This document shows, piece by piece, positions 1-64,000 of a DNA stretch of 64,000 nucleotides. The DNA lies in the IMG/VR virus record IMGVR_UViG_3300042298_003052, positions 1-64,000 of that record, one strand, 5' to 3'. This stretch comes from a virus. Below the pieces are notes generated by a model, which saw nothing but the letters and a program-made list of their open reading frames with translations, was not told the origin of the DNA and did not search any database. A program made the position numbers and the translations under genes. Positions within the stretch are counted from its first letter, which is position 1; each line of letters opens with the position of its first letter.

Positions 1-35
1 TAGAGGGTGCCGGTTAGGCCGAGGGGGTAGAGCAT
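1..35 (-). CDS. Start of a further fibre-cluster gene (partial)
   Basis: An ATG at 35-33 opens a frame (MLYPLGLTGTL) that runs off the window edge. A good ribosome-binding sequence, AGGAG, lies about ten bases upstream on the minus strand, and the start follows the stop of the preceding gene (40-38) directly. The tail-fibre operon therefore continues past the window. Nothing can be said about the product from eleven residues. Confidence 0.5.
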   Translation of the reverse strand, partial: MLYPLGLTGTL

Positions 36-37
36 GG

Positions 38-256
38 CTAGCTACTCCTACGCTTGGCAAGTTGCCTAGCAGTGTAAGCTGGTCTCGATTCCCCAATATC
101 CTTATGAATGGGATCTTGCAGAGCACCCACATGGTTGACAGGAGAGGACGGATCCCAGAATCGCTCTAGGTCCGCTAAATCAGATAGCGCTTCAGTCAAG
201 GCAGCTTCGGGCAAACGAGTTAAAATTTCTTGGCATTGTTCACGAAGGTTTGTCAT
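38..256 (-). CDS. Small hypothetical protein of the tail-fibre cluster
   Basis: A 72-residue charged, leucine-rich protein, probably helical, with no family recognised. Its start overlaps the end of the preceding gene (stop at 253-255) by four bases, and the next gene starts just after its stop, so it is embedded in a translationally coupled run. Tail-fibre operons often carry small chaperones or linker proteins, but nothing in this sequence identifies it as one. Confidence 0.55.
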   Translation of the reverse strand: MTNLREQCQEILTRLPEAALTEALSDLADLERFWDPSSPVNHVGALQDPIHKDIGESRPAYTARQLAKRRSS

Positions 257-669
257 GGCAACGGCACCCGATCAACGGCAGACTGGGCATCAATGGCAGG
301 GTTGCCCTGATCGTCTTGTAGGGCAAATACTTTCCGCACGGTGCCATCCGGGTTGTATTGGGTGGCGGTGCTATTGGGGTAGTCGATCTTGAAGCGCCCC
401 AGGGTGAAGGCTTGGGCCAGGGCCAGGGTGCTGGCAATGTCTGGGTTCACAGCACCCACCACATCGACCCCAAGCAGCGCCGCTCCAGCATTGGCAAACC
501 AGCGCACTTCGCCGCCTGCATCGGGCAGCTCCACTACCGCCCGCCAGATGCCTCCGCCCAGGTGGGTAGGATTTTGCAAAGCACCCAGGGTGGTGCCGTC
601 GAATAGGCGATACTGCACCCCGCTGGTATAGCGGGAGCCCAGGATCGCTGCACTGGTGATAGTTTGCAT
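253..669 (-). CDS. Tail-fibre accessory protein, paralogue of the 5410-6171 gene
   Basis: This 138-residue protein is probably structural. Its N-terminal half resembles that of the 5410-6171 gene: both have a Y-x-[IL]-[FR]-x-x-DGTT stretch near residues 20-30, a Gly-rich turn, then an aromatic segment ending in an N-A-G motif (RWFANAG here, EWYLNNAG there), then an Ala/Leu-rich helix. No enzyme motif is visible. It shares one base with the end of the upstream gene at 669. The similarity was judged by eye, so the duplication is an inference; a role in fibre attachment or assembly is a guess from context. Confidence 0.6.
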   Translation of the reverse strand: MQTITSAAILGSRYTSGVQYRLFDGTTLGALQNPTHLGGGIWRAVVELPDAGGEVRWFANAGAALLGVDVVGAVNPDIASTLALAQAFTLGRFKIDYPNSTATQYNPDGTVRKVFALQDDQGNPAIDAQSAVDRVPLP

Positions 670-962
670 TAGCTCACCTCCACAGAAGAAATAATCCCGT
701 TGGTACGGGTGTAGCTGGTCGTTCGCGTCAACGACTGGGTATAGTCGTTGTCCACCCTGCCGGTGACGATCCCGTTTGTGCGGGTGAGGGTGATCCGATA
801 TAGCTCGGTGGTCTTGGCGCTATTGGTGTAATAGCTAATTCGCATGGTGGTAGCGGTAGGGTAGGTGACTTCCTTGTAGTGCAGCTCAGGCCGAAAGGCT
901 ACGGCGGGGACAATTGCCGTAGTTTGGAGTTGGCCGTTGGACAGGACAAGGGATTTAGACAT
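669..962 (-). CDS. Small fibre-cluster protein, paralogue of the 4111-4473 gene
   Basis: A 97-residue protein predicted to be mostly beta. It begins M-S-K-S-L-V-L-S-N and carries the phrase ELYRITLTRTNG; the 4111-4473 protein begins M-A-K-A-I-Q-L-V-N and carries ELYRKEITWGSG at the matching place, so the two are likely duplicates. Thr-Arg-Thr-Asn-Gly triplets recur near the C-terminus. The gene abuts its neighbours with one-base overlaps, indicating one leftward transcript. Function unknown; a structural role is inferred from position. Confidence 0.6.
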   Translation of the reverse strand: MSKSLVLSNGQLQTTAIVPAVAFRPELHYKEVTYPTATTMRISYYTNSAKTTELYRITLTRTNGIVTGRVDNDYTQSLTRTTSYTRTNGIISSVEVS

Positions 963-1657
963 TAGCTACTCGCAATGGCGGCGATCTCAGACTGGGCAAG
1001 AACGGTGGAATAGAGGCGGAAGTCGTCAATGTCAGCGTTAGCATTTTCAATGCTGAGAAAGTTATTTCCTGTGTAGGAAAAATTCCCCGTCAGGTCTGCT
1101 CGGTTGCTACCTACTGCCGTGCCATTTAAGTAAAGTTGAGGCGAGGAACCATTATATGTAAAGGCAAGATGGTTCCAATTTGTAATGGTAAAGCTTGAAT
1201 TATTGTGCCCGACATCACCTCGACCACTGGCAACAACAACGAACCCTCTGGCAACAGAAGAATTAAACCATAAATTAAACGTATAGTCTGCATCTGGTGT
1301 TGTTCTTTGCAGTCCGACAAATCCAGGACTTCCCCAAACTGGAGGAGAGGCACCACTGAGGCTTTTTATGCGCACCATAACGGTTCCACCGGTGGTCAGG
1401 TTCAATGCTGCATTAGCCGCTACAGTTGCCTTGTCGCTGCTATTAGTAAGCCTCAGGGCGTTGCCAGTGCCGTTGTAGCCAGTTACCCAGCTGTAGCCAG
1501 GGCCGGAGATTGTGGCATTTAACGCGGTCCCACCACTGCCAGCATTCGTTAAGCTGGTACCAGAGCCTTCGTTGAACTGATACCAGACCAATGGCGTCGG
1601 GCCGCTAGCCGTAGCGACGGGTGCAGCTAAGCCTTGCAGTGAGGGGATAAAGAACAT
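962..1657 (-). CDS. LamG / concanavalin-like domain fibre protein
   Basis: A 231-residue protein with the hallmarks of a LamG (jellyroll lectin-like) domain: an early WYQFNEGSGT stretch, a central WNHLAFTYNGSSPQLYLNGT block (residues about 165-190) and the closing DDFRLYSTVL strand near the C-terminus. Such domains bind glycans or proteins and are common as receptor-binding modules in phage fibres. It lies among fibre genes, overlapping both neighbours by one base. A second LamG domain occurs at the C-terminus of the 28916-30478 protein. Receptor binding is inferred from family and context. Confidence 0.75.
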   Translation of the reverse strand: MFFIPSLQGLAAPVATASGPTPLVWYQFNEGSGTSLTNAGSGGTALNATISGPGYSWVTGYNGTGNALRLTNSSDKATVAANAALNLTTGGTVMVRIKSLSGASPPVWGSPGFVGLQRTTPDADYTFNLWFNSSVARGFVVVASGRGDVGHNNSSFTITNWNHLAFTYNGSSPQLYLNGTAVGSNRADLTGNFSYTGNNFLSIENANADIDDFRLYSTVLAQSEIAAIASS

Positions 1658-2460
1658 TAGACCACCACCTGCCCACCGAGAATAAAAGTGTTTGAAGCGG
1701 TGGCGATCAAGGTTGCTACGGCATACTGGCCAGCGGTCTTGGTGGCTCCACCGAAAGCGTTGCGGGTTACCCCGGTCGCTGGGGTGAAAGTAATCTGGCC
1801 TGTCCCCTGCTGAATTATTGAGCAGGAAAAAGTGCTACTCAAGCTAGTTGGAATTGTTAGCGTAACAGCTGTATCTGAGGTAAAGGCAAGAATTGCACCA
1901 TTGTTGGCAGAGGCGAGAGTATGGGTCGCAGACGAAATAGAGGTGATTGCAGAAATTAAATGAAGCGGAGAGGTGACTGCACTTGTAGCAAAAAGATTCC
2001 CGACTGTGGCTGTCATCCCGTCAGCTAGAAATTTACTAATTTGCCATTCGTTGGTAGCAATCTTGAAAATAAGTCCCAAGCCTCGCGGGGGAATTCCGCC
2101 CAAGACAGAGCCCCGATAAGTAACAGTGCCGCCAAAATTGATTGGCGCGCTAGCGTTACTGTTGTATATCCAAATACGAGATCCAATCGGAAAATTGACT
2201 GAACTATCCAAGGGTACGGTAACCACACCGGCATCGCCTGTAATTAAGCGATCCACGTCGCTTAACGCCAGCGTTATTGACCCGCCGCCCGTGCTCTGGC
2301 CATTAATAAAACTGGCGGAAGAAAATTCCACCATAGCCGAAGTGCCCTTGACATAGAGCCGTCCGGCTGTCGGGTCAAAAGCGGGTTCAGCCGCATCCCA
2401 ATTAGCAGCGGTCGGCACCCCGCTGCCCTGGCGTAGCAAGATTTTGTACTTGCGCGGCAT
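1657..2460 (-). CDS. Tail-fibre protein with tropism-determinant-like N-terminus
   Basis: A 267-residue, Ser/Thr/Gly/Ala-rich protein. The N-terminus (KILLRQGSGVPTAANW, then EPAFDPTAGRLYVKG) has the short form 'lysine-arginine-strand, Gly/Ala turn, A-E-[PL]-A-F, Leu-Tyr' seen at the start of many fibre proteins and matched in the 2460-3866 gene. The rest is low-complexity beta, typical of trimeric fibre shafts. It lies between a LamG protein and a larger fibre protein in a run of one-base overlaps. Probably one of several alternative or successive fibre subunits. Confidence 0.65.
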   Translation of the reverse strand: MPRKYKILLRQGSGVPTAANWDAAEPAFDPTAGRLYVKGTSAMVEFSSASFINGQSTGGGSITLALSDVDRLITGDAGVVTVPLDSSVNFPIGSRIWIYNSNASAPINFGGTVTYRGSVLGGIPPRGLGLIFKIATNEWQISKFLADGMTATVGNLFATSAVTSPLHLISAITSISSATHTLASANNGAILAFTSDTAVTLTIPTSLSSTFSCSIIQQGTGQITFTPATGVTRNAFGGATKTAGQYAVATLIATASNTFILGGQVVV

Positions 2461-3866
2461 TAGAATGTGCCTCCATCAATGGTTATCGCCCAGGAAATCG
2501 TGTCGCTGGCCGCATCATAGGCCAGAATGCCATCAACACTGCCACCGCCATCTAGAGCGCTAATGGTGTCCAAGGTATTGGCAATTAGGACAGAGCCCTT
2601 GGGGACGGTGGTTAGGCCCGTACCGCCACGGGTAGCAGTAATGGCAGTAGCGCTCCAGGTGCCAGTGGTAATGCTGCCAACGGTCGTGATTGTGTTTTGC
2701 CCAACATAATCGCCAGCAATGTCAATGGTGTCTGCATTCACCACAATTCGACTGGCTGTGCCACCAACATCTAGGGTGTTGCCTGTCTTGGTTAGGCCAG
2801 CTCCGGCTACTACCTGCCCTGCCCCTGAGAATTGGGCAAAAGTTAAGCCAGTGGTGTCTATGGTAATCGGACTATTAGTAGTCAGCACCCAGCCTGAATC
2901 CGCGTTGACAGTACCTTCCTCAACAAAGGTAAAAGCACCTGCGGTAAGGTTGGTGGCACTGTTGGCATCGGCGGCGCGAGTCCACGCACTAGCAGCTACC
3001 ACGTAAATGCCGTTTTGGGAGCCAGTAGACTGGTTTTTAACCAGTACTCTGTCTCCAGCAATGACAGAAACTCCGTCAATCGTCTGAGGAGCACTTAAAG
3101 TAATGTTGGCTGTGGTAGCTGCGCGGACAGATTGTTTTACGTCTAACCCTTGGGAAATTGCATCCACATAGGCTTTCGTCGCCGCGTCTTGAGCGCCAGA
3201 GGGATCGGCTAAACCTGTTATTCGTTGGCTATTGAAAGCTACTGACACAGTGGGAGCTGCCATCTGGTCTAATCGACTGGTCCGCACCTGGGTGTCGAAG
3301 TCGCTGATCTTAGCCGCCGTCAATGCAGGAATATCCCCCGCCACCAAGGCCCTAAAAGTGGGCGCTCCAGCCGTGGCCGCAGGGGCGGCAAACACTTGGG
3401 CGGCTGTCTGGCTGGCTAGAGTGGCTGTCAGGGTGCCGCTGCCGGTCACTGGCGATCCAGAGACGGTGAACAGGTCAGGTAGCGATAGTGCCACGCTGGT
3501 GACGGTGCCACCCCCAACAGCACTAACGACTGATTTCACGTAGGCTGTAGTGGCTAACCGGGTAGAATCATCGCTGGAGGACTGGGTGACGCCTGTAGCG
3601 CTGTTAGTGCCGGTGCCAGAGAATACGCAGGGGCTATTAAAAGTTTTTATGCCAGAGACAGTCTGAGTTGTTCCCAGGGTGACATAGGCACCAGAGCCAG
3701 CAATGGCCTCGATAGTGGTAGCGGTTCCACCTGCTCCGCCAGTGCCTTTACCATAGTACAAAGTATTATCAGCCTCGTTGAAGGCTAGTTCAGCATTGGC
3801 TAGGCTGGAAGGCGCTCCAGCCGCACCAGTAGAAGCGCGTCGTTTGATCCTCAAAGTGTTAGGCAT
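2460..3866 (-). CDS. Major tail-fibre protein
   Basis: The largest fibre gene of the cluster, 468 residues. The N-terminus (TLRIKRRASTGAAG, NAELAFNEADNTLYYGKG) is the attachment-type motif shared by many phage fibres, including tropism determinants. The middle has VTSVALSLPDLFTVSGSPV and DPSGAQDAATKAYVD, phrases common in fibre proteins, followed by an Asp/Gly/Thr-rich shaft. No catalytic site for sugar cleavage is evident. It follows the small 3866-4114 gene by a one-base overlap. Confident as a fibre protein; which receptor it binds is unknown. Confidence 0.8.
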   Translation of the reverse strand: MPNTLRIKRRASTGAAGAPSSLANAELAFNEADNTLYYGKGTGGAGGTATTIEAIAGSGAYVTLGTTQTVSGIKTFNSPCVFSGTGTNSATGVTQSSSDDSTRLATTAYVKSVVSAVGGGTVTSVALSLPDLFTVSGSPVTGSGTLTATLASQTAAQVFAAPAATAGAPTFRALVAGDIPALTAAKISDFDTQVRTSRLDQMAAPTVSVAFNSQRITGLADPSGAQDAATKAYVDAISQGLDVKQSVRAATTANITLSAPQTIDGVSVIAGDRVLVKNQSTGSQNGIYVVAASAWTRAADANSATNLTAGAFTFVEEGTVNADSGWVLTTNSPITIDTTGLTFAQFSGAGQVVAGAGLTKTGNTLDVGGTASRIVVNADTIDIAGDYVGQNTITTVGSITTGTWSATAITATRGGTGLTTVPKGSVLIANTLDTISALDGGGSVDGILAYDAASDTISWAITIDGGTF

Positions 3867-4114
3867 TAGAAGTTACCTCCATCGGTAAGAGTTTCGGTGG
3901 TGTTCTGATCGGTGATAGTCAATTGTCCAGACTGCCAAACAGCGATGGAACCGTTAACAGGATTGGTGGTGGTAATTGCCAAGTTCGCTGGTAGCCCTAG
4001 GGCTGTTTTAAGCTGCGCTAGAGTGGCATAACCTAGACTACTGTCCGCGCTGGTGCCATTGCTGACAAGGGCATGGGTGGGGGTGGCAACTGCTTGCCGT
4101 AGTTGTTTTGTCAC
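3866..4114 (-). CDS. Small fibre-cluster protein (GTG start)
   Basis: An 82-residue protein. I choose the GTG at 4114-4112 over longer options because a strong GAGGAGG ribosome site lies eight bases upstream and because this GTG overlaps the stop (TGA, 4113-4111) of the previous gene, a coupling pattern used elsewhere in this genome. The sequence (QAVATPTHALVSNGTSADSS, then ATLAQLKTALGL) resembles the linker or repeat parts of fibre proteins. It may be a short fibre domain made as a separate chain. Function otherwise unknown. Confidence 0.55.
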   Translation of the reverse strand: MTKQLRQAVATPTHALVSNGTSADSSLGYATLAQLKTALGLPANLAITTTNPVNGSIAVWQSGQLTITDQNTTETLTDGGNF

Positions 4115-4473
4115 CAGGTCACCTCCTCGGTATCCCATAGAATAGGCAAAGTGCCCCAAAGTACTGGTACGTCAGTACATATCCCTACCTCTATCTGAAA
4201 TGCGCCGCCTACTTTGGCTAGCGTTCTACAGCGAGTGACGTTGTACACGTAATCGGTGTGCTTAGCCAGGGTAGGCAGGCCAGAGCCCCAGGTGATCTCC
4301 TTGCGGTATAGCTCCTGGCCTCTACCGCTGTCGCTGAACCAGCTAATCTGGGTGATCCGGCCATTGCCATCCCTGGTAATGTCACGGATACACGGATCAC
4401 GGCGCTTGGCCGCCGCTGATATAAAGTCAGCAGTGGCCAAAGCTGCGTTAACTAGCTGAATTGCCTTTGCCAT
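4111..4473 (-). CDS. Fibre-cluster protein, paralogue of the 669-962 gene
   Basis: A 120-residue protein whose first 80 residues follow the plan of the 669-962 product (see ELYRKEITWGSG and the M-[AS]-K-x-[IL]-x-L start). It has three cysteines, unusual in this cluster. Its last codons contain the GAGGAGG that serves as ribosome site for the following gene. The function is unknown; the duplication suggests each copy serves a separate fibre unit. Confidence 0.6.
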   Translation of the reverse strand: MAKAIQLVNAALATADFISAAAKRRDPCIRDITRDGNGRITQISWFSDSGRGQELYRKEITWGSGLPTLAKHTDYVYNVTRCRTLAKVGGAFQIEVGICTDVPVLWGTLPILWDTEEVTW

Positions 4474-4477
4474 GGCG

Positions 4478-4999
4478 CTACACCACTGTCAATTTGATCG
4501 GTCTATCATATTCAAAAAGAATCGACGTAGGCGAGAGGGCGTGGCCTAGGGGCTGGAGGAGCACATCCGGGCCAGCGGTGGCGGGTTGAGTAGATGAAAA
4601 GCCTCCGGGAGTCGTGGCGCTTAGGTACACTGGCCCTACTGATGCGCTAATGACACCAGTATTGCGGCCAGTCAAGTAAATCGTGGCGTTAGCAGGCGAT
4701 GTAACCGCTGTCAGGACATAGCCCCGTGCTTCTCGCCCATTGCTGGCGTCCGCTTTACGTGCCTTAACAGTGCCACTATCATCAAAGATATTGATGAAAT
4801 CGCCAGTGGCTAGGTTTTCGCTAGTCGGCAAGACTACTGTTTGCAGGTCAATACCGCTAGGCAGAAAGGTAGGGCTAAGTGTCCCGTTTGTATCAAGTGA
4901 AGGTATTTTATTGGCGTCGGCTACTCCAGCACTGGTAGTGACTGCTTGAGTAAGGATGGTGTTGCCGTTTACGACGGTCAGAAACTTATTTGTGCTCAT
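4478..4999 (-). CDS. Fibre or decoration-like structural protein
   Basis: A 173-residue beta-rich protein with a Thr/Ala-rich N-terminus and a C-terminal half holding short beta-strands (LTGRNTGVISASVGPVYLSA, then ALSPTSILFEYDRPI). The layout resembles its neighbour at 5003-5401, which has PIYLGANGQLTQTPP and AQPISPTVINLVQPVPI at the same places, so the pair look like duplicates. The style is that of virion decoration or fibre head domains. No catalytic motif. The start has TTAGGAGGTT just upstream on the minus strand, a strong ribosome site. Confidence 0.6.
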   Translation of the reverse strand: MSTNKFLTVVNGNTILTQAVTTSAGVADANKIPSLDTNGTLSPTFLPSGIDLQTVVLPTSENLATGDFINIFDDSGTVKARKADASNGREARGYVLTAVTSPANATIYLTGRNTGVISASVGPVYLSATTPGGFSSTQPATAGPDVLLQPLGHALSPTSILFEYDRPIKLTVV

Positions 5000-5002
5000 G
5001 GC

Positions 5003-5401
5003 TTAACCTCCTAAAAGAATGGGAACAGGTTGAACGAGGTTGATCACGGTCGGGGAAATAGGCTGGGCTAGCACTAGCAGAAAACCCGTTGTCGGTGGCG
5101 TCTGGGTAAGCTGGCCGTTAGCGCCCAGGTAGATAGGGCTACCCCTGGCCCAGTTCCACACCGCATCGGTGATTTCCCCTAGCCTGTAGGCAACCCCTTC
5201 GGTGCCTTGGCTGATCGCATAGGGCAAGATGCCAGCGACTCGGTAGGCATGGTCGGGGTTGCCACTGTCTGCATAGGCAAACTGGCCTGCATTGTCGAGG
5301 ATGACCGCCCTGAGGGCCGATAGGTTGATGCTGGCGGTGGCGGTGGTAACCGCATCGCCGAGGTCAGGGAGTAATGAGATTGCCTTGTAAATAACGCCCA
5401 T
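5003..5401 (-). CDS. Fibre or decoration-like structural protein, duplicate of neighbour
   Basis: A 132-residue protein similar in plan to the 4478-4999 product: a hydrophobic first half and a C-terminal strand pattern with a G-x-P-[IV]-Y-L core and a final hydrophobic-proline tail. It starts with ATG at 5401 behind an AGGAGCT ribosome site. The three-base gap to the next gene shows operon organisation. Likely a structural part of the fibre complex; the exact role is unknown. Confidence 0.6.
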   Translation of the reverse strand: MGVIYKAISLLPDLGDAVTTATASINLSALRAVILDNAGQFAYADSGNPDHAYRVAGILPYAISQGTEGVAYRLGEITDAVWNWARGSPIYLGANGQLTQTPPTTGFLLVLAQPISPTVINLVQPVPILLGG

Positions 5402-5409
5402 AGCTCCTC

Positions 5410-6171
5410 CTATAGCACCAATGCCGTAATGTCGTCAGCCTTGGCGTTGAGTGTATCCACACTCGCCTGACTAGCCTTGGCATCCAGGCTGGCCTGAGTC
5501 GCTAAGCCTGCCTGGATCTCGGTCACTGCACTAGCGGCAATAGCGTCGGCGTCAAATGCGTCAGTAGCAATAGCATTTGCCGTGATCACATTGTTGTTAA
5601 TGGTGCCTACGGTTATCGCCCCGGTGACACTACCTACGGCACCGGTGACACTGCCCACAGCACCAGTTACGCTACCGACTGATCCGGTAGTACTAAAAGT
5701 CTGGGAGCTGGCAAGGTTGAAACTGTCCTTATCCGTGAGTGCCCTGGTAGCATGGGTCCAGATTTGCGTAGTCGTGGGAATATCACCAACGGCTGCGGGG
5801 GCTGTTGGCAGGTTCGTGGTCTTGCTGCTGATGGCAGATAGCTGCGTATCCAGATTGGCGCTAGCCAGCCCCAGGGCAGCGCGGATGCCTGCCGCTTGGT
5901 CTGCTTGGTTGGGCGCAGGCTCAATCGCTACGGCACTCAGGAAAGTCCCCGACGAACCGGCATTGTTCAAGTACCACTCCAGCGTCCCTCCATCGTCAGG
6001 GGCGGTGATGCCACCATTCACTCGGTAATAGCCAGTAGCAGAAACCTCCGTTACCCCTGTGGTGGTAAAGGCTGTGGCAATGGTCGTGCCATCAACCGCA
6101 CGGATTTGGTAACCAACGCTTTGGCTAGCTCGGGTGGGGGCAACAAGGGCGGCGGGGAGAGTTTGGGTCAT
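5410..6171 (-). CDS. Fibre-cluster protein with a Gly-Ser-Val-Thr tandem repeat and helical tail
   Basis: This 253-residue protein has three parts: an N-terminal globular part similar to the 253-669 protein (residues 1-100), a tandem heptad G-[SA]-V-G-S-V-T around residues 165-190 encoded by 21-base repeats, and an Ala/Asp-rich C-terminus (residues 200-253) that looks like a trimeric coiled coil. Such a mix fits a fibre shaft or a fibre-to-baseplate connector. It ends in LNAKADDITALVL. The 253-669 protein looks like the same gene without the repeat and coil. Confidence 0.65.
   Translation of the reverse strand: MTQTLPAALVAPTRASQSVGYQIRAVDGTTIATAFTTTGVTEVSATGYYRVNGGITAPDDGGTLEWYLNNAGSSGTFLSAVAIEPAPNQADQAAGIRAALGLASANLDTQLSAISSKTTNLPTAPAAVGDIPTTTQIWTHATRALTDKDSFNLASSQTFSTTGSVGSVTGAVGSVTGAVGSVTGAITVGTINNNVITANAIATDAFDADAIAASAVTEIQAGLATQASLDAKASQASVDTLNAKADDITALVL
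5618..5680. repeat. Three 21-bp tandem repeats inside a fibre gene
   Basis: Three units of 21 bp (5618-5638, 5639-5659, 5660-5680), variants of GCACCGGTGACACTGCCCACA on the plus strand, encode the heptads G-[SA]-V-T-G-A-V and relatives. The first two differ at a handful of bases; the third has drifted further. In-frame tandem repeats of this kind allow the shaft to lengthen or shorten by slippage or recombination. Confidence 0.7.
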
Positions 6172-6491
6172 TATCTTAACCCTAGGCTTTTAAGGGTCTG
6201 AGATTGCGCTGCCTGCGCCTCGGCATCTTTTACCGCTTGCAGGAGTGCTGCAATAGCCGAGAAGGGCTCAGTTTGAAATTGCTCTGCAATAATCGCCCAA
6301 CCAGGGTTAGCAATTGCAGCGGCATTCGCGGCTTCCACGGATGGATAGAATTTGTCGATACCTGGAACTAAAGGCCCTGCTACTATTGCGCCTGAAACCG
6401 GGTCAGCAACAACATCGGACCAATACGCCTGAAGGGTTACCTTCCCCTCAGTTGGGGAAATATCGCATTGAAATCGGGATAATTGTTCCAT
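6171..6491 (-). CDS. Small fibre-cluster protein
   Basis: A 106-residue protein. I start it at the ATG at 6491-6489 (MEQLSRF), just after the stop of the upstream gene at 6497; a longer frame would lie inside that gene. The N-terminal half reads like a beta protein (TLQAYWSDVVADP) and the C-terminal half is an alanine-rich helix. It overlaps the next gene by one base. No family recognised; possibly a tail-fibre assembly factor given its place directly after a fibre gene. Confidence 0.55.
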   Translation of the reverse strand: MEQLSRFQCDISPTEGKVTLQAYWSDVVADPVSGAIVAGPLVPGIDKFYPSVEAANAAAIANPGWAIIAEQFQTEPFSAIAALLQAVKDAEAQAAQSQTLKSLGLR

Positions 6492-6496
6492 AGAAA

Positions 6497-7576
6497 TTAC
6501 CAAGTAGAAATAGCGACTCGTTTCCAAGCATTTGTAGCCGTGCAAACGTAGATATAGTCAGTGTCCCAGCGGATTTGCCCCGCTGTTCCCGTTGCCGCAG
6601 CACTAGCAGGAGTGCCAGATTGCACAGCTCCGAGACCGTTGATCTGGCCTCCTACATGCAGAGCACCTGCAATACCAGCACCACCTGCGGTAACTAGCGC
6701 CCCTGTCGTAGTGCTGGTACTTGCCGTTGTGGCAGTGCCGTTAATCTGCCCCCCTACATTGACTGCGCCCTGAGCACCTAACCCGCCGGCAACACGCAAC
6801 GCGCCTGTAGTGGTGCTAGTGCTTGCGCTTGTGCTTCTAATGTTTAACTCACCTTTTAAGCCAGCATTCCCACTTCCCAGAATGGAAAATAACAAGCTTG
6901 GTGAAGTTAAAGAACCGAGTTCTTGATAACTATTCCAAAATGCAAAACAAAGCAAATCATCGCGTAGCAATGTAGCGGTCTCATTTGTGTCTCTCGCGTT
7001 AAAATTTACTACACCAAGGTCAGCTGTAGCAGTAGGAGGATATAATCCAATAAACCCCAGGCATGACGCTTGGTTAATTTGATTTGGGTTGTTTTTAGCG
7101 GTGAAAAATGGCACGAAAGAATCGGATACAGCTGTGCCATTGCTAACATTAAAATATCCCGCCCCTTTTCTGAAATATAATCCATTACTGTAATTTGATT
7201 GATTATTAGGCAGATTAATATTTAATCCGGTTTCTACAAAATTTTGGCTTCTCAGATTAATATCTAGTTCATTGCCGATCACCGCCTTGCCCGTGCCATT
7301 TGGAGTTAAAGAGATATTGCCATTTGCACCCGAGGCAAATGTCAATGCCTCAGTTCCCGTGATTGAGCCGGTCTGGGTGCCAGTACCGCCACTAGCTACC
7401 GGAATAGGCAAAGCCGGGGCACCACTTAGGTTAGAGTAGGCAACTTGCTCAGCCTGCCATCGCCCAGCCGCCTGATTCCACACCAAGGCCTTCCCATTGT
7501 CACCAGATACCGGAGCGGTGCTTGATACGTTAGTTAAATCTTGTAGCTGCGAGGGGGACAGATACGCTGTTGGCAC
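6497..7576 (-). CDS. Tail-fibre protein
   Basis: A 359-residue fibre protein starting with GTG at 7576 in a TAGTG stop-start overlap with the upstream gene. The N-terminus has GKALVWNQAAGRWQAEQVAY and LPIPVASGGTGTQTG, common fibre phrases. The middle (TPNGTGKAVIGNELDINLR) and a twice-repeated S-T-T-T-G-A-L-x-x-A-G-G unit near residues 250-300 form a shaft, and the last residues (TAGQIRWDTDYIYVCTATNAW) are a beta C-terminal cap seen in cyanophage fibres. It probably forms trimers at the tail tip. Confidence 0.75.
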   Translation of the reverse strand: MPTAYLSPSQLQDLTNVSSTAPVSGDNGKALVWNQAAGRWQAEQVAYSNLSGAPALPIPVASGGTGTQTGSITGTEALTFASGANGNISLTPNGTGKAVIGNELDINLRSQNFVETGLNINLPNNQSNYSNGLYFRKGAGYFNVSNGTAVSDSFVPFFTAKNNPNQINQASCLGFIGLYPPTATADLGVVNFNARDTNETATLLRDDLLCFAFWNSYQELGSLTSPSLLFSILGSGNAGLKGELNIRSTSASTSTTTGALRVAGGLGAQGAVNVGGQINGTATTASTSTTTGALVTAGGAGIAGALHVGGQINGLGAVQSGTPASAAATGTAGQIRWDTDYIYVCTATNAWKRVAISTW

Positions 7577-7779
7577 TACTCCAGCCCTCCATTTAGTCCA
7601 AAGTTAGTCCAGCCACGGCACAGCCCCACCGCAACCCCGCTATAGTCAAGGGTTTCAGGCGTTGAATAGTTGCGGGGAGAGCAGATAATCAATAACATAG
7701 AGACCGATCTATATATAAAAGAGTTGCAATGTAGATCCATCAACATATCTAATTGTTTATCTACTTTGACACCGTTCAC
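7576..7779 (-). CDS. Small hypothetical protein upstream of the fibre gene
   Basis: Frame of up to 67 residues, first gene of the leftward fibre run. The stop (TAG) overlaps the GTG of the next gene and the GGAGGGCTGGAG before it would serve that gene. The start is unclear: the longest frame uses a GTG at 7779; an ATG at 7698 gives 40 residues. The end (GLCRGWTNFGLNGGLE) looks like real coding sequence, while the A+T-rich first third may be leader. Function unknown. Confidence 0.35.
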   Translation of the reverse strand: MNGVKVDKQLDMLMDLHCNSFIYRSVSMLLIICSPRNYSTPETLDYSGVAVGLCRGWTNFGLNGGLE

Positions 7780-7832
7780 GACCTAAAAAAATTATCATTT
7801 GATCGCATGATAAAATTAGACAAAATAGAAAA

Positions 7833-8531
7833 GTGGCAACATTGTATCTATATTTATCGCCAGAATTTCCCGCCGATTTAGCAGGTGAGTTAATAGAGTT
7901 AACCACAAAGCCTGGTAAAGATGATACTTATTGGTTGATGGGAACTTTACCTTATTGTGATATTCAACTTAAACCTACAGATAACAAAAAGGAATTACTT
8001 CACTATCGAGCAATATCAAGAATACAATGCACAATTAAACACGAATACAAAACCGGCTTGTATATGATATTGGATGGAGGTATATACATAGATGAGAAAG
8101 ACAGTTCTGCTAAAGCTGTAAGACCTTCATCCAACGGTGTATGGTTAAATGGGGAAAGACTGTTACCAAAAGATTGGGCAACGATAAACTATAACGATAG
8201 AATTCATTTTGGTAATGATAAAAAAATAATCGTAAAGCAATCGCCTTACGATACATCCAATGAAGATATATGGAATGATGAACAGTGGCGATGTGGTCCT
8301 TACAAAGAAGAACCTTGTTCACCTATAGAAGACGGTTCTCCTTTAATGAAACATGCTAAAGAAAACGCTTCACCATGGACTATTTTAAGTGATGTATTCA
8401 CATGGTTAAAAACGCCTAGCGCATCTTGGTTGGAACAAATCACAAAATTATTCCTTATAGGACTAGGAGTTTCTATTTTAATCTCTGATGAAATAGAACC
8501 TTTACTAAAATGGTTGTTCCAACAAAAATAA
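7833..8531 (+). CDS. FHA-domain membrane protein
   Basis: A 232-residue protein with a forkhead-associated fold, a phosphothreonine-binding module: LMGTLPYCDIQL (residues about 36-47), the conserved SRIQC loop (residues 63-67), SNGVWLNGERL (residues about 100-110) and IHFGNDKK. A C-terminal hydrophobic helix (LIGLGVSILI) would anchor it in the membrane with the FHA domain in the cytoplasm. Start is a GTG with no clear ribosome site. It is the only plus-strand gene between two minus-strand blocks, so it has its own promoter. FHA domains usually partner with Ser/Thr kinases; a kinase-like segment occurs in the tape measure protein, but no link is shown. Confidence 0.75.
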   Translation: MATLYLYLSPEFPADLAGELIELTTKPGKDDTYWLMGTLPYCDIQLKPTDNKKELLHYRAISRIQCTIKHEYKTGLYMILDGGIYIDEKDSSAKAVRPSSNGVWLNGERLLPKDWATINYNDRIHFGNDKKIIVKQSPYDTSNEDIWNDEQWRCGPYKEEPCSPIEDGSPLMKHAKENASPWTILSDVFTWLKTPSASWLEQITKLFLIGLGVSILISDEIEPLLKWLFQQK

Positions 8532-8532
8532 T

Positions 8533-9072
8533 TTAAGCATCTCCTAAAAATAAAATTTTTATAGGATTCAAAATGCGATCGCATATAATATGTGCCAGAT
8601 CGCTTAAAACACAAGAACCATACCAACATAGGATCATATATCCAACCTCATTAGGCAACCGGAGATCTCCCAAAATTACAGGTTGTACTAATAGGACATC
8701 TAAATTAAAGATCGCTAACAAACCCAATACAACAAACCAATAACCAATAAGGAACCTAACAAGAGTACCAAATACTAACGTGTGGCTGAACATACCACGA
8801 TGTCTGACATTTTTCGCATAGATACGCCAGTATATACCTAATAGACCTTTACGTGTAGGAATGTCCATGTCAGGACCAGCCCAACGCTCATGTATGCTGA
8901 ACTGTATAGGAGAAAGGAGAAGAGCTGTTATCCACCAAGGTTTAATAAGGTCTAATCTGTTATTTTCATAAAATATGTGTATCAGTGATATAAGTATAAC
9001 TACTAGACCTAGTGACAATCCTCTTGACACTATATTATTAAAACGAAGATGTTCTCTACGTCCAGTTTTCAC
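8533..9072 (-). CDS. DUF2227-like metal-binding membrane protein
   Basis: A 179-residue membrane protein with at least three hydrophobic segments. The motifs GPDMDIPTRKG, then WRIYAKNVRHRGMFSH, and a late DLAHIICD contain the spaced Asp/His residues characteristic of the DUF2227 (putative metal-binding) family common in cyanobacteria. Its start overlaps the end of the endolysin gene by four bases, placing it in the lysis operon. A metal-dependent hydrolase activity is suggested for the family but not proven; here it may be a lysis helper or simply a captured host membrane protein. Confidence 0.65.
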   Translation of the reverse strand: MKTGRREHLRFNNIVSRGLSLGLVVILISLIHIFYENNRLDLIKPWWITALLLSPIQFSIHERWAGPDMDIPTRKGLLGIYWRIYAKNVRHRGMFSHTLVFGTLVRFLIGYWFVVLGLLAIFNLDVLLVQPVILGDLRLPNEVGYMILCWYGSCVLSDLAHIICDRILNPIKILFLGDA

Positions 9073-9863
9073 TTTAGAACTCCATATTCAATAAACGCTT
9101 TTTCGACTAACGCTTCGTAGTTTCTAGCAATAGTCGCTATATGATGGGCGCGATCTTTCCCATTAACGACTCTCCTAGCGGAAACATAATCTCGTTGATC
9201 TCCAGATACATACTGAGGTAAAGATTTACCAGTAAACCAACCACCCATCATACCTTCAATTAACAAAGTAACACTAACGTCAGGACTAACTATAATATCA
9301 GGATTTTGAACCGCATTTACATTATAGATACTAGATATTTTTTTATAATTATTCTTTCCAGTTAACTGTACTAAACCTCTACCAATATATTTACAAGCGT
9401 CTTCTTTACTCAGATTACCCATGCGATTAACATAACCATTACCACCAGCTCTATTGGCGAAATAATCACAGTTTCCTATTTCTACCAATGTGGTAAAGTT
9501 CGCACTTTCATGTTGAGCTGTGGCTAATATATAAGATACTTGTCCAACATCTGTAATATTCAAATTGATCGCACCGTGGATGATAGCGGTAACAACTTCA
9601 GCTTTTCGTCCTATTTGGAAATTTACAGGTAAGCTTTTGTTAATAGTGTTATCCAGTGCTTCTTGAGTAATATTTTGGAGTGATGGTATATGTCGTATAA
9701 CAACCTCTGGTGTTTTTATATTTACCAAAGGTATAGAGACACTAGGAGTTGTTATATCGAACCCGTAGTAATAATAACTCTCAATTGTTTTATTGAGCGG
9801 TTGATGGAAACTAACTGTTAAAAGAATCGCTGGAAAGGACCACTTCAACAAAAATCTAATCAT
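9069..9863 (-). CDS. GH19-type endolysin with N-terminal membrane anchor
   Basis: This 264-residue protein should cut the glycan strands of host peptidoglycan at lysis. Residues 90-260 form a GH19 chitinase/lysozyme-like domain: AQHESANF carries the catalytic glutamate, and YIGRGLVQLTGKNNYKK is the conserved substrate-cleft block of phage GH19 lysozymes. Residues 1-20 are a hydrophobic helix without a clear cleavage site, suggesting a signal-anchor (SAR-like) export route. It overlaps by four bases the M23-type gene upstream, so the two cell-wall enzymes are made together. Confident in family; the export route is inferred. Confidence 0.85.
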   Translation of the reverse strand: MIRFLLKWSFPAILLTVSFHQPLNKTIESYYYYGFDITTPSVSIPLVNIKTPEVVIRHIPSLQNITQEALDNTINKSLPVNFQIGRKAEVVTAIIHGAINLNITDVGQVSYILATAQHESANFTTLVEIGNCDYFANRAGGNGYVNRMGNLSKEDACKYIGRGLVQLTGKNNYKKISSIYNVNAVQNPDIIVSPDVSVTLLIEGMMGGWFTGKSLPQYVSGDQRDYVSARRVVNGKDRAHHIATIARNYEALVEKAFIEYGVLK

Positions 9864-10474
9864 TGAAACAATACCGCTGTAAGATGACCTGTTTTAACTT
9901 TTACAAACATGAATCGTCCGTTTGCATCTTTAGCACGTAGTTGAAGATGTAAATGAGGACCAGTGCCGTTACCAGTATCACCTGTTTCAGCGATCTTCCA
10001 CCCTTTTTCATAACCACCACTTTTACAGGTGTCTTTCTTCAAATGTAAAAGCTGCCATAACATGTCAGCGTACCAAAACTCTGCGTAATAGCCGCCACCA
10101 TTACCATCGAATTTACAGACAACTTCTATATTATCTGGTGCATAAAGAGGTATTCCTATGGGAGTACCTACATCTACACCATTGTGATATTTAGAACAAC
10201 CTGGACAGGGTGACTTTCTAGGCCCCTGTAAACTTGTTACTTTATGAGTGCCAATAACTTGGCCTATAAATGGATCTGTAAGATCAAACGAAGGATTCTT
10301 TTTTTCTACTACAATCTGTTCTGTCGCGGTTTCATAATCTAAAGGGATAAGTATCTCCACATCACCGAATTTGGCATATCCATGATGAACCAATGATTCT
10401 ACTTGTCGGTTCACTGATGGCACTAGAACGATCGCACCACATACACCCCAAGTTACAAAGTGATTATTTATCAT
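9860..10474 (-). CDS. M23-type metallopeptidase, probable lysis protein
   Basis: A 204-residue protein with an N-terminal hydrophobic segment (VTWGVCGAIVLVPS) and an M23 (LytM) fold: the zinc ligands lie in HNGVDVG (residues about 108-114) and in the HLHLQ motif near residue 180. The family cleaves peptide cross-links in peptidoglycan. A CPGC pair sits just before the first zinc ligand. Paired with the GH19 enzyme downstream it would give both glycan and peptide cleavage. It overlaps the upstream gene by eleven bases. Confidence 0.8.
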   Translation of the reverse strand: MINNHFVTWGVCGAIVLVPSVNRQVESLVHHGYAKFGDVEILIPLDYETATEQIVVEKKNPSFDLTDPFIGQVIGTHKVTSLQGPRKSPCPGCSKYHNGVDVGTPIGIPLYAPDNIEVVCKFDGNGGGYYAEFWYADMLWQLLHLKKDTCKSGGYEKGWKIAETGDTGNGTGPHLHLQLRAKDANGRFMFVKVKTGHLTAVLFQ

Positions 10475-10766
10475 TTGACCTCATAAAAGGAACATCAATA
10501 TGATCTACTATGGGTAACGCAAATTTACTATAACCAGGGGCCATAACTTGACTGATCGCGATCGCTACGGCAGCTCCCGTTATTAACCAATATTTACGAT
10601 CTATAGTGCGATCTTTAATAACTATCACATACTCATCTTCTTCCTCTTGTTGTTCATAAATCGTGGTTTGTTGAGCCTTTATAGTAGCTAAGGTAGTTAG
10701 CTGTTCAGCAAGGCGTGTATTACCCTCCTGAACAGCTACTTCTATAAGACGTTCGATGTTGTCCAC
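10464..10766 (-). CDS. Small membrane protein of the lysis cluster
   Basis: A 100-residue protein, starting with GTG. The first 55 residues are a charged, Gln/Glu-rich helix (coiled-coil-like); then comes one transmembrane helix (WLITGAAVAIAISQVMA). One membrane helix plus a charged cytoplasmic part, next to endolysin genes, makes it a holin or spanin-like candidate, but no family motif supports that. Its end overlaps the M23-type gene. Confidence 0.55.
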   Translation of the reverse strand: MDNIERLIEVAVQEGNTRLAEQLTTLATIKAQQTTIYEQQEEEDEYVIVIKDRTIDRKYWLITGAAVAIAISQVMAPGYSKFALPIVDHIDVPFMRSNDK

Positions 10767-10772
10767 TGTCTT

Positions 10773-11756
10773 CTACTTCTGAATTTTGTAATTCTTACCC
10801 TTAGGCGTAATCCTAGTGACAGCTTTTTGAGCGTCAGTAGAAGCGTTTCCTGTGATGCTACCAAGTAGATGTTTACCAAAGTCTACCGCGTAGGTTGTAC
10901 GCGCTTGATTGCTCCTAGCATCAATCATAGCATCAGGAATCAATTCAGCGATCGCTTGTAAGATAGCATCACATATTGGAAGTAATACGTGAGGGGAAAC
11001 CATAAGAACGATCGCTAGGAATAAACAGTTTATCCAACCAGGGATGAAAGGAAACAGTTTAGCTGCTCCCGTTTGATCCATTCCTAAGTAATTAGTCGAT
11101 ACGTTTGCTAACACAATTGTAATAATACAAAAGACTTTGCCAAAAAACACTAAACGTTCAAGAGTTGATACTTGACCGTCTTCATTGGTATCAACACGAA
11201 GAAATCGACTTAGGACGACTTCTCCGTTTACTTTGATATTGGTGCTAACACCTAAACCAAAAATGATGAAGCCGATCGCTGCACTTAGAACAATGCTAAT
11301 CGCACTATTCCTACCATCCGCCGTTAGTGTCGCTGACAATCCCCAAAAAGAAAATACAGCATCAAAAAATGACAGCAGTGGTACTCCGATAAACTTAACC
11401 GTGGAAAATGTAAGACCTAATGCAGCCAAGGTGTTTAGATCGTGTAAGTATGTCGATTCTCTTCGCATTCTACTCTGCTCCGCTTGTACATGAACTTGTT
11501 CTACTTGTCTCTGTTCTATAGGATCACTCAATTTAGTGTTGTATACGCTAGGTATACGTTCTTGTGGATGTTGTGATCCTGGTAAATGCGATCGCTGATT
11601 GCCTAATCGTGATCCTTGCATCTGTGATGGTCGTCTATTTTCCTCCGGTGGTTGTGTATTACGGCTATGTTCAATTATCCACTGTTCTTGTTTATGTTCT
11701 GGCCAATCGAAAAAATCGTTTGGTAAGTCAGACGGTAGATTAAATGGTTGCGACAT
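10773..11756 (-). CDS. Multi-pass membrane protein with an EF-hand-like loop
   Basis: A 327-residue protein. I use the ATG at 11756 (MSQPF) because AAGGAGT lies eight bases upstream; a longer TTG frame would place the start before its own ribosome site. Residues 1-100 are Gln/Pro/Arg-rich and soluble, followed by four hydrophobic segments. Between the second and third lies DTNEDGQVSTLE, a match to a single 12-residue calcium-binding EF-hand loop (D-x-[ND]-x-D-G-x-[IV]-x-x-x-E). A calcium-responsive membrane protein is possible; nothing shows its role. It is in the same leftward run as the lysis enzymes. Confidence 0.6.
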   Translation of the reverse strand: MSQPFNLPSDLPNDFFDWPEHKQEQWIIEHSRNTQPPEENRRPSQMQGSRLGNQRSHLPGSQHPQERIPSVYNTKLSDPIEQRQVEQVHVQAEQSRMRRESTYLHDLNTLAALGLTFSTVKFIGVPLLSFFDAVFSFWGLSATLTADGRNSAISIVLSAAIGFIIFGLGVSTNIKVNGEVVLSRFLRVDTNEDGQVSTLERLVFFGKVFCIITIVLANVSTNYLGMDQTGAAKLFPFIPGWINCLFLAIVLMVSPHVLLPICDAILQAIAELIPDAMIDARSNQARTTYAVDFGKHLLGSITGNASTDAQKAVTRITPKGKNYKIQK

Positions 11757-11780
11757 AGTAAGACTCCTTTTTTTCAACTA

Positions 11781-12815
11781 CTAAACGCTTCTATCCCATT
11801 CATCAAAAACGCCTCTAACTTGTTCCCATTTCCTCCCTCCTTCGATGTTGAACATTATGCTAGCGATCGTTCTACGATTGTGATGATCTTTTAATTGACA
11901 ATATCTTAGAAAAGCCTCCTTGTTGTTAACGTCAAGATCGTAAAAGTTATTTTGTTGCGATCGTTCTCGAATTGAACTCAACTGAGTTCTGATGTAATCT
12001 ATATCGTCAACAGTGATAGTAGCAACTGGTTTCGGATCCATTTCCGCTTCGCTTCCACTTATTTCCGCTCTGCTTCCACTTCGCTTCCAGTTGCTTCCGT
12101 TTATTTCCGGGTTGTTTCCGCTTTGCTTCCACTTATTTCCGGCTATTTCCACTTCATTTCCGCCCGTTTCCGCTCTGCTTCCGGTCGCTTCCGGGCCATT
12201 TCCGGGGCATTTCCACTCTGCTTCCGGGCCATTTCCGCTCATCGAAAATCGCGGAAGCGGTTGGGAAATGGGGGTTCCTGCCCACGGGGACGGTACGCTT
12301 CCGCCAGGAGGGACAGGTAGAGGATCAACAATCGTGTTTTGAGAAATTCGATCTTCTTCATATTGACCTAACCAATATTCTACTTGTGCGCGAGAAAAAT
12401 ATTTAACAGCACCATACCCTAAGCCAAGGGCAGCAACACAAACCAACGTTGTAGTTGTAAAACTGTCCTGACCTAGTTGAGGATATTCATTGACGATGTA
12501 GGAAGATTGAGAAGCTGCAGAGACAGTCTCAATCGCAATCTCTTGCTGTGGTGAACGTTTACGCATAGGCATAACGACACCGTTCTGAGAACATTGACCC
12601 GCCGCTTCCATCTCTCTATAGGCGTCGTATTGCCCATAACCAGGAACGTCATAGGAAGACGGTAGGTGCGTTATCAAATAGGAAGAACCATCCTCCAAAC
12701 GAATATACCATCCATTGTCCCCAGTATCGGACCCAACTGGGTACACTTGGGTACATTTGGGTGTGTATTCGATACTAGGATGCCCCGCAGGGGACATGTC
12801 TTGACTTCTATTCAT
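11781..12815 (-). CDS. Single-pass membrane protein with heptad-repeat linker
   Basis: A 344-residue protein of unknown function, with a strong AGGAGAAGG ribosome site. Residues 1-110 form a soluble N-terminal part; residues about 120-140 are a membrane helix (TTTTLVCVAALGLGYGAVKYF); residues about 190-260 are a repeat of seven residues with consensus x-G-[NS]-x-x-E-x; residues 265-344 are a charged helical C-terminal domain ending in RKWEQVRGVFDEWDRSV. The repeat DNA holds GGAA every 10-11 bases (listed separately). It could tether a DNA- or protein-binding domain to the membrane; that is speculation from layout. Confidence 0.6.
   Translation of the reverse strand: MNRSQDMSPAGHPSIEYTPKCTQVYPVGSDTGDNGWYIRLEDGSSYLITHLPSSYDVPGYGQYDAYREMEAAGQCSQNGVVMPMRKRSPQQEIAIETVSAASQSSYIVNEYPQLGQDSFTTTTLVCVAALGLGYGAVKYFSRAQVEYWLGQYEEDRISQNTIVDPLPVPPGGSVPSPWAGTPISQPLPRFSMSGNGPEAEWKCPGNGPEATGSRAETGGNEVEIAGNKWKQSGNNPEINGSNWKRSGSRAEISGSEAEMDPKPVATITVDDIDYIRTQLSSIRERSQQNNFYDLDVNNKEAFLRYCQLKDHHNRRTIASIMFNIEGGRKWEQVRGVFDEWDRSV
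12042..12236. repeat. Helically phased TTCC array (19 units)
   Basis: TTCC occurs at 12042, 12053, 12063, 12074, 12085, 12095, 12105, 12116, 12127, 12137, 12147, 12158, 12168, 12179, 12189, 12200, 12211, 12222 and 12233. All eighteen intervals are 10 or 11 bases, mean 10.6, the helical pitch of B-DNA. On the minus strand the array encodes a heptad (21 bases, two units each). Neighbouring bases vary (ACTTAT, GCTCTGC, GGGCCAT and others) while TTCC does not. Confidence 0.9.
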
Positions 12816-13218
12816 TGCTACCTTCTCCTAGTGCTAGTCTCGGAAACAGGCCATTTAGAGCTAATCGAGCATCAACTTTGCTACTGAAATCAATGTCGTT
12901 ATATACAGTGGGACGGTCGATCGCGATCGTTTGAATCTCAGGTGCCTGTAGCTTAGCTAATTCCTCAGCCAAGTAATGCGATCGTACATTGCCTGTTAAT
13001 ACTTGCTTTTCGTAGAACTTAGAAAACTTTTTAGCGTTATCTTGTTCGTGTGAAATGATCGCTGTGTAAAGCTTCTCGTAGTGCTGATCTGAGAGGGCTA
13101 GAGTAGCCTTCACCAGAGTAATGTCCGTACTGGTGTCATAAGTGGTTTCGCCTGTTTTAGGGGGTGTAACGGGCGTTTCCTGCTCTTCTTTTAGCTTATT
13201 GATTGGTTTCGCTGCCAT
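12808..13218 (-). CDS. Hypothetical protein
   Basis: A 136-residue hydrophilic protein with a disordered Lys/Glu/Pro-rich start, a central helical part (LALSDQHYEKLYTAIISHEQDNAKKFSKFY) and a C-terminal part with no recognised fold. It overlaps its neighbours on both sides (8 bases downstream, 28 upstream), so it is co-translated with the MerR-like protein. A role as partner of that regulator is possible but unproven. Confidence 0.55.
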   Translation of the reverse strand: MAAKPINKLKEEQETPVTPPKTGETTYDTSTDITLVKATLALSDQHYEKLYTAIISHEQDNAKKFSKFYEKQVLTGNVRSHYLAEELAKLQAPEIQTIAIDRPTVYNDIDFSSKVDARLALNGLFPRLALGEGSNE

Positions 13219-13490
13219 GACAAGAATAATTCCTCATAAAATTGAATCCGTCTGTTTCGTCTACCGTGTCTAGATCCTTTCTTCGCTTTTTCAGAAGAAA
13301 TAGCCCAAAAAGAAAGACATACGGCATCTTCAATTGTGTAAACTCTGACCTTGCTAGGGTCATAAACAGGTAAGTCAAGGATTTCCCTCATCCACCTAAA
13401 TAAGGTGGTTTTACTTACCCGTTTCTTTGTTTCTCGTTCTACAAACTGTTTTACCTCTCCTAGAGAAAGTATTAGCTCACTGTAGGTCAT
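13191..13490 (-). CDS. MerR-like small DNA-binding protein
   Basis: A 99-residue protein: SLGEVKQFVERETKKRVSKTTLFRWMREI (residues 9-38) reads as a helix-turn-helix followed by VYTIEDAVCLSFW, the wing-and-helix pattern of MerR-family or excisionase-type proteins. The basic C-terminus (KKGSRHGRRNRR) adds DNA contacts. First gene of the leftward lysis block and next to six AGGTGCCA sites, so it may regulate its own promoter. A TATAAT on the minus strand (13503-13498) puts the transcript start at about the ATG, so the mRNA may be leaderless. Confidence 0.65.
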   Translation of the reverse strand: MTYSELILSLGEVKQFVERETKKRVSKTTLFRWMREILDLPVYDPSKVRVYTIEDAVCLSFWAISSEKAKKGSRHGRRNRRIQFYEELFLSWQRNQSIS

Positions 13491-13497
13491 GTTAGAT

Positions 13498-13503
13498 ATT
13501 ATA
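13498..13503 (-). promoter_or_regulatory. -10 element of the leftward promoter
   Basis: TATAAT on the minus strand, ending seven bases before the ATG at 13490. There is no convincing -35 hexamer at 17 bp; an AGGTGCCATCAAT site (13528-13540) lies where activator or repressor contact would be expected. Confidence 0.45.
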
Positions 13504-13525
13504 CACCACTCAATATGTGTTTTCG

Positions 13526-13946
13526 AGAGGTGCCATCAATTGAAACGCTCACTATGTAAGCATTATAAGAATTGTATCATCCATCTAAGTAAGAGGTGCC
13601 ATCAATTTACATTTCTTTACATTTCTTTACATTGAAAAATAGTGAGTATAAGTGCGTATGATTAGTGGTACCTCTTTTAGGTGCCATCGTTCTTCAGTAT
13701 TTTTACTTATCGATAGCTGCATAGCGATCAATGGCACCTCCCTAAGGTGCCATCAATACAATGGTTCTTGATTATCTACGATGAGTATAAGTGCGTATGA
13801 TTAGTGGTACCTCTTTTAGGTGCCATTGATCGCCCGTATTTTTACTTATCGATAATTAGTTGCACCTTAAAATGGCGATATTAATATGACGATATTTTTA
13901 GTGAGTATAAGTGCGTACAATTGATGGTACCTCTCTAAGGTGCCAC
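13526..13946. repeat. Six AGGTGCCA operator-like sites in three long repeats
   Basis: AGGTGCCA occurs at 13528, 13594, 13679, 13745, 13818 and 13938. At 13732-13752 it forms a near-perfect dyad, TGGCACCT-5 bp-AGGTGCCA. Three further copies pair with GGTACCT as a near-palindrome inside a 45-bp direct repeat starting TGAGTATAAGTGCGTA at 13643, 13782 and 13902. A 19-bp element, GTATTTTTACTTATCGATA, follows the first two (13697-13715 and 13836-13854). These look like binding sites for a dimeric repressor. Confidence 0.8.
13607..13632. repeat. Short TTTACATTTC tandem repeat
   Basis: A ten-base unit, TTTACATTTC, is repeated about two and a half times directly after the second AGGTGCCATCAAT site. 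It is A+T-rich and may be a melting or protein-binding element. Confidence 0.6.
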
Positions 13947-14004
13947 TAATCGATGTTCATCTCTCAGGACGATCGCATTTTTAGAGCGATCATCGGTTAA
14001 ATCG

Positions 14005-14176
14005 TTCGATCAGGTCAGATTGATCTAATCCCTTTTTTCATTTTGACTAATCGATCAGGTCAAATTGAACCAATCGATTAGTCAAAACAATTTAACCGAT
14101 CACTTCTGAATTATCGATTAGACCAAATTGACCCATTCGATTAGACCAAATTGACCCATTCGATTGGTCAAAATGA
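14005..14176. repeat. Iteron array (23-bp units) and 15-bp dyad
   Basis: Two exact tandem 23-bp units starting TCGATTAGACCAAATTGACC lie at 14114-14136 and 14137-14159, followed by a partial third. To the left, 14041-14055 and 14073-14087 are a perfect 15-bp inverted repeat (TTTTGACTAATCGAT and complement) around another iteron core, and a diverged copy lies at 14005-14030. Bases 14051-14077 match 36606-36632 in the initiator gene at 26 of 27 positions. Iterons of this type bind a replication initiator. Confidence 0.85.
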
Positions 14177-14235
14177 ATTTAGATGATTGATCGCGATCGT
14201 TCTTCCATTTCGTTTGTCGATTAGTTCCTTAGTAT

Positions 14236-14383
14236 GTGGTTCCTGTGATAACCACTGTTAGTCCTCTCAGAATCGTTTTTAAGAGGCGCTAAAGGCAGTC
14301 GAGGTAATTCTTATCGTTAATTTGTTAATCAGGCTTACAGAGGGTTTAGAGGCGATATTTTCTGTTTCTACCCTCTTTTTTTT
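14236..14383 (+). ncRNA. Candidate structured small RNA
   Basis: Two hairpins follow each other: GTGGTT/AACCAC (14236-14255) and CCTCT/AGAGG (14263-14286). They precede a clear terminator. No promoter is obvious, and no open frame covers the stretch. It lies right next to the iterons, where plasmid-type replicons often carry a control or primer RNA. This is a structural suggestion only. Confidence 0.3.
14340..14383 (+). terminator. Rho-independent terminator
   Basis: GAGGGT (14340-14345) pairs with ACCCTC (14370-14375), extended by AGA/TCT with a small bulge, and is followed by eight T residues (14376-14383). It would end any rightward transcript made in the iteron region. Confidence 0.65.
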
Positions 14384-14389
14384 GTAGAT

Positions 14390-14445
14390 CGATCGCGATC
14401 GAATGAAATAGGAATGAAATAAGGACGATCGCGATCGTTTTTTTT
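14390..14445 (+). terminator. Palindromic hairpin with T-run
   Basis: The self-complementary 12-mer CGATCGCGATCG occurs at 14390-14401 and again at 14426-14437, followed by eight Ts. The two copies can pair with each other around a 24-base loop, giving a second possible terminator directly after the first. Confidence 0.4.
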
Positions 14446-14472
14446 ATATAATTTTCAGTGTTTATATATATC

Positions 14473-14725
14473 GACCCCATTCACATAGATGCTGTGTGTG
14501 TGCTGCTGTAGATCTCTCTATATTTCTCTTTTTTCTAAGTCCTTTTATGATCTTTCCCTCTTTGTTGCGAAAACCCGGAGCCTTGTATATAATCTAAGCC
14601 TCCGGGAAAACGAAACAAACCTCGAAAGCATTGATATATAAAGGTTATAGCAAATAGAATAATGAAAAATAGCACGAAAATAGGTGATAAGAGGGAACAC
14701 ACACAGCATCTATGTAAAGGGGGTC
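14473..14725. repeat. 28-bp inverted repeat flanking 197 bp
   Basis: The left arm 14473-14500 (GACCCC.TT.ACATAGATGC...) and the right arm 14698-14725 are reverse complements at 26 of 28 positions. The enclosed 197 bp is non-coding and contains a CCCGGAG/CTCCGGG dyad at 14574-14606. Confidence 0.85.
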
Positions 14726-14802
14726 AACCTATTGCTATATAAGGATTACAGCTAATTCTATAAAAAATTATATATATAAAAATAAAGGAAAAGTAATTAT
14801 AA

Positions 14803-14859
14803 ATGACGATCGCGATCTATCTAGAAACGGATATTAGAAATTACTCTATTACTACTTGA
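14803..14859 (+). CDS. Possible 18-codon leader peptide
   Basis: ATG at 14803 is preceded by AAAGGAAAAG and opens 18 codons ending at the TGA that overlaps the TTGACA promoter box. It has a plausible ribosome site but no other support and could be chance. Confidence 0.15.
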   Translation: MTIAIYLETDIRNYSITT

Positions 14860-14883
14860 CAATATATCGAATAAAGATATAAA
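14856..14883 (+). promoter_or_regulatory. Sigma-70-type promoter for the rightward block
   Basis: TTGACA (14856-14861), 16-bp spacer, TATAAA (14878-14883); transcription would begin near 14890, leaving a leader of about 25 bases before the ATG at 14916. The match to consensus is the best in the control region. Confidence 0.65.
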
Positions 14884-14915
14884 ATTAGTAATAATCAATA
14901 CTTTAGGTTTATCAA

Positions 14916-15116
14916 ATGAAAAAAGTTGTAAAAGAAATGAAGAGGGGTGCTTACAGACGGCTTGATAACGATTCTCCTAAGTCGTTTTACCAATTCTGTA
15001 TGACCGAAGACGAAAAAAAGGAACTTTACGATATTTCTTGCGAGATGGGTATTACTATGGCTGCTGTACTTCGTATTGGTATTGAGTTGGTTAAGAAGGA
15101 GCGGAAGACTAATTAG
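14916..15116 (+). CDS. Small ribbon-helix-helix-like regulator
   Basis: A 66-residue basic protein. KSFYQFCMTEDEKKELYDIS followed by MGITMAAVLRIGIELVKKE has the strand-helix-turn-helix layout of CopG/Arc-type DNA-binding proteins. It is the first gene after the TTGACA promoter and precedes two helicase genes, consistent with an early autoregulator. The fold is inferred from the residue pattern only. Confidence 0.55.
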   Translation: MKKVVKEMKRGAYRRLDNDSPKSFYQFCMTEDEKKELYDISCEMGITMAAVLRIGIELVKKERKTN

Positions 15117-15142
15117 TTTAATGTAGTAAGGAATCGAAGATA

Positions 15143-17692
15143 ATGATCGTTAAAGTTTCTCTAGATCTGAAAACAAAGCTTTCTAACAAACCCGATAGAA
15201 ATACTAAAGAAGGTCAAGATCTGATTGGAGCGATCGTAAACAGATTAACACCTACTGAAGTAAAGATCGCGGAATTAGCTTCCTATATTATTGACGGCTA
15301 TAGTTGGTCCCCTTCGGTGTGTTCTCAAAAAAAGACGGTTGAATACTTTGTGTTCTCTCGTTTATTAGCTATGGACTTTGATAATAAAAGATCAGTTATT
15401 ACTCCAGAGCAAGTTAAAACTCGTTTAGAAGAGTATGGTATTGACTGGAAATTTTTTCATACTTCTTTTAGCGATACTCCCGAAACAAGAAAATTTCGTG
15501 TTGTTTTCGATTCTGGTAGACATCTAGATAAAACAGAAACTCTAAACTATCTGAATAGATTACATGTTTTGTTTCCTGAAGCAGATTTAACTTCAAATCG
15601 TCTCGTTCAGTTCTATTTCGGAGGTCGTGAATTATTACTTGAAAATTTTGATTCGACGCCTTTAAACTACGATCTGTTAAAAAGTGCTGCCGATAGTGAA
15701 GCAGCTAAAAATTGTAGTGATAGATCGGCTAGAACCATTATAAGTCGTGCCACTAATCTCAAAATATCCGAAAACGAATCATTGTCTTTTGTTGATGGTG
15801 GGAAAGCCACTTACGATATAATTTCCAAACCTGACTTTAATCGGTTGTGCGATCGCGTTGTCTTAATTAAAGCTTTACGAGATGGTGTACCTGAGTCTAC
15901 AGAACAATACGAAATAGGAGATCGTCTATCTTATCCCGATCTTTTCACTGCTATCACCAATCTCTTGCCTTTTGAGGGTGGTCTTAAACAGGCTGAGCGT
16001 TGGATGGTCGCTGACGGGCGTTACGAATCGAAACATTACAGGATCTTCAACTCACTGCGTAAGCACCCTGACTATTTTCCCGCTAATTTATGTTATAGTC
16101 CTTTTATAAAGGATCACCGGTATTCTAACGCCGCTACGGCTTATAAAAACGAGGGTAAAGCTGTGAAGATTCCAAATGTTAAACTTTCCGCCTACACAGT
16201 AGAAGAGGCCGACAAAATCATGACGGCGGCGTTCTACGATGCTGTTGATCGTAAAGATAACAGCGTGACAGTTCTTAAATTCGCTACAGGACAAGGCAAG
16301 ACTCGTATGCAAGCTGAAATTTATAAACAGTACGAACGCCAAGGTGTAGCTTTATTCTGTGGTTTTACCACACACAAGTTAAAAGACGAATTTATTAATA
16401 AATACTTAGGTGAGACAGAAACGCTCTCTGCGGTAGTTACTCCTGAACAACCTCCTAATATACCTGGTAATATTGACGAACTTTATAACGTAGGCGCGTA
16501 TATCAAAGCTCAAGCCGCTATAAAGGCTCTAAAAAGAAAAACTAAGGATACTGATCTTAAAGAGCAACTACTGTCCTACGAAAGAAGAAATGCTGAGGCG
16601 TACGGTACCCAAACACGATCTATTATTGGAACTACTCGTAAAGCTCTAACGAAGAACGCTCGTACGAATCGATATCCGTTTGGTCATTGTAAACTTTTTA
16701 TTTTCGACGAGGATATCATTTCCGAATTGTTACCTACTTATTATATCACTCGTGAAGATCTTAACGTTCTTCGTTCGTTAGTTAGAAGAGAACAGAACGA
16801 TAACCTGACTAGATCAGTCGAACCTGTTATTTCGTACTATTTAGAAATTATTGAGAAGGAAGCCTATATAATACAGGATATGCCACACTTTGTTATTTCT
16901 GACAAAGCTAATTTATTACTAACAACTATAGTGGCAGATAATTCTAATCGTTTTGACGGTAATATTTTAGACGTTTTTCGTTTACGTGGAAAGTTTTGCT
17001 TAGACACGAACGATCTTGGTAAACTTAACTTCGTTGGTAAAAAAGAATTACCTAGCGATCGCCAATATATAATTCTTTCAGCTACCGCTGATGAAAATAT
17101 TTACAGATATCTTATTGACGAGGATAGACTAAACTTCGTGGATATATCCAACGTGGTTCCCAAAGGTAAATTGATCCAGGACACAACTAAATCCTGTTCC
17201 AGACGATCTTTGAGCAATCCTGAAACAGAAAACTATGTTAGGATTAAATTGGAAGAAGCTGGAGATCCTGAAGTGATCACGTTTAAGGCTTTCAAAGATC
17301 GTTTCCTTAACGTTTGCAAAAATATCCATTTTGGTAATTGTTCTGGATACGATGATCTTAAAGGTAAAAATATAGCGGTCGTCGGTACTCCCCATCCTCC
17401 TCAGTCTTTAGTTGAACTTATAGCGGCTGTCCTCGGTATGGAAACCCCGCCCTATGTTTCCGTGGTACAACAGGAAATTTTTCGTAACGGATTCCGATTT
17501 ATTTTTCGTACCTATGAGAATCTGAACTTGCAAAATATTCATCTTGCGCTAATTGAACAAGAACTGATTCAGGCTGTTGGTCGAGCTAGAATTTTAAGAA
17601 CGAACGCTACAGTTTGGTTATTTTCTAACTATCCTCTCCCCGACTATAGCGACGTAAAAATTATCAATATCAACGAAACTGTAGAAGTTTAG
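15143..17692 (+). CDS. Primase-like / helicase fusion protein
   Basis: An 849-residue protein with a AAGGA ribosome site. The N-terminal 200 residues resemble the archaeo-eukaryotic primase type found in phage and plasmid replicases: LLAMDFDN (a D-x-D metal site), FFHTSFSDTPETRKFRVVFD, and SNRLVQFYFGGRE. The rest is a helicase: ATGQGKT (Walker A, near residue 385), IFDEDI (Walker B, near 520), YIILSATAD (near 640) and a late QAVGRARILR, the arginine-finger motif VI of superfamily 2. It may prime and unwind at the same time, or act as a helicase with a relic primase. A separate primase-DnaB fusion lies at 37425. Confidence 0.65.
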   Translation: MIVKVSLDLKTKLSNKPDRNTKEGQDLIGAIVNRLTPTEVKIAELASYIIDGYSWSPSVCSQKKTVEYFVFSRLLAMDFDNKRSVITPEQVKTRLEEYGIDWKFFHTSFSDTPETRKFRVVFDSGRHLDKTETLNYLNRLHVLFPEADLTSNRLVQFYFGGRELLLENFDSTPLNYDLLKSAADSEAAKNCSDRSARTIISRATNLKISENESLSFVDGGKATYDIISKPDFNRLCDRVVLIKALRDGVPESTEQYEIGDRLSYPDLFTAITNLLPFEGGLKQAERWMVADGRYESKHYRIFNSLRKHPDYFPANLCYSPFIKDHRYSNAATAYKNEGKAVKIPNVKLSAYTVEEADKIMTAAFYDAVDRKDNSVTVLKFATGQGKTRMQAEIYKQYERQGVALFCGFTTHKLKDEFINKYLGETETLSAVVTPEQPPNIPGNIDELYNVGAYIKAQAAIKALKRKTKDTDLKEQLLSYERRNAEAYGTQTRSIIGTTRKALTKNARTNRYPFGHCKLFIFDEDIISELLPTYYITREDLNVLRSLVRREQNDNLTRSVEPVISYYLEIIEKEAYIIQDMPHFVISDKANLLLTTIVADNSNRFDGNILDVFRLRGKFCLDTNDLGKLNFVGKKELPSDRQYIILSATADENIYRYLIDEDRLNFVDISNVVPKGKLIQDTTKSCSRRSLSNPETENYVRIKLEEAGDPEVITFKAFKDRFLNVCKNIHFGNCSGYDDLKGKNIAVVGTPHPPQSLVELIAAVLGMETPPYVSVVQQEIFRNGFRFIFRTYENLNLQNIHLALIEQELIQAVGRARILRTNATVWLFSNYPLPDYSDVKIININETVEV

Positions 17693-17704
17693 AGACTCTT
17701 CGCT

Positions 17705-19231
17705 ATGGACTTACGAGATTATCAAGCCAGAGTAATAAACGATCTCTATAACGCTTACGCCCAAGGTAATAAGCGAATGGCGTTGATCGCAGCTACAGCG
17801 GCAGGTAAGACCGTAATATCCACTAAATTATGCCTGGATGCTTCTACAGCAGGGAAGCGATCTTTATTTATTGTTCACTTAGATAAGTTAGTAGAACAAA
17901 CAGCAGAAAAGTTTACTCGATACGGACTCGAAGTAGGTTTTGTAAAAGCTGGATACGAAGAGAATCCTGATACGCTAGTGCAGATCGCTAGTATTCAGAC
18001 CTTAAATAATAGAGAAACCTGGAAGAACTATACAGTAGACTTTATTATATTTGACGAGGCTCATATAACATTAACATCTCAAGTTGGTAAGGATATTATC
18101 TACAATATCTATCCAGATGCCCGTGTAGTGGCTTTAACAGCTACTCCAAAACGTCTTGGTGTAGAACAGATAGGAGATCATTTAGAAGGCTTCGTAGCCA
18201 CTCCTACGCCTCTGGATTTACAAAGGATGGGTTTTTTATCGCAAATGCGATATTATGTTCCGTCTGCTTCTGTTAATGTGTCAGATCTTCAAGTTAAGGG
18301 TGACGACTACGAAGTATCTGAAATAAAGAACCGATGCTTTACGCCTGAACTAATCAGTGCGATCATAAAGGAATGGTTTCTACTAAAAGATACTGATGGA
18401 AGTTTTCTCTGTAGAGGAAAACGGACACTAGCATTCTGTGTGGATATAGAACACGCCGAATGTATTGCTTATCATTTCAATAGATTAGGAGTACCTTTCG
18501 CTTGTCTAACAAGTGAAACACCTTTGAAAGAGAGAGCTAAGATATATAACGATTTTAGAGAAGGAACCTTGATAGGTATATCTTCTGTAAACGTTATCAG
18601 CATCGGTTTTGACGAACCCATGGCTGAAGTAGGGTTACTTTTGAGACCTACAGCATCAGAAGCGTTACATCTCCAGCAAATAGGGAGATTGATGCGTATA
18701 GCTGAAGGTAAAAGATTTGGTGTGATACTAGATCAAGCTGGCAACACTACAAGACTAGGCATACCAGAGGATATTCAAAACTATACATTACCAACATCCA
18801 AAGAAAAAACCGTTGGTGTTATGCCCACTAAAGTGTGTCCTCAGTGCGATCGCATTGTGCCTAGATTCACTGTGGACTGTGCTTGTGGCCATCATTGGAT
18901 AACTAAATTCGATATAGATGATAGTGGTATGATTGAATTACCGATCAATAAAACTATTCATGTGGAAACCTTGAGGGATAGATTTAGAATTTATAGATTT
19001 GAAGGTTTTACCACTGGTGTTTCACCAGAGCACGTTGAAAAGAGATTTGCCAAGGAATATGGTATTTCTCCATTAGATGAATGGTTTCTTGGATCTACGG
19101 TTAATAGATCGGAGATGCTCAAAAAGGCTTATATACAATATTTATTAGATTGTGCTAACAAAGAAAACAAAAGTGAGGATTGGGCATTAAAACAATTAGA
19201 ATTAGAATTTGGTAGTCTTAATGCCGCTTGA
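17705..19231 (+). CDS. Superfamily 2 DEAH helicase (RadD/UvsW-like)
   Basis: A 508-residue helicase: LRDYQARVINDL (Q-like motif), ATAAGKT (Walker A, near residue 35), FDEAHITL (DEAH box, near 120), ALTATPKR (motif III), and LHLQQIGRLMRIAEGK (motif VI). After the helicase core there is a C-x-x-C ... C-x-C zinc-ribbon (CPQCDR, then CACGHHW, residues about 375-400), as in RadD-type proteins. Such enzymes remodel forks and recombination intermediates; T4 UvsW is the phage precedent. It starts twelve bases after the primase-like helicase, in one operon. Confidence 0.8.
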   Translation: MDLRDYQARVINDLYNAYAQGNKRMALIAATAAGKTVISTKLCLDASTAGKRSLFIVHLDKLVEQTAEKFTRYGLEVGFVKAGYEENPDTLVQIASIQTLNNRETWKNYTVDFIIFDEAHITLTSQVGKDIIYNIYPDARVVALTATPKRLGVEQIGDHLEGFVATPTPLDLQRMGFLSQMRYYVPSASVNVSDLQVKGDDYEVSEIKNRCFTPELISAIIKEWFLLKDTDGSFLCRGKRTLAFCVDIEHAECIAYHFNRLGVPFACLTSETPLKERAKIYNDFREGTLIGISSVNVISIGFDEPMAEVGLLLRPTASEALHLQQIGRLMRIAEGKRFGVILDQAGNTTRLGIPEDIQNYTLPTSKEKTVGVMPTKVCPQCDRIVPRFTVDCACGHHWITKFDIDDSGMIELPINKTIHVETLRDRFRIYRFEGFTTGVSPEHVEKRFAKEYGISPLDEWFLGSTVNRSEMLKKAYIQYLLDCANKENKSEDWALKQLELEFGSLNAA

Positions 19232-19278
19232 TCGCTACCGAAAGTTTTATTTATGGTTCTAGTTAGGACAATCTTTTT

Positions 19279-21711
19279 ATGAATTATCTTACACTTACAT
19301 TACCGCCGTCTTGGGGCGCAGAAGAATCCTACGATGTAGGATCTAATTTTGAGTCGCAACTTGGCGATGGTTATATAAGCACGTCTTCTTCCGTAGAACC
19401 TAGAGTGACGTGGACTATTCAGGCGATCGACACTAAGGATAAGATAGAAAACATATCTGATTTTTTATCCAATAGGAGTGGCGTAGAATCGTTTTATTGG
19501 AGTCCTAATGTAGAAGTATTACCATTACAACTATACTTTTGTACAGAATGGTCTATAACACCAATAGGATTTGATACTTTTAGTTTCTCAGCCACGTTTA
19601 TAAAAGATATCGAATCACCTTGTAGCGATCTTTCTGATCTTATAGATATAACTAAAATAAAATCTGATATTACGGCATCGAAAGTATTTATAGATAATAT
19701 ATCGACTATAGATGTAAATAGTCTTATAACTAATAACGCTACACCAAAAGAAGGCAACACTTGGTTACATGTATTTTATACATTTGCTACAGAAGTGTAT
19801 TTTGATTTTTTTAAGATTGAAGTAACCAAGCCTGATGGCATCAAGGAAACTGTATTAACTCAAAGTGGTGGTGGTCAAAATATTGGTGGTTACTATGGAA
19901 CTGGATCTCCGAACTCATGGACTAATTTTTCCTATGCCTTTCAAAAAAAAGGTAAATACAAAATAAAGTTCATACACGAAAAAGATGGTAATTTCAGTGT
20001 AGATAACGAAGTAATTGCGATCGATAGTGTAGTTATTGGAAATGCCAGTACTAGAGCTGGTATAACAACCACGTATCTAAATCAAGGTTTTGAGAATGGT
20101 GTTATACCTTCAGGGTGGGTAAACAACTGGTGGCAGATTACACAAAATCCAGTTTATTCTGGCAGTAACGCTATTAAATCAGCATTAACAAGTAATGATA
20201 GAAACGCTACAGCTTCTTTAGAATTTGAATTTGAGGTGTTTCCAGAAATATCTCTCCAAGCTCCATTACTAATATCAAACAACAATTTGGTTACTAAACA
20301 ATGGCATCAGGAAGCTGGTATAGACATACCTTGGCAAGCTGGTACATTATATGATCAAATAAACATGTCGATGGCGTTTCTTAATGGATATAAGTTATTA
20401 AACAATCAGACTTGGTTAGACAGATCATTAACACTTGCAGAAGCTATAGAAACTTATTATTACAATGGTAATAGTACACTACCACATTGGTTAATAAATG
20501 TAAGATCTCCAATTGGGTCTATACAGACCAATCAACTGTTTGAAGTATACTCACCCAGTAACAACGGTTACACAGCATTTCCTGCTTCCGTAACGGCTTT
20601 ATCAACGAATCAAGTTAATATCAAAGCTTCTTGGTTGCCTATGTTGTGGGAGCTTTACGATGAATTGTATTTGATAACTCAAAACAGTATATGGCAAACA
20701 AGATCCAATAAAATAAAAACTGGTTTTCAATCTATTATAAATTACTCGCCTAATACCGTTAACAGTGAGTTATTTACATCCTCTATAGTACGACAAAATA
20801 ACGTTGTAACTAATCGTTACGGCGATCGCTATTTGATCTCTCAGAATTTATGGGGATTGGTTGGTACGAATACTAATCAACTTTTAGCAACGATCGACAA
20901 TTTAGCTAAAGCTCAAATAAAATATGCAGAGGTCAATGATGATTTTGGGCCTTTTGCTTTTAGAATATCGCCTATTAATTCCCTATGGCAGTTAAATACT
21001 GTTACAGGGAATCTTGCTACTCTTATCCTTTATAGAAATCAAGCCAACCCTATGGAACAAGGGTCAGATTCAGGTTTCTCACAGGCTCAATTTGGTCTAT
21101 GGTTGGCTAAAGCTCTTTATTATTCAAATACTAAATTCGATAGTTTACAGAAACTTTTGATGGATTGGCTAAATTGGGTAGATGGTAAATGGTGTTCTAT
21201 AGAACCGGATTTTCCTCCTACACGATTCTCAGAAAAGAACACACCTTATCCAGATAGTGATCCAGCTACACAAGCATTAATAGGAGAGTCGGCTTTGTGG
21301 GCTAACCTTAATGGAGAAGATGCTGGCACTACTTTTAGATTGATTCTGAGAAGTTATGAATATCTACAAAAACAATTTGAAGGCGATCTGACCCGTATTA
21401 TGTATGGAAGTTGGTCTAAAGACAAACAAATTTACATTGGAGAGATGTTAAAAAATTATGATTCTAGAACTCATAGTTGTGTAATCAACTTTTTGACATT
21501 ATTGGCAATATATAAAGATCAATTGGTATATCCTAGTTGCACCGAGTCAATAAGAACACCTTTGTTACAACAAACGATGGAATCTTGCTGTGGTAGTCCT
21601 ACTATACCTTGTGGTATATACACTCTAACTGGCGAAGTTAAACCAACTGGTGAAAGTGTATTCAACAATTGTGCTATGATGGTACGATTAACTGTATCTA
21701 GCTATTATTAG
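19279..21711 (+). CDS. Tail-tip protein: M-like N-terminus with glycosidase-like barrel
   Basis: An 810-residue virion protein. Residues 1-115 resemble lambda gpM-type minor tail proteins (SNRSGVESFYWSPN, then FDTFSFSATF) and match the N-terminus of the 28916-30478 protein. Residues about 150-330 are beta-rich. Residues about 340-770 have paired helices with many Trp and Tyr (GIDIPWQAGTLYDQINMSMA, YNGNSTLPHWLINVRS, QFGLWLAKALYYS), the look of an (alpha/alpha)6 toroid glycosidase or lyase. This suggests a tail-borne depolymerase cutting host surface polysaccharide. The catalytic residues cannot be named with confidence. Confidence 0.6.
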   Translation: MNYLTLTLPPSWGAEESYDVGSNFESQLGDGYISTSSSVEPRVTWTIQAIDTKDKIENISDFLSNRSGVESFYWSPNVEVLPLQLYFCTEWSITPIGFDTFSFSATFIKDIESPCSDLSDLIDITKIKSDITASKVFIDNISTIDVNSLITNNATPKEGNTWLHVFYTFATEVYFDFFKIEVTKPDGIKETVLTQSGGGQNIGGYYGTGSPNSWTNFSYAFQKKGKYKIKFIHEKDGNFSVDNEVIAIDSVVIGNASTRAGITTTYLNQGFENGVIPSGWVNNWWQITQNPVYSGSNAIKSALTSNDRNATASLEFEFEVFPEISLQAPLLISNNNLVTKQWHQEAGIDIPWQAGTLYDQINMSMAFLNGYKLLNNQTWLDRSLTLAEAIETYYYNGNSTLPHWLINVRSPIGSIQTNQLFEVYSPSNNGYTAFPASVTALSTNQVNIKASWLPMLWELYDELYLITQNSIWQTRSNKIKTGFQSIINYSPNTVNSELFTSSIVRQNNVVTNRYGDRYLISQNLWGLVGTNTNQLLATIDNLAKAQIKYAEVNDDFGPFAFRISPINSLWQLNTVTGNLATLILYRNQANPMEQGSDSGFSQAQFGLWLAKALYYSNTKFDSLQKLLMDWLNWVDGKWCSIEPDFPPTRFSEKNTPYPDSDPATQALIGESALWANLNGEDAGTTFRLILRSYEYLQKQFEGDLTRIMYGSWSKDKQIYIGEMLKNYDSRTHSCVINFLTLLAIYKDQLVYPSCTESIRTPLLQQTMESCCGSPTIPCGIYTLTGEVKPTGESVFNNCAMMVRLTVSSYY

Positions 21712-21719
21712 GGTTTCTC

Positions 21720-22418
21720 ATGGGTCTTAGCACCAACTATTTTGACGTAGGTTTTCGTGTATATTATAGAGTGAAGAGTATGTTACATGAAGAAACATAC
21801 CTTGATGCTTATACTATTTACACAGCAGACGACCCAAAAAACAATGTTGACATTTATGAAGGAAATATACAGATAACGAGATCTTTTGATCCTCCGTCAC
21901 ATGTCCCTTTATTTGATCCTAGAGAAAAAAGAGGTATATCTATACATCATCAATTAGGATCTAGAGGTTTCCACACTGGAACAGGTCTTTTCAGTGGTAT
22001 ATTAGAACAACCTTTTCTGTATCATGGATACACTACCGCAAACGCGCCAAGACTGTATATAGGAGTAAGACGTACAGGATCTCCAAAATGGTTTTATAAA
22101 TTACCGGCTAATGTCAACATTTCCAGTTATAAAGGGGAGAACATATACGACAAAGATACAAGATCTAAAACTCCCGCAGTAAAAACATCTGTTTATGTAT
22201 CAGGGAGCGAAGGTTTTCCTGATTATGATCCAATGGATATACGTGGCCTTGATGATACGTCTACTGATACCGAATCAAGAGTATTACAGTTACATGTATC
22301 TTATATGCCTAACGGTGACTACTATCTATTAATGTCCGATCAACGAACAAAAGTATTGGGTGGCGGAAGCTTTTTCGGTAGAGTTTGGATACCTTTGAAA
22401 AATGACGGAACCTATTAG
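21720..22418 (+). CDS. Hypothetical tail-region protein
   Basis: A 232-residue, Tyr- and Asp-rich, beta-type protein of unknown function. Phrases such as LHEETYLDAYTIYTADDP and GSRGFHTGTGLFSG carry no family signature. It starts eight bases after the M-like gene and overlaps the glycosyltransferase-like gene by seventeen bases, so it belongs to the tail-tip operon and is probably a virion component. Confidence 0.55.
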   Translation: MGLSTNYFDVGFRVYYRVKSMLHEETYLDAYTIYTADDPKNNVDIYEGNIQITRSFDPPSHVPLFDPREKRGISIHHQLGSRGFHTGTGLFSGILEQPFLYHGYTTANAPRLYIGVRRTGSPKWFYKLPANVNISSYKGENIYDKDTRSKTPAVKTSVYVSGSEGFPDYDPMDIRGLDDTSTDTESRVLQLHVSYMPNGDYYLLMSDQRTKVLGGGSFFGRVWIPLKNDGTY

Positions 22419-23118
22419 TTTCTATTTTAATATATACAAAAACGAGATTTATGCCAGCAGACTAGTTTTTCAAATACGAAATTTTTATCCAACCTCAGAG
22501 ATTTTAATTATATCTGATGGTCAAGCTAATTTATTCTCTATGAATCAGATCCGTGATTATCACGATCGCATGTTCCCTGACTCTCCTCCATTTACATTGA
22601 TAAAAGGCGATCGCCTAAAGAATGTAGGACCAGAATTTACTCAACGCAATTTCAAGTGCGTACTTAATAATACAACTAGCGATCTTATTATCAAATTAGA
22701 TCCAGATTCTTATATATGGAGATCGTTTAATTATATTCCAGAGGGTGATTGGATAGGAGATGTGAGATTTCTGCCTGCACCTTACCTATCAAGACAATTT
22801 AATTTCATTTCTGGTGGTTGTTTTGGTATGCGTAGAAATGTTATAAAAGAAATATACAATAGCAACTTGTTATTAGGTGACGAATATCGTACAGAGGAAA
22901 GTTTCTACGACAGATATAGGATGAACAGAAAATACGGAGATCCTATCACTAATGAACTTATATACAGAGAAAATCTAGTATTAGATGATGTGGCTAATAG
23001 ACTAGGCGTAACACCTGTTCAATGGGATGAAGTATATTGTACACAACATGGAGAACAACTACAAAATCCCGATGATCTAAAGTATGCTGTAACACACCCT
23101 GTAAGGTACATATTTTGA
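22402..23118 (+). CDS. Glycosyltransferase-like protein in the tail operon
   Basis: A 238-residue protein with the outline of a GT-A glycosyltransferase: N-terminal Rossmann-type strands (SFYFNIYKN, SEILIISDGQ), a D-x-D-type LIIKLDPDSYIW (near residues 95-105), then FISGGCFGMRRNVIKEI (acceptor-side motif) and a late hydrophobic VTHPVRYIF. It would transfer a sugar from a nucleotide-sugar donor. Its place between tail genes, overlapping both, hints at glycosylation of a tail protein. The family is a judgement by pattern; the substrate is unknown. Confidence 0.6.
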   Translation: MTEPISFYFNIYKNEIYASRLVFQIRNFYPTSEILIISDGQANLFSMNQIRDYHDRMFPDSPPFTLIKGDRLKNVGPEFTQRNFKCVLNNTTSDLIIKLDPDSYIWRSFNYIPEGDWIGDVRFLPAPYLSRQFNFISGGCFGMRRNVIKEIYNSNLLLGDEYRTEESFYDRYRMNRKYGDPITNELIYRENLVLDDVANRLGVTPVQWDEVYCTQHGEQLQNPDDLKYAVTHPVRYIF

Positions 23119-23140
23119 CTACCTTTCAGAAACAAAAACG

Positions 23141-23170
23141 TTGTTATGATATAGTTACCTTAGCTATATA
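23141..23170 (+). promoter_or_regulatory. Possible promoter before the late tail genes
   Basis: TTGTTA (23141-23146), 18-bp spacer, TATATA (23165-23170), in a 62-bp gap. A TATAG/CTATA dyad (23150-23168) overlaps it. Only a moderate match to consensus. Confidence 0.3.
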
Positions 23171-23180
23171 AACTAAAAAA

Positions 23181-23654
23181 ATGCCTACCAGGAACATATC
23201 AGTTTTAGACGGTAATACCAATCCGGCTATACTCCTTTCAGAAGATAAAGGGTTATCTGGTTCGGTGCCTATATACACACCTCATTCTTATGATGAAGTT
23301 CTTGCAGACATGGGTAACCATGGTGTAACGAAACTCTACCTAACAGGCACTATATCTATCAGTGGTAATAATACGATAATAAACGCGCCTGGTAGTGGTA
23401 ACTATATAAAAGTATTAAACTTAGAACTCCAAAATGAAAGCGCTGTAGAAACATTAGCGATCGTCCGAAGTGGTACATCCACAAATGTTAGACGAGTATT
23501 ATTGTCAGCAAAAGGTACAGTTGGTTTTAGAGATCGCGTTGAGTATCATCCACATGCTTCTTTAGATCTTGCAGCGAATACAGCTCTTGTTATTAATCTC
23601 AATGGTGCAAATACAATTGGTTACAACATAACATATGTAACAAGGACGGTGTGA
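23181..23654 (+). CDS. Small structural protein, tail region
   Basis: A 157-residue Gly/Thr/Asn-rich protein, likely beta. KVLNLELQNESAVETLAIVRSG and VGFRDRVEYHPHASLDLAANTALVINLNG read like beta-solenoid or head-fibre segments. It precedes the I-like gene with a TGATG stop-start overlap. Probably a virion protein; function unknown. Confidence 0.55.
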   Translation: MPTRNISVLDGNTNPAILLSEDKGLSGSVPIYTPHSYDEVLADMGNHGVTKLYLTGTISISGNNTIINAPGSGNYIKVLNLELQNESAVETLAIVRSGTSTNVRRVLLSAKGTVGFRDRVEYHPHASLDLAANTALVINLNGANTIGYNITYVTRTV

Positions 23655-24232
23655 TGTACACTACTATTTATTTACATGGTTCTCTACGAAAGAAATATGG
23701 TAAAGAATTTAGATGTGTAGCGCATAGCACCAAAGATTGTGTTAGATTTCTAGAAGTTAATTTCAAAGATTTCAGACAATTTATCCTAGATGAAACAGGA
23801 AAAGGTACATTCTTCAAAGTCAGACACGGAAATTATGAAATAGGAGAAGATGAACTATCAGATCCTATAGTAAAAGATAAAAGTGTTCATATTACAGCTT
23901 TGCCTAGTGGTGCTGGTAAAGTAGGAAAAATAATTCTTGGTACAGCTCTTATTGCTGGAGGATTGATATTCTCTGGGGGTTTATTAGGTCTGAGCGCTGT
24001 TCAATTAATCGTTACAGGTTCTTTATTACTTGTATCCGGCTTAATGGGACAAAAACCAAAAAACGACGCAAGTGCCGAGAATCAAAAATCTTTTATATTT
24101 TCCGGTGTTTCTAATACAGCAGAAATAGGACAGCGTATATATGTAGTATATGGCGTTATGCTAGCACCATCTATGGTACTATCTGCCACAGTGCGATCGT
24201 ACATCACAGCTACCAATGTAGGCGGATCGTGA
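23654..24232 (+). CDS. Lambda I-like tail assembly protein
   Basis: A 192-residue protein similar in plan to lambda gpI, which helps assemble the tail tip. The N-terminal 90 residues are ubiquitin-like (YLHGSLRKKYGKEF ... HITALPSGAG) and the middle has two glycine-rich hydrophobic helices (GKIILGTALIAGGLIFSGGLLG, in part) followed by a soluble tail. I use the ATG at 23654, overlapping the stop of the previous gene. It overlaps the J-like gene by one base, and gene order I-J-L agrees with lambda-like tails. Confidence 0.8.
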   Translation: MYTTIYLHGSLRKKYGKEFRCVAHSTKDCVRFLEVNFKDFRQFILDETGKGTFFKVRHGNYEIGEDELSDPIVKDKSVHITALPSGAGKVGKIILGTALIAGGLIFSGGLLGLSAVQLIVTGSLLLVSGLMGQKPKNDASAENQKSFIFSGVSNTAEIGQRIYVVYGVMLAPSMVLSATVRSYITATNVGGS

Positions 24233-26868
24233 TGAAATTTGATGAGTTCTGGGGTGAAGGAGGATGTCTTAGTGGTGATACTCTTATACAGACACCATTA
24301 GGATTAATACCCATACAAGATATAAAAACAGGTGATGAAGTATTTTGTTTCTCTCCAGAAAATAGAATCTCGATCAAAAAAGTATTATCCACAAGTGTTC
24401 ATAATAACCAACAAGTATTTAGATATACCTATTGGGGTGGTTATGTAATAGCAACTCCAAATCATGCGTTCTATACAGAACGTAATTCTTTCAAAGAAAT
24501 TGGTAGATGGAATATAGACGAATTTTTTATTGACAAATATTTAGAATACAGACCGTTATTAAAAATCGAAGAATTAGAAAATACTACTGTATACAATTTT
24601 GTTGTAGACGATTATCACACGTATCTTGTAGGTGAACATGGTATTTTTTCTAGTAACGGTGGCGGTGGTAAATCCAAAAATCGTACTATTGATCCTGACA
24701 CAGCGATCAGTTCTGCAAGAGCTGTAGTTGTAGAAGCCCTATCAGAAGGTCCAATAGAAGGACTATTAGAAGGCGATCGTTCCATCTACTTGGATAGAAC
24801 CCCTGTAGGTAATGCTGACGGTACTAAGAACGTTACAGGATTCAAATGGGATAGTAGAAACGGTACAGGTTCACAACGACTATTAGATGCTACGATCAAA
24901 GAGGGGCTTACATCTGAAACTGGTGTTAACACAGAAGTAAAATTTAACGTACCTGTTTCAAGAACTTTCACCGTTACTGATGTAAGTTTCGTAAGAGTTA
25001 GACTAGCATTTCAAGTACAACAATATGAAGAAGATGGAGATGTAGTTTCTAGCCGGATGGCCTTCAGAATACAATTAACCGATATTGGTGGTGTTGCAAC
25101 AGTTCATTCTGAAGATCGCTTAGTAAAATTCTCTAGTCCAACAGAATTTGAGTATAATATACCGATCGCTTATACCAATTCTGCCCGTCCTATCACTATA
25201 AGAGTTGAAAAGTTGGTAGAAGAACCAACACCTAATAGTAACTTACAGAATACTATTCAATTTGTAAGTTACACCACTGTCGTAAATGATACCAAGATAA
25301 ATTATGCTCATACGGCTGTAGTGAGTGCTGAATTTGACGCAGAGCAGTTCTCTAGTGAACCACAAAGAGGGTATAAGATTGGTGGTAGAACTGTAGCCAT
25401 TCCTAGTAATGCCGTAGTAAACGACACAGATCGCGGCTTGGACTTCAGTGGGATATGGGATGGTACTCTTTATGAACCGCCCATAGCAACATCTGATCCG
25501 GTGTGGCAGTTATATGACATTCTAACTAATAGTCGTTATGGTTTAGGTAAACAAATAGATTCTTGTCAAGTATCTTCGTATGATTTATATGACATATCTA
25601 GATATAATAATGAGTTTGTAACTAATGGTTTTGGTGGAACAGAACGTAGATTTAGATGTAATACAGTACTACAACAAGGGGAAGCTGCACATAAAGTATT
25701 AGAAGGATTTCTAAGTGCTTGTAATTCTCATTATTATTGGGATGGCACATGCTTAAAATTCTGGCAGGATAAACCTAGTGATGTTATTCAACAGTTTACT
25801 AATGCTGATGTAGAAAACGGTATGTTCAGTTACTCATCAACTGATATACAAACAAGATACTCTGTTGCTTATGTAACATGGAATGATCCAGATGATTACT
25901 ATAGACAAACAGTAGAATCAGTAGAAGTACAAGATGCACTTAAAAAATTTGGTTACAGAGAAACTGATTTTGCTGCTTATGGATGTACTTCTAGAGGTCA
26001 AGCTTATAGACAAGGACGTTATCAAGTTTATTCTAATTTTTTAGAAACAGAAACAGTGTCCTTTAAGTGTAGATTGATCGCGGTATTTATAAGACCTGGT
26101 GATATTATAAATATTGTAGATTGGAAGCGATCTAAAAAACGTCATGGTGGTCTAATAACATCAGCTACAACCACTACAGTAGAGTTAGATCAAGAAATAA
26201 TATTACCAAATGCATCAGGCTATTCTATAACCTGTACCATGCCTGACTTAACAATAGAAACTAGAACGATCAGTAACGGGGCAGGTTCTACAGATACAAT
26301 ACAAGTATCAACTCCTTTTACTACAGCTCCCCTACAAGAATCTAATTGGTTCGTAGACGTTATAACTACTAAAAAATATAGAGTACAAATAATAAAAGTC
26401 GATGTAGAAGATACTGGACTAATAGAGATCTTAGCCACTGAATATCGAGAAGACAAATTCAATATAATCGAAAATGGATGGGAATTAGAATCCACAGAAA
26501 AAGAAGAAGAAATCCCTGTCATACCCCCACCACCTGTTAATCTGGGTGTCGGTTTTGTAGAACAAAGCGCTAATGTATTCAAACTAATAGCACGATGGAG
26601 TAGACCTTCAACAGGCGGATCATTTATAAGTTCTTATCAAGTTCAATGGAAACGAGGTGCTACTGGTTCCTGGTCACCCATATTATCAGTATCCACTAAT
26701 GAACTAATAGTAGAAAATTTATCATCAGGTACATACTATATACGTGTAGCAAGTGTTCTACTGAATGGTGGTATAAGTCAATATGTCGAATCATCCCCCG
26801 CGATCGCAGGTGCTACACAAAATTTATATCTATCTTTTAACAGACGTTTAGGTATAATCGCAGCATGA
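24232..26868 (+). CDS. Lambda J-like host-specificity protein containing a mini-intein-like Hint domain
   Basis: An 878-residue central tail-tip protein. After residue 142 it follows J-family plan: GGGGKSKNRTIDPDTAISSA, SEGPIEGLLEGDRSIYLD, then the ring-forming tip domains and a C-terminal fibronectin-III domain (residues about 785-865). The N-terminus is unusual: a twelve-residue lead with GEGG, then a 131-residue Hint domain from Cys at 24265 to Asn at 24657, then the usual Gly-rich J start. J binds the outer-membrane receptor. The ATG at 24232 overlaps the stop of the I-like gene. Confident for J; the intein is discussed separately. Confidence 0.85.
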   Translation: MKFDEFWGEGGCLSGDTLIQTPLGLIPIQDIKTGDEVFCFSPENRISIKKVLSTSVHNNQQVFRYTYWGGYVIATPNHAFYTERNSFKEIGRWNIDEFFIDKYLEYRPLLKIEELENTTVYNFVVDDYHTYLVGEHGIFSSNGGGGKSKNRTIDPDTAISSARAVVVEALSEGPIEGLLEGDRSIYLDRTPVGNADGTKNVTGFKWDSRNGTGSQRLLDATIKEGLTSETGVNTEVKFNVPVSRTFTVTDVSFVRVRLAFQVQQYEEDGDVVSSRMAFRIQLTDIGGVATVHSEDRLVKFSSPTEFEYNIPIAYTNSARPITIRVEKLVEEPTPNSNLQNTIQFVSYTTVVNDTKINYAHTAVVSAEFDAEQFSSEPQRGYKIGGRTVAIPSNAVVNDTDRGLDFSGIWDGTLYEPPIATSDPVWQLYDILTNSRYGLGKQIDSCQVSSYDLYDISRYNNEFVTNGFGGTERRFRCNTVLQQGEAAHKVLEGFLSACNSHYYWDGTCLKFWQDKPSDVIQQFTNADVENGMFSYSSTDIQTRYSVAYVTWNDPDDYYRQTVESVEVQDALKKFGYRETDFAAYGCTSRGQAYRQGRYQVYSNFLETETVSFKCRLIAVFIRPGDIINIVDWKRSKKRHGGLITSATTTTVELDQEIILPNASGYSITCTMPDLTIETRTISNGAGSTDTIQVSTPFTTAPLQESNWFVDVITTKKYRVQIIKVDVEDTGLIEILATEYREDKFNIIENGWELESTEKEEEIPVIPPPPVNLGVGFVEQSANVFKLIARWSRPSTGGSFISSYQVQWKRGATGSWSPILSVSTNELIVENLSSGTYYIRVASVLLNGGISQYVESSPAIAGATQNLYLSFNRRLGIIAA
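24265..24657 (+). other. Mini-intein / Hint domain inside the J-like gene
   Basis: 131 codons with intein landmarks: Cys1 in CLSGDTLIQTPLG (block A), ATPNHAFYT (block B, Asn-x-x-His type), and VYNFVVDDYHTYLVGEHG (block F) before the terminal Ser-Ser-Asn. No homing-endonuclease domain fits in this size. The last dipeptide is Ser-Asn, not His-Asn, and the next residue is Gly, not Cys, Ser or Thr. Ordinary splicing is therefore doubtful; cleavage as in bacterial intein-like (BIL) domains is possible. Confidence 0.85.
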
Positions 26869-27524
26869 CACAATTCAAACAGTCTTTAATAAGCTTAGAT
26901 CAATCTAGTGACGTTTATATATACATATTGAGGGATTTTAATCCTGATAATCCATTCGATGTATTTCGCTTCTCTAATCAACAAGTTTCTTGGGGTGGTA
27001 GCATAAGTCTAATCCCTGTTACACATAAAACAATAGAAATTACATCTACTGGCCCTGTACCAAGATTAGAAATCAATGTTGGCGATCCTAATGGTGTTAT
27101 ATCAAATTTAATTGACTCTGTAGATGGACTAGAAGGTTCTTCTCTAAAAATAATAAGAACAAAATTTAGATTCACAGATGGTGGATCTACACCAGATTCT
27201 ACTGCAAAGTTACAAGAAATAGATTACATAATAAGTAGAGTAATATCTTATGAACCTTGGATGCAAATAACATTTGAGGGCTCATCGCCATTAGAATTCG
27301 GTCAAGCTACTTTACCTAGTAGATATGCACTGCGATCTTGTGTGTGGGAATATAGAGGCCCTGAGTGTGGATATACAGGAACAAATATGTTCACGTTAGC
27401 GGATCAAACTACAACAGATCCCACAAAAGATGAATGTGGTAAATCAATAAGATCTTGTAAACTACGTTTTGGTAACAATCTTTTATTGCCAACAAGTGCC
27501 TTTCCTACACTATCTAGGAGATAA
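26865..27524 (+). CDS. Lambda L-like minor tail protein
   Basis: A 219-residue tail-tip protein. The C-terminal third has the L-family signature: SCVWEYRGPECGYTG, later DECGKSIRSCKLRFG, giving four cysteines that in lambda gpL hold an iron-sulfur cluster. N-terminal two-thirds is the beta domain (EITSTGPVPRLEINVGD). It overlaps J by four bases (ATGA). The last fifteen bases overlap the convergent K-like gene. Confidence 0.85.
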   Translation: MTQFKQSLISLDQSSDVYIYILRDFNPDNPFDVFRFSNQQVSWGGSISLIPVTHKTIEITSTGPVPRLEINVGDPNGVISNLIDSVDGLEGSSLKIIRTKFRFTDGGSTPDSTAKLQEIDYIISRVISYEPWMQITFEGSSPLEFGQATLPSRYALRSCVWEYRGPECGYTGTNMFTLADQTTTDPTKDECGKSIRSCKLRFGNNLLLPTSAFPTLSRR

Positions 27525-28319
27525 TCTCCATACGGAATGTAAACGTCCTGTATGCCATCTAGGACCGCTCCATAGGTCAACACGACTAAAAGTACCCGAT
27601 TCTAACGTGTGTAATATAGTAGCATAACGATCGCTTGTAGCAGATTCTACAATTACACCACTATGATTGGCTACACGACTACCGAACGATCGCATTAGTA
27701 CGATATCCCCTTTTTTAGGGGTTTCAGTATTAACTTGTGTTATCCCTGGATGATTTAGTAATAGATTGTAATACATTCCATCCTTACTACTTTTACTAGC
27801 TTCTTTATACCAATCATCGCCCAACGGTCTTGGATAATCAGTTATATCAAAATTAAAAAACATTTTATAATACGCTCTTATGAGCCAAGCACAATCAGCT
27901 CTAGCCCAAGAAAATGGTACATTTAATAAGTAGTCTAAAGTGCCATAATTATCAGGTTCTCTTAGTGGATAAGGGTGAATATAGTCAGCATCAAACATAT
28001 CCCATACATCAAATGTAGTGTGATACATAATATAGGGTATCTGATGAGATCTAGATTGTTCGATGTCTCTTAATGACAAATACCCAGGTGTGTATTCTGT
28101 ATTGTGAGAGTGATAGATGGCTATAATATCGTCTTCATAGCTATCAAATGATTCTTGTTCTGGTATAAAAGAATCGTTTGGTTTTTCAGATATATTAGTA
28201 ACAGGAATAACTGATAGATCTTTCAATACGAAACCGCAACGTTCGTTATCAACGTCGATCATACAATCCCGAACGATCGCTTCTTTTACGCGATCATTCA
28301 ATATATCGCTAGGTTTCAT
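27510..28319 (-). CDS. Lambda K-like tail protein: JAB domain plus NlpC/P60 peptidase
   Basis: A 269-residue protein combining two peptidase folds, as in lambda gpK. The JAMM/JAB metallopeptidase part has NERCGFVL and the zinc motif HSHNTEYTPGYLSLRD (residues about 91-106: H-x-H ... S-x-x-D). The NlpC/P60 part has the catalytic cysteine in ARADCAWLIRAYY (near 142), and a histidine in VANHSGVIVE (near 222). It helps tail assembly and local cell-wall opening. In lambda K lies in line with L and I; here it is on the opposite strand, tail-to-tail with L. Confidence 0.85.
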   Translation of the reverse strand: MKPSDILNDRVKEAIVRDCMIDVDNERCGFVLKDLSVIPVTNISEKPNDSFIPEQESFDSYEDDIIAIYHSHNTEYTPGYLSLRDIEQSRSHQIPYIMYHTTFDVWDMFDADYIHPYPLREPDNYGTLDYLLNVPFSWARADCAWLIRAYYKMFFNFDITDYPRPLGDDWYKEASKSSKDGMYYNLLLNHPGITQVNTETPKKGDIVLMRSFGSRVANHSGVIVESATSDRYATILHTLESGTFSRVDLWSGPRWHTGRLHSVWRLSPR

Positions 28320-28415
28320 TAGTTTGTACGAGTATATAAACCCATCTAGAGGATCTCCTATTCCACGATTTTATTAGTTTTGTTTTGAATTGTGAGTTTC
28401 TAAATTTTCTAATTT

Positions 28416-28838
28416 CTAAACCGCGTTTCTAGTAAAATAATACAACGATTGAAATGGATATTGAATATTGGCGGTTAATGTTTCATCTGCCGCCCAAGAC
28501 CAGAACCCGATCAAATTGTTACTAGCGTCCGTTAGAACAGCAAATCTGAATGTTAAATTGCCTGTAGGCGTCAAGGTAACATCATTGAAAGTAACGCGAT
28601 GATGATTAGATCCTGAGTTCCAAGCTGATGCCGAAACGACCAACGATAGTCCTCCAGCAGGATAACCACTACCAGACAACTCGTTTGCGATCGCCGTGCT
28701 TGTGGCTGTATAGTTGGCGGCACTTGTACACAGTCTTATCTTACCGCCAGCACTGGCGGCGGTAGCGCCATTAAATAATAGATTAGCCTGTCTAGCAAGA
28801 CCTGCTTGAAAATGTGTAAATCCAGTTGGTTGAGCCAT
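28416..28838 (-). CDS. Hypothetical tail protein
   Basis: A 140-residue protein, Ala/Ser/Thr-rich, beta-type (KIRLCTSAANYTATSTAIAN, then TFRFAVLTDASNNLIGFWSW). It lies between the K-like and M-like tail genes and most likely forms part of the tail or a fibre. No enzyme motif. Its codon choice is close to that of the fibre cluster at 1-7700, more G+C-rich than its neighbours. Confidence 0.6.
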   Translation of the reverse strand: MAQPTGFTHFQAGLARQANLLFNGATAASAGGKIRLCTSAANYTATSTAIANELSGSGYPAGGLSLVVSASAWNSGSNHHRVTFNDVTLTPTGNLTFRFAVLTDASNNLIGFWSWAADETLTANIQYPFQSLYYFTRNAV

Positions 28839-28915
28839 TTTTATTTATTTTTCGACTAATCCTATACTACTATATGTTTAGAATTTTGTAAAAGCTAATA
28901 TTTATAGTGAAATAG

Positions 28916-30478
28916 CTATTGAGTGGGCAATTGTTCTGTTGGTGGAGTGAAGTTCGCAGTGTATCTAGCAATACCTTTAGTAACTCTGAAATCATCAAAC
29001 CATGCGCCTCCAGATGCAATGTTAGTATCAGGCATTACTAAAAATGGACTATTATTGATATTCCAATTTCTACTATTCGAGGCAGATCCTAAACTGACAC
29101 CATTTTGGAATATTCTCATTGTGGTGCCTTGCCTAGTCAAAGCTATATGTGCCCAAGTGTTAGCACCAACAGGCGTCCAACTGAGTTCAACATCCCAAGA
29201 AACGTTCTCTAGAACAACACCAATTCTTCGACCAGAGAAGAGTCTACTACCAAAGGCAAAAAAGTTGCCCGTTTTACCAGTACAAAATCTAAATTCAGAC
29301 GCAAGAGTTCCGCTATACCTAAACCAAAATTCTATGGTGAAATCTCCTGTACCCCAATCGAAAGCGGCATCATAAGGCGTTTCAATTCTACCTCCAGTTA
29401 TAGATCCATTACCATACTTAAATTGAGAGGTAGTGATTATAGGAGTACCACTAGAGATTGTTACGGTTCTATTAGCCGGTCCAGAGTCTACAAAGGTCGT
29501 ACTACCATCAGTACCATTACCAAACAATAACAAGGAAACATTACTATAGAAAGGATCTGGAACAAAACCTTCTCCCAATTCTAGATTGACGCTAGATTCG
29601 TTACCGGTATTTAGATCAAACACAAGGTCTGTTAGAACAGAAACAACAGCACTAGATTCGTTACCGCCATTCAGATAATATACAACACCTGAAGGTTCAC
29701 CCAGTACGATATTAACGCTCGATTCTACACCTGTATTCAATTCATAGGGTGATGTGGTACCTTCTCCCAATGACAGTACACTACCAGATTCAGATCCAGA
29801 GAATAATAAGAAATAGCCTGGAGTAACAACTACAGCACCACTTTCGTCACCAGCAATGAGGACATACGTCTGTACAACTACTTCACCGGTTATTAAAGAA
29901 GCTCCGTTTTCGTTACCAGTAAAGAGTGTATAAGGTTCAAGTATACCGTTCTCTAATCTTAAATTACCTGAACTTTCTACACCAGTGTTTAGTGAATATG
30001 GATCTACTAATCCTAAAAAGGCACCAGATTGAGATCCATTGTATAATAAATAAATAGACGGTACTTCTAAAATTAAGTCAGCAGAAGATTCTGAACCTGC
30101 CTCCATTCTATATGGAATGGCCGTAGGTATCCATCCAGGACGGAATACCTCACTAAAAGTAGCTGAAAATTCCCATACATTTAATGCAGTCCATCTCCAA
30201 CTCCAATTGCTACATACAAAAAGACCGCAGTAATCGTCATTATACGGACGAAATACAAACGGTTTACCTCTATTAGATAATAAAAAATCGTTTATTTCAT
30301 TTCTATCTCTTAAAACACCTTGTAAACTAAATGTTTTTCTTACATCATTTACTAAGTTAGTTCTAGATCTACCAATGACACCATTAGTACCGTATTCTAT
30401 TAAAGAGTTTTTGGTCTCTACTTTAACAGAATTTTCATACCATAATACTAATTGTATTTCTGGAAATACTTGAGGCAT
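28916..30478 (-). CDS. M-like tail protein with E-S-S repeats and a LamG domain
   Basis: A 520-residue virion protein. Residues 1-112 resemble lambda gpM-type proteins (LSNRGKPFVFRPYNDDY, NVWEFSATF), paralogous to the start of the 19279-21711 protein. Residues about 122-320 hold nine tandem repeats of about 22 residues, Y-x-L-x-x-G-x-E-S-[SG]-x-x-x-L. Residues about 325-520 form a LamG lectin-like domain (FTIEFWFRYSG, WAHIALTRQG, DDFRVTKGIARY). This looks like a tail-tip adaptor with an extended stalk and a glycan-binding head. Confidence 0.7.
   Translation of the reverse strand: MPQVFPEIQLVLWYENSVKVETKNSLIEYGTNGVIGRSRTNLVNDVRKTFSLQGVLRDRNEINDFLLSNRGKPFVFRPYNDDYCGLFVCSNWSWRWTALNVWEFSATFSEVFRPGWIPTAIPYRMEAGSESSADLILEVPSIYLLYNGSQSGAFLGLVDPYSLNTGVESSGNLRLENGILEPYTLFTGNENGASLITGEVVVQTYVLIAGDESGAVVVTPGYFLLFSGSESGSVLSLGEGTTSPYELNTGVESSVNIVLGEPSGVVYYLNGGNESSAVVSVLTDLVFDLNTGNESSVNLELGEGFVPDPFYSNVSLLLFGNGTDGSTTFVDSGPANRTVTISSGTPIITTSQFKYGNGSITGGRIETPYDAAFDWGTGDFTIEFWFRYSGTLASEFRFCTGKTGNFFAFGSRLFSGRRIGVVLENVSWDVELSWTPVGANTWAHIALTRQGTTMRIFQNGVSLGSASNSRNWNINNSPFLVMPDTNIASGGAWFDDFRVTKGIARYTANFTPPTEQLPTQ
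29560..30120 (-). repeat. About nine 66- to 75-bp coding repeats
   Basis: The repeats encode units of about 22 residues in the M-like protein, each with G-x-E-[SN]-[SG] (GSESSAD, GSQSGAF, GVESSGN, GNENGAS, GDESGAV, GSESGSV, GVESSVN, GNESSAV, GNESSVN). DNA identity between units is modest, so the duplication is not recent. Confidence 0.75.
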
Positions 30479-30480
30479 AA

Positions 30481-30512
30481 TTAGTTAAGCTACATAATTC
30501 TAACTTAACTAA
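30481..30512. other. 9-bp inverted repeat in the gap upstream of the M-like gene
   Basis: TTAGTTAAG (30481-30489) and CTTAACTAA (30504-30512) are exact complements around 14 bases, just upstream of the M-like start at 30478. It could be an operator or a weak transcript end; no T-run follows. Confidence 0.35.
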
Positions 30513-30540
30513 CTCTGCCTCAAGTGTATCAAGCTAATTG

Positions 30541-30909
30541 CTATTCAACCACAATCTGATTGGCAAAATCGATCGCTTTTACTAAATGATGCCAAGTAGC
30601 GATCGCTTCTTCTGGTGATTCCACAATCGTTGTTACGTTCACTACTTTCTCGATATCATCATGAAAAATAGAAAAATATGCCACCAATTCAAAATATACC
30701 AACGGGAGAATATAAGGCAAATCATCAACTGAAGAATTATCGTAAATCAATACACAAATATCACACTCTCTTTCTGGAACAGGCTTGCGAACCTCATAAA
30801 CCTTTGTGTCAGGAAAAAGTGCGTTATTAATTGTTCTACGATACTGTGGATTTAATTCAAACCCAGCGATACGAAAAGATTCAAAAGCTGAGTCTAATTC
30901 TGAAATCAT
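30541..30909 (-). CDS. Hypothetical protein
   Basis: A 122-residue acidic protein with no recognised domain. Sequence such as ERECDICVLIYDNSSVDDLPYILPLVYFELVAYF suggests a mixed alpha/beta fold, with a C-terminal helix (AIATWHHLVKAIDFANQIVVE). It overlaps by four bases the small membrane protein upstream in an operon running from the SSB-like gene. Confidence 0.5.
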   Translation of the reverse strand: MISELDSAFESFRIAGFELNPQYRRTINNALFPDTKVYEVRKPVPERECDICVLIYDNSSVDDLPYILPLVYFELVAYFSIFHDDIEKVVNVTTIVESPEEAIATWHHLVKAIDFANQIVVE

Positions 30910-31082
30910 CGATTAATATGCTCCTTTACAAGCGGGTCGAATTCATACAACACAGCGAACACCGTATAAACAAGGTAACTAGACACTTTGAAGATCGCCA
31001 TAGTTATCGCTACAATAGCAGTGGCCAGTGCCATGCAAGCTATCAGATAAAATGCTATCGCTAATAAAATATTGTTATCCAT
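30906..31082 (-). CDS. Small membrane protein
   Basis: A 58-residue protein with one long or two short hydrophobic helices (ILLAIAFYLIACMALATAIV and FKVSSYLVYTVFAVLYEF). I use the ATG at 31082, two bases after the previous stop. Function unknown; size and topology are compatible with a holin, but it is far from the endolysin. Confidence 0.5.
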   Translation of the reverse strand: MDNNILLAIAFYLIACMALATAIVAITMAIFKVSSYLVYTVFAVLYEFDPLVKEHINR

Positions 31083-31083
31083 T

Positions 31084-31386
31084 TCAATCAGCGTCCATTG
31101 GTTTATTATTTTCGTATATTGTTTCAAAAAGTTCGTTCATAAAATCAAAAGCTAATTTTACAAAACGTCTAGCATCAAACACTTTTTGAACAGACTGGGG
31201 AAACACTCTAGCTAACGTCTTAAGAATAAAAGTCGCTAACCAACGCGATCTACCAGCAAAATTCTGTGAAGACCCTTTACCTTCTACGCCAAGAATTATA
31301 GCAGAACAGAGAATGATGACTGCCCCTATAATCCCTCTTAACAACCAGTTTGCACTATCGTCGGTGACCTTAGTTTCCTTTTCCAT
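31084..31386 (-). CDS. Small membrane protein
   Basis: A 100-residue protein starting at the ATG at 31386 (MEKETKV). One transmembrane helix (GIIGAVIILCSAIILGV, residues about 16-32), then a basic helical domain (SRWLATFILKTLARVFPQSVQKVF). Seventeen bases overlap the upstream gene. Function unknown. Confidence 0.5.
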   Translation of the reverse strand: MEKETKVTDDSANWLLRGIIGAVIILCSAIILGVEGKGSSQNFAGRSRWLATFILKTLARVFPQSVQKVFDARRFVKLAFDFMNELFETIYENNKPMDAD

Positions 31387-32011
31387 ATATGTTCTTAGGA
31401 TCTCTTGAAAAATCAATCCCTGCTGACATATAGAAATCATATATCTCAGTAGGGGTGAATGTCAAGAAATTCATTTTGACACTAGGTAAGTGTCCTCTAG
31501 CGATCAACACAGGATCCACAATCTCAATAATTTTCCTATAGAAGACAAGCGATCTTCTAACATGGAAGACTCTAGAAGTGGTTCTGTAAGTTCCTAAACG
31601 TTTACCTATCCCGTAGCTGTCAACGATACTGAAAGGTATAACAGAGCGAATTTCTGGTAAAGTATCATACCAGTCCATTAAAACTTTGGGAACCTTCATA
31701 TTCCAAGGTTTATTATCCTCTCTAGGAGTCTTTATAACTAAAGATTCTTGATATGATATCCAATACTCCTGACCGGTTAAAGATAGATAGAGAGGATAAT
31801 AAACACAAAGAGCTTGTAATCCCCAGTACATAGGAGACAACAATCCTGTAGGATCAAAAGATCGTCTTCTATAAAATTGGTAAAGATCTTCGTCTAAATG
31901 TATACTTAGACGACGTGCTCTTGAATCAAGTATATTATCAATCTTTTGGTTCAAACCAGTGTTGTAATTCTCTCCTGGTTTACGACCACCTTTATTTTTT
32001 TTGTTTAACAC
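31370..32011 (-). CDS. Hypothetical protein
   Basis: A 213-residue basic protein. The lysine- and arginine-rich N-terminus (LNKKNKGGRKPGENYN, then RRLSIHLDEDLYQFYRRRS) resembles a short ribbon-helix-helix DNA-binding segment; the rest has no recognised motif. It overlaps the RecD2-like gene by seven bases, which suggests co-production with the helicase. Confidence 0.5.
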   Translation of the reverse strand: MLNKKNKGGRKPGENYNTGLNQKIDNILDSRARRLSIHLDEDLYQFYRRRSFDPTGLLSPMYWGLQALCVYYPLYLSLTGQEYWISYQESLVIKTPREDNKPWNMKVPKVLMDWYDTLPEIRSVIPFSIVDSYGIGKRLGTYRTTSRVFHVRRSLVFYRKIIEIVDPVLIARGHLPSVKMNFLTFTPTEIYDFYMSAGIDFSRDPKNIYGKGN

Positions 32012-34185
32012 AAGCGTTCTTTCAACCTCGTATTACGTTTATTAACATAATTGTTTCTAACGGCTTTTTTAATAGCCTCTTCCTCGCCCACTAGAACGAT
32101 GAGTTTCTTCGCCCTAGTCCATCCAGTATACAACAAATTGCGTATCAACATAATGTGATGAGATGTGGTTACAGGTATGACCACGACAGGAAACTCAGAT
32201 CCTTGTGAACTGTGAATAGATATCGCATAAGCTAACTGCATATCACCACGTTCGTTATCATCAATAACAACCAATCGTCCTTCTTCAGGATTGGAAATGT
32301 CAGGAAATTTACAAGTCATCTCGTTTTCGGTAGTATCTATATATTCGATAGTACCGATCTCACCATTGAAAATTGATTTATCGTAATTATTAGATCGCTG
32401 AATAATGCGATCGCCTGATCTAAAACCTTTAAGTTCTTTCCCATTAGGATTCCAAAGATCTTGGATACGTTTGTTTAATTCTTGTGTACCATATTCTCCT
32501 TTGTGCATAGGAGACAAAACCTGTATATCATCTTTTTTCCAATTCAATTCAGGTAACTTTACATCCAATAACCATTGGATTGCGACAGGTATTGTCTCTT
32601 TAGGACACTTGATAAACAACGAATCACTATATGGAACGGTGGTACTTCGTCCTATTGATTCTAACTCAGGGACTTTACCAGCGTTGATACTTAGCGCACC
32701 ATCAATTATCTTACTATCAGCGGATTGTCTAAACACCTCAGTCAATCTGATAACAGGAACCGCTTTAGAGTTTATAAGATCCCGAAGAACGTTACCAGCA
32801 CCAACAGAAGGTAATTGATCAACATCACCAATAAGAACGACATTGGCGTATCGTGGTACAGATTCCATTAACGAATGAAACAATTTAATATCCACCATAG
32901 AAGCTTCGTCTAACAGCAAGACATCAAGTTCTAAAGGATTGTCTCTATTATGAACAAAATTACTACCGTTCCATCCTAAAAGTCTATGAATTGTAGTAGC
33001 ATCAATACCTGTTACTTCCTTAATTCGCATCGCTGCTTTAGCGGCCAAGGCACAAGCTTTAATTCGTAGTCCGCGACTGTGGAAGTATTGAATGATCGCG
33101 TTAGAGGTGTGCGTCTTACCTGATCCAGGACCACCTGTAAGGATCATAAAATTACAAGATGCTGCCGTTCTAATTGCTTGTCGTTGAGCTTTAGCAAGAG
33201 GTCTATTAGGGTCTTCAAATCTATCGATCCAAAGATCGATATCTACGGGAGGATCTCTGAATTCACCTACCATTTGTCTTATAAAATCGGCTGTTTCCGC
33301 TTCGGCTAAATACATAGGCCAACGATAAACAGCATCATCTTCAACATGTAACTGTTGACTATGACGAACGCTAGCTTTATTAAGATCTTTTATAACTTTC
33401 TGTATATCCTCTGGTTTTGGACTATAACCAGGTAGACGGATAAGATCGCATACTTTACTACAAAGCTCATCCATCATTAAAAAACAATGTCCTCCCCTTT
33501 GAGAAGCTTGTCTTAACTCTTCGTGTATACCGGCACTTAAACGAATAAAAGAATCGTTTTCTATTCCAAGTCCTCTGGCTAACTCATCAGATCGTTTGAA
33601 ACCAAAACCTCTTACAGAAGAAGAAAGGATATAAGGATTAGATTTTATTTCATGGATAGAATTATCTCCATACTGGTTATAGATGTTTTTCGCGTATCCA
33701 GCAGACACTCCAATACTATGTAGGAATTGGATAAGAATTCGCATTCCTTTTTTCTTACCATGATCTTCAAGAATTTTTTTCAAACTCTTTGGTCCAATTC
33801 CCTTAACCTCTATAAGGCGATCTGGTTCGTTGTCTAGAATATCAAATACGTCTTCACCAAAATGATCGTATAAAGCAATACCTTTACTACCACCTAGACC
33901 TTTAACACTTTGTAAGTATGCGATCGCAGCTTCTCTAGAAGTGGGTTCAGGTAGTGTATAACTAGAAAACTTAAACTGTCTACCATATTTTTTATGTTCT
34001 ATCCAATCCCCTATTAGACGAACAGGGCTATCTACTATAGGGTCTGGCATCGTACCTACAGCGATGAAATCCTCAAAATTATTTGGATCTCCGACCTTCA
34101 AGATCGCGTATCCATTTTCATCGTTATAAAATATTACGGAGTATATAACTACGTCAAAGGTGTTCACTATGCTTTCCTTTTCCAA
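32005..34185 (-). CDS. RecD2-like ATP-dependent DNA helicase
   Basis: A 726-residue superfamily 1B helicase that unwinds DNA 5' to 3'. Residues 1-100 are the OB-like start of RecD2, then a helix-hairpin-helix region (LIEVKGIGPKSLKKI, near 120). Motor motifs: MILTGGPGSGKTHT (Walker A, near 350), LLLDEASMVD (Walker B), VLIGDVDQLPSVGAGNVLRD, QVLSPMHKGEYG, and SIHSSQGSEFPVVV with LLYTGWTRAKK at the C-terminus. RecD2 types act alone in repair or recombination rather than in RecBCD. In a phage it may clear forks or process ends. Length is normal for the family. Confidence 0.85.
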   Translation of the reverse strand: MEKESIVNTFDVVIYSVIFYNDENGYAILKVGDPNNFEDFIAVGTMPDPIVDSPVRLIGDWIEHKKYGRQFKFSSYTLPEPTSREAAIAYLQSVKGLGGSKGIALYDHFGEDVFDILDNEPDRLIEVKGIGPKSLKKILEDHGKKKGMRILIQFLHSIGVSAGYAKNIYNQYGDNSIHEIKSNPYILSSSVRGFGFKRSDELARGLGIENDSFIRLSAGIHEELRQASQRGGHCFLMMDELCSKVCDLIRLPGYSPKPEDIQKVIKDLNKASVRHSQQLHVEDDAVYRWPMYLAEAETADFIRQMVGEFRDPPVDIDLWIDRFEDPNRPLAKAQRQAIRTAASCNFMILTGGPGSGKTHTSNAIIQYFHSRGLRIKACALAAKAAMRIKEVTGIDATTIHRLLGWNGSNFVHNRDNPLELDVLLLDEASMVDIKLFHSLMESVPRYANVVLIGDVDQLPSVGAGNVLRDLINSKAVPVIRLTEVFRQSADSKIIDGALSINAGKVPELESIGRSTTVPYSDSLFIKCPKETIPVAIQWLLDVKLPELNWKKDDIQVLSPMHKGEYGTQELNKRIQDLWNPNGKELKGFRSGDRIIQRSNNYDKSIFNGEIGTIEYIDTTENEMTCKFPDISNPEEGRLVVIDDNERGDMQLAYAISIHSSQGSEFPVVVIPVTTSHHIMLIRNLLYTGWTRAKKLIVLVGEEEAIKKAVRNNYVNKRNTRLKERLC

Positions 34186-34204
34186 AGTGTTATTTAAGTT
34201 TTTA

Positions 34205-34238
34205 AAGCGAGGATCACTATATTTAGCGATCCTCGCTT
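34205..34238. other. Perfect 11-bp stem hairpin after the SSB-like gene
   Basis: AAGCGAGGATC (34205-34215) and GATCCTCGCTT (34228-34238) pair exactly around 12 bases, 20 bp downstream of the SSB-like stop and upstream of the RecD2-like start. The following minus-strand bases are TTTAAAAAC, a poor T-run, so it may be an mRNA-stabilising or attenuating hairpin rather than a full terminator. Confidence 0.55.
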
Positions 34239-34257
34239 GCGCGATCTATCCCGTTAT

Positions 34258-35445
34258 TTAGAATGGGATGTCGTCGTAACTTTTGGGTTCTTCATCTGCT
34301 TTAGGAGCAGCAGACTTAGTGGGTTCAATTAGACTCACCGTATCTTGAGAACCAGAGATCATGGCACCAATCTTTTGTACAGTTTGTACAAGAATAGGAC
34401 TGACGTTTTCTGGTACACCATTAACGATAAAATCTACGTCCATGAGATGCTGAACTTCTTTACTACCGATCTTCCCAGGTTGTAAGTTGGCTACGTTATT
34501 ATTCTGTAGATTCACAATAAATTCAGGGAATGTCGTGGTCACACTATTACCATTCATATCAACATATTTGACATGATGTTTTGACATTCTTAAACAAAGA
34601 GAACCGTTCTGAGCCTTCATGCGATAGAATATCAGATTTTTCTCTAAACGGGATTGTAGAGCTTTAGTTCGACTAGAAACGATTCCCAAATCTGCGATGG
34701 TAATATTCCATGAAACGAATTCTTTACCATCATAAGGAAGCTTTTTAGGATCACCGATGTCAGTTACCAAATAATCACCAACCGGTAACATTCTCATATC
34801 ATAGAATTTACCACCCCCTTTAGGGACGGTGGACATGTAGTCACAAATGTTACCATCTTCTAAAGCTGCTGCAAGTAGAGCTTCGGAGACTTTCACCTCT
34901 CTATCTAAAATGAGAGGGATATAGAGCAGTTCTTGATTTCCTTTTACCTTTGGATCACGAAGCTTAGCTGTAACGCTAAGAATCACATTATCATTATCAT
35001 CTTTAAGAACCTTCCCTTCAGAATTGGTTCGCGGAGTAACATCTACTGGGCCACGAAGGCTGCCAACGACAAGTCTACTTTCGCTTAGAGAAGCTTTATA
35101 AAGTGTTCGTCCTACACGTAAAACAAATTGGTCTTCATCAGTCTTATAAAAACACGGTCCATACAAACGATCAATAATCCCGTTTTCCATGTGATAGGAA
35201 AGCACTTCGGGATCGCTTTCGTCAGAATCACCAAGACGATCGCCTTCAATAGCATTTAGAAAAACTTCTACATTTTCTACAGAATTAAACACATCTGGCA
35301 TATCCTTTTCGGTAATGCCGTATTGATCCTTTAAGCACTTTACATGATTTTTTAGATCGGCCAAGGTAATGTTGTTCCATCCGTTCTGATGATGGTCAAC
35401 TTCCATGTCCGATACAAAACGAAACGTGGATAGATCAAAGTTCAT
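34258..35445 (-). CDS. Putative single-stranded-DNA-binding protein with SSB-type acidic tip
   Basis: A 395-residue protein starting at the ATG at 35445 behind AAAGGAAC; a longer upstream frame lies opposite another gene and is not used. The last residues, SYDDIPF after an Ala/Lys/Glu-rich flexible tail, match the C-terminal tip of bacterial SSB (DDIPF), which recruits other replication proteins. The body (VLRVGRTLYKASLSESRLVVGS; EFVSWNITIADLGIVSS) is beta-rich and could hold OB folds, but no clear SSB motif is seen and it is twice the usual SSB length. It is upstream of RecD2-like helicase in the same operon. SSB function is inferred from the tip and the context. Confidence 0.6.
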   Translation of the reverse strand: MNFDLSTFRFVSDMEVDHHQNGWNNITLADLKNHVKCLKDQYGITEKDMPDVFNSVENVEVFLNAIEGDRLGDSDESDPEVLSYHMENGIIDRLYGPCFYKTDEDQFVLRVGRTLYKASLSESRLVVGSLRGPVDVTPRTNSEGKVLKDDNDNVILSVTAKLRDPKVKGNQELLYIPLILDREVKVSEALLAAALEDGNICDYMSTVPKGGGKFYDMRMLPVGDYLVTDIGDPKKLPYDGKEFVSWNITIADLGIVSSRTKALQSRLEKNLIFYRMKAQNGSLCLRMSKHHVKYVDMNGNSVTTTFPEFIVNLQNNNVANLQPGKIGSKEVQHLMDVDFIVNGVPENVSPILVQTVQKIGAMISGSQDTVSLIEPTKSAAPKADEEPKSYDDIPF

Positions 35446-35538
35446 ATTTTGTTCCTTTCCCATTGAGGGAGTTTTTTGGATGATTTTTAGACTAGCGTGT
35501 ATTCCTTCAGCTTGGGCTTTAAGAACCACACCAATCAG

Positions 35539-35544
35539 TATAAT
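35539..35544 (+). promoter_or_regulatory. -10 box for the regulator gene
   Basis: TATAAT about 28 bases before the ATG at 35573. No good -35 at standard spacing; the 127-bp gap also contains the leftward start of the SSB-like gene. Confidence 0.35.
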
Positions 35545-35572
35545 ACAGATATCCAATATTGTGTAGTATCTT

Positions 35573-36043
35573 ATGACTAGACTAACCCTTAGAATGTTGA
35601 GAAAGAGGGAACAGGATCGTTTGGCTCCTAAGAAACTACCTATAGCAGAGATAGCTCGTGTTGTGGGAGTGCATCCAAGTACCTGGTATAACTGGGAGCG
35701 ATCGCACTTTAAGGATCCTGGTTTTAAGGCTGGACAGAAGATCATAGAGATCCTTAACTGTACAGCACAGGAACTATACGAAGCGATCGACCCTACAGAA
35801 AAATACACCAAGGATTTTGAATACAACGGAGAGACTTATATTCGATGTACTCTATTAGTACAGTTGCCCGTATTTGAGCTAATAGAGGCATGGACAGCCT
35901 ATGTAGAGTACATTGGTACCTACACTAATAAAGAGATCGAACCCAGACGTAAAGGTAAAGGAGTAGAGCTTGCTGTAGCACAGGCCGCAGCTCTATCTAC
36001 AGAGTTTGGGGACTTTTACGAACACTTTGTTAAAGATCGCTGA
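35573..36043 (+). CDS. Helix-turn-helix regulator (Cro/C1-like)
   Basis: A 156-residue protein. MLRKREQDRLAPKKLPIAEIARVVGVHPSTWYNWERSHF contains the XRE-type helix-turn-helix (residues about 22-45, AEIARVVGVHPSTWYNWE), a style common in cyanobacterial phage and plasmid proteins. Its start faces the SSB-like gene's start, so it is likely to control both directions. No strong ribosome site. The C-terminal half has no recognised domain. Followed by a terminator. Confidence 0.7.
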   Translation: MTRLTLRMLRKREQDRLAPKKLPIAEIARVVGVHPSTWYNWERSHFKDPGFKAGQKIIEILNCTAQELYEAIDPTEKYTKDFEYNGETYIRCTLLVQLPVFELIEAWTAYVEYIGTYTNKEIEPRRKGKGVELAVAQAAALSTEFGDFYEHFVKDR

Positions 36044-36099
36044 TTAAGGTAGCGATCGTCCCTCCTTCTCTATCGATTTAAGCTATAGTTTTGATCAAG

Positions 36100-36119
36100 C
36101 GTTCCGTTAGGAGCGTTTT
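36100..36119 (+). terminator. Short hairpin terminator after the regulator
   Basis: CGTTCC-GTTA-GGAGCG (one G-T pair) followed by TTTT. It would end the regulator transcript 57 bases after the stop and separate it from the replication operon. Confidence 0.45.
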
Positions 36120-36147
36120 GTTTCTGTACCTATTGAAAGAGGATTCC

Positions 36148-37425
36148 ATGAATAAATTACTAATTGACGAATATCCAATGATGGTATTACCTTCTCTATC
36201 CAACAAGATTGGATTAGAAGCGGCGATCGTACTACAGCAGATCAACTACTGGTTACGACTCAACCAAGAAGCAGAACGTACTGACACGTTCAAAGACGGG
36301 CATTGGTGGATACTTAACACGATTGAGGAATGGCAAGCTAAACAGTTTACATGGTGGTCGGTATCCACTGTTAAACGGATCCTATCGAGTCTAGAAAATA
36401 TGGGTCTTGTGATCAGTGGGAGATTCAACAAGAATCCATACGACCATACGAAAGCTTACACAATCAACTACACCGCCGTTGAGAGACTATCTCTACTGGA
36501 TATCTCATGTGTAACTAAGACTAGAACAGAGATCATAGAAGCCGTAAAAAATTTTTGCTTCGGTGAATCCAATTTGACCCAATCGATTGGTTCAGATAGA
36601 GATCATCGATCAGGTCAAATTGACCCAATCGAAGAGGTCAGTCTGAAACCTTCGGAAGGACCAGTTTGGTCCGATCTTCTATATTCTAAAAAGACTAAAG
36701 AGAATATATATACTGAAGACGCCCCTGACGGGGCATTATCCACATCTGATAGCGATCCTTCTTTATCCACGAATGTTGAACGATCTTCGTCTACTGAGAT
36801 CACATCAGTGGATCTTCTGATGAAACAGATGGTGGATCTTTATAATGAAACTCCCCCTTGTTGGAGCAATGTAAGGATCCTTGACGACGATCGTAAGAAG
36901 AAATTGCGATCGTTTATAAAGAAACATGGTGATGACGCGATCAAGATATGGACAAATGCGATCTCCTTCATTAAGATAGATCCATGGTGGAGTAGTCCAG
37001 TAGACCCTAGAACTAACACTCCCAAGAAACACGCATTTGAAACCCTTTTTACAAAATCCCATCTGATTGAGTTCAATGATAAATACTTAGCTAGTAACTC
37101 CTGTACTGGCGACTCTTCTGAAGGTGGTGAGAAGATGGATCCGCGTCTGGTGAGGATGCTGGACGATATCGATTTGATGGATCCAAACGATCCAAACGAT
37201 TTTGGTTACAAGATGATCTCTTTGGTTAACAAATATGTTAGAAATTTCCATACGAATAGCAACGAAGAAAGCTGTAATACGTTTAAGCAATTGGATCAAC
37301 ATGAATTACATCCCTTTGTTCAGGACAAAACTGGTGTTACGCTATATCAGGAGTTAAGTAGTAACGATAGACCTCGTTACGCTAAATTCTTGATCAAACT
37401 ATTGTTCAAAAAGGAAATTGTCTAG
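36148..37425 (+). CDS. Replication initiator, lambda-O-like, with an intragenic origin
   Basis: A 425-residue protein using the ATG at 36148 behind AGAGGA. Residues 1-115 are a winged-helix DNA-binding part (LPSLSNKIGLEAAIVLQQINYWL, then WWSVSTVKRILSSLENMGLV) as in phage O-type initiators. Residues about 135-225 form a Ser/Asp/Glu-rich disordered linker. Residues about 240-425 form a helical C-terminal part (KKKLRSFIKKHGDDAIKIW), which in this family contacts the helicase. The linker DNA holds iterons and DnaA-like boxes. The stop overlaps the GTG of the primase-helicase gene (TAGTG), coupling initiator and helicase. The O-like call is by layout rather than by close similarity. Confidence 0.75.
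   Translation: MNKLLIDEYPMMVLPSLSNKIGLEAAIVLQQINYWLRLNQEAERTDTFKDGHWWILNTIEEWQAKQFTWWSVSTVKRILSSLENMGLVISGRFNKNPYDHTKAYTINYTAVERLSLLDISCVTKTRTEIIEAVKNFCFGESNLTQSIGSDRDHRSGQIDPIEEVSLKPSEGPVWSDLLYSKKTKENIYTEDAPDGALSTSDSDPSLSTNVERSSSTEITSVDLLMKQMVDLYNETPPCWSNVRILDDDRKKKLRSFIKKHGDDAIKIWTNAISFIKIDPWWSSPVDPRTNTPKKHAFETLFTKSHLIEFNDKYLASNSCTGDSSEGGEKMDPRLVRMLDDIDLMDPNDPNDFGYKMISLVNKYVRNFHTNSNEESCNTFKQLDQHELHPFVQDKTGVTLYQELSSNDRPRYAKFLIKLLFKKEIV
36567..36771. other. Probable replication origin inside the initiator gene
   Basis: Iteron cores at 36576 and 36622 (GACCC) are 46 bp, two 23-bp steps, apart; 36606-36632 matches the 14-kb iteron in 26 of 27 bases. Then 36678-36716 is strongly A+T-rich. DnaA-box-like sequences follow: TTATCCACA (36736-36744, full consensus) and TTATCCACG (36763-36771). 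Just before them is a GCCCC-TGAC-GGGGC hairpin (36721-36734). The order iterons, AT-rich, boxes inside an initiator linker copies the lambda ori plan. Confidence 0.7.
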
Positions 37426-39692
37426 TGCAGAAGCCCTTCTTGTTTGACCATCTCAGCAAATTTTTGACTGCTATTGGATATACAGACGGTGAAGAAGTGA
37501 GGTTGCGATCGTTCTTACCGAAGACCTACGATGATACAAAACCACGCAACCTGATCTTTACGATGCCTCAATATCCGGTTATGACTTTAACCAAGTGGAT
37601 AGATGAAGGTCGTAAAATCTATGTGGTTGTTCACCCTGGTGGAGATGGAGATAAGGACATTACTGCTTGTAGAACGATCTTCTACGAACATGACTATATA
37701 GATGAGTCTACTCTTGAGAAGATGAAAATGCTTCTCCCTGAGGTAGAATTTCCCATTAAACCAATGGAGGAAAAGGAGAAAAAACAGAAGTGGATATTCC
37801 CTAAAGACGCTCAGAAATCCTTCTGGTTAGCGTTAGGACTACCTGAACCTACCGTTCAAGTAGACACGGGTTCCAAATCTATTCACAACTATTGGACTCT
37901 ATCAGAACCCTTAGAAGAATCCCAATGGAGGGCTTTACAGGAGGATTTGATCGCGTTATCAAGTGCGGATCCAGTTAATAAGAATCCATCTAGGATTATG
38001 GCCTTAGCTGGCATGTTGAATGTAACAACTGGTGAACACGCTCGAATTGTAGGAGGTACTGGAAAACCTCATGATTACAATGACTTGCGATCGCTAATTC
38101 CTGTCAGTGAGGTTCGCAAAGGTATTTCTTATGGAGAATTTTGTAAATCTTTTAAGTTTCCGATAAACGATAGTGTACCGTTAATCATTTGTCTGTCTAT
38201 AGAAAATCAGACTAAGATTAAAGAGGGTAGCGATGACTATAGAAACAATGGCGCGTTTTCGCTAGCTTGCGATCTTATAGCAGCATCATATTTTTTAGAA
38301 TCTGAAAACCAACGGTATAGTGGCGATCCTTATGATTTATTTGTGGAATACTGTGAGAAGTGTTCTGACGGTGGCGGTTGGGGGTCTTCTGAATGGGATA
38401 CTGTGTGGCGATCTGCTGAGAAGAAAGATCGCAATACTACATTAGAACCAAAGAATATTATTAATCGTATTAAAACGTGGGTGTGGGAGAACGTTCCTAA
38501 TAAGGATGTATTGAACATCGGTGGAATAGTAAGGAGTTTTGCAGAAAACCAGGTTTCTGTAAATTTAGAAGATATACCGGAGAATGCTACTGATGAACAG
38601 AAACTTATTTTAGGTATAGCCAACTATATAACTCTACGGGATTCTGGTAATACTTTTAAGTTCATCCCTTATCGTCGTAAGCTGATGGACGGGGAAATAA
38701 CAGGAACCCGTCTGTCTTTAGATGAACTGGAAGTTTTAGCAAAACACTTACAACGGGTTAAAGCTAACGATCTATTACATACCAGTGAATTTCTCGCTGA
38801 TGTATATGATGAGATCGATCGCAGAGCTAAAGAAGACAATTTTCATGGATTGATAACTGGATACCATGAAATCGATAATAATACGCAAGGTTTTCAACGT
38901 ACTGATCTTATCGCGGTAGCAGGTAGACCCGGTTTAGGTAAAACGACCTTCGTTCTTAATATTGCGAAAAATATATGCGTTAGAAATAATGTTCCTCTAG
39001 CTTTCTTCAGTTTAGAGATGTCTAGAACCCAGTTAGCTTACAAATTATTGTCTAATGAGACGCAGATCAACTTTTCATCCCTTAGATCGGGAAGGTTAGA
39101 ATCTGATCAATGGGAAAGATTGCATGAGGGTATTATTAAAGTTTCAGAAATGAAATTTTATATAGATGACACTCCTTACATAACCATAGCTGAGGTATTG
39201 GCCAAATCACGTAAACTTAATAGAGAAGTTGGCGGGTTAGGTGCGATCGTCATAGATTATCTACAATTAATGATACAAGGTGACGATCCTACGCGAGAAA
39301 TTGGTAAAATAACAACACAACTAAAAGGACTCGCCCGAGAACTAAACGTCCCTATATTTATTTTATCTCAGTTAAATCGTGGCGTAGAAAGTCGTACTAA
39401 CAAACGACCATCGAATAGTGATTTACGTCAGTCAGGACGTATTGAAGAGGATTGCGACATGATCATAATGTTATATAGGGAAGATTATTATAATTCTTCC
39501 ACTCCTGATAAAGGAAAGACGGAAGTTTTGATCACTAAACATCGTAATGGTCCTACAGGTATGTTTGAACTGATGTTTACACCAGAAACATCTTTATTTG
39601 AAAATCTCCCTGGATCTTTTGTTGTTAAACCTAAAACCAAATCAGAATCTCAAAAAACTGAAGACGACAAAATACAAGAAATAAACTTTTAA
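37425..39692 (+). CDS. Primase-like and DnaB-type helicase fusion
   Basis: A 755-residue replicative helicase starting with GTG at 37425. Residues 1-250 resemble an AEP-type primase or primase-like domain (KIYVVVHPGGDGDKDI, VDTGSKSIHNYWTL, NPSRIMALAGMLN). Residues about 460-740 are a DnaB/RecA-type motor: GYHEIDNNTQGFQRTDLIAV, AGRPGLGKTTF (Walker A), AFFSLEMSR, IDYLQLM (Walker B), ILSQLNRGVESR and IEEDCDMIIMLYRED. This single protein could unwind and prime at the fork, like T7 gp4 but with a different primase. It follows the initiator in one operon. Confidence 0.8.
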   Translation: MQKPFLFDHLSKFLTAIGYTDGEEVRLRSFLPKTYDDTKPRNLIFTMPQYPVMTLTKWIDEGRKIYVVVHPGGDGDKDITACRTIFYEHDYIDESTLEKMKMLLPEVEFPIKPMEEKEKKQKWIFPKDAQKSFWLALGLPEPTVQVDTGSKSIHNYWTLSEPLEESQWRALQEDLIALSSADPVNKNPSRIMALAGMLNVTTGEHARIVGGTGKPHDYNDLRSLIPVSEVRKGISYGEFCKSFKFPINDSVPLIICLSIENQTKIKEGSDDYRNNGAFSLACDLIAASYFLESENQRYSGDPYDLFVEYCEKCSDGGGWGSSEWDTVWRSAEKKDRNTTLEPKNIINRIKTWVWENVPNKDVLNIGGIVRSFAENQVSVNLEDIPENATDEQKLILGIANYITLRDSGNTFKFIPYRRKLMDGEITGTRLSLDELEVLAKHLQRVKANDLLHTSEFLADVYDEIDRRAKEDNFHGLITGYHEIDNNTQGFQRTDLIAVAGRPGLGKTTFVLNIAKNICVRNNVPLAFFSLEMSRTQLAYKLLSNETQINFSSLRSGRLESDQWERLHEGIIKVSEMKFYIDDTPYITIAEVLAKSRKLNREVGGLGAIVIDYLQLMIQGDDPTREIGKITTQLKGLARELNVPIFILSQLNRGVESRTNKRPSNSDLRQSGRIEEDCDMIIMLYREDYYNSSTPDKGKTEVLITKHRNGPTGMFELMFTPETSLFENLPGSFVVKPKTKSESQKTEDDKIQEINF

Positions 39693-39697
39693 TAACC

Positions 39698-41923
39698 ATG
39701 TTAAAACCAATACCTAACTACGGAATTAACGATCCGTATCAGAATTCTTCTAATGATCCATTACCTATTCCACCAAGGGATGATCGCTTCCCTGGTTTAC
39801 GATATGTAGAAGCTCGTGAGGGAGCTAAGAAAAAGGATCCTGATAGTAAACCTCGCATAGTATCGGATGATACGGAATTTAATATTTTTGATGTTCCTGA
39901 TACTACGTTTATCAGGGAATCTGAGGTTAAACTTTTTGATGTACAACCGTTCTCAGATTACACCAGAGGCGTAGTTCTTCTAGATCTGGAATGGGTTGGT
40001 CCAGATGGAGGATCTGCTACAGGTACAAAAGATGATATTATCGTAGCGATCGGTGTCCGATACAGAGGTAAGTCTTATCTAGCCTGTAATAAAGACAAAA
40101 CAGAAAAAGAATTACTACAATGGTTTTTTGCTAGAATAGAAAGTTTTCCACAAGTTCATACGATCGCTGGTTATGCGATCTATGGGTTCTATAAGAACTC
40201 TGAAGAGGTCATGGTTGATCTAGCCATGATATATCATCGTTGCTTGTTACATGGCCTAGAATGTCCTTGGAAGCCATCAGAGAGTAAATATAATACCTAT
40301 CGATGGCAAAATGCGATCGTCTTTGGAAAACCCTTAGAAGTACCAGCGTGGGATTGCGATCTTTATGAACTTATCGATATTTATCCGCAGATTGTTTTAT
40401 ACGATTCTTTAGTTCGTAAATTAGAAAACTATCGTCTCAAAGATAGTGTTATTGGATTTGGTTTGAGAAAAGATCGTCGTATAGAAATAGGCGATAAAAT
40501 TCATGAATATTGGAGTAAAGGAGATGTAGACACTATTAAAACTTATCTAGATTATGACTTAGAAGACACAGAGCTTCTATGGAATTTTCTAACGCCACAA
40601 AATTATTTTATGAAAGCTTACATGTCATGGACGTTACAGAGGATAACCACTACAGGTACAGGATCATGGTGGAATTCGTTCATGATCGATCGCACTAAAA
40701 TGAAACCCAAGAAAACGCAGACGTGTTCTTACCAAGGTGCTTTAACATTCTACATGAGTGGAATACATAGATCTTTGATGAAGTGTGATTTCTCAGGTCT
40801 GTATCCTAGCATTATGCTTACATGGTTAGTATGTTCTCACAAAGACAGTGATTACATAGCATTGAAGACTTTATTCTTTTTACTCAAATATAGGAAGTCA
40901 ATTAAGAAGACGCCTGAATGGATACGTTTCGATGGAGGCGATCGTTCTCCCGAATGTTTAGATGCTGATGGTCGTCAGAATACGGCAAAGAGGTCAGCTA
41001 ACTCATTGTATGGGCTATGGAATACTAAAGGATTGAATTTTAACGATCCTTACGCTGGTGCTGCTGTATGTGCTTATGGTAGGCAATTATCTCGCTATAT
41101 GATCAATTGGTTATACGAGAATAAAAATCTCGACACAAGAGGTTGCGATACTGATGCTGCTATGGCCTGTTTAATAAATCCACAAGAATATGGTATTCAT
41201 GGATTTGAAAAAGGTATAAATAACTACACAGAAGAAGAGATTTTAGATAATCTCACGAAGATGGATGTGTTTTTCAAGCAGACGGTATCGGAACTCAATA
41301 GCACCATGCCAGGGTATACTGCTGTAGATTACGAAGACTTGATACCGTTTATGTGGGTTCCACCTAATATAAAGGATAAAGATGCTGGTAAAACTTTAGC
41401 TGACAAACTTAATAGCGTAGAGTGTTACGAGCATGTTACACCGGATCAGTTAGATCCTGGATTATCCAAGAACTATATCTATGCTGTAGCCAAACGGGAT
41501 AAAGATGGCAAGTTGACAGGTAAATTTACATTAAAGTCTAAAGGTAAATTTAAGAAGAGAGATAAAAATTGGATACAAAAGGATTTTGTTATTGATCTAA
41601 TCACCAAACTGTTTTATGATGGTGAACATGCGGCTAAGGAGTTTGCCTTAGATGTTAGGGCTCAGATAGCCTCTGGTACATTACCTTTGGAAAAACTACA
41701 AAAAACTGTACTTGTTGCGTCCAACTGGAAACAGTTTGTAGAATGGGGATTTCCAGTAGGTAGTAGACCATGTATACATTACACTTGGAGAGGAGAAACA
41801 ACTGGTAAAAAGAGGATAAAAAAAGTTTTTGTTGCTACTGACAATATTAGCGAATTCTATGCTCCTGAGTATTACCTGGATCAATTCGATACGGTACTAG
41901 CTGAAACCCCGGTAAAATTATGA
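39698..41923 (+). CDS. Family B DNA polymerase
   Basis: A 741-residue polymerase with proofreading. Exonuclease: VVLLDLEWV (Exo I, D-x-E, near residue 95) and YLDYDLEDTELL (Exo III, near 285). Polymerase: KCDFSGLYPSIM (motif A, near 365), AKRSANSLYGLWN (motif B, near 430) and RGCDTDAAM (motif C, near 485). Motif C reads C-D-T-D-A where most family members have G-D-T-D-S; both metal-binding aspartates are kept. It starts five bases after the helicase gene, without a visible ribosome site. It is the only polymerase in the window and is likely to be replicative. Confidence 0.85.
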   Translation: MLKPIPNYGINDPYQNSSNDPLPIPPRDDRFPGLRYVEAREGAKKKDPDSKPRIVSDDTEFNIFDVPDTTFIRESEVKLFDVQPFSDYTRGVVLLDLEWVGPDGGSATGTKDDIIVAIGVRYRGKSYLACNKDKTEKELLQWFFARIESFPQVHTIAGYAIYGFYKNSEEVMVDLAMIYHRCLLHGLECPWKPSESKYNTYRWQNAIVFGKPLEVPAWDCDLYELIDIYPQIVLYDSLVRKLENYRLKDSVIGFGLRKDRRIEIGDKIHEYWSKGDVDTIKTYLDYDLEDTELLWNFLTPQNYFMKAYMSWTLQRITTTGTGSWWNSFMIDRTKMKPKKTQTCSYQGALTFYMSGIHRSLMKCDFSGLYPSIMLTWLVCSHKDSDYIALKTLFFLLKYRKSIKKTPEWIRFDGGDRSPECLDADGRQNTAKRSANSLYGLWNTKGLNFNDPYAGAAVCAYGRQLSRYMINWLYENKNLDTRGCDTDAAMACLINPQEYGIHGFEKGINNYTEEEILDNLTKMDVFFKQTVSELNSTMPGYTAVDYEDLIPFMWVPPNIKDKDAGKTLADKLNSVECYEHVTPDQLDPGLSKNYIYAVAKRDKDGKLTGKFTLKSKGKFKKRDKNWIQKDFVIDLITKLFYDGEHAAKEFALDVRAQIASGTLPLEKLQKTVLVASNWKQFVEWGFPVGSRPCIHYTWRGETTGKKRIKKVFVATDNISEFYAPEYYLDQFDTVLAETPVKL

Positions 41924-42270
41924 CACCACTAACAAGACGCAAGAAAATTTCAAATTATATTACCGCTGTATTACAAGAAGTGCGATTTAGAAAGTTACTG
42001 AACGATTTCAGTCCTGTTGAACAGATGGTCTCTTTATTTCTGTTCGGAGAGACGGACGTGACGCGATCTGATCTACAAAAAACTCTTGTAGATCGCAATA
42101 GGATTATTCTCGAAAATGGTGATAGAACCTTAGTCAGTTTCTATAAGATCACCACCGTGGAGAATCTTACAACAACAGGGTTGAACGATGATGAAATTGA
42201 CGCTCTTGAATTTTTCTCATGGTTAGAAGATCGTTTTCACATTGTTCGGCGTTCGGAGATGTACTTCTAG
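41920..42270 (+). CDS. Small hypothetical replication-operon protein
   Basis: A 116-residue protein, helical, with no recognised motif (LLNDFSPVEQMVSLFLFGET). Its ATG overlaps the polymerase stop (ATGA). The tight coupling suggests a polymerase partner or processivity aid, without direct evidence. Confidence 0.5.
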   Translation: MTPLTRRKKISNYITAVLQEVRFRKLLNDFSPVEQMVSLFLFGETDVTRSDLQKTLVDRNRIILENGDRTLVSFYKITTVENLTTTGLNDDEIDALEFFSWLEDRFHIVRRSEMYF

Positions 42271-42629
42271 TGGATGACCATTTTGATATTGATGTTCTAA
42301 ATAAAAGGATCGCTGATTTACAACAACATGAGAAACGCCTTCACGATTTAAGAACTAAAGCTTATACAACCCTTGCGCGTTTACACACGTTTCTAAAAAG
42401 AGGACGGCCCACATTCAGCGAAAACGAGAATAAGATATTAATATATCTTGTCAACATGGGATTGGATGGTGAATTGTCTAGGAACAATGTTTGCTGTTTT
42501 GTCGAGACGGTTTCTCTTAATATGAGAATGTTGTCGAACTCTGATATGGCAGAACAAAACGGAGAATGTGTCGTTTTTACTAATGTAAGAGCGATCGAAC
42601 GAATCTTAGATACTACTCGTGTAGGTTAA
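42270..42629 (+). CDS. Small hypothetical protein (GTG start)
   Basis: A 119-residue protein. I start it at the GTG at 42270, in a TAGTG overlap with the stop of the previous gene, rather than the longer frame at 42219. The start is a coiled-coil (VLNKRIADLQQHEKRLHDLRTKAY, in part), then a winged-helix-like stretch (SENENKILIYLVNMGLDGELSRNNV). It may bind DNA. Function unknown. Confidence 0.5.
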   Translation: MDDHFDIDVLNKRIADLQQHEKRLHDLRTKAYTTLARLHTFLKRGRPTFSENENKILIYLVNMGLDGELSRNNVCCFVETVSLNMRMLSNSDMAEQNGECVVFTNVRAIERILDTTRVG

Positions 42630-42636
42630 AAGAAAC

Positions 42637-43653
42637 ATGAAAAAAAGAAAAAGTCTATTTTCTCCTGCTGTAGGAGGAAAATCTAGCGTCACTAAATATC
42701 CTGTGGACGATTATCGATATTACCGATATATCGTAGAACCGTTTGTGCATTCAGGACCAGTGACAGTCGATCGTCTTTTGAAATTCGGTAAACCTATTGG
42801 ATCTCGATTTGCTGTCGTAGCGGACGCTGATCCTACGATTGTTGCTATTTGGTGGGTATGGCAAGATCCCGTGAAACGTCAAAATTGCGATCAATTTATA
42901 AAACATTATTCTGATCGCGTAGTTGAGTTTGCTCAATCTGGCGTTACTAGAGAGACACTAAAAGATCGCATTAAACTCGTTAATTTTTTCGACGAGCTGA
43001 AATATAATTTCGAGAATCCTTATAGTGTTACTTTTGAACATTTAGCAGCCGTAAGTCTCGTACTAAGAAAGTTAGTTTTTGGTGGCGTTGTTAGATGTAA
43101 CACGTTGGGTAAATTAAATGTAGCGGTTAGTTACGATAAATTGATCGCTTTCCCCAACTGGCAACATAAATGGATTGATTTAGATCCGCTGTGTGAAGTT
43201 AAGATCGAATCTGATTACAAGAACTGTTTTACTACAGATTTTGAATTCAGTGATAGTAGTTCGATTGACTGGAGTCAGACTTTAGTCTTTATAGACCCAC
43301 CTTATTACTTACCTTACGAACCTGGTACAAAACGTAAAGGTGTAGGTGCTATGACCCCTGCTTATCCTGGTCATAATGTTTCGGGGGAATACACTTACAA
43401 CTTGGCTTTTGATAGTGTGAAGTTGGCATTAGAACGTGGTGCTAAAAGAGTCGTACACACTAATTATTGGTGTAGAGACATGCAAAAAGCCATGGAATAT
43501 CTTTCTCACAGATATAATGTATCACTCCATACCACATTGATCGGTACATTAATTGGTATGAATCATTCTAGAAAGAATGTAACCAATAGGATAGAAACAG
43601 TTTGGGAGTTTGGAGGCGATCGCATGTTTCAACCAAAAAGGATTCCTCTATGA
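42637..43653 (+). CDS. Dam-type (D12 class) DNA adenine methyltransferase, divergent
   Basis: A 338-residue protein. FIDPPYYLPY (near residue 222) is the D-P-P-Y catalytic motif of N6-adenine methylases. The N-terminal YRYIVEPFVHSGPVT matches the F-x-G AdoMet motif in the Dam position but with S in place of G, and RFAVVADADPTIVAIWWVW sits where Dam has its second motif. About 60 residues longer than the second Dam-type protein at 49046. May protect phage GATC-type sites from host restriction; the target is unknown. Confidence 0.7.
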   Translation: MKKRKSLFSPAVGGKSSVTKYPVDDYRYYRYIVEPFVHSGPVTVDRLLKFGKPIGSRFAVVADADPTIVAIWWVWQDPVKRQNCDQFIKHYSDRVVEFAQSGVTRETLKDRIKLVNFFDELKYNFENPYSVTFEHLAAVSLVLRKLVFGGVVRCNTLGKLNVAVSYDKLIAFPNWQHKWIDLDPLCEVKIESDYKNCFTTDFEFSDSSSIDWSQTLVFIDPPYYLPYEPGTKRKGVGAMTPAYPGHNVSGEYTYNLAFDSVKLALERGAKRVVHTNYWCRDMQKAMEYLSHRYNVSLHTTLIGTLIGMNHSRKNVTNRIETVWEFGGDRMFQPKRIPL

Positions 43654-43868
43654 GTAAAGATACTGTATACGAAAAACGAGTTGGGTCAGCATTCTACAGA
43701 ATCAAACAACAGAGGATTAAAGTAGGTAGTATATCAGAACTGTTGTCGTATACCGGAGCAGAGAAACTAGCTCCTGTCCCAGAGGTCTTTTTTAGCACTA
43801 GTAATAGCCCTAGTGTTAAGGAATTGTTGTCCAAAATAAACCATTATATCAAGACTCAAAATGACTAA
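43650..43868 (+). CDS. Small hypothetical protein before ribonucleotide reductase
   Basis: A 72-residue protein from the ATG at 43650 (ATGA overlap with the methylase stop); its end overlaps the reductase start by eight bases. No motif recognised. In view of the short reductase it could be a regulatory or N-terminal part made separately; this is a guess from position. Confidence 0.45.
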   Translation: MSKDTVYEKRVGSAFYRIKQQRIKVGSISELLSYTGAEKLAPVPEVFFSTSNSPSVKELLSKINHYIKTQND

Positions 43869-45228
43869 ATTACCAGCGCATGTAGCCGTCACAGGTCGTG
43901 TAAAAGATTGGTTGAAAGATCCTGAAAGCCGACTACCCGTGTCTTGTACTGTATTCCATGTCAAAGACTCCATGGAGGGTAAAGACGGTATAGAAGATTC
44001 TTGGATCTTCACATCAAGAGCCTTAAGGAATGCCGCTGGTGTGGCGATCGATCTGAGCGATCTACGTCCTTCTGGTACATCTAACGGTAAAGGTTTAGTA
44101 GCTTCTGGACCTTGTTCTTTCGCTGCTGTTTACTCCGGACTAAACGAACTTCTTCGTAGAGGCGGAGCTTTTCGCAATGGCGCTATCACCTTATATTTAG
44201 ATTATGATCATCCAGATATTGAACAATATTTGGATCTAAGTTTAGATATTATTCCTTGGGCAAAAAGAGCTGTATATGTCGATGAGAATCTGATGCAGTC
44301 TCCTCACATCGACAAGATTGTTAAACGAGTTAGAGATGGTTCTATTTGGTTAGCCAAAAAATCATACGATCGCCAAGGTCGTCGTTTATACTCTAACGTA
44401 TGTATGGAAATTCTTCTGTTATCTAGAGGAACCTGTTTACTGTCTCATGGCAATTTAGGATCTGTTACTGTATCAGAAATTCCTCAGATGTTTGAGAAAG
44501 GTATGCAGTTTCTATGTGAACTTCATTCTAAAACAGGAGTGGGCGATTCTGGTATATATCTTACTCCTGAAGAAGATCGTCAAGTAGGATTCGGTGTTAT
44601 TGGTTTATCCAACCTACTGGCATTGGAGAATGTCAAATACGCTGACTTTGTAGACGCTCTAGAAAAAGTTTTGGGTTATGGTAAGGAAACACCTTCTGAA
44701 CCTGCTTATGCGATCGCTTGTGCGTTACTAGAAGGGTATTCTAGAGCCGCGATCGTGGCCAGGGCACATAACATGGAAAGAGCTTTTACCATCGCTCCTA
44801 CGGCCACCTGTAGCTATAAGTATCGCGATCGTGATGGTTATACTACTGCCCCAGAGATCAGTCCTGTAAACTGTCACCCCATATCGAAAACTCTTGTTAG
44901 AGAGTCAGAAACAATGCCAGATGTCACCTATGAGTATCATCCCAATTGTGAAACAACCACAGACATTTCTTGGGATGTTCAGTATAGGCTAATGAAAGCT
45001 TGGCAGATGTTGATGAACACAACTGGGTTAGCTCATGCGATCTCATTTAATATTTGGGATAAAGCTAATCTAGATAAAGAATTCATTCAAAACTGGTTAA
45101 AGTCACCCCTTCTAACCACTTACTACTCCTTGAAAACTCAACAATTCGCCCTTGATAAATCTCAAATCGCTTTAGCAGGAGAATCCTGTGGATTAACTCC
45201 TGATATGTGTACATCCTGTTCTGAATAA
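43861..45228 (+). CDS. nrdA: Ribonucleotide reductase large subunit, short cyanophage type
   Basis: A 455-residue catalytic subunit that reduces ribonucleotides to deoxyribonucleotides. PVSCTVFHV holds one redox cysteine (near residue 29), RLYSNVCMEILL the active-site N-x-C-x-E triad (near 176), and SRGTCLLSHGNL the partner cysteine (near 193). IAPTATCSY (near 312) matches the substrate phosphate-binding loop. CGLTPDMCTSCSE is the C-terminal Cys pair for re-reduction. No ATP-cone is present, so allosteric activity control is probably absent. Much shorter than bacterial NrdA (about 750), as in cyanophages. NrdB follows twelve bases on. Confidence 0.85.
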   Translation: MTKLPAHVAVTGRVKDWLKDPESRLPVSCTVFHVKDSMEGKDGIEDSWIFTSRALRNAAGVAIDLSDLRPSGTSNGKGLVASGPCSFAAVYSGLNELLRRGGAFRNGAITLYLDYDHPDIEQYLDLSLDIIPWAKRAVYVDENLMQSPHIDKIVKRVRDGSIWLAKKSYDRQGRRLYSNVCMEILLLSRGTCLLSHGNLGSVTVSEIPQMFEKGMQFLCELHSKTGVGDSGIYLTPEEDRQVGFGVIGLSNLLALENVKYADFVDALEKVLGYGKETPSEPAYAIACALLEGYSRAAIVARAHNMERAFTIAPTATCSYKYRDRDGYTTAPEISPVNCHPISKTLVRESETMPDVTYEYHPNCETTTDISWDVQYRLMKAWQMLMNTTGLAHAISFNIWDKANLDKEFIQNWLKSPLLTTYYSLKTQQFALDKSQIALAGESCGLTPDMCTSCSE

Positions 45229-45239
45229 TCGAGGTTATT

Positions 45240-45971
45240 ATGACCATTACCAGTTTTTACGATTCTCAACTGAATAAAAAAGTGTCTTGGAGTGTTGTCA
45301 AAGGAACTGCCGGTCCTATTCTATCGGGAGCTGAAAATGCGATCGCTAGGGCTTTGGAATTACGCATTCTAGAGTTGGAAGTAGAAGCGTTTCTAAGAGA
45401 TGGATCCATCAGGGAAGTTAATAAATTAACTGATGACATGAGATCTATCATTTTCTCTAATATGGAAGATGAACGAAAGCATGATGAAGCCCTAAATCAT
45501 GCTGCTAATGTTTATAAATTAGCATCTCCTGACGATACTAAAGATGCACAGGCGATCGCCCAAGAATGGATTAATCACCCTGATCATCCTATTCTTAAAA
45601 CTGCGGTGTTAGAACGCAGTGTATTTTTCGTTCTTTTACCAATGTTCAGATTTCTCACCTCTGGTTGTCTAAAGGCTACCAGCCAAGATATTAGTAATGA
45701 CGAAAACGTTCATGCTGCCGCTCATACTCAGATGGCGATCGACTTAGGCTTGACAGTATCACCAAGTTTGAATAAACTGAGGAAAGATACTGTAGAATGG
45801 GTTGTAGAACATTTGGACGCCGATGGTAAGTGGGGGAATCCTGATCTCTGGAGGCGATCTTCAGATATGCTGTTTAGCAGAGGAATAGCTCCCGAGCTAG
45901 CTCAAACGTCAAGCTATTCTATGCCTGCATTTTTTGAGAAAGACAACCGTAACTTACCATCTTACGGTTAA
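45240..45971 (+). CDS. nrdB: Ribonucleotide reductase small subunit, ferritin-like
   Basis: A 243-residue R2-like subunit carrying the radical-generating di-metal site. MEDERKHDEALNHA (near residue 80) and SNDENVHAAAH (near 160) are the two E-x-x-H type metal-ligand helices; ARALELRILELEVEAFL adds a preceding helix with glutamates. Shorter than NrdB of bacteria (about 350) in line with cyanophage forms. It follows NrdA with GAGG as ribosome site, so both are translated together. Confidence 0.8.
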   Translation: MTITSFYDSQLNKKVSWSVVKGTAGPILSGAENAIARALELRILELEVEAFLRDGSIREVNKLTDDMRSIIFSNMEDERKHDEALNHAANVYKLASPDDTKDAQAIAQEWINHPDHPILKTAVLERSVFFVLLPMFRFLTSGCLKATSQDISNDENVHAAAHTQMAIDLGLTVSPSLNKLRKDTVEWVVEHLDADGKWGNPDLWRRSSDMLFSRGIAPELAQTSSYSMPAFFEKDNRNLPSYG

Positions 45972-46002
45972 ATAACGTTCATAAAAAAGGAGATCTTTTA
46001 TA

Positions 46003-46722
46003 ATGCCTAATCGTGAAATCGAACTAAAGTTTCCTGTATCTAACAAATTTGTTCACGATTTCGTTAAAGGACATTCGGATACAGCTCCTACAATGCAGAA
46101 AAATCATTATTTTTCTAGCGATCAACCTAAGGTTTCTTTAAGGACTCGCGCAACGCTTTACTTACATCAGGTTTCAGGACTTGATTGGAATCCAGAAGCT
46201 TGGGTAGATGTTCATACTGGAATTAGCTACTTTGAGGATTGTCTAGATATAGAATTGATCGGTAAGAAAGGTGCTGATCCTATTAACGGAACAGATCGCA
46301 TTGAATATTCTTATTTAATGCGCGATGACGTAGGATCTATTGAAGATCTAGACAAACTCGTTATAGATATTCTTGGACATTCTGTGTTTGCCAATTGGGC
46401 TAGGATTCGATATCACGTACAAAAATACTGCCATGTGTTAAAACATGAATTTCCTGTTTATCTAGATATCAATTCTGGTTATGGTCCCATTTTAGAAATT
46501 GAAGGACCATCTGAAGAAGATATTCTCGCTTTTGCTAAAGACTCGTTTGGTCTTACTTATTACTTGACTTCTGAGAATTTGAAAGATTTTACGAGTGAAT
46601 ATGTTAGGAATTGGTCTTACTACTACGAATCGTTTTTAGATGATAAACGAGAAGTACTTGAAGCTCGTCTATCCTTAGATAAAGAATTGCTAGAAAATAA
46701 TCTCAATAACTATGGTGAATAG
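46003..46722 (+). CDS. CYTH-type triphosphate tunnel protein
   Basis: A 239-residue protein with a strong AAGGAGAT ribosome site. REIELKF at residues 4-10 is the E-x-E-x-K signature of the CYTH / triphosphate-tunnel family; further conserved strands are SLRTRATLYL, DIELIGKK, WARIRYHVQKY and the closing YLDINSGYGPILEIEGPS. Members include thiamine triphosphatase, inorganic triphosphatase and class IV adenylate cyclase, all metal-dependent enzymes acting on triphosphates. It sits between NrdB and ThyA, so it might act on dNTP or another triphosphate. Substrate is unknown. Confidence 0.75.
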   Translation: MPNREIELKFPVSNKFVHDFVKGHSDTAPTMQKNHYFSSDQPKVSLRTRATLYLHQVSGLDWNPEAWVDVHTGISYFEDCLDIELIGKKGADPINGTDRIEYSYLMRDDVGSIEDLDKLVIDILGHSVFANWARIRYHVQKYCHVLKHEFPVYLDINSGYGPILEIEGPSEEDILAFAKDSFGLTYYLTSENLKDFTSEYVRNWSYYYESFLDDKREVLEARLSLDKELLENNLNNYGE

Positions 46723-46723
46723 C

Positions 46724-47611
46724 ATGAATATCGAGCAACAGTACTTACAAGCTTTGCGCGATCTAAAAAACCATGGTCAGAAAAAACTTTTGTTTAATTC
46801 TGAGCTTGGTAAAGAGGATCCTAACAAGTATATTTTGTCTTTAGTAGGACGAGTTTTCCATCACCGAACCGATAATGGTTTTCCTTTGTACACTTCTAAA
46901 TTCGTTTATTGGAAAGGTGCTATTGCTGAAATGCTTTGGTTCCTTTCTGGTAATAGCGATCTAAGTGTACTAAATGAAATGAATGTACACATCTGGGACG
47001 ATTGGGGTGGTGATAAACAAGATACAAAGCTCAAATTGCACTACACCAATATTACCAATTGGAGAGGTACAGACTTAGATCAAACTGAATGGATCTTAGA
47101 GAATTTACCTAAGAAACCATATCGTAAAAGTTATATCGTCACTTATTTGGATCCCGAAACCACTTATCAAATGGCTGATATAACTGGCCAAAAATCCGTC
47201 GATATCGTAGCGTGTCATTATTCACACCATGTTTTATGTCAGAGTCCTAATCAACTCACTCTGACAGTATCTATTAGATCGCAAGATATGTTTCTAGGGA
47301 ATCCTTTTAACGTAGCCCAATATGCTGCACTACTAGAGATGTATTGTCTGTGTCTATCTAATAGAACAGGTGAAAAATGGACCTCTGACCAACTGATTGT
47401 CAATTGTACAGGTGATTATCATATCTACAGCGATCAATTTGATCAGATTGATGAACAATTGAACAATGAGACATATCTGTTTCCTACTTTATCTATTGTC
47501 AATCGAGGACAAACGTCATTAAGAGACTTTGTTCTGTCAGATTTCAACGTGTCTGATTACAACCATTCAGGTAAAATCCCTGCTAAAGTATATTTGGCTG
47601 GAGGATATTAA
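46724..47611 (+). CDS. thyA: Thymidylate synthase
   Basis: A 295-residue enzyme that makes dTMP from dUMP with methylene-tetrahydrofolate. The start is the ATG at 46724 (GGTGA upstream), though an ATG at 46712 is possible. Landmarks: LYTSKFVYWKGAIAEMLWFL (near 62), the active-site cysteine in VACHYSH (near 158), RSQDMFLGNPFNVAQYA (near 180; R-S-x-D-x-F-L-G-x-P-F-N), and late DYHIYSDQ (nucleotide contact). The DHFR gene follows directly. Confidence 0.9.
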   Translation: MNIEQQYLQALRDLKNHGQKKLLFNSELGKEDPNKYILSLVGRVFHHRTDNGFPLYTSKFVYWKGAIAEMLWFLSGNSDLSVLNEMNVHIWDDWGGDKQDTKLKLHYTNITNWRGTDLDQTEWILENLPKKPYRKSYIVTYLDPETTYQMADITGQKSVDIVACHYSHHVLCQSPNQLTLTVSIRSQDMFLGNPFNVAQYAALLEMYCLCLSNRTGEKWTSDQLIVNCTGDYHIYSDQFDQIDEQLNNETYLFPTLSIVNRGQTSLRDFVLSDFNVSDYNHSGKIPAKVYLAGGY

Positions 47612-48076
47612 ATGAAGGTGTTGTTATCTGTTTCTCCCAACTGGGGAATAGGCACTGTTGACGGAAATCTGCTTTATAAGAACTCTATGGATATGCAGAT
47701 ATTCAAAGGGTTGACTCAAAAGTGCGATATTATAGCAGGTCGTAAGACCGCAGAGACCATGATCGGAGGTCTAAAAAATCGTAGATGTTTCGCTATAGCA
47801 CAAAATCATATACACGGATGGACTTCTGTGACGTATGAATACGCAAAAGATGTGTATCCAGAGGCTTGGGTTATTGGAGGGGCGTTTACCGTAGATTCGT
47901 TATTACCTTATATAACAGAGTTTTGGATCTCATTTTTTCAAGACAAACCTGATGTTCCAGATAATAAACAGATCATACATTTATCTGATAAAACAGTTGA
48001 TGTTATCAATAAATGTAGAAGATTTGTTCTTTTTGAAAACCAACAATTTGTTTTTGAACGTTTAATTGTAATTTGA
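47612..48076 (+). CDS. folA: Dihydrofolate reductase
   Basis: A 154-residue DHFR that regenerates tetrahydrofolate used up by thymidylate synthase. NWGIGTVDGNLLY (near residue 10), the helix with DMQIFKGL (near 30), AGRKTAETM (NADPH loop, near 43) and EAWVIGGAFT (near 88) are the family's conserved blocks in order. It starts with no gap after ThyA, with GGAGG as ribosome site inside the thyA end. Confidence 0.85.
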   Translation: MKVLLSVSPNWGIGTVDGNLLYKNSMDMQIFKGLTQKCDIIAGRKTAETMIGGLKNRRCFAIAQNHIHGWTSVTYEYAKDVYPEAWVIGGAFTVDSLLPYITEFWISFFQDKPDVPDNKQIIHLSDKTVDVINKCRRFVLFENQQFVFERLIVI

Positions 48077-48079
48077 AAT

Positions 48080-48541
48080 ATGGGCGGTTCATCTTCTAGA
48101 AACAAAGGTAGTGCAGCAGAACGATCGCTAAGAGGATTTTTCTCAGATCATTTAGGCTGGTATCTACAAAAAAATGGATCTCAGTCTAATTTAGGAGGTT
48201 ATGATTGCACATTATTAGACGTACCTAATGGCCGTTTAATGGTACCTTTTGCCTTAGAGTTTAAGCATCATAAGACTCCTAACGTACAAGCTTGGTGGAA
48301 ACAGACAGTAGATCAAGCTCAAAAGACTAAATTTATACCCGTATTGTTTCACAGAGGAGACAATCAACCATGGAAGATTGTAATACCATCATATCTTCAA
48401 ACAGGTCGTAAACGTGAGGTAGACCCTTTAGATTGGAATTGGTTAGTAACACTGGAATCTAAAGATCGCCCCTACGGATTGACTTGTTCTTTACTTTTTG
48501 TGGAGTTATGTAGAGAAAATGCCATAAACTATACAAATTGA
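48080..48541 (+). CDS. PD-(D/E)XK-type nuclease, probable Holliday-junction resolvase-like
   Basis: A 153-residue protein. NKGSAAERSLRGFFSDHLGW is the usual start of Hjc/RecB-like small nucleases; YDCTLL (Asp) and ALEFKHH (E-x-K, near residue 60) complete the P-D ... E-x-K active site. The trailing QAWWKQTVDQAQKTKFIPVLFHRGD matches the layout in these nucleases. It probably cuts branched DNA at the end of replication. The last member of the nucleotide and DNA block before a gap. Confidence 0.65.
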   Translation: MGGSSSRNKGSAAERSLRGFFSDHLGWYLQKNGSQSNLGGYDCTLLDVPNGRLMVPFALEFKHHKTPNVQAWWKQTVDQAQKTKFIPVLFHRGDNQPWKIVIPSYLQTGRKREVDPLDWNWLVTLESKDRPYGLTCSLLFVELCRENAINYTN

Positions 48542-48585
48542 TTCAATCGTGTTAAGATCATATCAGTTAGCAAGGAGAATCCTAT

Positions 48586-48948
48586 ATGACTAATGTTATC
48601 CCTCTAGAACTCGTCGATCGAACCCCATTGGTGAATGTAAACTACAGCGGTAGTCCTCTACAACTGTCATCTGAAGCCTTGAGGAACATGTACGATCTAG
48701 GTTTATTGACTGCTAGACCGTATGCTATTCTTGCGATCCTTTTTGATGGCGTAGGAAAAGATGAAGAAGAGGCATTTGACATCGAGGACTTTATCGATCG
48801 CTGGGAAGGAACAGAAAACGATAAAGGTAAATCGAAACGATTGAAAACTGATGATATTATCGTGGCACTCAATAAGTTGCAATCGCTAGGTTACGGTAAG
48901 GTGAAATTGGTGCCTCATGTGAAACTAGACATAGATTCTATTCTGTAG
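48586..48948 (+). CDS. Hypothetical protein
   Basis: A 120-residue acidic protein behind a strong AAGGAG site. No motif recognised; YAILAILFDGVGKDEEEAFDIEDFIDRWEG is acidic and helical. A transcription terminator follows at 48994. Possibly regulatory. Confidence 0.5.
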   Translation: MTNVIPLELVDRTPLVNVNYSGSPLQLSSEALRNMYDLGLLTARPYAILAILFDGVGKDEEEAFDIEDFIDRWEGTENDKGKSKRLKTDDIIVALNKLQSLGYGKVKLVPHVKLDIDSIL

Positions 48949-48993
48949 TAGAATAAGAGTCGTGGTAGGTTGAAAGGTGTTGTATTAATCCGT

Positions 48994-49027
48994 AGCTGGT
49001 CTAGACCTATCTCTAGATCAGCTTTTT
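48994..49027 (+). terminator. Rho-independent terminator
   Basis: AGCTGGTCTAGA (48994-49005) pairs with TCTAGATCAGCT (49012-49023), twelve bp with one G-T pair and a six-base loop, followed by TTTTT. It ends the nucleotide-metabolism transcript. Confidence 0.75.
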
Positions 49028-49045
49028 CTTAAAGGAGTTATATCT

Positions 49046-49747
49046 ATGCAATATATGGGAAGCAAAAATAGATTGGCTAAACATCTGTTACCTGTAATGT
49101 TACCTTATCGAAAGAATTCTGAACAATGCTGGATAGAACCGTTTGTTGGTGGTGCCAATATGATCGATAAGATAGCGGGCGATCGTCTTGGTAATGATAA
49201 TCATCCTTTTCTGATCGCACTATTACAAGCTGTATCTCAAGGATACGATCCCCCTTCTGTTGTTACTAAAGATGAATACTATCGCGTAAAAAGTAATCCT
49301 AATGATTACCCTAGTGAATATGTTGGTTTCGTTGGATTTCTTTGTAGTTTTGGTTACAAATGGTGGGGAGGTTATGCTTTTAACAAAGAAGGTCGGAACT
49401 ATGCTGAAAAAGGGCGAAATGCTTTATTAAAACAAGCTCCTAATATTAAAGGCGTTAAGTTTCAATGTCAGAATTATCTAGAGTTAATCATACCTAATAA
49501 TAGTATCGTATACTGCGATCCTCCGTATCAGAAGAGTTCTGGTTATCATACCGATTTTGATCATCAGATATTTTGGGATTGGTGCAGATCGTTAGTACAA
49601 AATAACAATATCGTGTTTGTTAGTGAGTATTCAGCACCGGATGATTTTGTTTGTACTAAAGAAATTGTGTACGAAACCAATCTAAATAAAAATGGTAAAT
49701 CACCAAGAATCGAACGACTATTCCTACATAGGTCTCAGATCGCTTGA
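49046..49747 (+). CDS. Dam-type (D12 class) DNA adenine methyltransferase
   Basis: A 233-residue methylase. MQYMGSKNRLAKHLLPVM (N-terminal motif), WIEPFVGGANMIDKI (AdoMet-binding F-x-G-G, near residue 34) and VYCDPPYQKSSGY (catalytic D-P-P-Y, near 158) follow the Dam order. AAAGGAG is the ribosome site. The gene lies directly after the terminator, so it likely has its own promoter. Its thirteen-base convergent overlap with the EAL gene is unusual. Target sequence unknown; GATC is possible, since GATC is frequent here. Confidence 0.85.
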   Translation: MQYMGSKNRLAKHLLPVMLPYRKNSEQCWIEPFVGGANMIDKIAGDRLGNDNHPFLIALLQAVSQGYDPPSVVTKDEYYRVKSNPNDYPSEYVGFVGFLCSFGYKWWGGYAFNKEGRNYAEKGRNALLKQAPNIKGVKFQCQNYLELIIPNNSIVYCDPPYQKSSGYHTDFDHQIFWDWCRSLVQNNNIVFVSEYSAPDDFVCTKEIVYETNLNKNGKSPRIERLFLHRSQIA

Positions 49748-50814
49748 GGTTTACCGTATAGCCAACCTTGACCATATATAACACCATTATCGATTAACCA
49801 TGAAGCGTCTTCTTCCTTTTCTATACCTTCTGCTATTATTTCCATATTCATAGCTTTTGCCAACGTTATCACAGTTTTAACAACTGATTGATTGGTTATA
49901 TCTTTACTAACACCATCTATAAAGGAGCGATCTATTTTTATATAGTTAGCAGAAGATGTTTTTAGTGAACTCATATTACTTTCTCCTGTGCCAAAGTCAT
50001 CTAGTAATATGTCATGTCCTAATAATCGCAATCTAGATAATTTTGGAACAATAGGTTCTTCAAGAGCATATCGTTCAGTTATTTCCAACTGTAGACGACT
50101 TCTGTTTATATTGTACTTATCTATAATATGATTGAACTGACACTCGAACATAGCCGTACATACTGTAAGAGGAGACAAATTGATGGCTATGTGTAGATGC
50201 TTTTTAAGATCATCATTAGACCATTTTTTTAGAATAATACAAGCTTCCTCTACTACCATGTTACAGAAACTTACCATCAGTCCTGTAGTTTCTAGAACAG
50301 GTATAAAATCATTTGGATACCTAATGCGATCGCCGTCTAACCATCTTACCAAAGCCTCATAACCTACTATCGTCTTATTGTTTATATTAACTATAGGTTG
50401 AAGATAAAGACTAAATTGTTTGTCTATTAAAGCCTTTTCTACATCGTTCATTAACTTTTGACTGTCAGCGTTTAACATTATTCTTTTTATAAGTTCCAAT
50501 GTTATTATAAATTCAGACGAATTTACTTGTCGTATATCGAGATTATATTCTCCCTTTTCAGTGTAATATTTTCTACTTCTATAAATATTTTTATTCTTTA
50601 TGAAATCGTTGTATATATCGTATACACTATCAGAATCTATTTCAATATTAGAGTAAACACATTTTATAATGTTTTTGTTCACTCTATATAAACCAAAAGG
50701 TTTATCTATAGTGCTTATAATCGTCTTATAGTCTTTTATGTTTTTATAGAGCGAAAATAATATGGCGATCGCAAATAATATTAAAGACCCTTCTATACTA
50801 ATCAGCAACGGCAT
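49735..50814 (-). CDS. EAL-domain cyclic-di-GMP phosphodiesterase, membrane-anchored
   Basis: A 359-residue protein with an N-terminal membrane helix (LILFAIAILFSLY) and an EAL domain (residues about 125-359). Catalytic and metal-binding positions are all present: YEALVRW (E), INLSP (N), LEITE (E), LLDDFGTGES (DD), YIKIDRSFI (K), IIAEGIE (E), and YGQGWLYGKP (Q). The family cleaves c-di-GMP to pGpG. Residues 20-120 lack a known sensor. In a phage this could lower host c-di-GMP and change motility, aggregation or immunity signalling. It is convergent with the Dam-type gene and overlaps its upstream neighbour by seventeen bases. Confidence 0.85.
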   Translation of the reverse strand: MPLLISIEGSLILFAIAILFSLYKNIKDYKTIISTIDKPFGLYRVNKNIIKCVYSNIEIDSDSVYDIYNDFIKNKNIYRSRKYYTEKGEYNLDIRQVNSSEFIITLELIKRIMLNADSQKLMNDVEKALIDKQFSLYLQPIVNINNKTIVGYEALVRWLDGDRIRYPNDFIPVLETTGLMVSFCNMVVEEACIILKKWSNDDLKKHLHIAINLSPLTVCTAMFECQFNHIIDKYNINRSRLQLEITERYALEEPIVPKLSRLRLLGHDILLDDFGTGESNMSSLKTSSANYIKIDRSFIDGVSKDITNQSVVKTVITLAKAMNMEIIAEGIEKEEDASWLIDNGVIYGQGWLYGKPQAI

Positions 50815-51292
50815 TTGTTCTTAACCTACAATCCATTAATGGGAGTTTTAACCAACTACTCACTGATTTTGTGCCTATTGCTAACCATTGTGCAGAAGGG
50901 TCTGATTTTCCTCTAACACTATGGTGACGTATATATACTCGCCAAGTCTTTTCTGGTTTATCGTCAAGTAGTACAAAATACAACCCTGGCAATAAATACA
51001 AAGATCCAATAGTTACAGGCTGTGGTATTATACCTAGCGCGGGTCTTCTTTTATATTCTGGTAATATTTGAGACGGACACCAACCTTTATTATTCTCTGG
51101 TGGTATGATTGAATAAGATATCCAATTTTCTTCTCTACTTAGCCATCTATATCCAGTGTAAAAAGAAATCAGAAATTCACTACGTCTTTCTTTAAAACCA
51201 TAACTAAGGCGCATAGAAAGATCTCGTCTTATTAGACAAGGAGTGTATCCACTAGGAGGATTCTTTATAGATACAAACTCCATGGCTATCAT
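50798..51292 (-). CDS. Hypothetical protein upstream of the EAL gene
   Basis: A 164-residue protein, not recognised. It is aromatic- and Pro-rich (PSGYTPCLIRRDLSMRLSYGF, LGIIPQPVTIGSLYLLPGLYFVLLDD), with the look of a beta protein. It overlaps the EAL gene by 17 bases, so both are made together. A second ATG at residue 4 is an alternative start. Confidence 0.5.
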   Translation of the reverse strand: MIAMEFVSIKNPPSGYTPCLIRRDLSMRLSYGFKERRSEFLISFYTGYRWLSREENWISYSIIPPENNKGWCPSQILPEYKRRPALGIIPQPVTIGSLYLLPGLYFVLLDDKPEKTWRVYIRHHSVRGKSDPSAQWLAIGTKSVSSWLKLPLMDCRLRTNAVAD

Positions 51293-51297
51293 CTTAA

Positions 51298-51325
51298 TAT
51301 ACCACCATTCTACATGGTATATAAT
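51298..51325 (+). promoter_or_regulatory. Dyad overlapping a -10 box
   Basis: TATACCA (51298-51304) and TGGTATA (51315-51321) form an inverted repeat with TATAAT (51320-51325) at its right edge, in the divergent gap between 51292 and 51356. This fits an operator for the rightward promoter. Confidence 0.4.
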
Positions 51326-51355
51326 TACATCGTATACACGCTAAGGTAATAGACA

Positions 51356-51592
51356 ATGGACCTAAAACATTTTAACGACCTTGCTGAGCCTATTATTATC
51401 GCAGCGATCGGAGCTGCTATTACTACAGGATTTCCTTTTCTGATTAAAATCAAAAACAAGATCGATAAAGTCGAAGATCTTGTCTCTACTATTCTATTGG
51501 CCCTTAAAGATGGTCAACTCAGCGATCAAGAAAAGAAAGTAGCCAAAGAGAAACTTGATTCCCTTGTCAATGATGATAATGCTGTGTTATGA
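51356..51592 (+). CDS. Small membrane protein, holin-like
   Basis: A 78-residue protein: short N-terminus, one membrane helix (PIIIAAIGAAITTGFPFLI), then a basic and coiled-coil tail (KKVAKEKLDSL). Such layout is found in some small phage holin or membrane-associated proteins. It is close to the tape measure gene and away from the endolysins, so lysis involvement is uncertain. AAGG lies upstream. Confidence 0.5.
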   Translation: MDLKHFNDLAEPIIIAAIGAAITTGFPFLIKIKNKIDKVEDLVSTILLALKDGQLSDQEKKVAKEKLDSLVNDDNAVL

Positions 51593-51680
51593 TGCTATTG
51601 TTGCGGTGTATCGAGCCAAAAGATTAAGGTTTTCTCCTTTTCCCTGATCTTACGTCCTCGAAGCAACAGTATACCCTACA

Positions 51681-51722
51681 CTGGATGGTAACGCTTCCCT
51701 TTCGTTATCATCCAGTTTTTTT
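51681..51722 (+). terminator. Strong terminator immediately before a start codon
   Basis: CTGGATGGTAACG (51681-51693) pairs with CGTTATCATCCAG (51703-51715), with one G-A mismatch, followed by seven Ts (51716-51722). The next base begins the ATG of the secreted-protein gene, with no room for a ribosome site. Confidence 0.8.
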
Positions 51723-52100
51723 ATGAAAAGATTAACAACGATCGCTCTTTTAACACTAATATTTGCGATCTTCCCACATCAATCTGTTAAGGCACAAGAA
51801 TCGTTTTTAAGATTAGATAACCACTGTGAAGGACAACTGTACTTTCACAAGACTGTTTGCAAAGAAGTTTACCAGGATTACATAATTTGGTACGTTCTCC
51901 AAGATAACACGCTAGTAGGTATTATTGTATTCGATGATGCTTATAGCCTAAATGTCATTGAATCAGGAGAAAACTCCTATGTCATATTCTCAAAGGAAAC
52001 CAGTCAAATCATTACACAATCAGAAAACGGTTTCAGTACGATCTCACCCTATCGTGAAACATTTGAATATATTTTAAGTGCGATCGCGTCAGTACAATAA
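51723..52100 (+). CDS. Secreted small protein
   Basis: A 125-residue protein with a clear signal peptide (KRLTTIALLTLIFAIF, then SVKA|QE at about residue 24). The mature part has two cysteines (DNHCEGQ and KTVCKEV) that could form a disulfide, and a beta-type rest. No family recognised. The start codon directly follows a terminator hairpin, so the gene may be transcribed only by read-through. Its end overlaps the convergent tape measure gene by twelve bases. Confidence 0.6.
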   Translation: MKRLTTIALLTLIFAIFPHQSVKAQESFLRLDNHCEGQLYFHKTVCKEVYQDYIIWYVLQDNTLVGIIVFDDAYSLNVIESGENSYVIFSKETSQIITQSENGFSTISPYRETFEYILSAIASVQ

Positions 52101-55100
52101 TCCGTTCGGTCGTTTCTGTTCAGTTAATACTTGGAATACTGCGGCTCTGACCTTCTGAGAAAGATCTCTTGCTGCCTTATTATCTTTCTCAGGATTATTA
52201 CCATCAGAGTTGATCGTGATGGGTACGGTAACAGACGTGCTACCCCCGCTAGGAGCCTTGATAGCAGGCGTACTAAACGAACCGCCTACGACACCCCCAT
52301 TCTTAAAGTTAAGCACGTTCTCGTCCACGCCATAGCGCTTAGCGATCGCTTGTTGCTGTCTGTTCAATACCCATTCTCCAGGTGATACCACAGCTAACCT
52401 AGCTTTTGGATTACCTTCGCGTTTTAATGCCTGTCCTATAGCTTCTGTAGAAGCTAACTTATCCAATGTTGACTGCGATCTTCCTATAACACCACCTTTT
52501 GCAAAGTTCTCTATACCTAAACCTGTATCAGTTTTTATAACACCACCATCTTTGAAGAACATCCCTAGTATCGTGGATAATAAAGACTGGAATACACCTC
52601 CTATACTGAATCCTCCTTTAGATACCGCTGTGCTACTAGAACCTGAAAATACACCCATCACAACAGAACCGAGTTGAGCCCCGCCGCGATCTGCTCCAGC
52701 TTCTATAGCACTTTGTATAGACTGAGCACCGTTTTCAAATGTAAGATCAAAACCACCTAAGTCAAATAAACCTTCAGAAATGGTACCTAAAGCGTTTGGT
52801 GTTTGTATGGATACAGCCGCTTGTTGTATTGCCTGAGCCCCTAATTGTAATGAAGATAAAACCATCTCACCACCTAATCTTAATGACGCTGAGGCTTGTT
52901 CTGCCCCTGTTGTTAACGTAACATCTTCTGTACTAGCACCGAATAAAGATTTTCCATATTCTGTTAGACTTGGATCTCGTATTTCACCAGTAGAAGGGAA
53001 TAAGTAAGAACTATAATCCATTGCGCCTTGTAACAGTGGATTATATCTAGGGGTCTGCATTAGTACATTAGGATCTTCTTCGGGCGATCGCGATCTGCTA
53101 GTTCCAAAAAGCATTTCTATAATACCGTTACCAGTATCACTAGATATTCCAGCAGCACCACCGAATATACCTGCAAACAGATTATTGGTTAGCATTTCTG
53201 CTGCCAAGTTCATCAGATTATCTATTAAACCGTTGACAAAATCGTTAAAGGCTTCTCCTACTGTTTTGGTACCTTTCATAAGATCGCTGAATAGTCCTTG
53301 AACTGGACCTCTTACGTTCTTTATGACATCGGGTAACATTGAGGCTTCTTGCCTTATCTGATCCATTTTGATGTCGTTTATCTTTGATAAGGATTCGCTC
53401 ATAGCTTTGAAACCCTCATCTGTGAGTTTCCCAGCATTTTTTAGTTTTTCTAATTCTAATATGGCATTTTGATAATCTAAGCGTTGCATATCCAACAAGA
53501 ATGGTAACCGCTCTTGTTTCATAGCTTCCGTTGGACTAGCACCAAATGCGCCTAGATAAGCGTCTTGTGCTCCCATTAAATCTGTTACTCCTCCAGGGCC
53601 AACAAGAGGATTTCTTGATTGTTCTATTTGATCGGCTCTAACTTGTAAAGCTTGTTCTAGCTCTAATGTTTGTAGTTTTAATTGGGCCGTTTCTTCTATT
53701 AATAAACGACTTCGTTCTCTAGTCTCCTCTGTTAGACCCTTACTACCTTCGTATAAATCGAATATTTGACTTTCTAAATCTTGTTGTATTTTAAGAGCTT
53801 CAATTTCATAAGACAGGTCTCTAGCGTTTCCTGCTTCCCCTGTTCTATTTAATAAAGGTGTAAGAGCTTCCACATTAGCAGCTCTTTGTTCTAACAAAAA
53901 TGATGAATTGTTAAGTCTTAATTGTTCAGTATTTCTATCAATATTGTAACCTAATATCTCTAACGCTAAAATTTGACGTTTAATAGATTCTGCTAATAGC
54001 TGGTCATAGCGATCTCTATCTAATCCGCTATTTAACTGTTCTTTTAAGCCAAATTGATACTCTTTCTCTTTTTGTATTATATCAGCAGCATCAGCTTGTT
54101 TTTCTAACTCTTCTGCCAGCGCCTGCTCTCCATCATTTCTTAACAATTCAGCCTGTTGTCTTAAATTTTCACCAGTTAGTTCAGTTAACTGATTAATAAA
54201 CTCCATATAGCGTCTTTCTTCTTCCATCTTGTATTCTTCTGAAATTTTTAGTAAAGCCTCTCCTTCCATAGCGGTTAGATCAGCTAAGTTCTTTCTAAGA
54301 ATATCTATAAGTGGTTGTTTCTGAGATATTATCTCTCTGAAACCCTCTTCAATTCGTCTTACATCTTCTTCTTTGGCTCCAGCCTCTATAAGTTGGTTGG
54401 GCATGGTTTCTAATAACTGTGTTACGGCATCTATGTCGTTTTGAGCATCTTCGATTTGTCGTTGTAATTCTATACGACGATCTTCTATATCTCTAGATGC
54501 CATATCGAGATCATATTCAAGTTGAATTTCTGGCGTCATCCTGAATTCTGGTATACTTTGATACTTGCGATCTCTGTCTTGTCTTTCTTGTTGTAGCTTA
54601 GCATCTTCCGTCCCTCTCTTAGCAGTTATTCCTTCTCGATTAACTTCAGAAAACATACTATCTATTTGAGCGTCGAATCTTTCATCTGCTAACGCTTTCA
54701 TTTGTTCAATCAATTTTATTTGATCGTTAGCGTTCTGTTGTAGCATGTTTACATACTTTTGATTTTCTGATAACAATTGGTTAGAACTTTGTGTATAACT
54801 ACTTACATCTAAAGTTGTAGCACTACTACTGGTTGTTGTCGGACGCGATCTGTTGATATAGCCTGTTACATTACTGATAGCTTGGGTAGTATATTTATTA
54901 TCTGGTCGTAATTCTTCTGCTCGTCTAAAATTGATCAATGCTGATTGGTAGTCCTTTTTCTCAGTCAGAGCATAACCTTCGCGCATGAATCTTTCAAATT
55001 GCTCTTTCTCTGACATGAGTTCATTCATACCGATGCCGCTATCACGAAGGAATTGTTCAGCTCGTTGACGGTGATCGCCTTGTCTGAATCTCGGCGCAGC

Positions 55101-58100
55101 GTTTCTTACGGTAGTTTGATTACTATCCTTACGATTCCAATAACTTTCTCCAGCTTGACCAGCTAATATTGCTGAATAGGCGTGTCGTATATCATGTTCA
55201 CCAGGTCTGAAACCGCGATCTAGCAAATATCTTTCTATAGCAGGCATTTGTTGAGCTATACTTTGTTGGGTATTGGTTCCATATTTACGTTGGTTATCAG
55301 GACTGAATTGGATCAAACCCTTATATAAATTATTATCACCTCCTCGTATGTTAGGGTTGAAAGATCCTGCTGATTCCCAAGACATAAGAGCGGCAAATTC
55401 TCTTGGATCTAATCCTAAACGTTGAGCTGCGGCTATCATAGCTTGTGCCCCAGCAGGGTCGCTTTGAACTCTTTCTGCGGTTCTTACCGTGCCACCCATA
55501 GGTATTCTACCCGGACCCATACTAGCCACTCTAGAGGCCACTGGGGCGTAGTTTCTAAACATCTCTACCCCAGACTGTTGAGGCGTGCTCTGAGCTGTTC
55601 TAGAGGCCGGTTGTGATATAGGATTAATATTGACATTTACGCCCTGTAAGTTACGTGCAACTCCACCACCGGCGTTCATAGCAGCTAACCACTGTTGAGC
55701 GTCTACGAACTGACCATTAACTTTCACCTTCATATCGAGATGGTGTTGTATTACTTCTCCAACGAGCTGTCCCATCGATACATTGGTGTTCTCTCCTATG
55801 CCTATACCTAAGGCTTTTTTAACAGATTCTAATTCTAAATGATTAAATTGCAAATCAATAGGTATGCCTTTAGCGTCCTGAGTCGTTATTCTCACTTGGA
55901 CAGCATTACCTCTATCACCCTTTTGTTCAGCTATGTCTATTACCCTAGCCGTACCAGAAAAAGGAGCTGCTACATCAGCACCTCTTCCTCCTCCTACTTT
56001 TGAATCCCAGTCTATACCAGCATGATATTCTTGTCGTCCATTTCGTGTTCTACCAGCCCTGAACGATTGTCCTTCAGTAGGTTTATAACTTACTAATGAC
56101 TCTATAGATTGCCCCATCAATGGAGAAGCTACGTTTCTACCATTTGTACCTTGACTACCAATAACACCTTGATCTATTTGAGGTATACTTAATGCAAATT
56201 GTTCATTTTGTCGAAGAGTATTGAATAATTGATTCATAACATCCATTTTCTGTTTTAAGAAATCAGATGTGCTTTTTAATTGTTCTCCTATGACATTGAT
56301 AAATCTTTCTAATATGTTCATCATGCCACTGAAGTGATCGGTTCTCAATTTACCCATAGTACGAGTTATCGTATTACTGGCATTAGCAACTTTGCGATCG
56401 TTTTCAAATTCCTTAAAACTGTGAGCGATTTCTTCAGTTTGTTGACCCACCTCTATCAACATATCTTCCAGTTGACGACCCATTTGCCATAATTGTTCTT
56501 CTAACTGTCTTTTAGTAGTTTCTAGTTCTGCTACTAATTGATCTGTTTCTAGTCCCGTTTGTTCAAATTTTTGTCGTACTTCTACTAAATTTGTGAGGGT
56601 CTTGCTTAAAGAAGAATCTTCTCCTATATTATCTATGGCAGCTTGTATATCAGCCGCCGTAGCATTCATTGCTAAATTAGCGTTTTCTAATGCTTTTATG
56701 TATTCAGGATCATAAGCAATAGTTTCTAGTTTTTGTAAAGAATCTCGATTTATAGCTATTTTTTCAGAGGTCATTTGTTGTTGAACAAGATTCTGTGTAC
56801 CTTCTAACAAACCTGAATTACCAGGAGCAACAGATCTCATCAAAAGAGCGTTCTTTTGTGCTGATCTCATTTCCAAATTATAATAGGCGTTTTCCATTTC
56901 TGCGTTAACAAGTCTAAATCCTCTAGCCAATAGATCAAGTCTGGTTACTGTATTTGCTATACCGGAATTTATTTTATCAATAAGCGATTTAGTAAGTTTT
57001 AAATCTGATTCAAGTGTTGCAATATTGCCCTGCAATGATTCTCTACGAATATTATCTTCTTCAGAATCTCCCAGTCTTGCTAGTTCTTCTTTTCTTAACT
57101 TAATAGCAGATTTGATATTCTCTTCTGATAACTGTAGGTTTGCTAGTTGTTTACCAACGGGGATATATAATTTTTCTCTTTCTGCTATCAGATTATTTAT
57201 CTGTTCGTTTAAGTCTCTTTGTTTTTCTACATCTTCCCTAGAGGTTCCTTGGAGTTCTTGTTGAGCACTCTGTAACCGCACATCCAGATCTATTATTTCT
57301 TGTAATTGTTGACCAGGTTTATTACCAGGATACAAAGTGGTCCTGGCCTCTTCATATATTTTACCTGAATAAGATTGCAGATCGTTTATAGCTATGTCTG
57401 CCTGTTCAGCTTTCACATCCTCCCATGTCCTGCTTAAATCTAAACCTATATTTTTCAAACCTCCTAAAGCTAAACCTATTGGGTCTGTATAATCTCGAAT
57501 GTCGTTTCCATCAGTTATGTTACCGATAAAACTTTGTGTTCCTCTTTCAAATATACGTGAAGCCTTATCCCCTATTAGACCACCAAAGAACGTATCTTCA
57601 AGTAAAGATTCTCCACTGATTAATCGTTCTAATCCTGAACTTATCCCTATACCATCTTTAAACGCTTCAAAAAACTTTTTAGCGGAATTACTTATATCGA
57701 CTATCTGTTTAATTCCTGTTACGGATTTCAATACGTTTCCGTATGATTCTCTGCTACCATCTATATTACTAACCGATTCAATAATATCTCCGACGTAACC
57801 TCCTAGTCCACCACCAGTAAATAATTCTTTGATGGCTGTTACACCTCCAGACTCCTTAAACACCTTAAAACTGGGTTGTTCATTAAACTCTTTTGTTTTT
57901 TGACGAGCATCTTCTAATGTTTTTGTATAATCTTCCCACGCTTTTTTATTTGAGTCAGCAAGATCCTTAGCACCTCCGGAAGCGTCTCCGAAACCTTTAC
58001 TGAAAATCTTAAACACGTCCGTGGCCACAGTTATGACAGCAAACCACGTTAAGAAACTCTTACCAAATGTTATTAATTCTTGCTTCATTCTAGTAAACAA

Positions 58101-61100
58101 ACCAGAAAACGATTCGCCAATCAACGCGATCGTTTGGTTCATTCCTGCAAATTTAACAAAAAATTTGGCTAGTTCTTGTACGAGGGTAGCACTTATTGTT
58201 ACCAACAAAGCGGTAAACACGACGCTAAGTGCTACAACATTTTCTCTTAGTATTTGAATACCTTTGGTTGCTATGTTAAGTCCGACAACTCGAATAGGGA
58301 TTGTGGTGTTACCATATCCTTGTTGGAATAACGTAATTTCATTATTTAATTTATTTATGGCCGTTTGGGCGCTTCGTGCGCTACCTGACACACCCATAGC
58401 GGTTTCAGCACTTAGTTGTTGTGCAAATTTAGGTAATAGATCTTCGGCCATAACTTCTCCGGCTTGCATCATTTTACCTAATTCTTGTGTAGTAACACCC
58501 ATAGCCCGCGCTGCTACAGATATAGACCCCGGTAAAGCTTCTGCTAATTGACCTCTTAGTTCTTCCGCAGAAACTACTGTCTTGTCCATCATCTGACTCA
58601 GTGCAGTGAAAGCTTGCTGTTGTTCCTCTGGAGTCATTTGATAAACTACAGCAGCTTGTGATATAGCTGAAAATATTTGACGAGTGCCTTCGCCTTCTAG
58701 TCGTGTACCTTGAGCACTAGCTCCTAATTGGGCGAAACCTTGCATACTTGATTTCAAGTCTCCTCCCAAACTTATAACTTTATTCCTTATCAAATCTATG
58801 TTTTTAGCCCCTTCGCTCGCTGATCCAGAGACAAAATTAATTGTCGTGGCCATGTTTTCGAGTTCTACAGCAGTTTGAAAAGCGGCTTCTTCAAATGAAA
58901 ACAATGTTCCTACGAGTGGTACTACAATATAATTGAAAAACAAAAACCCTTTGGTGATGCTCATCATAGCAGGAATATTTTGAGACAATCCCTCAAATAC
59001 TTCACCCAACGATCTACCTAATTTTGGTACAAACGTTGCCATGTTTTTCATAGATTCCATAGAATCCAACATGAATGCGTATGCAGGCCCTATAACAGGT
59101 ATTTCAGCTTCCGGGCGTTCTCCTGAAACACTGAATGGCATAAAAGATTCTTCTGGTGGTGTTTTTGCCCATTCTTTTATGTCATTTACGGTTTTTGTTT
59201 TAAGACTTTTTATACTTTCCCTAACATAGTTGATACCATCAGATATACCGTTAGATATACCTTCACTTATAAACCTACCTATCTTTATTGCCCATTCAGG
59301 AGGGCTTTTTATATCAAATGTGCTATGTGTTATATCTATAACAGCTTCTGCCATATTCATGGCGGCATTAGTCGCTTCTCTGCTACTATTATTTATGCCT
59401 ATTGCTATACCAGACCCTAACTCAGATCCTATATTTTTACTAGCGGGTAATATATTTTCTGTTTTCGTGTTGTTATAACGCTGATAAGATCTTATTATAT
59501 CCCGAGTATATTGATGAGAGAATCCATAGGCGTCTCTTTCTAGTTTATTGATGTAATGTGGATTTATATCAATACCTTGTTCTTTTGCAGATTTTTTTGC
59601 AAGTTCTACAGATCCTGCTATATTACGAGCATATTCGCGATCCGATTCTCTATTATATGACGGTGTTAAAAGAAGATTTCTTGAGTAAGGATCATTTATC
59701 TTTTGAAATCCAACTTGTGCGGCATGTCGTATCTCATGTACTATTGTATCCATTGCTTCAAACAAGGAAATTATATCTTCAGTTATATTAGAATATTTTT
59801 TGTTTACTGTTTCGTAAGCTAAATCTAACTCGTCGTTATAATCATTATAAATATCATCACTAGTGTTGTTATTTAAACGTTTATATACCTCTCTCACTTC
59901 ATCTTCAATAACTTTGAGACTAATAGGTATATCAAGACCTTTTATATCATGTAAGGATTCCAACGCCTCTTCGGTTTCATCATCCAAAAAGATTGTGTTG
60001 TATTCTGGTAAATAGGCTCCTCCTGCTCTAGTTCCTAATAATTGCATAGATGCATTTTTAGCTGTGGGCATCTCTTTTACTTCTACATCGGAAAGCGCTG
60101 CTATTTCTGTAACTAGTTCTTCAAACACTTTTCTTGCTTTAGGCGTAATGTCGTCTAAAGTATCTATAATTTCTCCTATATTTCTAGTTACTTCGTTAGA
60201 CATGTCTTCGTCAAATGAATCTTTTGTATTTCGATCAACGGACCATAACGGTTGTATTTTATTGTTTTTAACTTCTTCTGCTTTTACATCGATCGTGTTT
60301 GTATGTGTTTTTAACAAATAAGCTTGTTGATAAGATTGACTTTGACGTAAACGATCGAATCTCATAACAGGCCCAGAATTTCCGGGTTCTAAACCTTTTA
60401 TTGTCTCACCTAGTTCGTGTACTCGTGCGATAAGAGACGGGGTTATACCTTCTTCTAGATAACGAGTAAGTATTTCTCGTATCTCGTTAGATTCATCTAG
60501 ATAATGAGGACTGAAATGCCCTTTCACATTAGGTATAATAGCCTCTTTTTGTCCAGTAAATCTCTTTAACGGATCTCCTTCTCCAATTAAAGATATTACG
60601 TCTGATTTAATAGCTTGAAATGCTCCTAGTAAGGGAGTACCCATACTTAAAGCTTCTGAAATAATTCCTATATTTTTAAGTATTTCTTGGGCTTCTCTAA
60701 CTATAAAACCTCCAGCAGAATGTCCTACAAAACCTATTTCAACATCTGGACGTTCTTGTTTAACGGCATAGGCTTGTTTAGCAAGACGGAGAGCTTCTTC
60801 ATTAATACCCTTTCTAACAGCCTTCATGGGCATAATGATCGCATCCATTACGACCCTTGTCAAACCTACATCATTTAAGGTTCCAGAAACATCAAAGTTT
60901 TTATTCTCGAAAGGGATCGTGTGAGTCCCTTGAGGGATCATCGGTTTTAGTTTGTCTGTTATTTCGTTACTGATTCTACCTTTTGTGCCAGTAAAACCAG
61001 ATGATACAAATATAATCTTTTTAGCATCGGCAGGGATTTCATGAACGACAGGATGAATGTCAGAATCAGGAGGTTCAGTTAGAACTCGTCGAGCGTTAGA

Positions 61101-63998
61101 ACGTACATCTTCTTTGTACTTGGTGACAATAGTTTCATTGGGATAATTAACAATTCTTCCTACTGCCGTTCTTGCGCTCTGAACGGCTTCTGAAGTGTTC
61201 TCTAACTGACCGGCAAGAGTTAATGCCTCATTAATAGAATCTCTCAATATTGTCAACTCGTCTTTTATTACTGACATATCAAAGGCTTTTCTTAAATTGC
61301 CCTGATACATATCAGCCATCAAGTATAGATCTTCTGCAAGCTCTTTCAAAATTGAGCTTATGTTCAAAACTTTTTTAACTGCATCAGAATTTGATTTAAT
61401 ACCTTTAATCAAACCTGCTACAACCATTTTACCAAAATACTCAGTTACTTTGGAAGGACTTCTAGTTTGAAGACCCTTTGCCATCGGGTCAATAATTCCA
61501 GTCTCAACAAGACGGGTAGCCTCAGCTTTTAAAGCATTAAAACGATCGCTGAATCCGACAGGATATCCATCTATAGTTTCTTGACCTAAACTTCTAGTTA
61601 AATCAGGACGTTCTATTTCTCTAGTATTGATTTTCTCATTAGCTCTATTTTTGGCTTGAGTAGCCTGACCTTTAGCAGCTCGTGCTAAGTTTGTAAATGG
61701 TGTAGTAGCACGGTCCCCTAAAACTTTTTGTAAATCGTCTATAGCTTTCCAAGCTTCGTCCGCAGTTTTAATAATTTCAGCAGCAGCTATTTTTTGTTCT
61801 TCTCTAGAATATCGATTTTTTTTATTCTCCACTATACGACGAAGATCAGCAAAATCTTCACTGATCTTTTTAACCATTTTTTGGTAGTCAGGCGGCGGTT
61901 GAGCAGCAGTTAACTGACGAACTTGTTGTTGGGATAATGAAGGTAACTCAGCAAAGTTACTAAAATCTTGAATAATTTCAGCATCAATAATGTCAGCATC
62001 TTGAGATCGAATATCGTTTAGAAAACTAGCTAATTCTCTAAGTTTATTCTCTATCTTAACGATCTGAGATTTAAGATTTGCTAACTGATTAGGTGCTAAA
62101 GGTTTCATACGATCTTGTGGTGATATTGCGACGATCGCCTCATTAACCTCTGTTAATAATCTATTGACATATCCTTGATCATTACCAGTATCATCTCCGG
62201 CTAACAACTTTATTTTTTGAATGATCGATTCATCTGGTTCACTAGAAACTAGAGCCGTCTGTATACTAGTAATCATATCTTTGGCCGCACTTAATTTTTT
62301 ACGGGATCCTTCTATAAATTCATTGGCAGCAGGCTGTGCGCCAGATAGTAGTTTGCCAGCAGATTTAGTTAGTTGAGCAAGAGCTGTTGCGGCAGAGATA
62401 CTTTTTTGAGCTAATTCAGCAATTGCCGCCGCTCCATCTTCAATACCAAGTGCGGAAGCTCTAGCAATTTGTTCTGGACCAATATCAGATATCTTTTCGA
62501 TAATGGGAGCATTAGCATCAAGCGAATCAGGATCTCCAGGTACTCTACGCATTATTCTATTTACTGCCGCCACAAGACGTGTTTCTGCCGCGATGGCCAT
62601 CGCTTCACCTGTTGACTCAGCGATATTAGTAAGACCCTCGCCAACGCCTTGCAAGAAAGATATGGCCATTTCAGAACCAATTGCAACGGCTTCCTCCGTA
62701 GACACCGTTACAGATGATCTTACCTCTCTAAGATCCGGTAGAGGTGTAGGTGGAGGTGATATGAGATTAGCGACGTAAGATTGAGTACCTAGAGTTGCTT
62801 GAGATTGTCTTGTTTTACGCTGATTCCGTTCCGCGACACGCTGAGACGTTTCAGGATCTAATCTAAGATTAGGTTGTACCTGATTGTTTATAAAATCAAC
62901 TAGCGTTGATGATATCTTCGTAGGATCAGGTGCGCGATCGAATGTACGAAGACCACCCAGTTCACCACCCTCTTCATAACCTTGAGCGACTAAGGATTCT
63001 AAATCTAATCCTTCGATCAGTTCAAAACGTCCGAGTTCTTTAGCTATAACTCGTCTAATTCCTTCCCATGCTTTGCGAATACCTTCTTTACGATCTTCTT
63101 CAATCGCTTTGGCCCATTCTTCCAGAGCCTTTTCTTGTTCTTTTGCTGACAATTTTTCAAACTCAGGCATTTTATCGGGTTTGATTATACTACGTCCATA
63201 ATCGATAGGAACCACCTTTCCTTCGTCTGATACAAAAACATTACCTGGATGATAGTCTCCGTGGGTCACACCTTTTTCATGAAGTGCTCTCAACGATGCT
63301 CCAGCCTGTTTAGCATACGCTGATACGTCATCTTTTGTCATATCTTTATTAGCAAGGTAGTCTCGACCTTCTTGACCTGCTATTGCTCGTTGAATAATAA
63401 AATCATCGCCCGACGCAAGAACGTCTGGAGCGACACCTTTAGCAATTTCCATAGCCTGAGCCTCACTAGCCATGCTGACAGCATTTTTAGCTAGTTTGTA
63501 AACAGCATCTTTGTTAGCATTTATAAAAGCGATACCTTTTGCCCCCTGTCCTAATATATATGCCATATTAGGATCTATTTTAGCTGATGGCTTACCCATA
63601 TCCTCAAGGGTCTTATTCATACCGCTAAGACGTTCCATCCAAGGTTCTGTAGCAGGTTGAGTATATTTCTTGGTTTGCCACTTTGTTTTAGGTGCATCAG
63701 GATCTCTAGGTGTTGGTCCTCGCATCCCGGTGGGAGGACCAACACCCTCTTTATAAGCTTTATTAAATATATCTTGTATATTTATCCCTTCAAGCAAAGG
63801 CATTTTTCCTTCTTTTACTAGCTTTAAAAGAAGCTCCATTGTTTTTTCGGTTCCTTCAGGAACCTTTGCCAAAATTCGCATAAAAGCTTCTTCGATTCTT
63901 TCTGGTGCTCTTTCGGCATCAGCTTTTATTTGTTCTTTAGAAGCGTTTACCTTGGCAGCACCTAAATCGATAGTTTTCATGCTTCCATCTTCCATCAC
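52089..63998 (-). CDS. Giant multi-domain tape measure protein (5' partial)
   Basis: At least 3969 residues, possibly longer because the frame reaches the window edge (TTG and GTG/ATG at 64000-63993). It sets tail length and is ejected with DNA. Core tape-measure domain: residues about 1700-1890 (TTINFVSGSASEGAKNIDLI; AISQAAVVYQMTPEEQ; LRGQLAEALPGS), with hydrophobic helices near 1690, 1925 and 1985. Two S-P-[SP]-x ... G-x-x-x-G-I motifs near residues 870 and 1600 match other tape measure proteins. Added parts: kinase-like (140-300), lipase-like (990-1180), HExxH (about 1421), M23-like (2640-2760), transglycosylase-like (2835-2945), TPR (3000-3040). Rest is coiled coil. Confidence 0.85.
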   Translation of the reverse strand: MMEDGSMKTIDLGAAKVNASKEQIKADAERAPERIEEAFMRILAKVPEGTEKTMELLLKLVKEGKMPLLEGINIQDIFNKAYKEGVGPPTGMRGPTPRDPDAPKTKWQTKKYTQPATEPWMERLSGMNKTLEDMGKPSAKIDPNMAYILGQGAKGIAFINANKDAVYKLAKNAVSMASEAQAMEIAKGVAPDVLASGDDFIIQRAIAGQEGRDYLANKDMTKDDVSAYAKQAGASLRALHEKGVTHGDYHPGNVFVSDEGKVVPIDYGRSIIKPDKMPEFEKLSAKEQEKALEEWAKAIEEDRKEGIRKAWEGIRRVIAKELGRFELIEGLDLESLVAQGYEEGGELGGLRTFDRAPDPTKISSTLVDFINNQVQPNLRLDPETSQRVAERNQRKTRQSQATLGTQSYVANLISPPPTPLPDLREVRSSVTVSTEEAVAIGSEMAISFLQGVGEGLTNIAESTGEAMAIAAETRLVAAVNRIMRRVPGDPDSLDANAPIIEKISDIGPEQIARASALGIEDGAAAIAELAQKSISAATALAQLTKSAGKLLSGAQPAANEFIEGSRKKLSAAKDMITSIQTALVSSEPDESIIQKIKLLAGDDTGNDQGYVNRLLTEVNEAIVAISPQDRMKPLAPNQLANLKSQIVKIENKLRELASFLNDIRSQDADIIDAEIIQDFSNFAELPSLSQQQVRQLTAAQPPPDYQKMVKKISEDFADLRRIVENKKNRYSREEQKIAAAEIIKTADEAWKAIDDLQKVLGDRATTPFTNLARAAKGQATQAKNRANEKINTREIERPDLTRSLGQETIDGYPVGFSDRFNALKAEATRLVETGIIDPMAKGLQTRSPSKVTEYFGKMVVAGLIKGIKSNSDAVKKVLNISSILKELAEDLYLMADMYQGNLRKAFDMSVIKDELTILRDSINEALTLAGQLENTSEAVQSARTAVGRIVNYPNETIVTKYKEDVRSNARRVLTEPPDSDIHPVVHEIPADAKKIIFVSSGFTGTKGRISNEITDKLKPMIPQGTHTIPFENKNFDVSGTLNDVGLTRVVMDAIIMPMKAVRKGINEEALRLAKQAYAVKQERPDVEIGFVGHSAGGFIVREAQEILKNIGIISEALSMGTPLLGAFQAIKSDVISLIGEGDPLKRFTGQKEAIIPNVKGHFSPHYLDESNEIREILTRYLEEGITPSLIARVHELGETIKGLEPGNSGPVMRFDRLRQSQSYQQAYLLKTHTNTIDVKAEEVKNNKIQPLWSVDRNTKDSFDEDMSNEVTRNIGEIIDTLDDITPKARKVFEELVTEIAALSDVEVKEMPTAKNASMQLLGTRAGGAYLPEYNTIFLDDETEEALESLHDIKGLDIPISLKVIEDEVREVYKRLNNNTSDDIYNDYNDELDLAYETVNKKYSNITEDIISLFEAMDTIVHEIRHAAQVGFQKINDPYSRNLLLTPSYNRESDREYARNIAGSVELAKKSAKEQGIDINPHYINKLERDAYGFSHQYTRDIIRSYQRYNNTKTENILPASKNIGSELGSGIAIGINNSSREATNAAMNMAEAVIDITHSTFDIKSPPEWAIKIGRFISEGISNGISDGINYVRESIKSLKTKTVNDIKEWAKTPPEESFMPFSVSGERPEAEIPVIGPAYAFMLDSMESMKNMATFVPKLGRSLGEVFEGLSQNIPAMMSITKGFLFFNYIVVPLVGTLFSFEEAAFQTAVELENMATTINFVSGSASEGAKNIDLIRNKVISLGGDLKSSMQGFAQLGASAQGTRLEGEGTRQIFSAISQAAVVYQMTPEEQQQAFTALSQMMDKTVVSAEELRGQLAEALPGSISVAARAMGVTTQELGKMMQAGEVMAEDLLPKFAQQLSAETAMGVSGSARSAQTAINKLNNEITLFQQGYGNTTIPIRVVGLNIATKGIQILRENVVALSVVFTALLVTISATLVQELAKFFVKFAGMNQTIALIGESFSGLFTRMKQELITFGKSFLTWFAVITVATDVFKIFSKGFGDASGGAKDLADSNKKAWEDYTKTLEDARQKTKEFNEQPSFKVFKESGGVTAIKELFTGGGLGGYVGDIIESVSNIDGSRESYGNVLKSVTGIKQIVDISNSAKKFFEAFKDGIGISSGLERLISGESLLEDTFFGGLIGDKASRIFERGTQSFIGNITDGNDIRDYTDPIGLALGGLKNIGLDLSRTWEDVKAEQADIAINDLQSYSGKIYEEARTTLYPGNKPGQQLQEIIDLDVRLQSAQQELQGTSREDVEKQRDLNEQINNLIAEREKLYIPVGKQLANLQLSEENIKSAIKLRKEELARLGDSEEDNIRRESLQGNIATLESDLKLTKSLIDKINSGIANTVTRLDLLARGFRLVNAEMENAYYNLEMRSAQKNALLMRSVAPGNSGLLEGTQNLVQQQMTSEKIAINRDSLQKLETIAYDPEYIKALENANLAMNATAADIQAAIDNIGEDSSLSKTLTNLVEVRQKFEQTGLETDQLVAELETTKRQLEEQLWQMGRQLEDMLIEVGQQTEEIAHSFKEFENDRKVANASNTITRTMGKLRTDHFSGMMNILERFINVIGEQLKSTSDFLKQKMDVMNQLFNTLRQNEQFALSIPQIDQGVIGSQGTNGRNVASPLMGQSIESLVSYKPTEGQSFRAGRTRNGRQEYHAGIDWDSKVGGGRGADVAAPFSGTARVIDIAEQKGDRGNAVQVRITTQDAKGIPIDLQFNHLELESVKKALGIGIGENTNVSMGQLVGEVIQHHLDMKVKVNGQFVDAQQWLAAMNAGGGVARNLQGVNVNINPISQPASRTAQSTPQQSGVEMFRNYAPVASRVASMGPGRIPMGGTVRTAERVQSDPAGAQAMIAAAQRLGLDPREFAALMSWESAGSFNPNIRGGDNNLYKGLIQFSPDNQRKYGTNTQQSIAQQMPAIERYLLDRGFRPGEHDIRHAYSAILAGQAGESYWNRKDSNQTTVRNAAPRFRQGDHRQRAEQFLRDSGIGMNELMSEKEQFERFMREGYALTEKKDYQSALINFRRAEELRPDNKYTTQAISNVTGYINRSRPTTTSSSATTLDVSSYTQSSNQLLSENQKYVNMLQQNANDQIKLIEQMKALADERFDAQIDSMFSEVNREGITAKRGTEDAKLQQERQDRDRKYQSIPEFRMTPEIQLEYDLDMASRDIEDRRIELQRQIEDAQNDIDAVTQLLETMPNQLIEAGAKEEDVRRIEEGFREIISQKQPLIDILRKNLADLTAMEGEALLKISEEYKMEEERRYMEFINQLTELTGENLRQQAELLRNDGEQALAEELEKQADAADIIQKEKEYQFGLKEQLNSGLDRDRYDQLLAESIKRQILALEILGYNIDRNTEQLRLNNSSFLLEQRAANVEALTPLLNRTGEAGNARDLSYEIEALKIQQDLESQIFDLYEGSKGLTEETRERSRLLIEETAQLKLQTLELEQALQVRADQIEQSRNPLVGPGGVTDLMGAQDAYLGAFGASPTEAMKQERLPFLLDMQRLDYQNAILELEKLKNAGKLTDEGFKAMSESLSKINDIKMDQIRQEASMLPDVIKNVRGPVQGLFSDLMKGTKTVGEAFNDFVNGLIDNLMNLAAEMLTNNLFAGIFGGAAGISSDTGNGIIEMLFGTSRSRSPEEDPNVLMQTPRYNPLLQGAMDYSSYLFPSTGEIRDPSLTEYGKSLFGASTEDVTLTTGAEQASASLRLGGEMVLSSLQLGAQAIQQAAVSIQTPNALGTISEGLFDLGGFDLTFENGAQSIQSAIEAGADRGGAQLGSVVMGVFSGSSSTAVSKGGFSIGGVFQSLLSTILGMFFKDGGVIKTDTGLGIENFAKGGVIGRSQSTLDKLASTEAIGQALKREGNPKARLAVVSPGEWVLNRQQQAIAKRYGVDENVLNFKNGGVVGGSFSTPAIKAPSGGSTSVTVPITINSDGNNPEKDNKAARDLSQKVRAAVFQVLTEQKRPNGLLY
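55100..56040 (-). other. M23-like and lytic-transglycosylase-like domains in the tape measure protein
   Basis: The M23-like part has HAGIDWDS (near residue 2657) and ends in QHHLDMKV (55737-55745), with FNHLELES between. The transglycosylase-like part, about 100 residues later, has LMSWESAGSFNP (Glu near residue 2874) and LYKGLIQFSPDNQRKYG. Such pairs in tape measure proteins open the cell wall during DNA entry. Confidence 0.7.
59724..59738 (-). other. HExxH zinc-peptidase-like motif in the tape measure protein
   Basis: HEIRH (near residue 1421) in DTIVHEIRHAAQVGFQ matches H-E-x-x-H with a following helix, as in metallopeptidases. LLGTRAGGAYLPEYNTIFLDDE upstream resembles the substrate-strand of these enzymes. 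The third ligand is not certain. Confidence 0.55.
60480..61020 (-). other. Lipase-like alpha/beta hydrolase domain in the tape measure protein
   Basis: Residues about 990-1180. KKIIFVSSGFTGTKG is the first strand with the oxyanion-hole-type turn, and VEIGFVGHSAGGFIVREA (DNA 60708-60725 for G-H-S-A-G-G) is the nucleophile elbow. LSMGTPLLGAF follows as in lipases, and GHFSPHYLDE offers the catalytic histidine. Substrate could be membrane lipid. Confidence 0.7.
63130..63580 (-). other. Kinase-like domain in the tape measure protein
   Basis: Residues about 140-300. ILGQGAKGIAFI is a glycine-rich loop; AVYKLAK provides the lysine (near 166); GVTHGDYHPGN is the catalytic loop with H-G-D-x-H-x-x-N (DNA 63239-63262); VVPIDYGRS is the D-[YF]-G metal-binding motif (63195-63203). 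This order is that of atypical Ser/Thr or small-molecule kinases (RIO/Bud32/aminoglycoside type). Confidence 0.75.
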
Positions 63999-64000
63999 AA

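What the first reader, a model, noticed from the sequence alone, without database searches (positions are those of the whole stretch)
12042..12236. TTCC array with DNA-helix periodicity across 195 bp
Nineteen TTCC tetramers at intervals of only 10 or 11 bp (mean 10.6) put every copy on the same face of the helix. The array also encodes a protein heptad repeat, so two constraints act at once. The invariance of TTCC while neighbouring bases vary suggests selection on DNA, since synonymous GGN codons could break it.
Basis: partly seen in the sequence, partly recalled or inferred. Interest (0 to 1): 0.75.

Follow-up and report, generated by a model that had tools for sequence, protein, structure and literature searches.

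The report
Helix-phased GGAA array in phage gene
A cyanobacterial phage gene contains 19 copies of GGAA spaced one per DNA turn and kept letter for letter in all three reading frames, so the DNA itself, not only the protein, seems to be under selection, probably as a row of binding sites like those of phage replication origins.

Summary
Nineteen TTCC (GGAA on the coding strand) lie at 12042-12236 at gaps of 10 or 11 bp only (mean 10.61; phase coherence 0.95 at 10.5 bp). They fall inside a 344-aa minus-strand ORF of a cyanobacterial phage, in a part predicted as an unfolded linker. The "heptad" is only approximate: GGAA is read in all three frames (9, 7 and 3 copies). It is invariant (72/72 bases) while spacers keep the consensus at 72/119; at synonymous sites, 21/21 against 22/39. 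None of 3000 recodings of the same peptide exceeded a chain of 7. The wider motif is YGGAARYR, varying only by transitions. So a DNA-level constraint is likely. Extra curvature is not shown. No homologue reaching the array was found, so conservation between phages is untested. Scans of viral contigs gave 73 similar arrays, against 23 for the reversed tetramer and 5 for off-phase spacing. Where the host gene could be named it was mostly a phage replication initiator; a marine group carries conserved non-coding arrays beside a primase-helicase-like gene. Best reading: an iteron-like cis element overlapping a linker, possibly for replication or partition. The bound protein and the function are inferred, not shown.

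The parts
12042..12236 (-). array of 19 direct repeats, extended motif YGGAARYR on the minus strand, gaps 10/11 bp
11781..12815 (-). 344-aa ORF that carries the array; array codes for a low-complexity G/N/S/E/K-rich linker; no Pfam or PHROG match; single-sequence AlphaFold model has very low confidence (pLDDT 36), linker without structure, C-terminal helices
12253..12267 (+). two GGAA in opposite orientation, 11 bp apart, next to the array; significance not tested
13191..13490 (-). 99-aa small protein with weak MerR-type helix-turn-helix resemblance, first gene of the same gene run; candidate binder, speculative
   Evidence: Pfam MerR_1 E=0.13; Foldseek top hits MerR, RacA, GlnR, none significant
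12808..13218 (-). 136-aa ORF of unknown function between the MerR-like gene and the array gene
9069..10474 (-). downstream GH19 endolysin-like and M23 peptidase genes of the same gene run

Best explanation
The array is a cis-acting DNA element: a row of head-to-tail binding sites (core YGGAARYR) placed once per helical turn so that a protein can polymerise along one face of the DNA. It overlaps the coding region of a flexible linker in a 344-aa phage protein, where purine-rich DNA is open in the frame used and the amino-acid sequence matters little. By analogy with the other arrays found, the most likely role is in phage DNA replication or segregation (iteron-like), with local transcription control as the alternative. 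Shown: the sequence, phase, invariance of the core over synonymous sites and over three reading frames. Inferred: that a protein binds, which one, and what for.
For: Core 72/72 conserved, spacers 72/119 (P=3e-12); synonymous sites only 21/21 v 22/39 (P=2e-4); four-fold sites 15/15 v 4/10. Core kept although read in three frames as GN/GS, PE/AE/VE and WK. Flanking -1, +5, +6, +7 keep purine/pyrimidine class in 19/19 copies; 27 of 27 changes there are transitions against 7 of 20 in other spacer positions. Longest GGAA chain in 3000 synonymous recodings is 7. Phase R=0.95. Class evidence: GGAA at 10/11 bp, 73 stretches in viral contigs; reversed tetramer 23; GGAA at 13/14 bp 5. With GGAARYR (47 stretches), at least 12 of 22 same-strand ORFs match PHROG replication-initiation families, the array lying mostly at 0.35-0.5 of the gene; initiator matches also. 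Ten marine contigs hold a non-coding GCGGAARTR array next to a primase-helicase-like gene; across groups (43-66% identity between groups) the GGAA copies are kept with the same transition pattern.
Against: No homologue covering the array was found in the collections searched, so there is no between-phage conservation. Units are related by descent, so the P values overstate independence. The host gene is not a recognisable initiator, and the 5-bp GGAAR run that follows several initiator arrays is absent. The phage has other repeat families that could serve as origin or operators (13.6-14.2 kb and 36.6 kb). Initiator genes also turned up among the control-pattern hits, so they carry repeats in general.
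Confidence: 0.55

Rival explanations
1. A minisatellite-like tandem repeat: 10- and 11-bp units spread by unequal recombination or slippage inside a tolerant linker; GGAA looks invariant because the expansion is recent or because repeat homogenisation keeps it, with no function in DNA.
For: Two linked unit subfamilies (GGAAAT.. and GGAAGC..), repeated identical units (GGAAGCAGAGC twice, GGAAATAAGT twice); GGAA-rich tandem arrays of many kinds occur in unrelated bacteria; purine-rich repeats give hydrophilic linkers in any frame.
Against: Homogenisation would act on spacers as well, yet these differ at 40% of sites while the core differs at none; gaps of 9 or 12 never occur; off-phase arrays are about 15 times rarer in viral contigs.
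Confidence: 0.25
2. RNA-level element: the GGAA series in the mRNA is a string of GGA motifs that titrates an RNA-binding protein (CsrA-like) or stalls ribosomes.
For: GGAA is on the sense strand; the transcript is less structured than shuffled sequence (z=+2.4), leaving motifs accessible.
Against: Helical 10.5-bp phasing has no obvious use in unstructured RNA; CsrA sites usually sit in hairpin loops (own knowledge), none predicted; the marine arrays are non-coding; no Rfam match in 9-16 kb.
Confidence: 0.07
3. Selection on the protein only: a repeated G-[NS]-x-x-E linker.
For: The first residue of most units is Gly followed by Asn or Ser; linker-like composition.
Against: W-K and P/A/V-E alternate at the same place while GGAA is kept; 21 of 21 synonymous core sites kept, with rare codons (CCG 10%, GCG 14%, GTG 14%, AGC 12%) chosen.
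Confidence: 0.06
4. A packaging (pac-like) or dispersed nucleoid/partition site instead of a replication or regulatory element.
For: Rows of helix-phased sites are also used by terminases and by ParR-type centromere proteins (own knowledge).
Against: No terminase gene was found near the array; a search of the whole record with one terminase family hit only a helicase.
Confidence: 0.07

Closest known systems
oriLambda inside gene O, and iterons in phage replication initiator genes
   Same: Direct repeats forming a protein-binding array overlap the coding region of a phage gene (oriLambda within gene O: PMC6022878); many GGAA arrays found here lie in initiator genes
   Different: The 344-aa host gene has no initiator signature and sits beside lysis-like genes; lambda iterons are longer (own knowledge); the 5-bp GGAAR run is absent
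BldC-type direct-repeat operators (MerR-like protein, head-to-tail filament on DNA)
   Same: Variable number of direct repeats, head-to-tail, DNase hypersensitivity on one face (PMC5859096); a small MerR-like gene lies in the same gene run
   Different: BldC consensus is AATTXXXX(C), not GGAA; MerR resemblance of the 99-aa protein is weak; no binding data
ParR/parC-type centromeres
   Same: Short direct repeats about one helical turn apart (own knowledge)
   Different: Usually in a promoter region beside ParM/ParR genes, none recognised here
Cyanobacterial short tandemly repeated repetitive sequences
   Same: Short tandem units in cyanobacterial DNA, some in genes (own knowledge)
   Different: Those are 7-mers; a blastn search of 377 cyanobacterial genomes gave only short weak matches to this array

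Membership tests
Initiator-embedded phage replication origin | direct repeats of a conserved core at helical spacing | tested here: met
Initiator-embedded phage replication origin | repeats lie in or beside a replication initiator gene | tested here: not met
   344-aa ORF without Pfam/PHROG match; DnaB-like helicase is 25 kb away
Initiator-embedded phage replication origin | the 5-bp GGAAR run seen after several initiator arrays | tested here: not met
   no GGAAR run beside the array
Initiator-embedded phage replication origin | AT-rich unwinding element | not tested
   not examined quantitatively
Initiator-embedded phage replication origin | initiator binding and origin activity | not testable with these tools
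   needs footprinting and marker-frequency data
BldC-type direct-repeat operator | AATT-N4-C consensus | tested here: not met
   core is YGGAARYR
BldC-type direct-repeat operator | small MerR-like protein without effector domain encoded nearby | tested here: inconclusive
   Pfam E=0.13, below cut-off; model pLDDT 61, Foldseek E 0.29-0.76 to MerR/RacA/GlnR
Phased-bend (curved DNA) element | curvature above that of the same peptide recoded | tested here: not met
   6.0 v 4.6 +/- 1.3, 15% of recodings as high

The most novel reading that the evidence does not exclude
YGGAARYR rows at one site per helical turn are a recurrent phage cis element, reached in unrelated phages (initiator-embedded, primase-adjacent, and here in a gene of unknown function beside lysis-like genes), recognised by small DNA-binding proteins that polymerise along one face of the DNA; here the same bases also encode a flexible linker.
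Probability: 0.25. Interest if true: 0.75.

Novelty: new variant of a known kind. Interest (0 to 1): 0.5.

Why it matters
If true, a stretch that looks like a trivial protein repeat is a double-coded site whose DNA letters, not amino acids, are preserved in three reading frames. It gives a testable motif (YGGAARYR at 10/11 bp) that appears in other phages within initiator genes or next to a primase-helicase-like gene, and so may help to find replication or partition sites in phage metagenome contigs.

Tried and rejected
Homologue searches for the array gene in viral contigs, plasmids, phages and cyanobacterial genomes gave only an identical contig (L002), a 97% relative cut before the array (L003) and short weak matches. 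Neighbouring genes as bait found no syntenic divergent phage. A pattern search of 386 cyanobacterial genomes gave 7 with a short array, so this is not a common cyanobacterial repeat family. Planktothrix phage PaV-LD has no such array. No protein is shared between the array-bearing elements and the genes beside the window array. AlphaFold of the 344-aa protein was uninformative. Curvature rejected as main feature. Rfam: nothing in 9-16 kb. The antisense ORFs over the array (12013-12342 +) are a by-product of TTCC reading as F/P/S; not taken as genes.

Full report
What is there. The window is the first 64 kb of a 139,448-bp IMG/VR virus record. HIP1 sites (GCGATCGC) number 25 against 0.35 expected, which points to a cyanobacterial host. 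Tail proteins of the lambda J type, a minor tail protein and an endolysin show that it is a tailed phage. The array lies at 12042-12236 on the plus strand as TTCC and therefore as GGAA in the sense strand of ORF 11781-12815(-), 344 aa. The run of minus-strand genes starts at a 1.4-kb intergenic region (13490-14916) and reads: 99-aa MerR-like, 136 aa, 344 aa with the array, 334-aa membrane protein, 100 aa, M23 peptidase, GH19 endolysin.

Observation. The 19 copies and their 10/11 gaps are exact. No other tetramer reaches a chain above 5 in the array or above 3 elsewhere in the window, and 20,000 sequences of the same dinucleotide make-up gave at most 5. The phase coherence is 0.95 at 10.5 bp.

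Is the DNA constrained? Aligned on GGAA, the core is invariant at 72 of 72 bases and the spacers keep the consensus at 72 of 119 (P=3e-12). Among synonymous sites only, 21 of 21 against 22 of 39 (P=2e-4), and among four-fold sites 15 of 15 against 4 of 10 (P=0.001). Under the phage's codon use the chance that the same peptide keeps all 19 GGAA is 1e-14 if copies were independent, and 3000 recodings had a longest chain of 7. Units share descent, so these numbers overstate the evidence, but descent alone does not explain why only the core is unchanged. Around the core, positions -1, +5, +6 and +7 keep Y, R, Y, R in all 19 copies; all 27 changes there are transitions, against 7 of 20 in the other spacer positions. 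The motif is therefore YGGAARYR with 2-3 free bases between copies.

Curvature. A dinucleotide wedge model with parameters from memory gives more curvature than the window average but not significantly more than the same peptide recoded.

Related arrays elsewhere. Scans of viral contigs gave 73 stretches for GGAA at 10/11 bp, 23 for AAGG at 10/11 and 5 for GGAA at 13/14; these counts include near-identical contigs and 5-bp GGAAR repeats. Beyond the seeded part of 43 arrays without 5-bp periodicity, the next GGAA peaks at 9-11 bp. Scanning the ORFs that hold arrays, the named families were almost all replication proteins: seven of ten, at least nine of 40, and at least 12 of 22. There the iteron is mostly GGAARCA-N4, 11 bp, in the linker of initiators with an N-terminus of the MRIRTIKP type, and in several cases it is followed by a 5-bp GGAAR run. 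At least two of 15 control ORFs also matched initiators. Ten marine contigs hold a non-coding array GCGGAARTR between a primase-helicase-like gene (judged by eye from its sequence, not by a family search) and a conserved gene of about 200 aa; between groups the DNA is 43-66% identical, but the four phased GGAA and their R/T/R flanks are kept. Other hosts of mixed-frame 10/11 arrays are an RHH-like protein gene in L065 and in a Methanosarcina MAG (L104; by eye) and membrane proteins, one with a helix-turn-helix match (L070). No protein is shared between these elements and the genes beside the window array, so they are analogues, not homologues.

Mechanism. The best reading is an iteron-like row of sites for a protein that loads head-to-tail on one DNA face, overlapping a linker-coding stretch. 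OriLambda within gene O (PMC6022878) is the precedent for a coding-embedded array, and BldC (PMC5859096) for a small MerR-like protein that polymerises on direct repeats. The 99-aa MerR-like product in the same gene run is a candidate binder; its resemblance is weak, and the product of the array gene itself is the other candidate. It is not filed as an origin: the gene is not a recognised initiator, and other repeat families occur at 13.6-14.2 kb and just upstream of dnaB at 36.6 kb.

Limits. No homologue spans the array. L003 (97% aa identity, 91% DNA) ends 138 bp before it, about one short read, which could be an assembly break at a variable repeat, but this was not tested.

Noticed in passing
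window 14006-14163, 36567-36632; record G000 at 94.6 and 122.2-122.3 kb: Dispersed near-palindromic 20-bp sites TCGATYRGRYCAAATTGACC, tandem in places, at four or five sites of the phage record; look like repressor, ParB or origin sites.
   Followed up: partly
window 13490-14916: 1.4-kb divergent intergenic region with long repeats (GAGTATAAGTGCGTA...TTAGTGGTACCTCTTTTAGGTGCCAT, about three copies) and several inverted repeats.
   Followed up: no
L082, L031, L161, L280, L287, L291, L294, L301, L304, L311 and others: Phage replication initiator genes carry GGAARCA-N4 repeats in the linker; in several a 5-bp GGAAR run follows, a possible common origin layout.
   Followed up: partly
L279, L289, L293, L295, L296, L303, L312, L316, L274, L286: Marine viral contigs with a conserved non-coding GCGGAARTR array plus CCCCNTACCCC and TACTTCCGC beside a primase-helicase-like gene.
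   Followed up: partly
L065:3652-4389, L104:540-1277: RHH-like gene (L104 is a Methanosarcina MAG, L065 a viral contig) with GGAA arrays in its coding region, two of them in L104.
   Followed up: no
window 1-7600: GC 0.47-0.55 against 0.34-0.43 in the rest of the window; holds head-decoration/tail-fibre-like genes.
   Followed up: no
window 24229-26868: Central tail fibre J protein with an N-terminal PT-HINT domain.
   Followed up: no

What the first reader, a model, noticed from the sequence alone, without database searches (positions are those of the whole stretch)
63130..63580. Kinase-like domain at the N-terminus of a tape measure protein
Gly loop, Lys, H-G-D-x-H-x-x-N and D-Y-G occur in the right order in about 160 residues. 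Tape measure proteins are ejected with the DNA in some phages, so this could be a virion-delivered kinase acting on host targets in the first minutes. An FHA (phosphothreonine-binding) protein is encoded at 7833.
Basis: partly seen in the sequence, partly recalled or inferred. Interest (0 to 1): 0.8.

Follow-up and report, generated by a model that had tools for sequence, protein, structure and literature searches.

The report
Twin kinases inside phage tape measure
A virus of (probably filamentous) cyanobacteria carries two intact kinase-like enzymes side by side inside its giant 5,072-residue tail "tape measure" protein, in a stretch that near-identical viruses have swapped for other enzymes, which suggests that the tail protein doubles as an exchangeable package of enzymes shot into the host; delivery and activity are inferred, not shown.

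Summary
The window cuts the gene: the full ORF (record 67307-52089, minus strand) is a 5,072-aa tape measure protein (TMP), and the reported domain lies at aa ~1236-1450, not at the N-terminus. A second, homologous kinase-like domain (aa ~950-1190) lies just upstream, across the window edge. They are ~30% identical, yet both keep every catalytic motif; curated Pfam kinase-clan cut-offs are passed and a kin2 model matches kinases.

The pair sits in a discrete ~590-aa insertion: a colinear relative (G299) has ~62 aa there. Phages 96-98% identical in DNA on both flanks have TMP codons ~13/91 to ~3607 replaced by alleles carrying other domains (hydrolase, HExxH peptidase), with the same right-hand breakpoint in four contigs. 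No other TMP found here carries kinases.

Best explanation: an exchangeable enzyme-cargo zone in the head-proximal half of the TMP, with the kinases ejected into the host to phosphorylate unknown targets. The anatomy is shown; ejection, activity and substrate are inferred. It resembles injected "polyvalent proteins" and Tme/Sle1 effectors, but Kinase-PolyVal was tested and not met. The FHA protein is real; its link is unsupported.

The parts
52089..64000 (-). In-window part of the giant tape measure protein gene; the whole ORF is record 67307-52089, 5,072 aa
   Evidence: TMP_3 and PHROG tape-measure matches
62754..64000 (-). In-window part of the ~590-aa kinase insertion (aa ~930-1518; record 62754-64520), absent from the colinear TMP of G299 (62 aa instead)
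   Evidence: BLASTP colinearity; pairwise alignment
62958..63602 (-). Kinase-like domain 2 (kin2, aa ~1236-1450): GQGAKG, K, E, HGDYHPGN, DYG
   Evidence: model pLDDT 71.7 matching kinases
63738..64000 (-). C-terminal in-window part of kinase-like domain 1 (kin1, aa ~950-1190; DLG at 63954-63971; the rest lies outside at record 64001-64460)
63709..63746 (.). 16-nt-arm inverted repeat (hairpin) in the coding linker between kin1 and kin2; GC-rich linker (48.6% versus 38.3% for the gene)
60345..61070 (-). Alpha/beta-hydrolase-like domain 2 (GHSAGG, aa ~2080-2321), shared with TMPs of G299, L095, G298/G293 and with CL131 gp047/gp048
   Evidence: Pfam matches on the isolated domain are below cut-off
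59448..60344 (-). HExxH (HEIRH at 59724-59738) putative metallopeptidase, aa ~2322-2620; absent from G299
   Evidence: (DUF6782 below cut-off)
58326..58886 (-). TMP_3 core (aa 2808-2994), flanked by two hydrophobic segments (aa 2787-2805 and 3019-3047)
55608..56120 (-). M23/LytM-like endopeptidase region (weak)
   Evidence: PHROG 7767 E 3.8e-4; no Pfam M23 match
55260..55439 (-). SLT transglycosylase-like domain; missing or divergent in G293 and G294
   Evidence: (21.5 bits, cut-off 21.3)
56486..64000 (.). In-window part of the allele-swapped TMP segment (56486 to 67035/67270) that near-identical phages replace
   Evidence: blastn mosaic

Best explanation
The TMP of this cyanophage is a fused ruler and cargo protein. 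Its C-terminal ~2,100-2,300 residues (pore/core, cell-wall hydrolases, baseplate end) are nearly constant in length among close relatives. Its N-terminal ~1,600-2,750 residues form a head-proximal cargo zone that recombination replaces as a block. In this virus the zone carries two hydrolase-like domains, two tandem kinase-like domains and an HExxH peptidase-like domain. On infection the TMP leaves through the tail tip: the C-terminal wall hydrolases first, then the membrane core, and the kinases with the trailing N-terminal half. In the ATP-containing host cytoplasm the kinases would phosphorylate host targets (protein more likely than small molecule), possibly after release by the HExxH peptidase. 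Shown: domains, intact motifs, insertion, allele swap. Inferred: ejection into the cytoplasm, activity, substrate, peptidase release.
For: Two kinase-clan domains with complete catalytic sets despite ~30% mutual identity, so selection has probably kept catalysis in both. Predicted fold of kin2: N-lobe pLDDT ~90, all listed PDB matches are kinases, E 6e-8. Single 5,072-aa frame in two contigs that differ at one base over ~20 kb, so not a chimera. Discrete insertion relative to G299. Contigs with 96-98% DNA identity on both flanks, including the capsid and upstream tail genes, have a different TMP block with other enzymes; common breakpoint 56486 in G293, G298, G294 and G295; GESGGG hydrolase or HELQH peptidase instead. 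The N-side varies 1,583-2,747 aa while core-to-C-terminus varies 2,159-2,325 aa in that group. TMP orientation (N-terminus at neck, C-terminus at baseplate, three copies, probably ejected) is known for phage 80alpha (PMC11661146). TMP-related proteins with enzymatic C-terminal domains are effectors in contractile injection systems (PMC11126660, PMC13277306).
Against: No virion proteomics or activity data. Kinases are known from this one virus only (G000 and its near-copy G297), so between-phage conservation of the catalytic residues could not be tested. The kin1 model without outside relatives was poor (pLDDT 43), and the kin2 model used relatives that were found through the HGDYHPGN motif. 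About three TMP copies per particle would mean few enzyme molecules. Globular domains must pass a narrow tail lumen. Whether the N-terminal side ends in the cytoplasm or the periplasm is unknown, and a kinase needs ATP.
Confidence: 0.5

Rival explanations
1. The domains are small-molecule phosphotransferases of APH/choline-kinase type that modify a metabolite or second messenger rather than proteins; delivery may be the same.
For: kin2 passes the APH cut-off (27.5 bits, 23.2) and the relatives found by motif are mostly single-domain APH-like proteins; short C-lobe (~75 aa after DxG); best viral fold match is an APH-like cyanophage protein.
Against: kin1 scores best with protein kinases (Pkinase 36.3 bits, above cut-off) and only 16.2 bits with APH; kin2 scores slightly higher with ABC1 and Pkinase than with APH. 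The label of the match is 'putative serine/threonine kinase'.
Confidence: 0.25
2. The kinases act in the producing cell during tail assembly, for example by phosphorylating the TMP or tail proteins, and are passengers afterwards.
For: The TMP is a structural protein made in the ATP-rich producing cell; TMPs can be fragmented or cleaved inside the tail (PMC11661146).
Against: Near-identical phages with the same tail genes do without any kinase, so assembly does not need it.
Confidence: 0.12
3. The block swap reflects adaptation of the TMP to host entry (inner-membrane partner, superinfection exclusion); the kinase pair is a neutral or decaying passenger with no catalytic role.
For: The swapped block includes the TMP_3 core and the hydrophobic segments as well as the enzymes, as an entry-determinant swap would.
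Against: Both kinases keep Gly loop, Lys, Glu, HGD..N and DxG despite ~30% identity; composition is not that of a recent passenger; unrelated enzymes recur in the same zone.
Confidence: 0.13

Closest known systems
Polyvalent proteins of phages and conjugative elements (Iyer et al. 2017, PMC5512222)
   Same: Large multidomain protein encoded among virion genes that joins unrelated enzymes, including kinases and HExxH peptidases; predicted to be injected; shuffling of cassettes was suggested there for a kinase-bearing locus.
   Different: The carrier here is the tail tape measure protein (the paper never uses 'tape measure'); the kinases do not match Kinase-PolyVal and have no insert between His and Asp; the peptidase has no MPTase-PolyVal match at E up to 1.
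Tme and Sle1 tape-measure-related effectors of contractile injection systems (PMC11126660, PMC13277306)
   Same: TMP-like protein with an attached, exchangeable functional domain; domains differ between relatives.
   Different: Those are effectors of bacterial contractile particles with a C-terminal domain; here it is the TMP of a DNA-carrying virus with the cargo N-terminal to the core, and the enzymes are kinases and hydrolases.
TMPs and TMP-adjacent proteins of cyanophages Cr-LKS4, CrV-01T and vB_AphaS-CL131
   Same: Giant TMPs (2,987 and 4,416 aa) with similar N- and C-termini and core; CL131 gp047/gp048, next to its TMP, carry related hydrolase domains.
   Different: No kinase domain found in them; in CL131 the hydrolases are separate genes.
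Injected T4 Alt and phage T7 protein kinase (as described in PMC5512222)
   Same: Phage enzymes that modify host proteins early; Alt is packaged and ejected, T7 kinase phosphorylates host proteins.
   Different: Alt is an ADP-ribosyltransferase in the head; T7 kinase is made after infection (own knowledge). Neither is part of a TMP.

Membership tests
Protein kinase-like (PKL) superfamily | Gly loop, Lys, alpha-C Glu, HxD..N, DxG in order | tested here: met
   Both domains
Protein kinase-like (PKL) superfamily | Curated family cut-offs passed | tested here: met
   kin1: Pkinase, ABC1, PK_Tyr_Ser-Thr, RIO1 over cut-off; kin2: ABC1, APH, RIO1 over cut-off
Protein kinase-like (PKL) superfamily | Kinase fold | tested here: met
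   kin2 only: pLDDT 71.7, kinase matches E 6e-8, TM about 0.45; kin1 model too poor to judge
Protein kinase-like (PKL) superfamily | Phosphotransfer activity | not testable with these tools
   needs a biochemical assay
Canonical Ser/Thr/Tyr protein kinase (ePK) | Activation segment with APE motif and full C-lobe | tested here: inconclusive
   kin1 has APE about 20 residues after DLG but the Pkinase alignment stops before it (position 154 of 263); kin2 has none; C-lobe short
Kinase-PolyVal (PF18762) | Match to the family profile | tested here: not met
   no match at E up to 10
Kinase-PolyVal (PF18762) | Insert between catalytic His and Asp | tested here: not met
   HGD without insert in both domains; the conserved Gln of the last N-lobe strand is present in both
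APH phosphotransferase (PF01636) | Match above cut-off | tested here: inconclusive
   kin2 27.5 bits (cut-off 23.2) passes, kin1 16.2 does not
Phage tape measure protein | TMP family match and position among tail genes | tested here: met
   TMP_3 81.4 bits, PHROG tape-measure families; tail-tube-like gene upstream, below Pfam cut-off
Phage tape measure protein | Sets tail length; ejected with DNA | not testable with these tools
   needs virion and infection experiments
Polyvalent protein | Several unrelated enzymatic domains in one virion-associated polypeptide | tested here: met
   (by sequence; some domains are below family cut-offs)
Polyvalent protein | Injected into the host | not testable with these tools
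   no virion data
Tme/Sle1 CIS effectors | Part of a contractile injection system | not tested
   No sheath search was made; the record is a capsid-bearing phage

The most novel reading that the evidence does not exclude
A group of cyanobacterial siphophages uses the head-proximal half of the tape measure protein as a polymorphic, block-swapped effector platform (hydrolases, peptidases and, here, tandem kinases), so the tail ruler itself is a delivery vehicle for exchangeable host-modifying enzymes, including a virion-delivered protein kinase.
Probability: 0.4. Interest if true: 0.8.

Novelty: new variant of a known kind. Interest (0 to 1): 0.62.

Why it matters
TMPs are usually treated as rulers with at most a wall hydrolase. 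If the head-proximal half is an exchangeable enzyme cargo, tailed phages have a second route, besides head-packaged ejection proteins, to put enzymes into a host within the first minutes. A kinase delivered that way would be unusual for a phage; the literature searches here found no earlier example. It also gives a natural source for the TMP-derived effectors of contractile injection systems and a ready experiment: close relatives differ mainly in this block.

Tried and rejected
Literature: 'tape measure protein' with 'kinase domain' gave no TMP-kinase fusion; in phage MinS1 the kinase protein and the TMP are separate ORFs. Homologues of the kinase region: none in phages with kin1; weak matches with kin2 (best E 9e-4, S-CBWM1 and S-TIM5 stand-alone kinases); none in plasmids; none at E <= 1e-8 in 292 genomes of the phylum of G001, where only five candidates per genome were scored, so this is weak. 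In viral contigs only the near-identical G297. Genome contigs gave only APH-like proteins. Kinase HMMs over 44 TMP loci found only this virus (the next-best score, 10 bits in L099, has no catalytic motif). Final hydrolase-guided scan: no new kinase TMP. Orphan copies of an alternative cassette elsewhere in this genome: none outside the TMP. Other canonical kinases in the 139-kb record: none beyond the two. The idea that the FHA protein is a partner was dropped for lack of evidence. kin1 structure from two sequences: too poor to use. A first pairwise alignment with free end gaps was misleading and was redone.
Full report
What is there. The window is bases 1-64000 of a 139,448-base virus record. 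The reported domain is encoded on the minus strand in an ORF that runs off the window; taking the neighbouring sequence shows one uninterrupted ORF, record 67307-52089, of 5,072 aa. It starts like a tape measure protein, contains the TMP_3 core (81.4 bits) and matches many PHROG tape-measure families. The reported kinase domain (kin2) lies at aa ~1236-1450 and not at the N-terminus. A second kinase-like domain (kin1, aa ~950-1190) lies immediately upstream, mostly outside the window.

Is it a kinase? Both domains carry the Gly loop, Lys, alpha-C Glu, HGDYH[PA]GN and D[YL]G in order. Isolated, kin1 passes the curated cut-offs of Pkinase, ABC1, PK_Tyr_Ser-Thr and RIO1; kin2 passes ABC1, APH and RIO1 and is just under Pkinase. 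They align with each other over 166 residues at 28% identity, E 2e-20 for the single comparison (33% in the multiple alignment). Solved kinases are weak but consistent sequence matches. A model of kin2 has mean pLDDT 71.7 with an N-lobe near 90 and matches kinases with E 6e-8, although TM-scores are modest (~0.45) because the C-lobe is poorly modelled. The alignment used for it contained APH-like relatives found through the catalytic motif, so this is not fully independent; a kin1 model with only kin2 as companion was too poor to use. The C-lobe is short, so the exact kinase family stays open.

Not an assembly error. A second contig (G297, IMGVR_UViG_3300042521_002893, 89 kb) has the same frame with one base difference over about 20 kb.

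A discrete insertion. The TMP of G299 (capsid protein 50% identical) is colinear with this TMP at 39-47% identity, but aa ~929-1518, both kinases, correspond to about 62 aa there, and the HExxH region (2322-2620) is missing.

A block that is swapped. Five contigs from other metagenomes have a capsid protein 99-100% identical. Four of them (G293, G298, G294, G295) were compared at DNA level: they are 96-98% identical upstream to codon ~13 or ~91 of the TMP, and again from 56486 (codon ~3607) downstream, apart from an indel around the SLT domain and lower identity (~94%) in parts of G294 and G295. In between the TMP is replaced by sequence that shares only 25-35% identity in the core; the 56486 breakpoint is common to all four. 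G296 carries a TMP like that of G295. The alternatives carry a GESGGG hydrolase (G293, G298) or an HELQH peptidase (G294, G295, G296) and no kinase. Among the complete alleles the core-to-C-terminus length is 2,159-2,325 aa while the N-side varies from 1,583 to 2,747 aa. This suggests, without proving it, that the N-terminal half is cargo rather than ruler.

Wider family. Forty-four viral loci share this type of TMP N-terminus. Related hydrolase and HExxH domains recur in several of them and in a TMP ORF of a large bacterial genome (G447), but kinases occur only in this virus. The nearest named phages by capsid are Cylindrospermopsis phages Cr-LKS4 and CrV-01T, whose TMPs lack kinases; hence the suggested cyanobacterial host. 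Aphanizomenon phage CL131 has separate genes next to its TMP with several copies of the same hydrolase type.

How it may work. In phage 80alpha three TMP copies run with the N-terminus at the neck and the C-terminus at the baseplate, and are probably ejected with the DNA (PMC11661146). On that plan the wall-hydrolase-like domains (aa ~3750-4020) leave first, then the core with two hydrophobic segments, then the kinases. Kinases need ATP, so the cytoplasm is the likely place of action; which side of the membrane the N-terminal half reaches is not known. The HExxH domain could release the cargo, as proposed for polyvalent proteins (PMC5512222), but this is inference.

Known relatives of the idea. 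Polyvalent proteins combine unrelated enzymes, including kinases and HExxH peptidases, in injected proteins, and cassette shuffling has been suggested for them (PMC5512222). The paper does not mention tape measure proteins, and its kinase family (Kinase-PolyVal) does not match here. TMP-related effectors with attached and exchangeable functional domains exist in contractile injection systems (PMC11126660, PMC13277306). The present case is therefore a new variant of a known theme, with a new carrier and a different kinase type.

The FHA protein is real, but nothing ties it to the kinases; it is encoded 55 kb away near endolysin-like and tail-like genes.

Noticed in passing
window 49735-50814 (-): EAL-domain (c-di-GMP phosphodiesterase-like) gene two genes downstream of the TMP, 200 bits to PF00563; its region is also present in G298 and G293 at 96-98% DNA identity.
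   Followed up: partly
window 63709-63746: Inverted repeat with 16-nt arms in the GC-rich coding linker between the two kinase domains; could mark a past insertion or recombination site.
   Followed up: no
L018:17764-24188 (Aphanizomenon phage CL131 gp047/gp048): TMP-adjacent proteins with several alpha/beta-hydrolase (GHSAG) copies related to the TMP hydrolase, alternating with a Cys motif CKxGKxCGDxCIP.
   Followed up: partly
window 54843-55522: The SLT transglycosylase-like part of the TMP is an indel: contiguous in G298, missing or divergent in G293 and G294.
   Followed up: partly
L138 (G447:C7:2433500-2446500): A large bacterial genome (family of G396, chosen via a Cyanobacteria MAG) holds a 3,175-aa TMP ORF with a related hydrolase (GYSYGG) and HEARH motif before the core, without kinases; perhaps a prophage.
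   Followed up: partly
window 7833-8531 (+): FHA-domain protein on the opposite strand to its neighbours, between a tail-fibre-like ORF and endolysin/peptidase genes.
   Followed up: partly
L004:17711-18994 and 18987-19856 (+): By eye: a MurA/EPSP-synthase-like enzyme followed by a family-2 glycosyltransferase-like protein in the phage genome; not tested.
   Followed up: no
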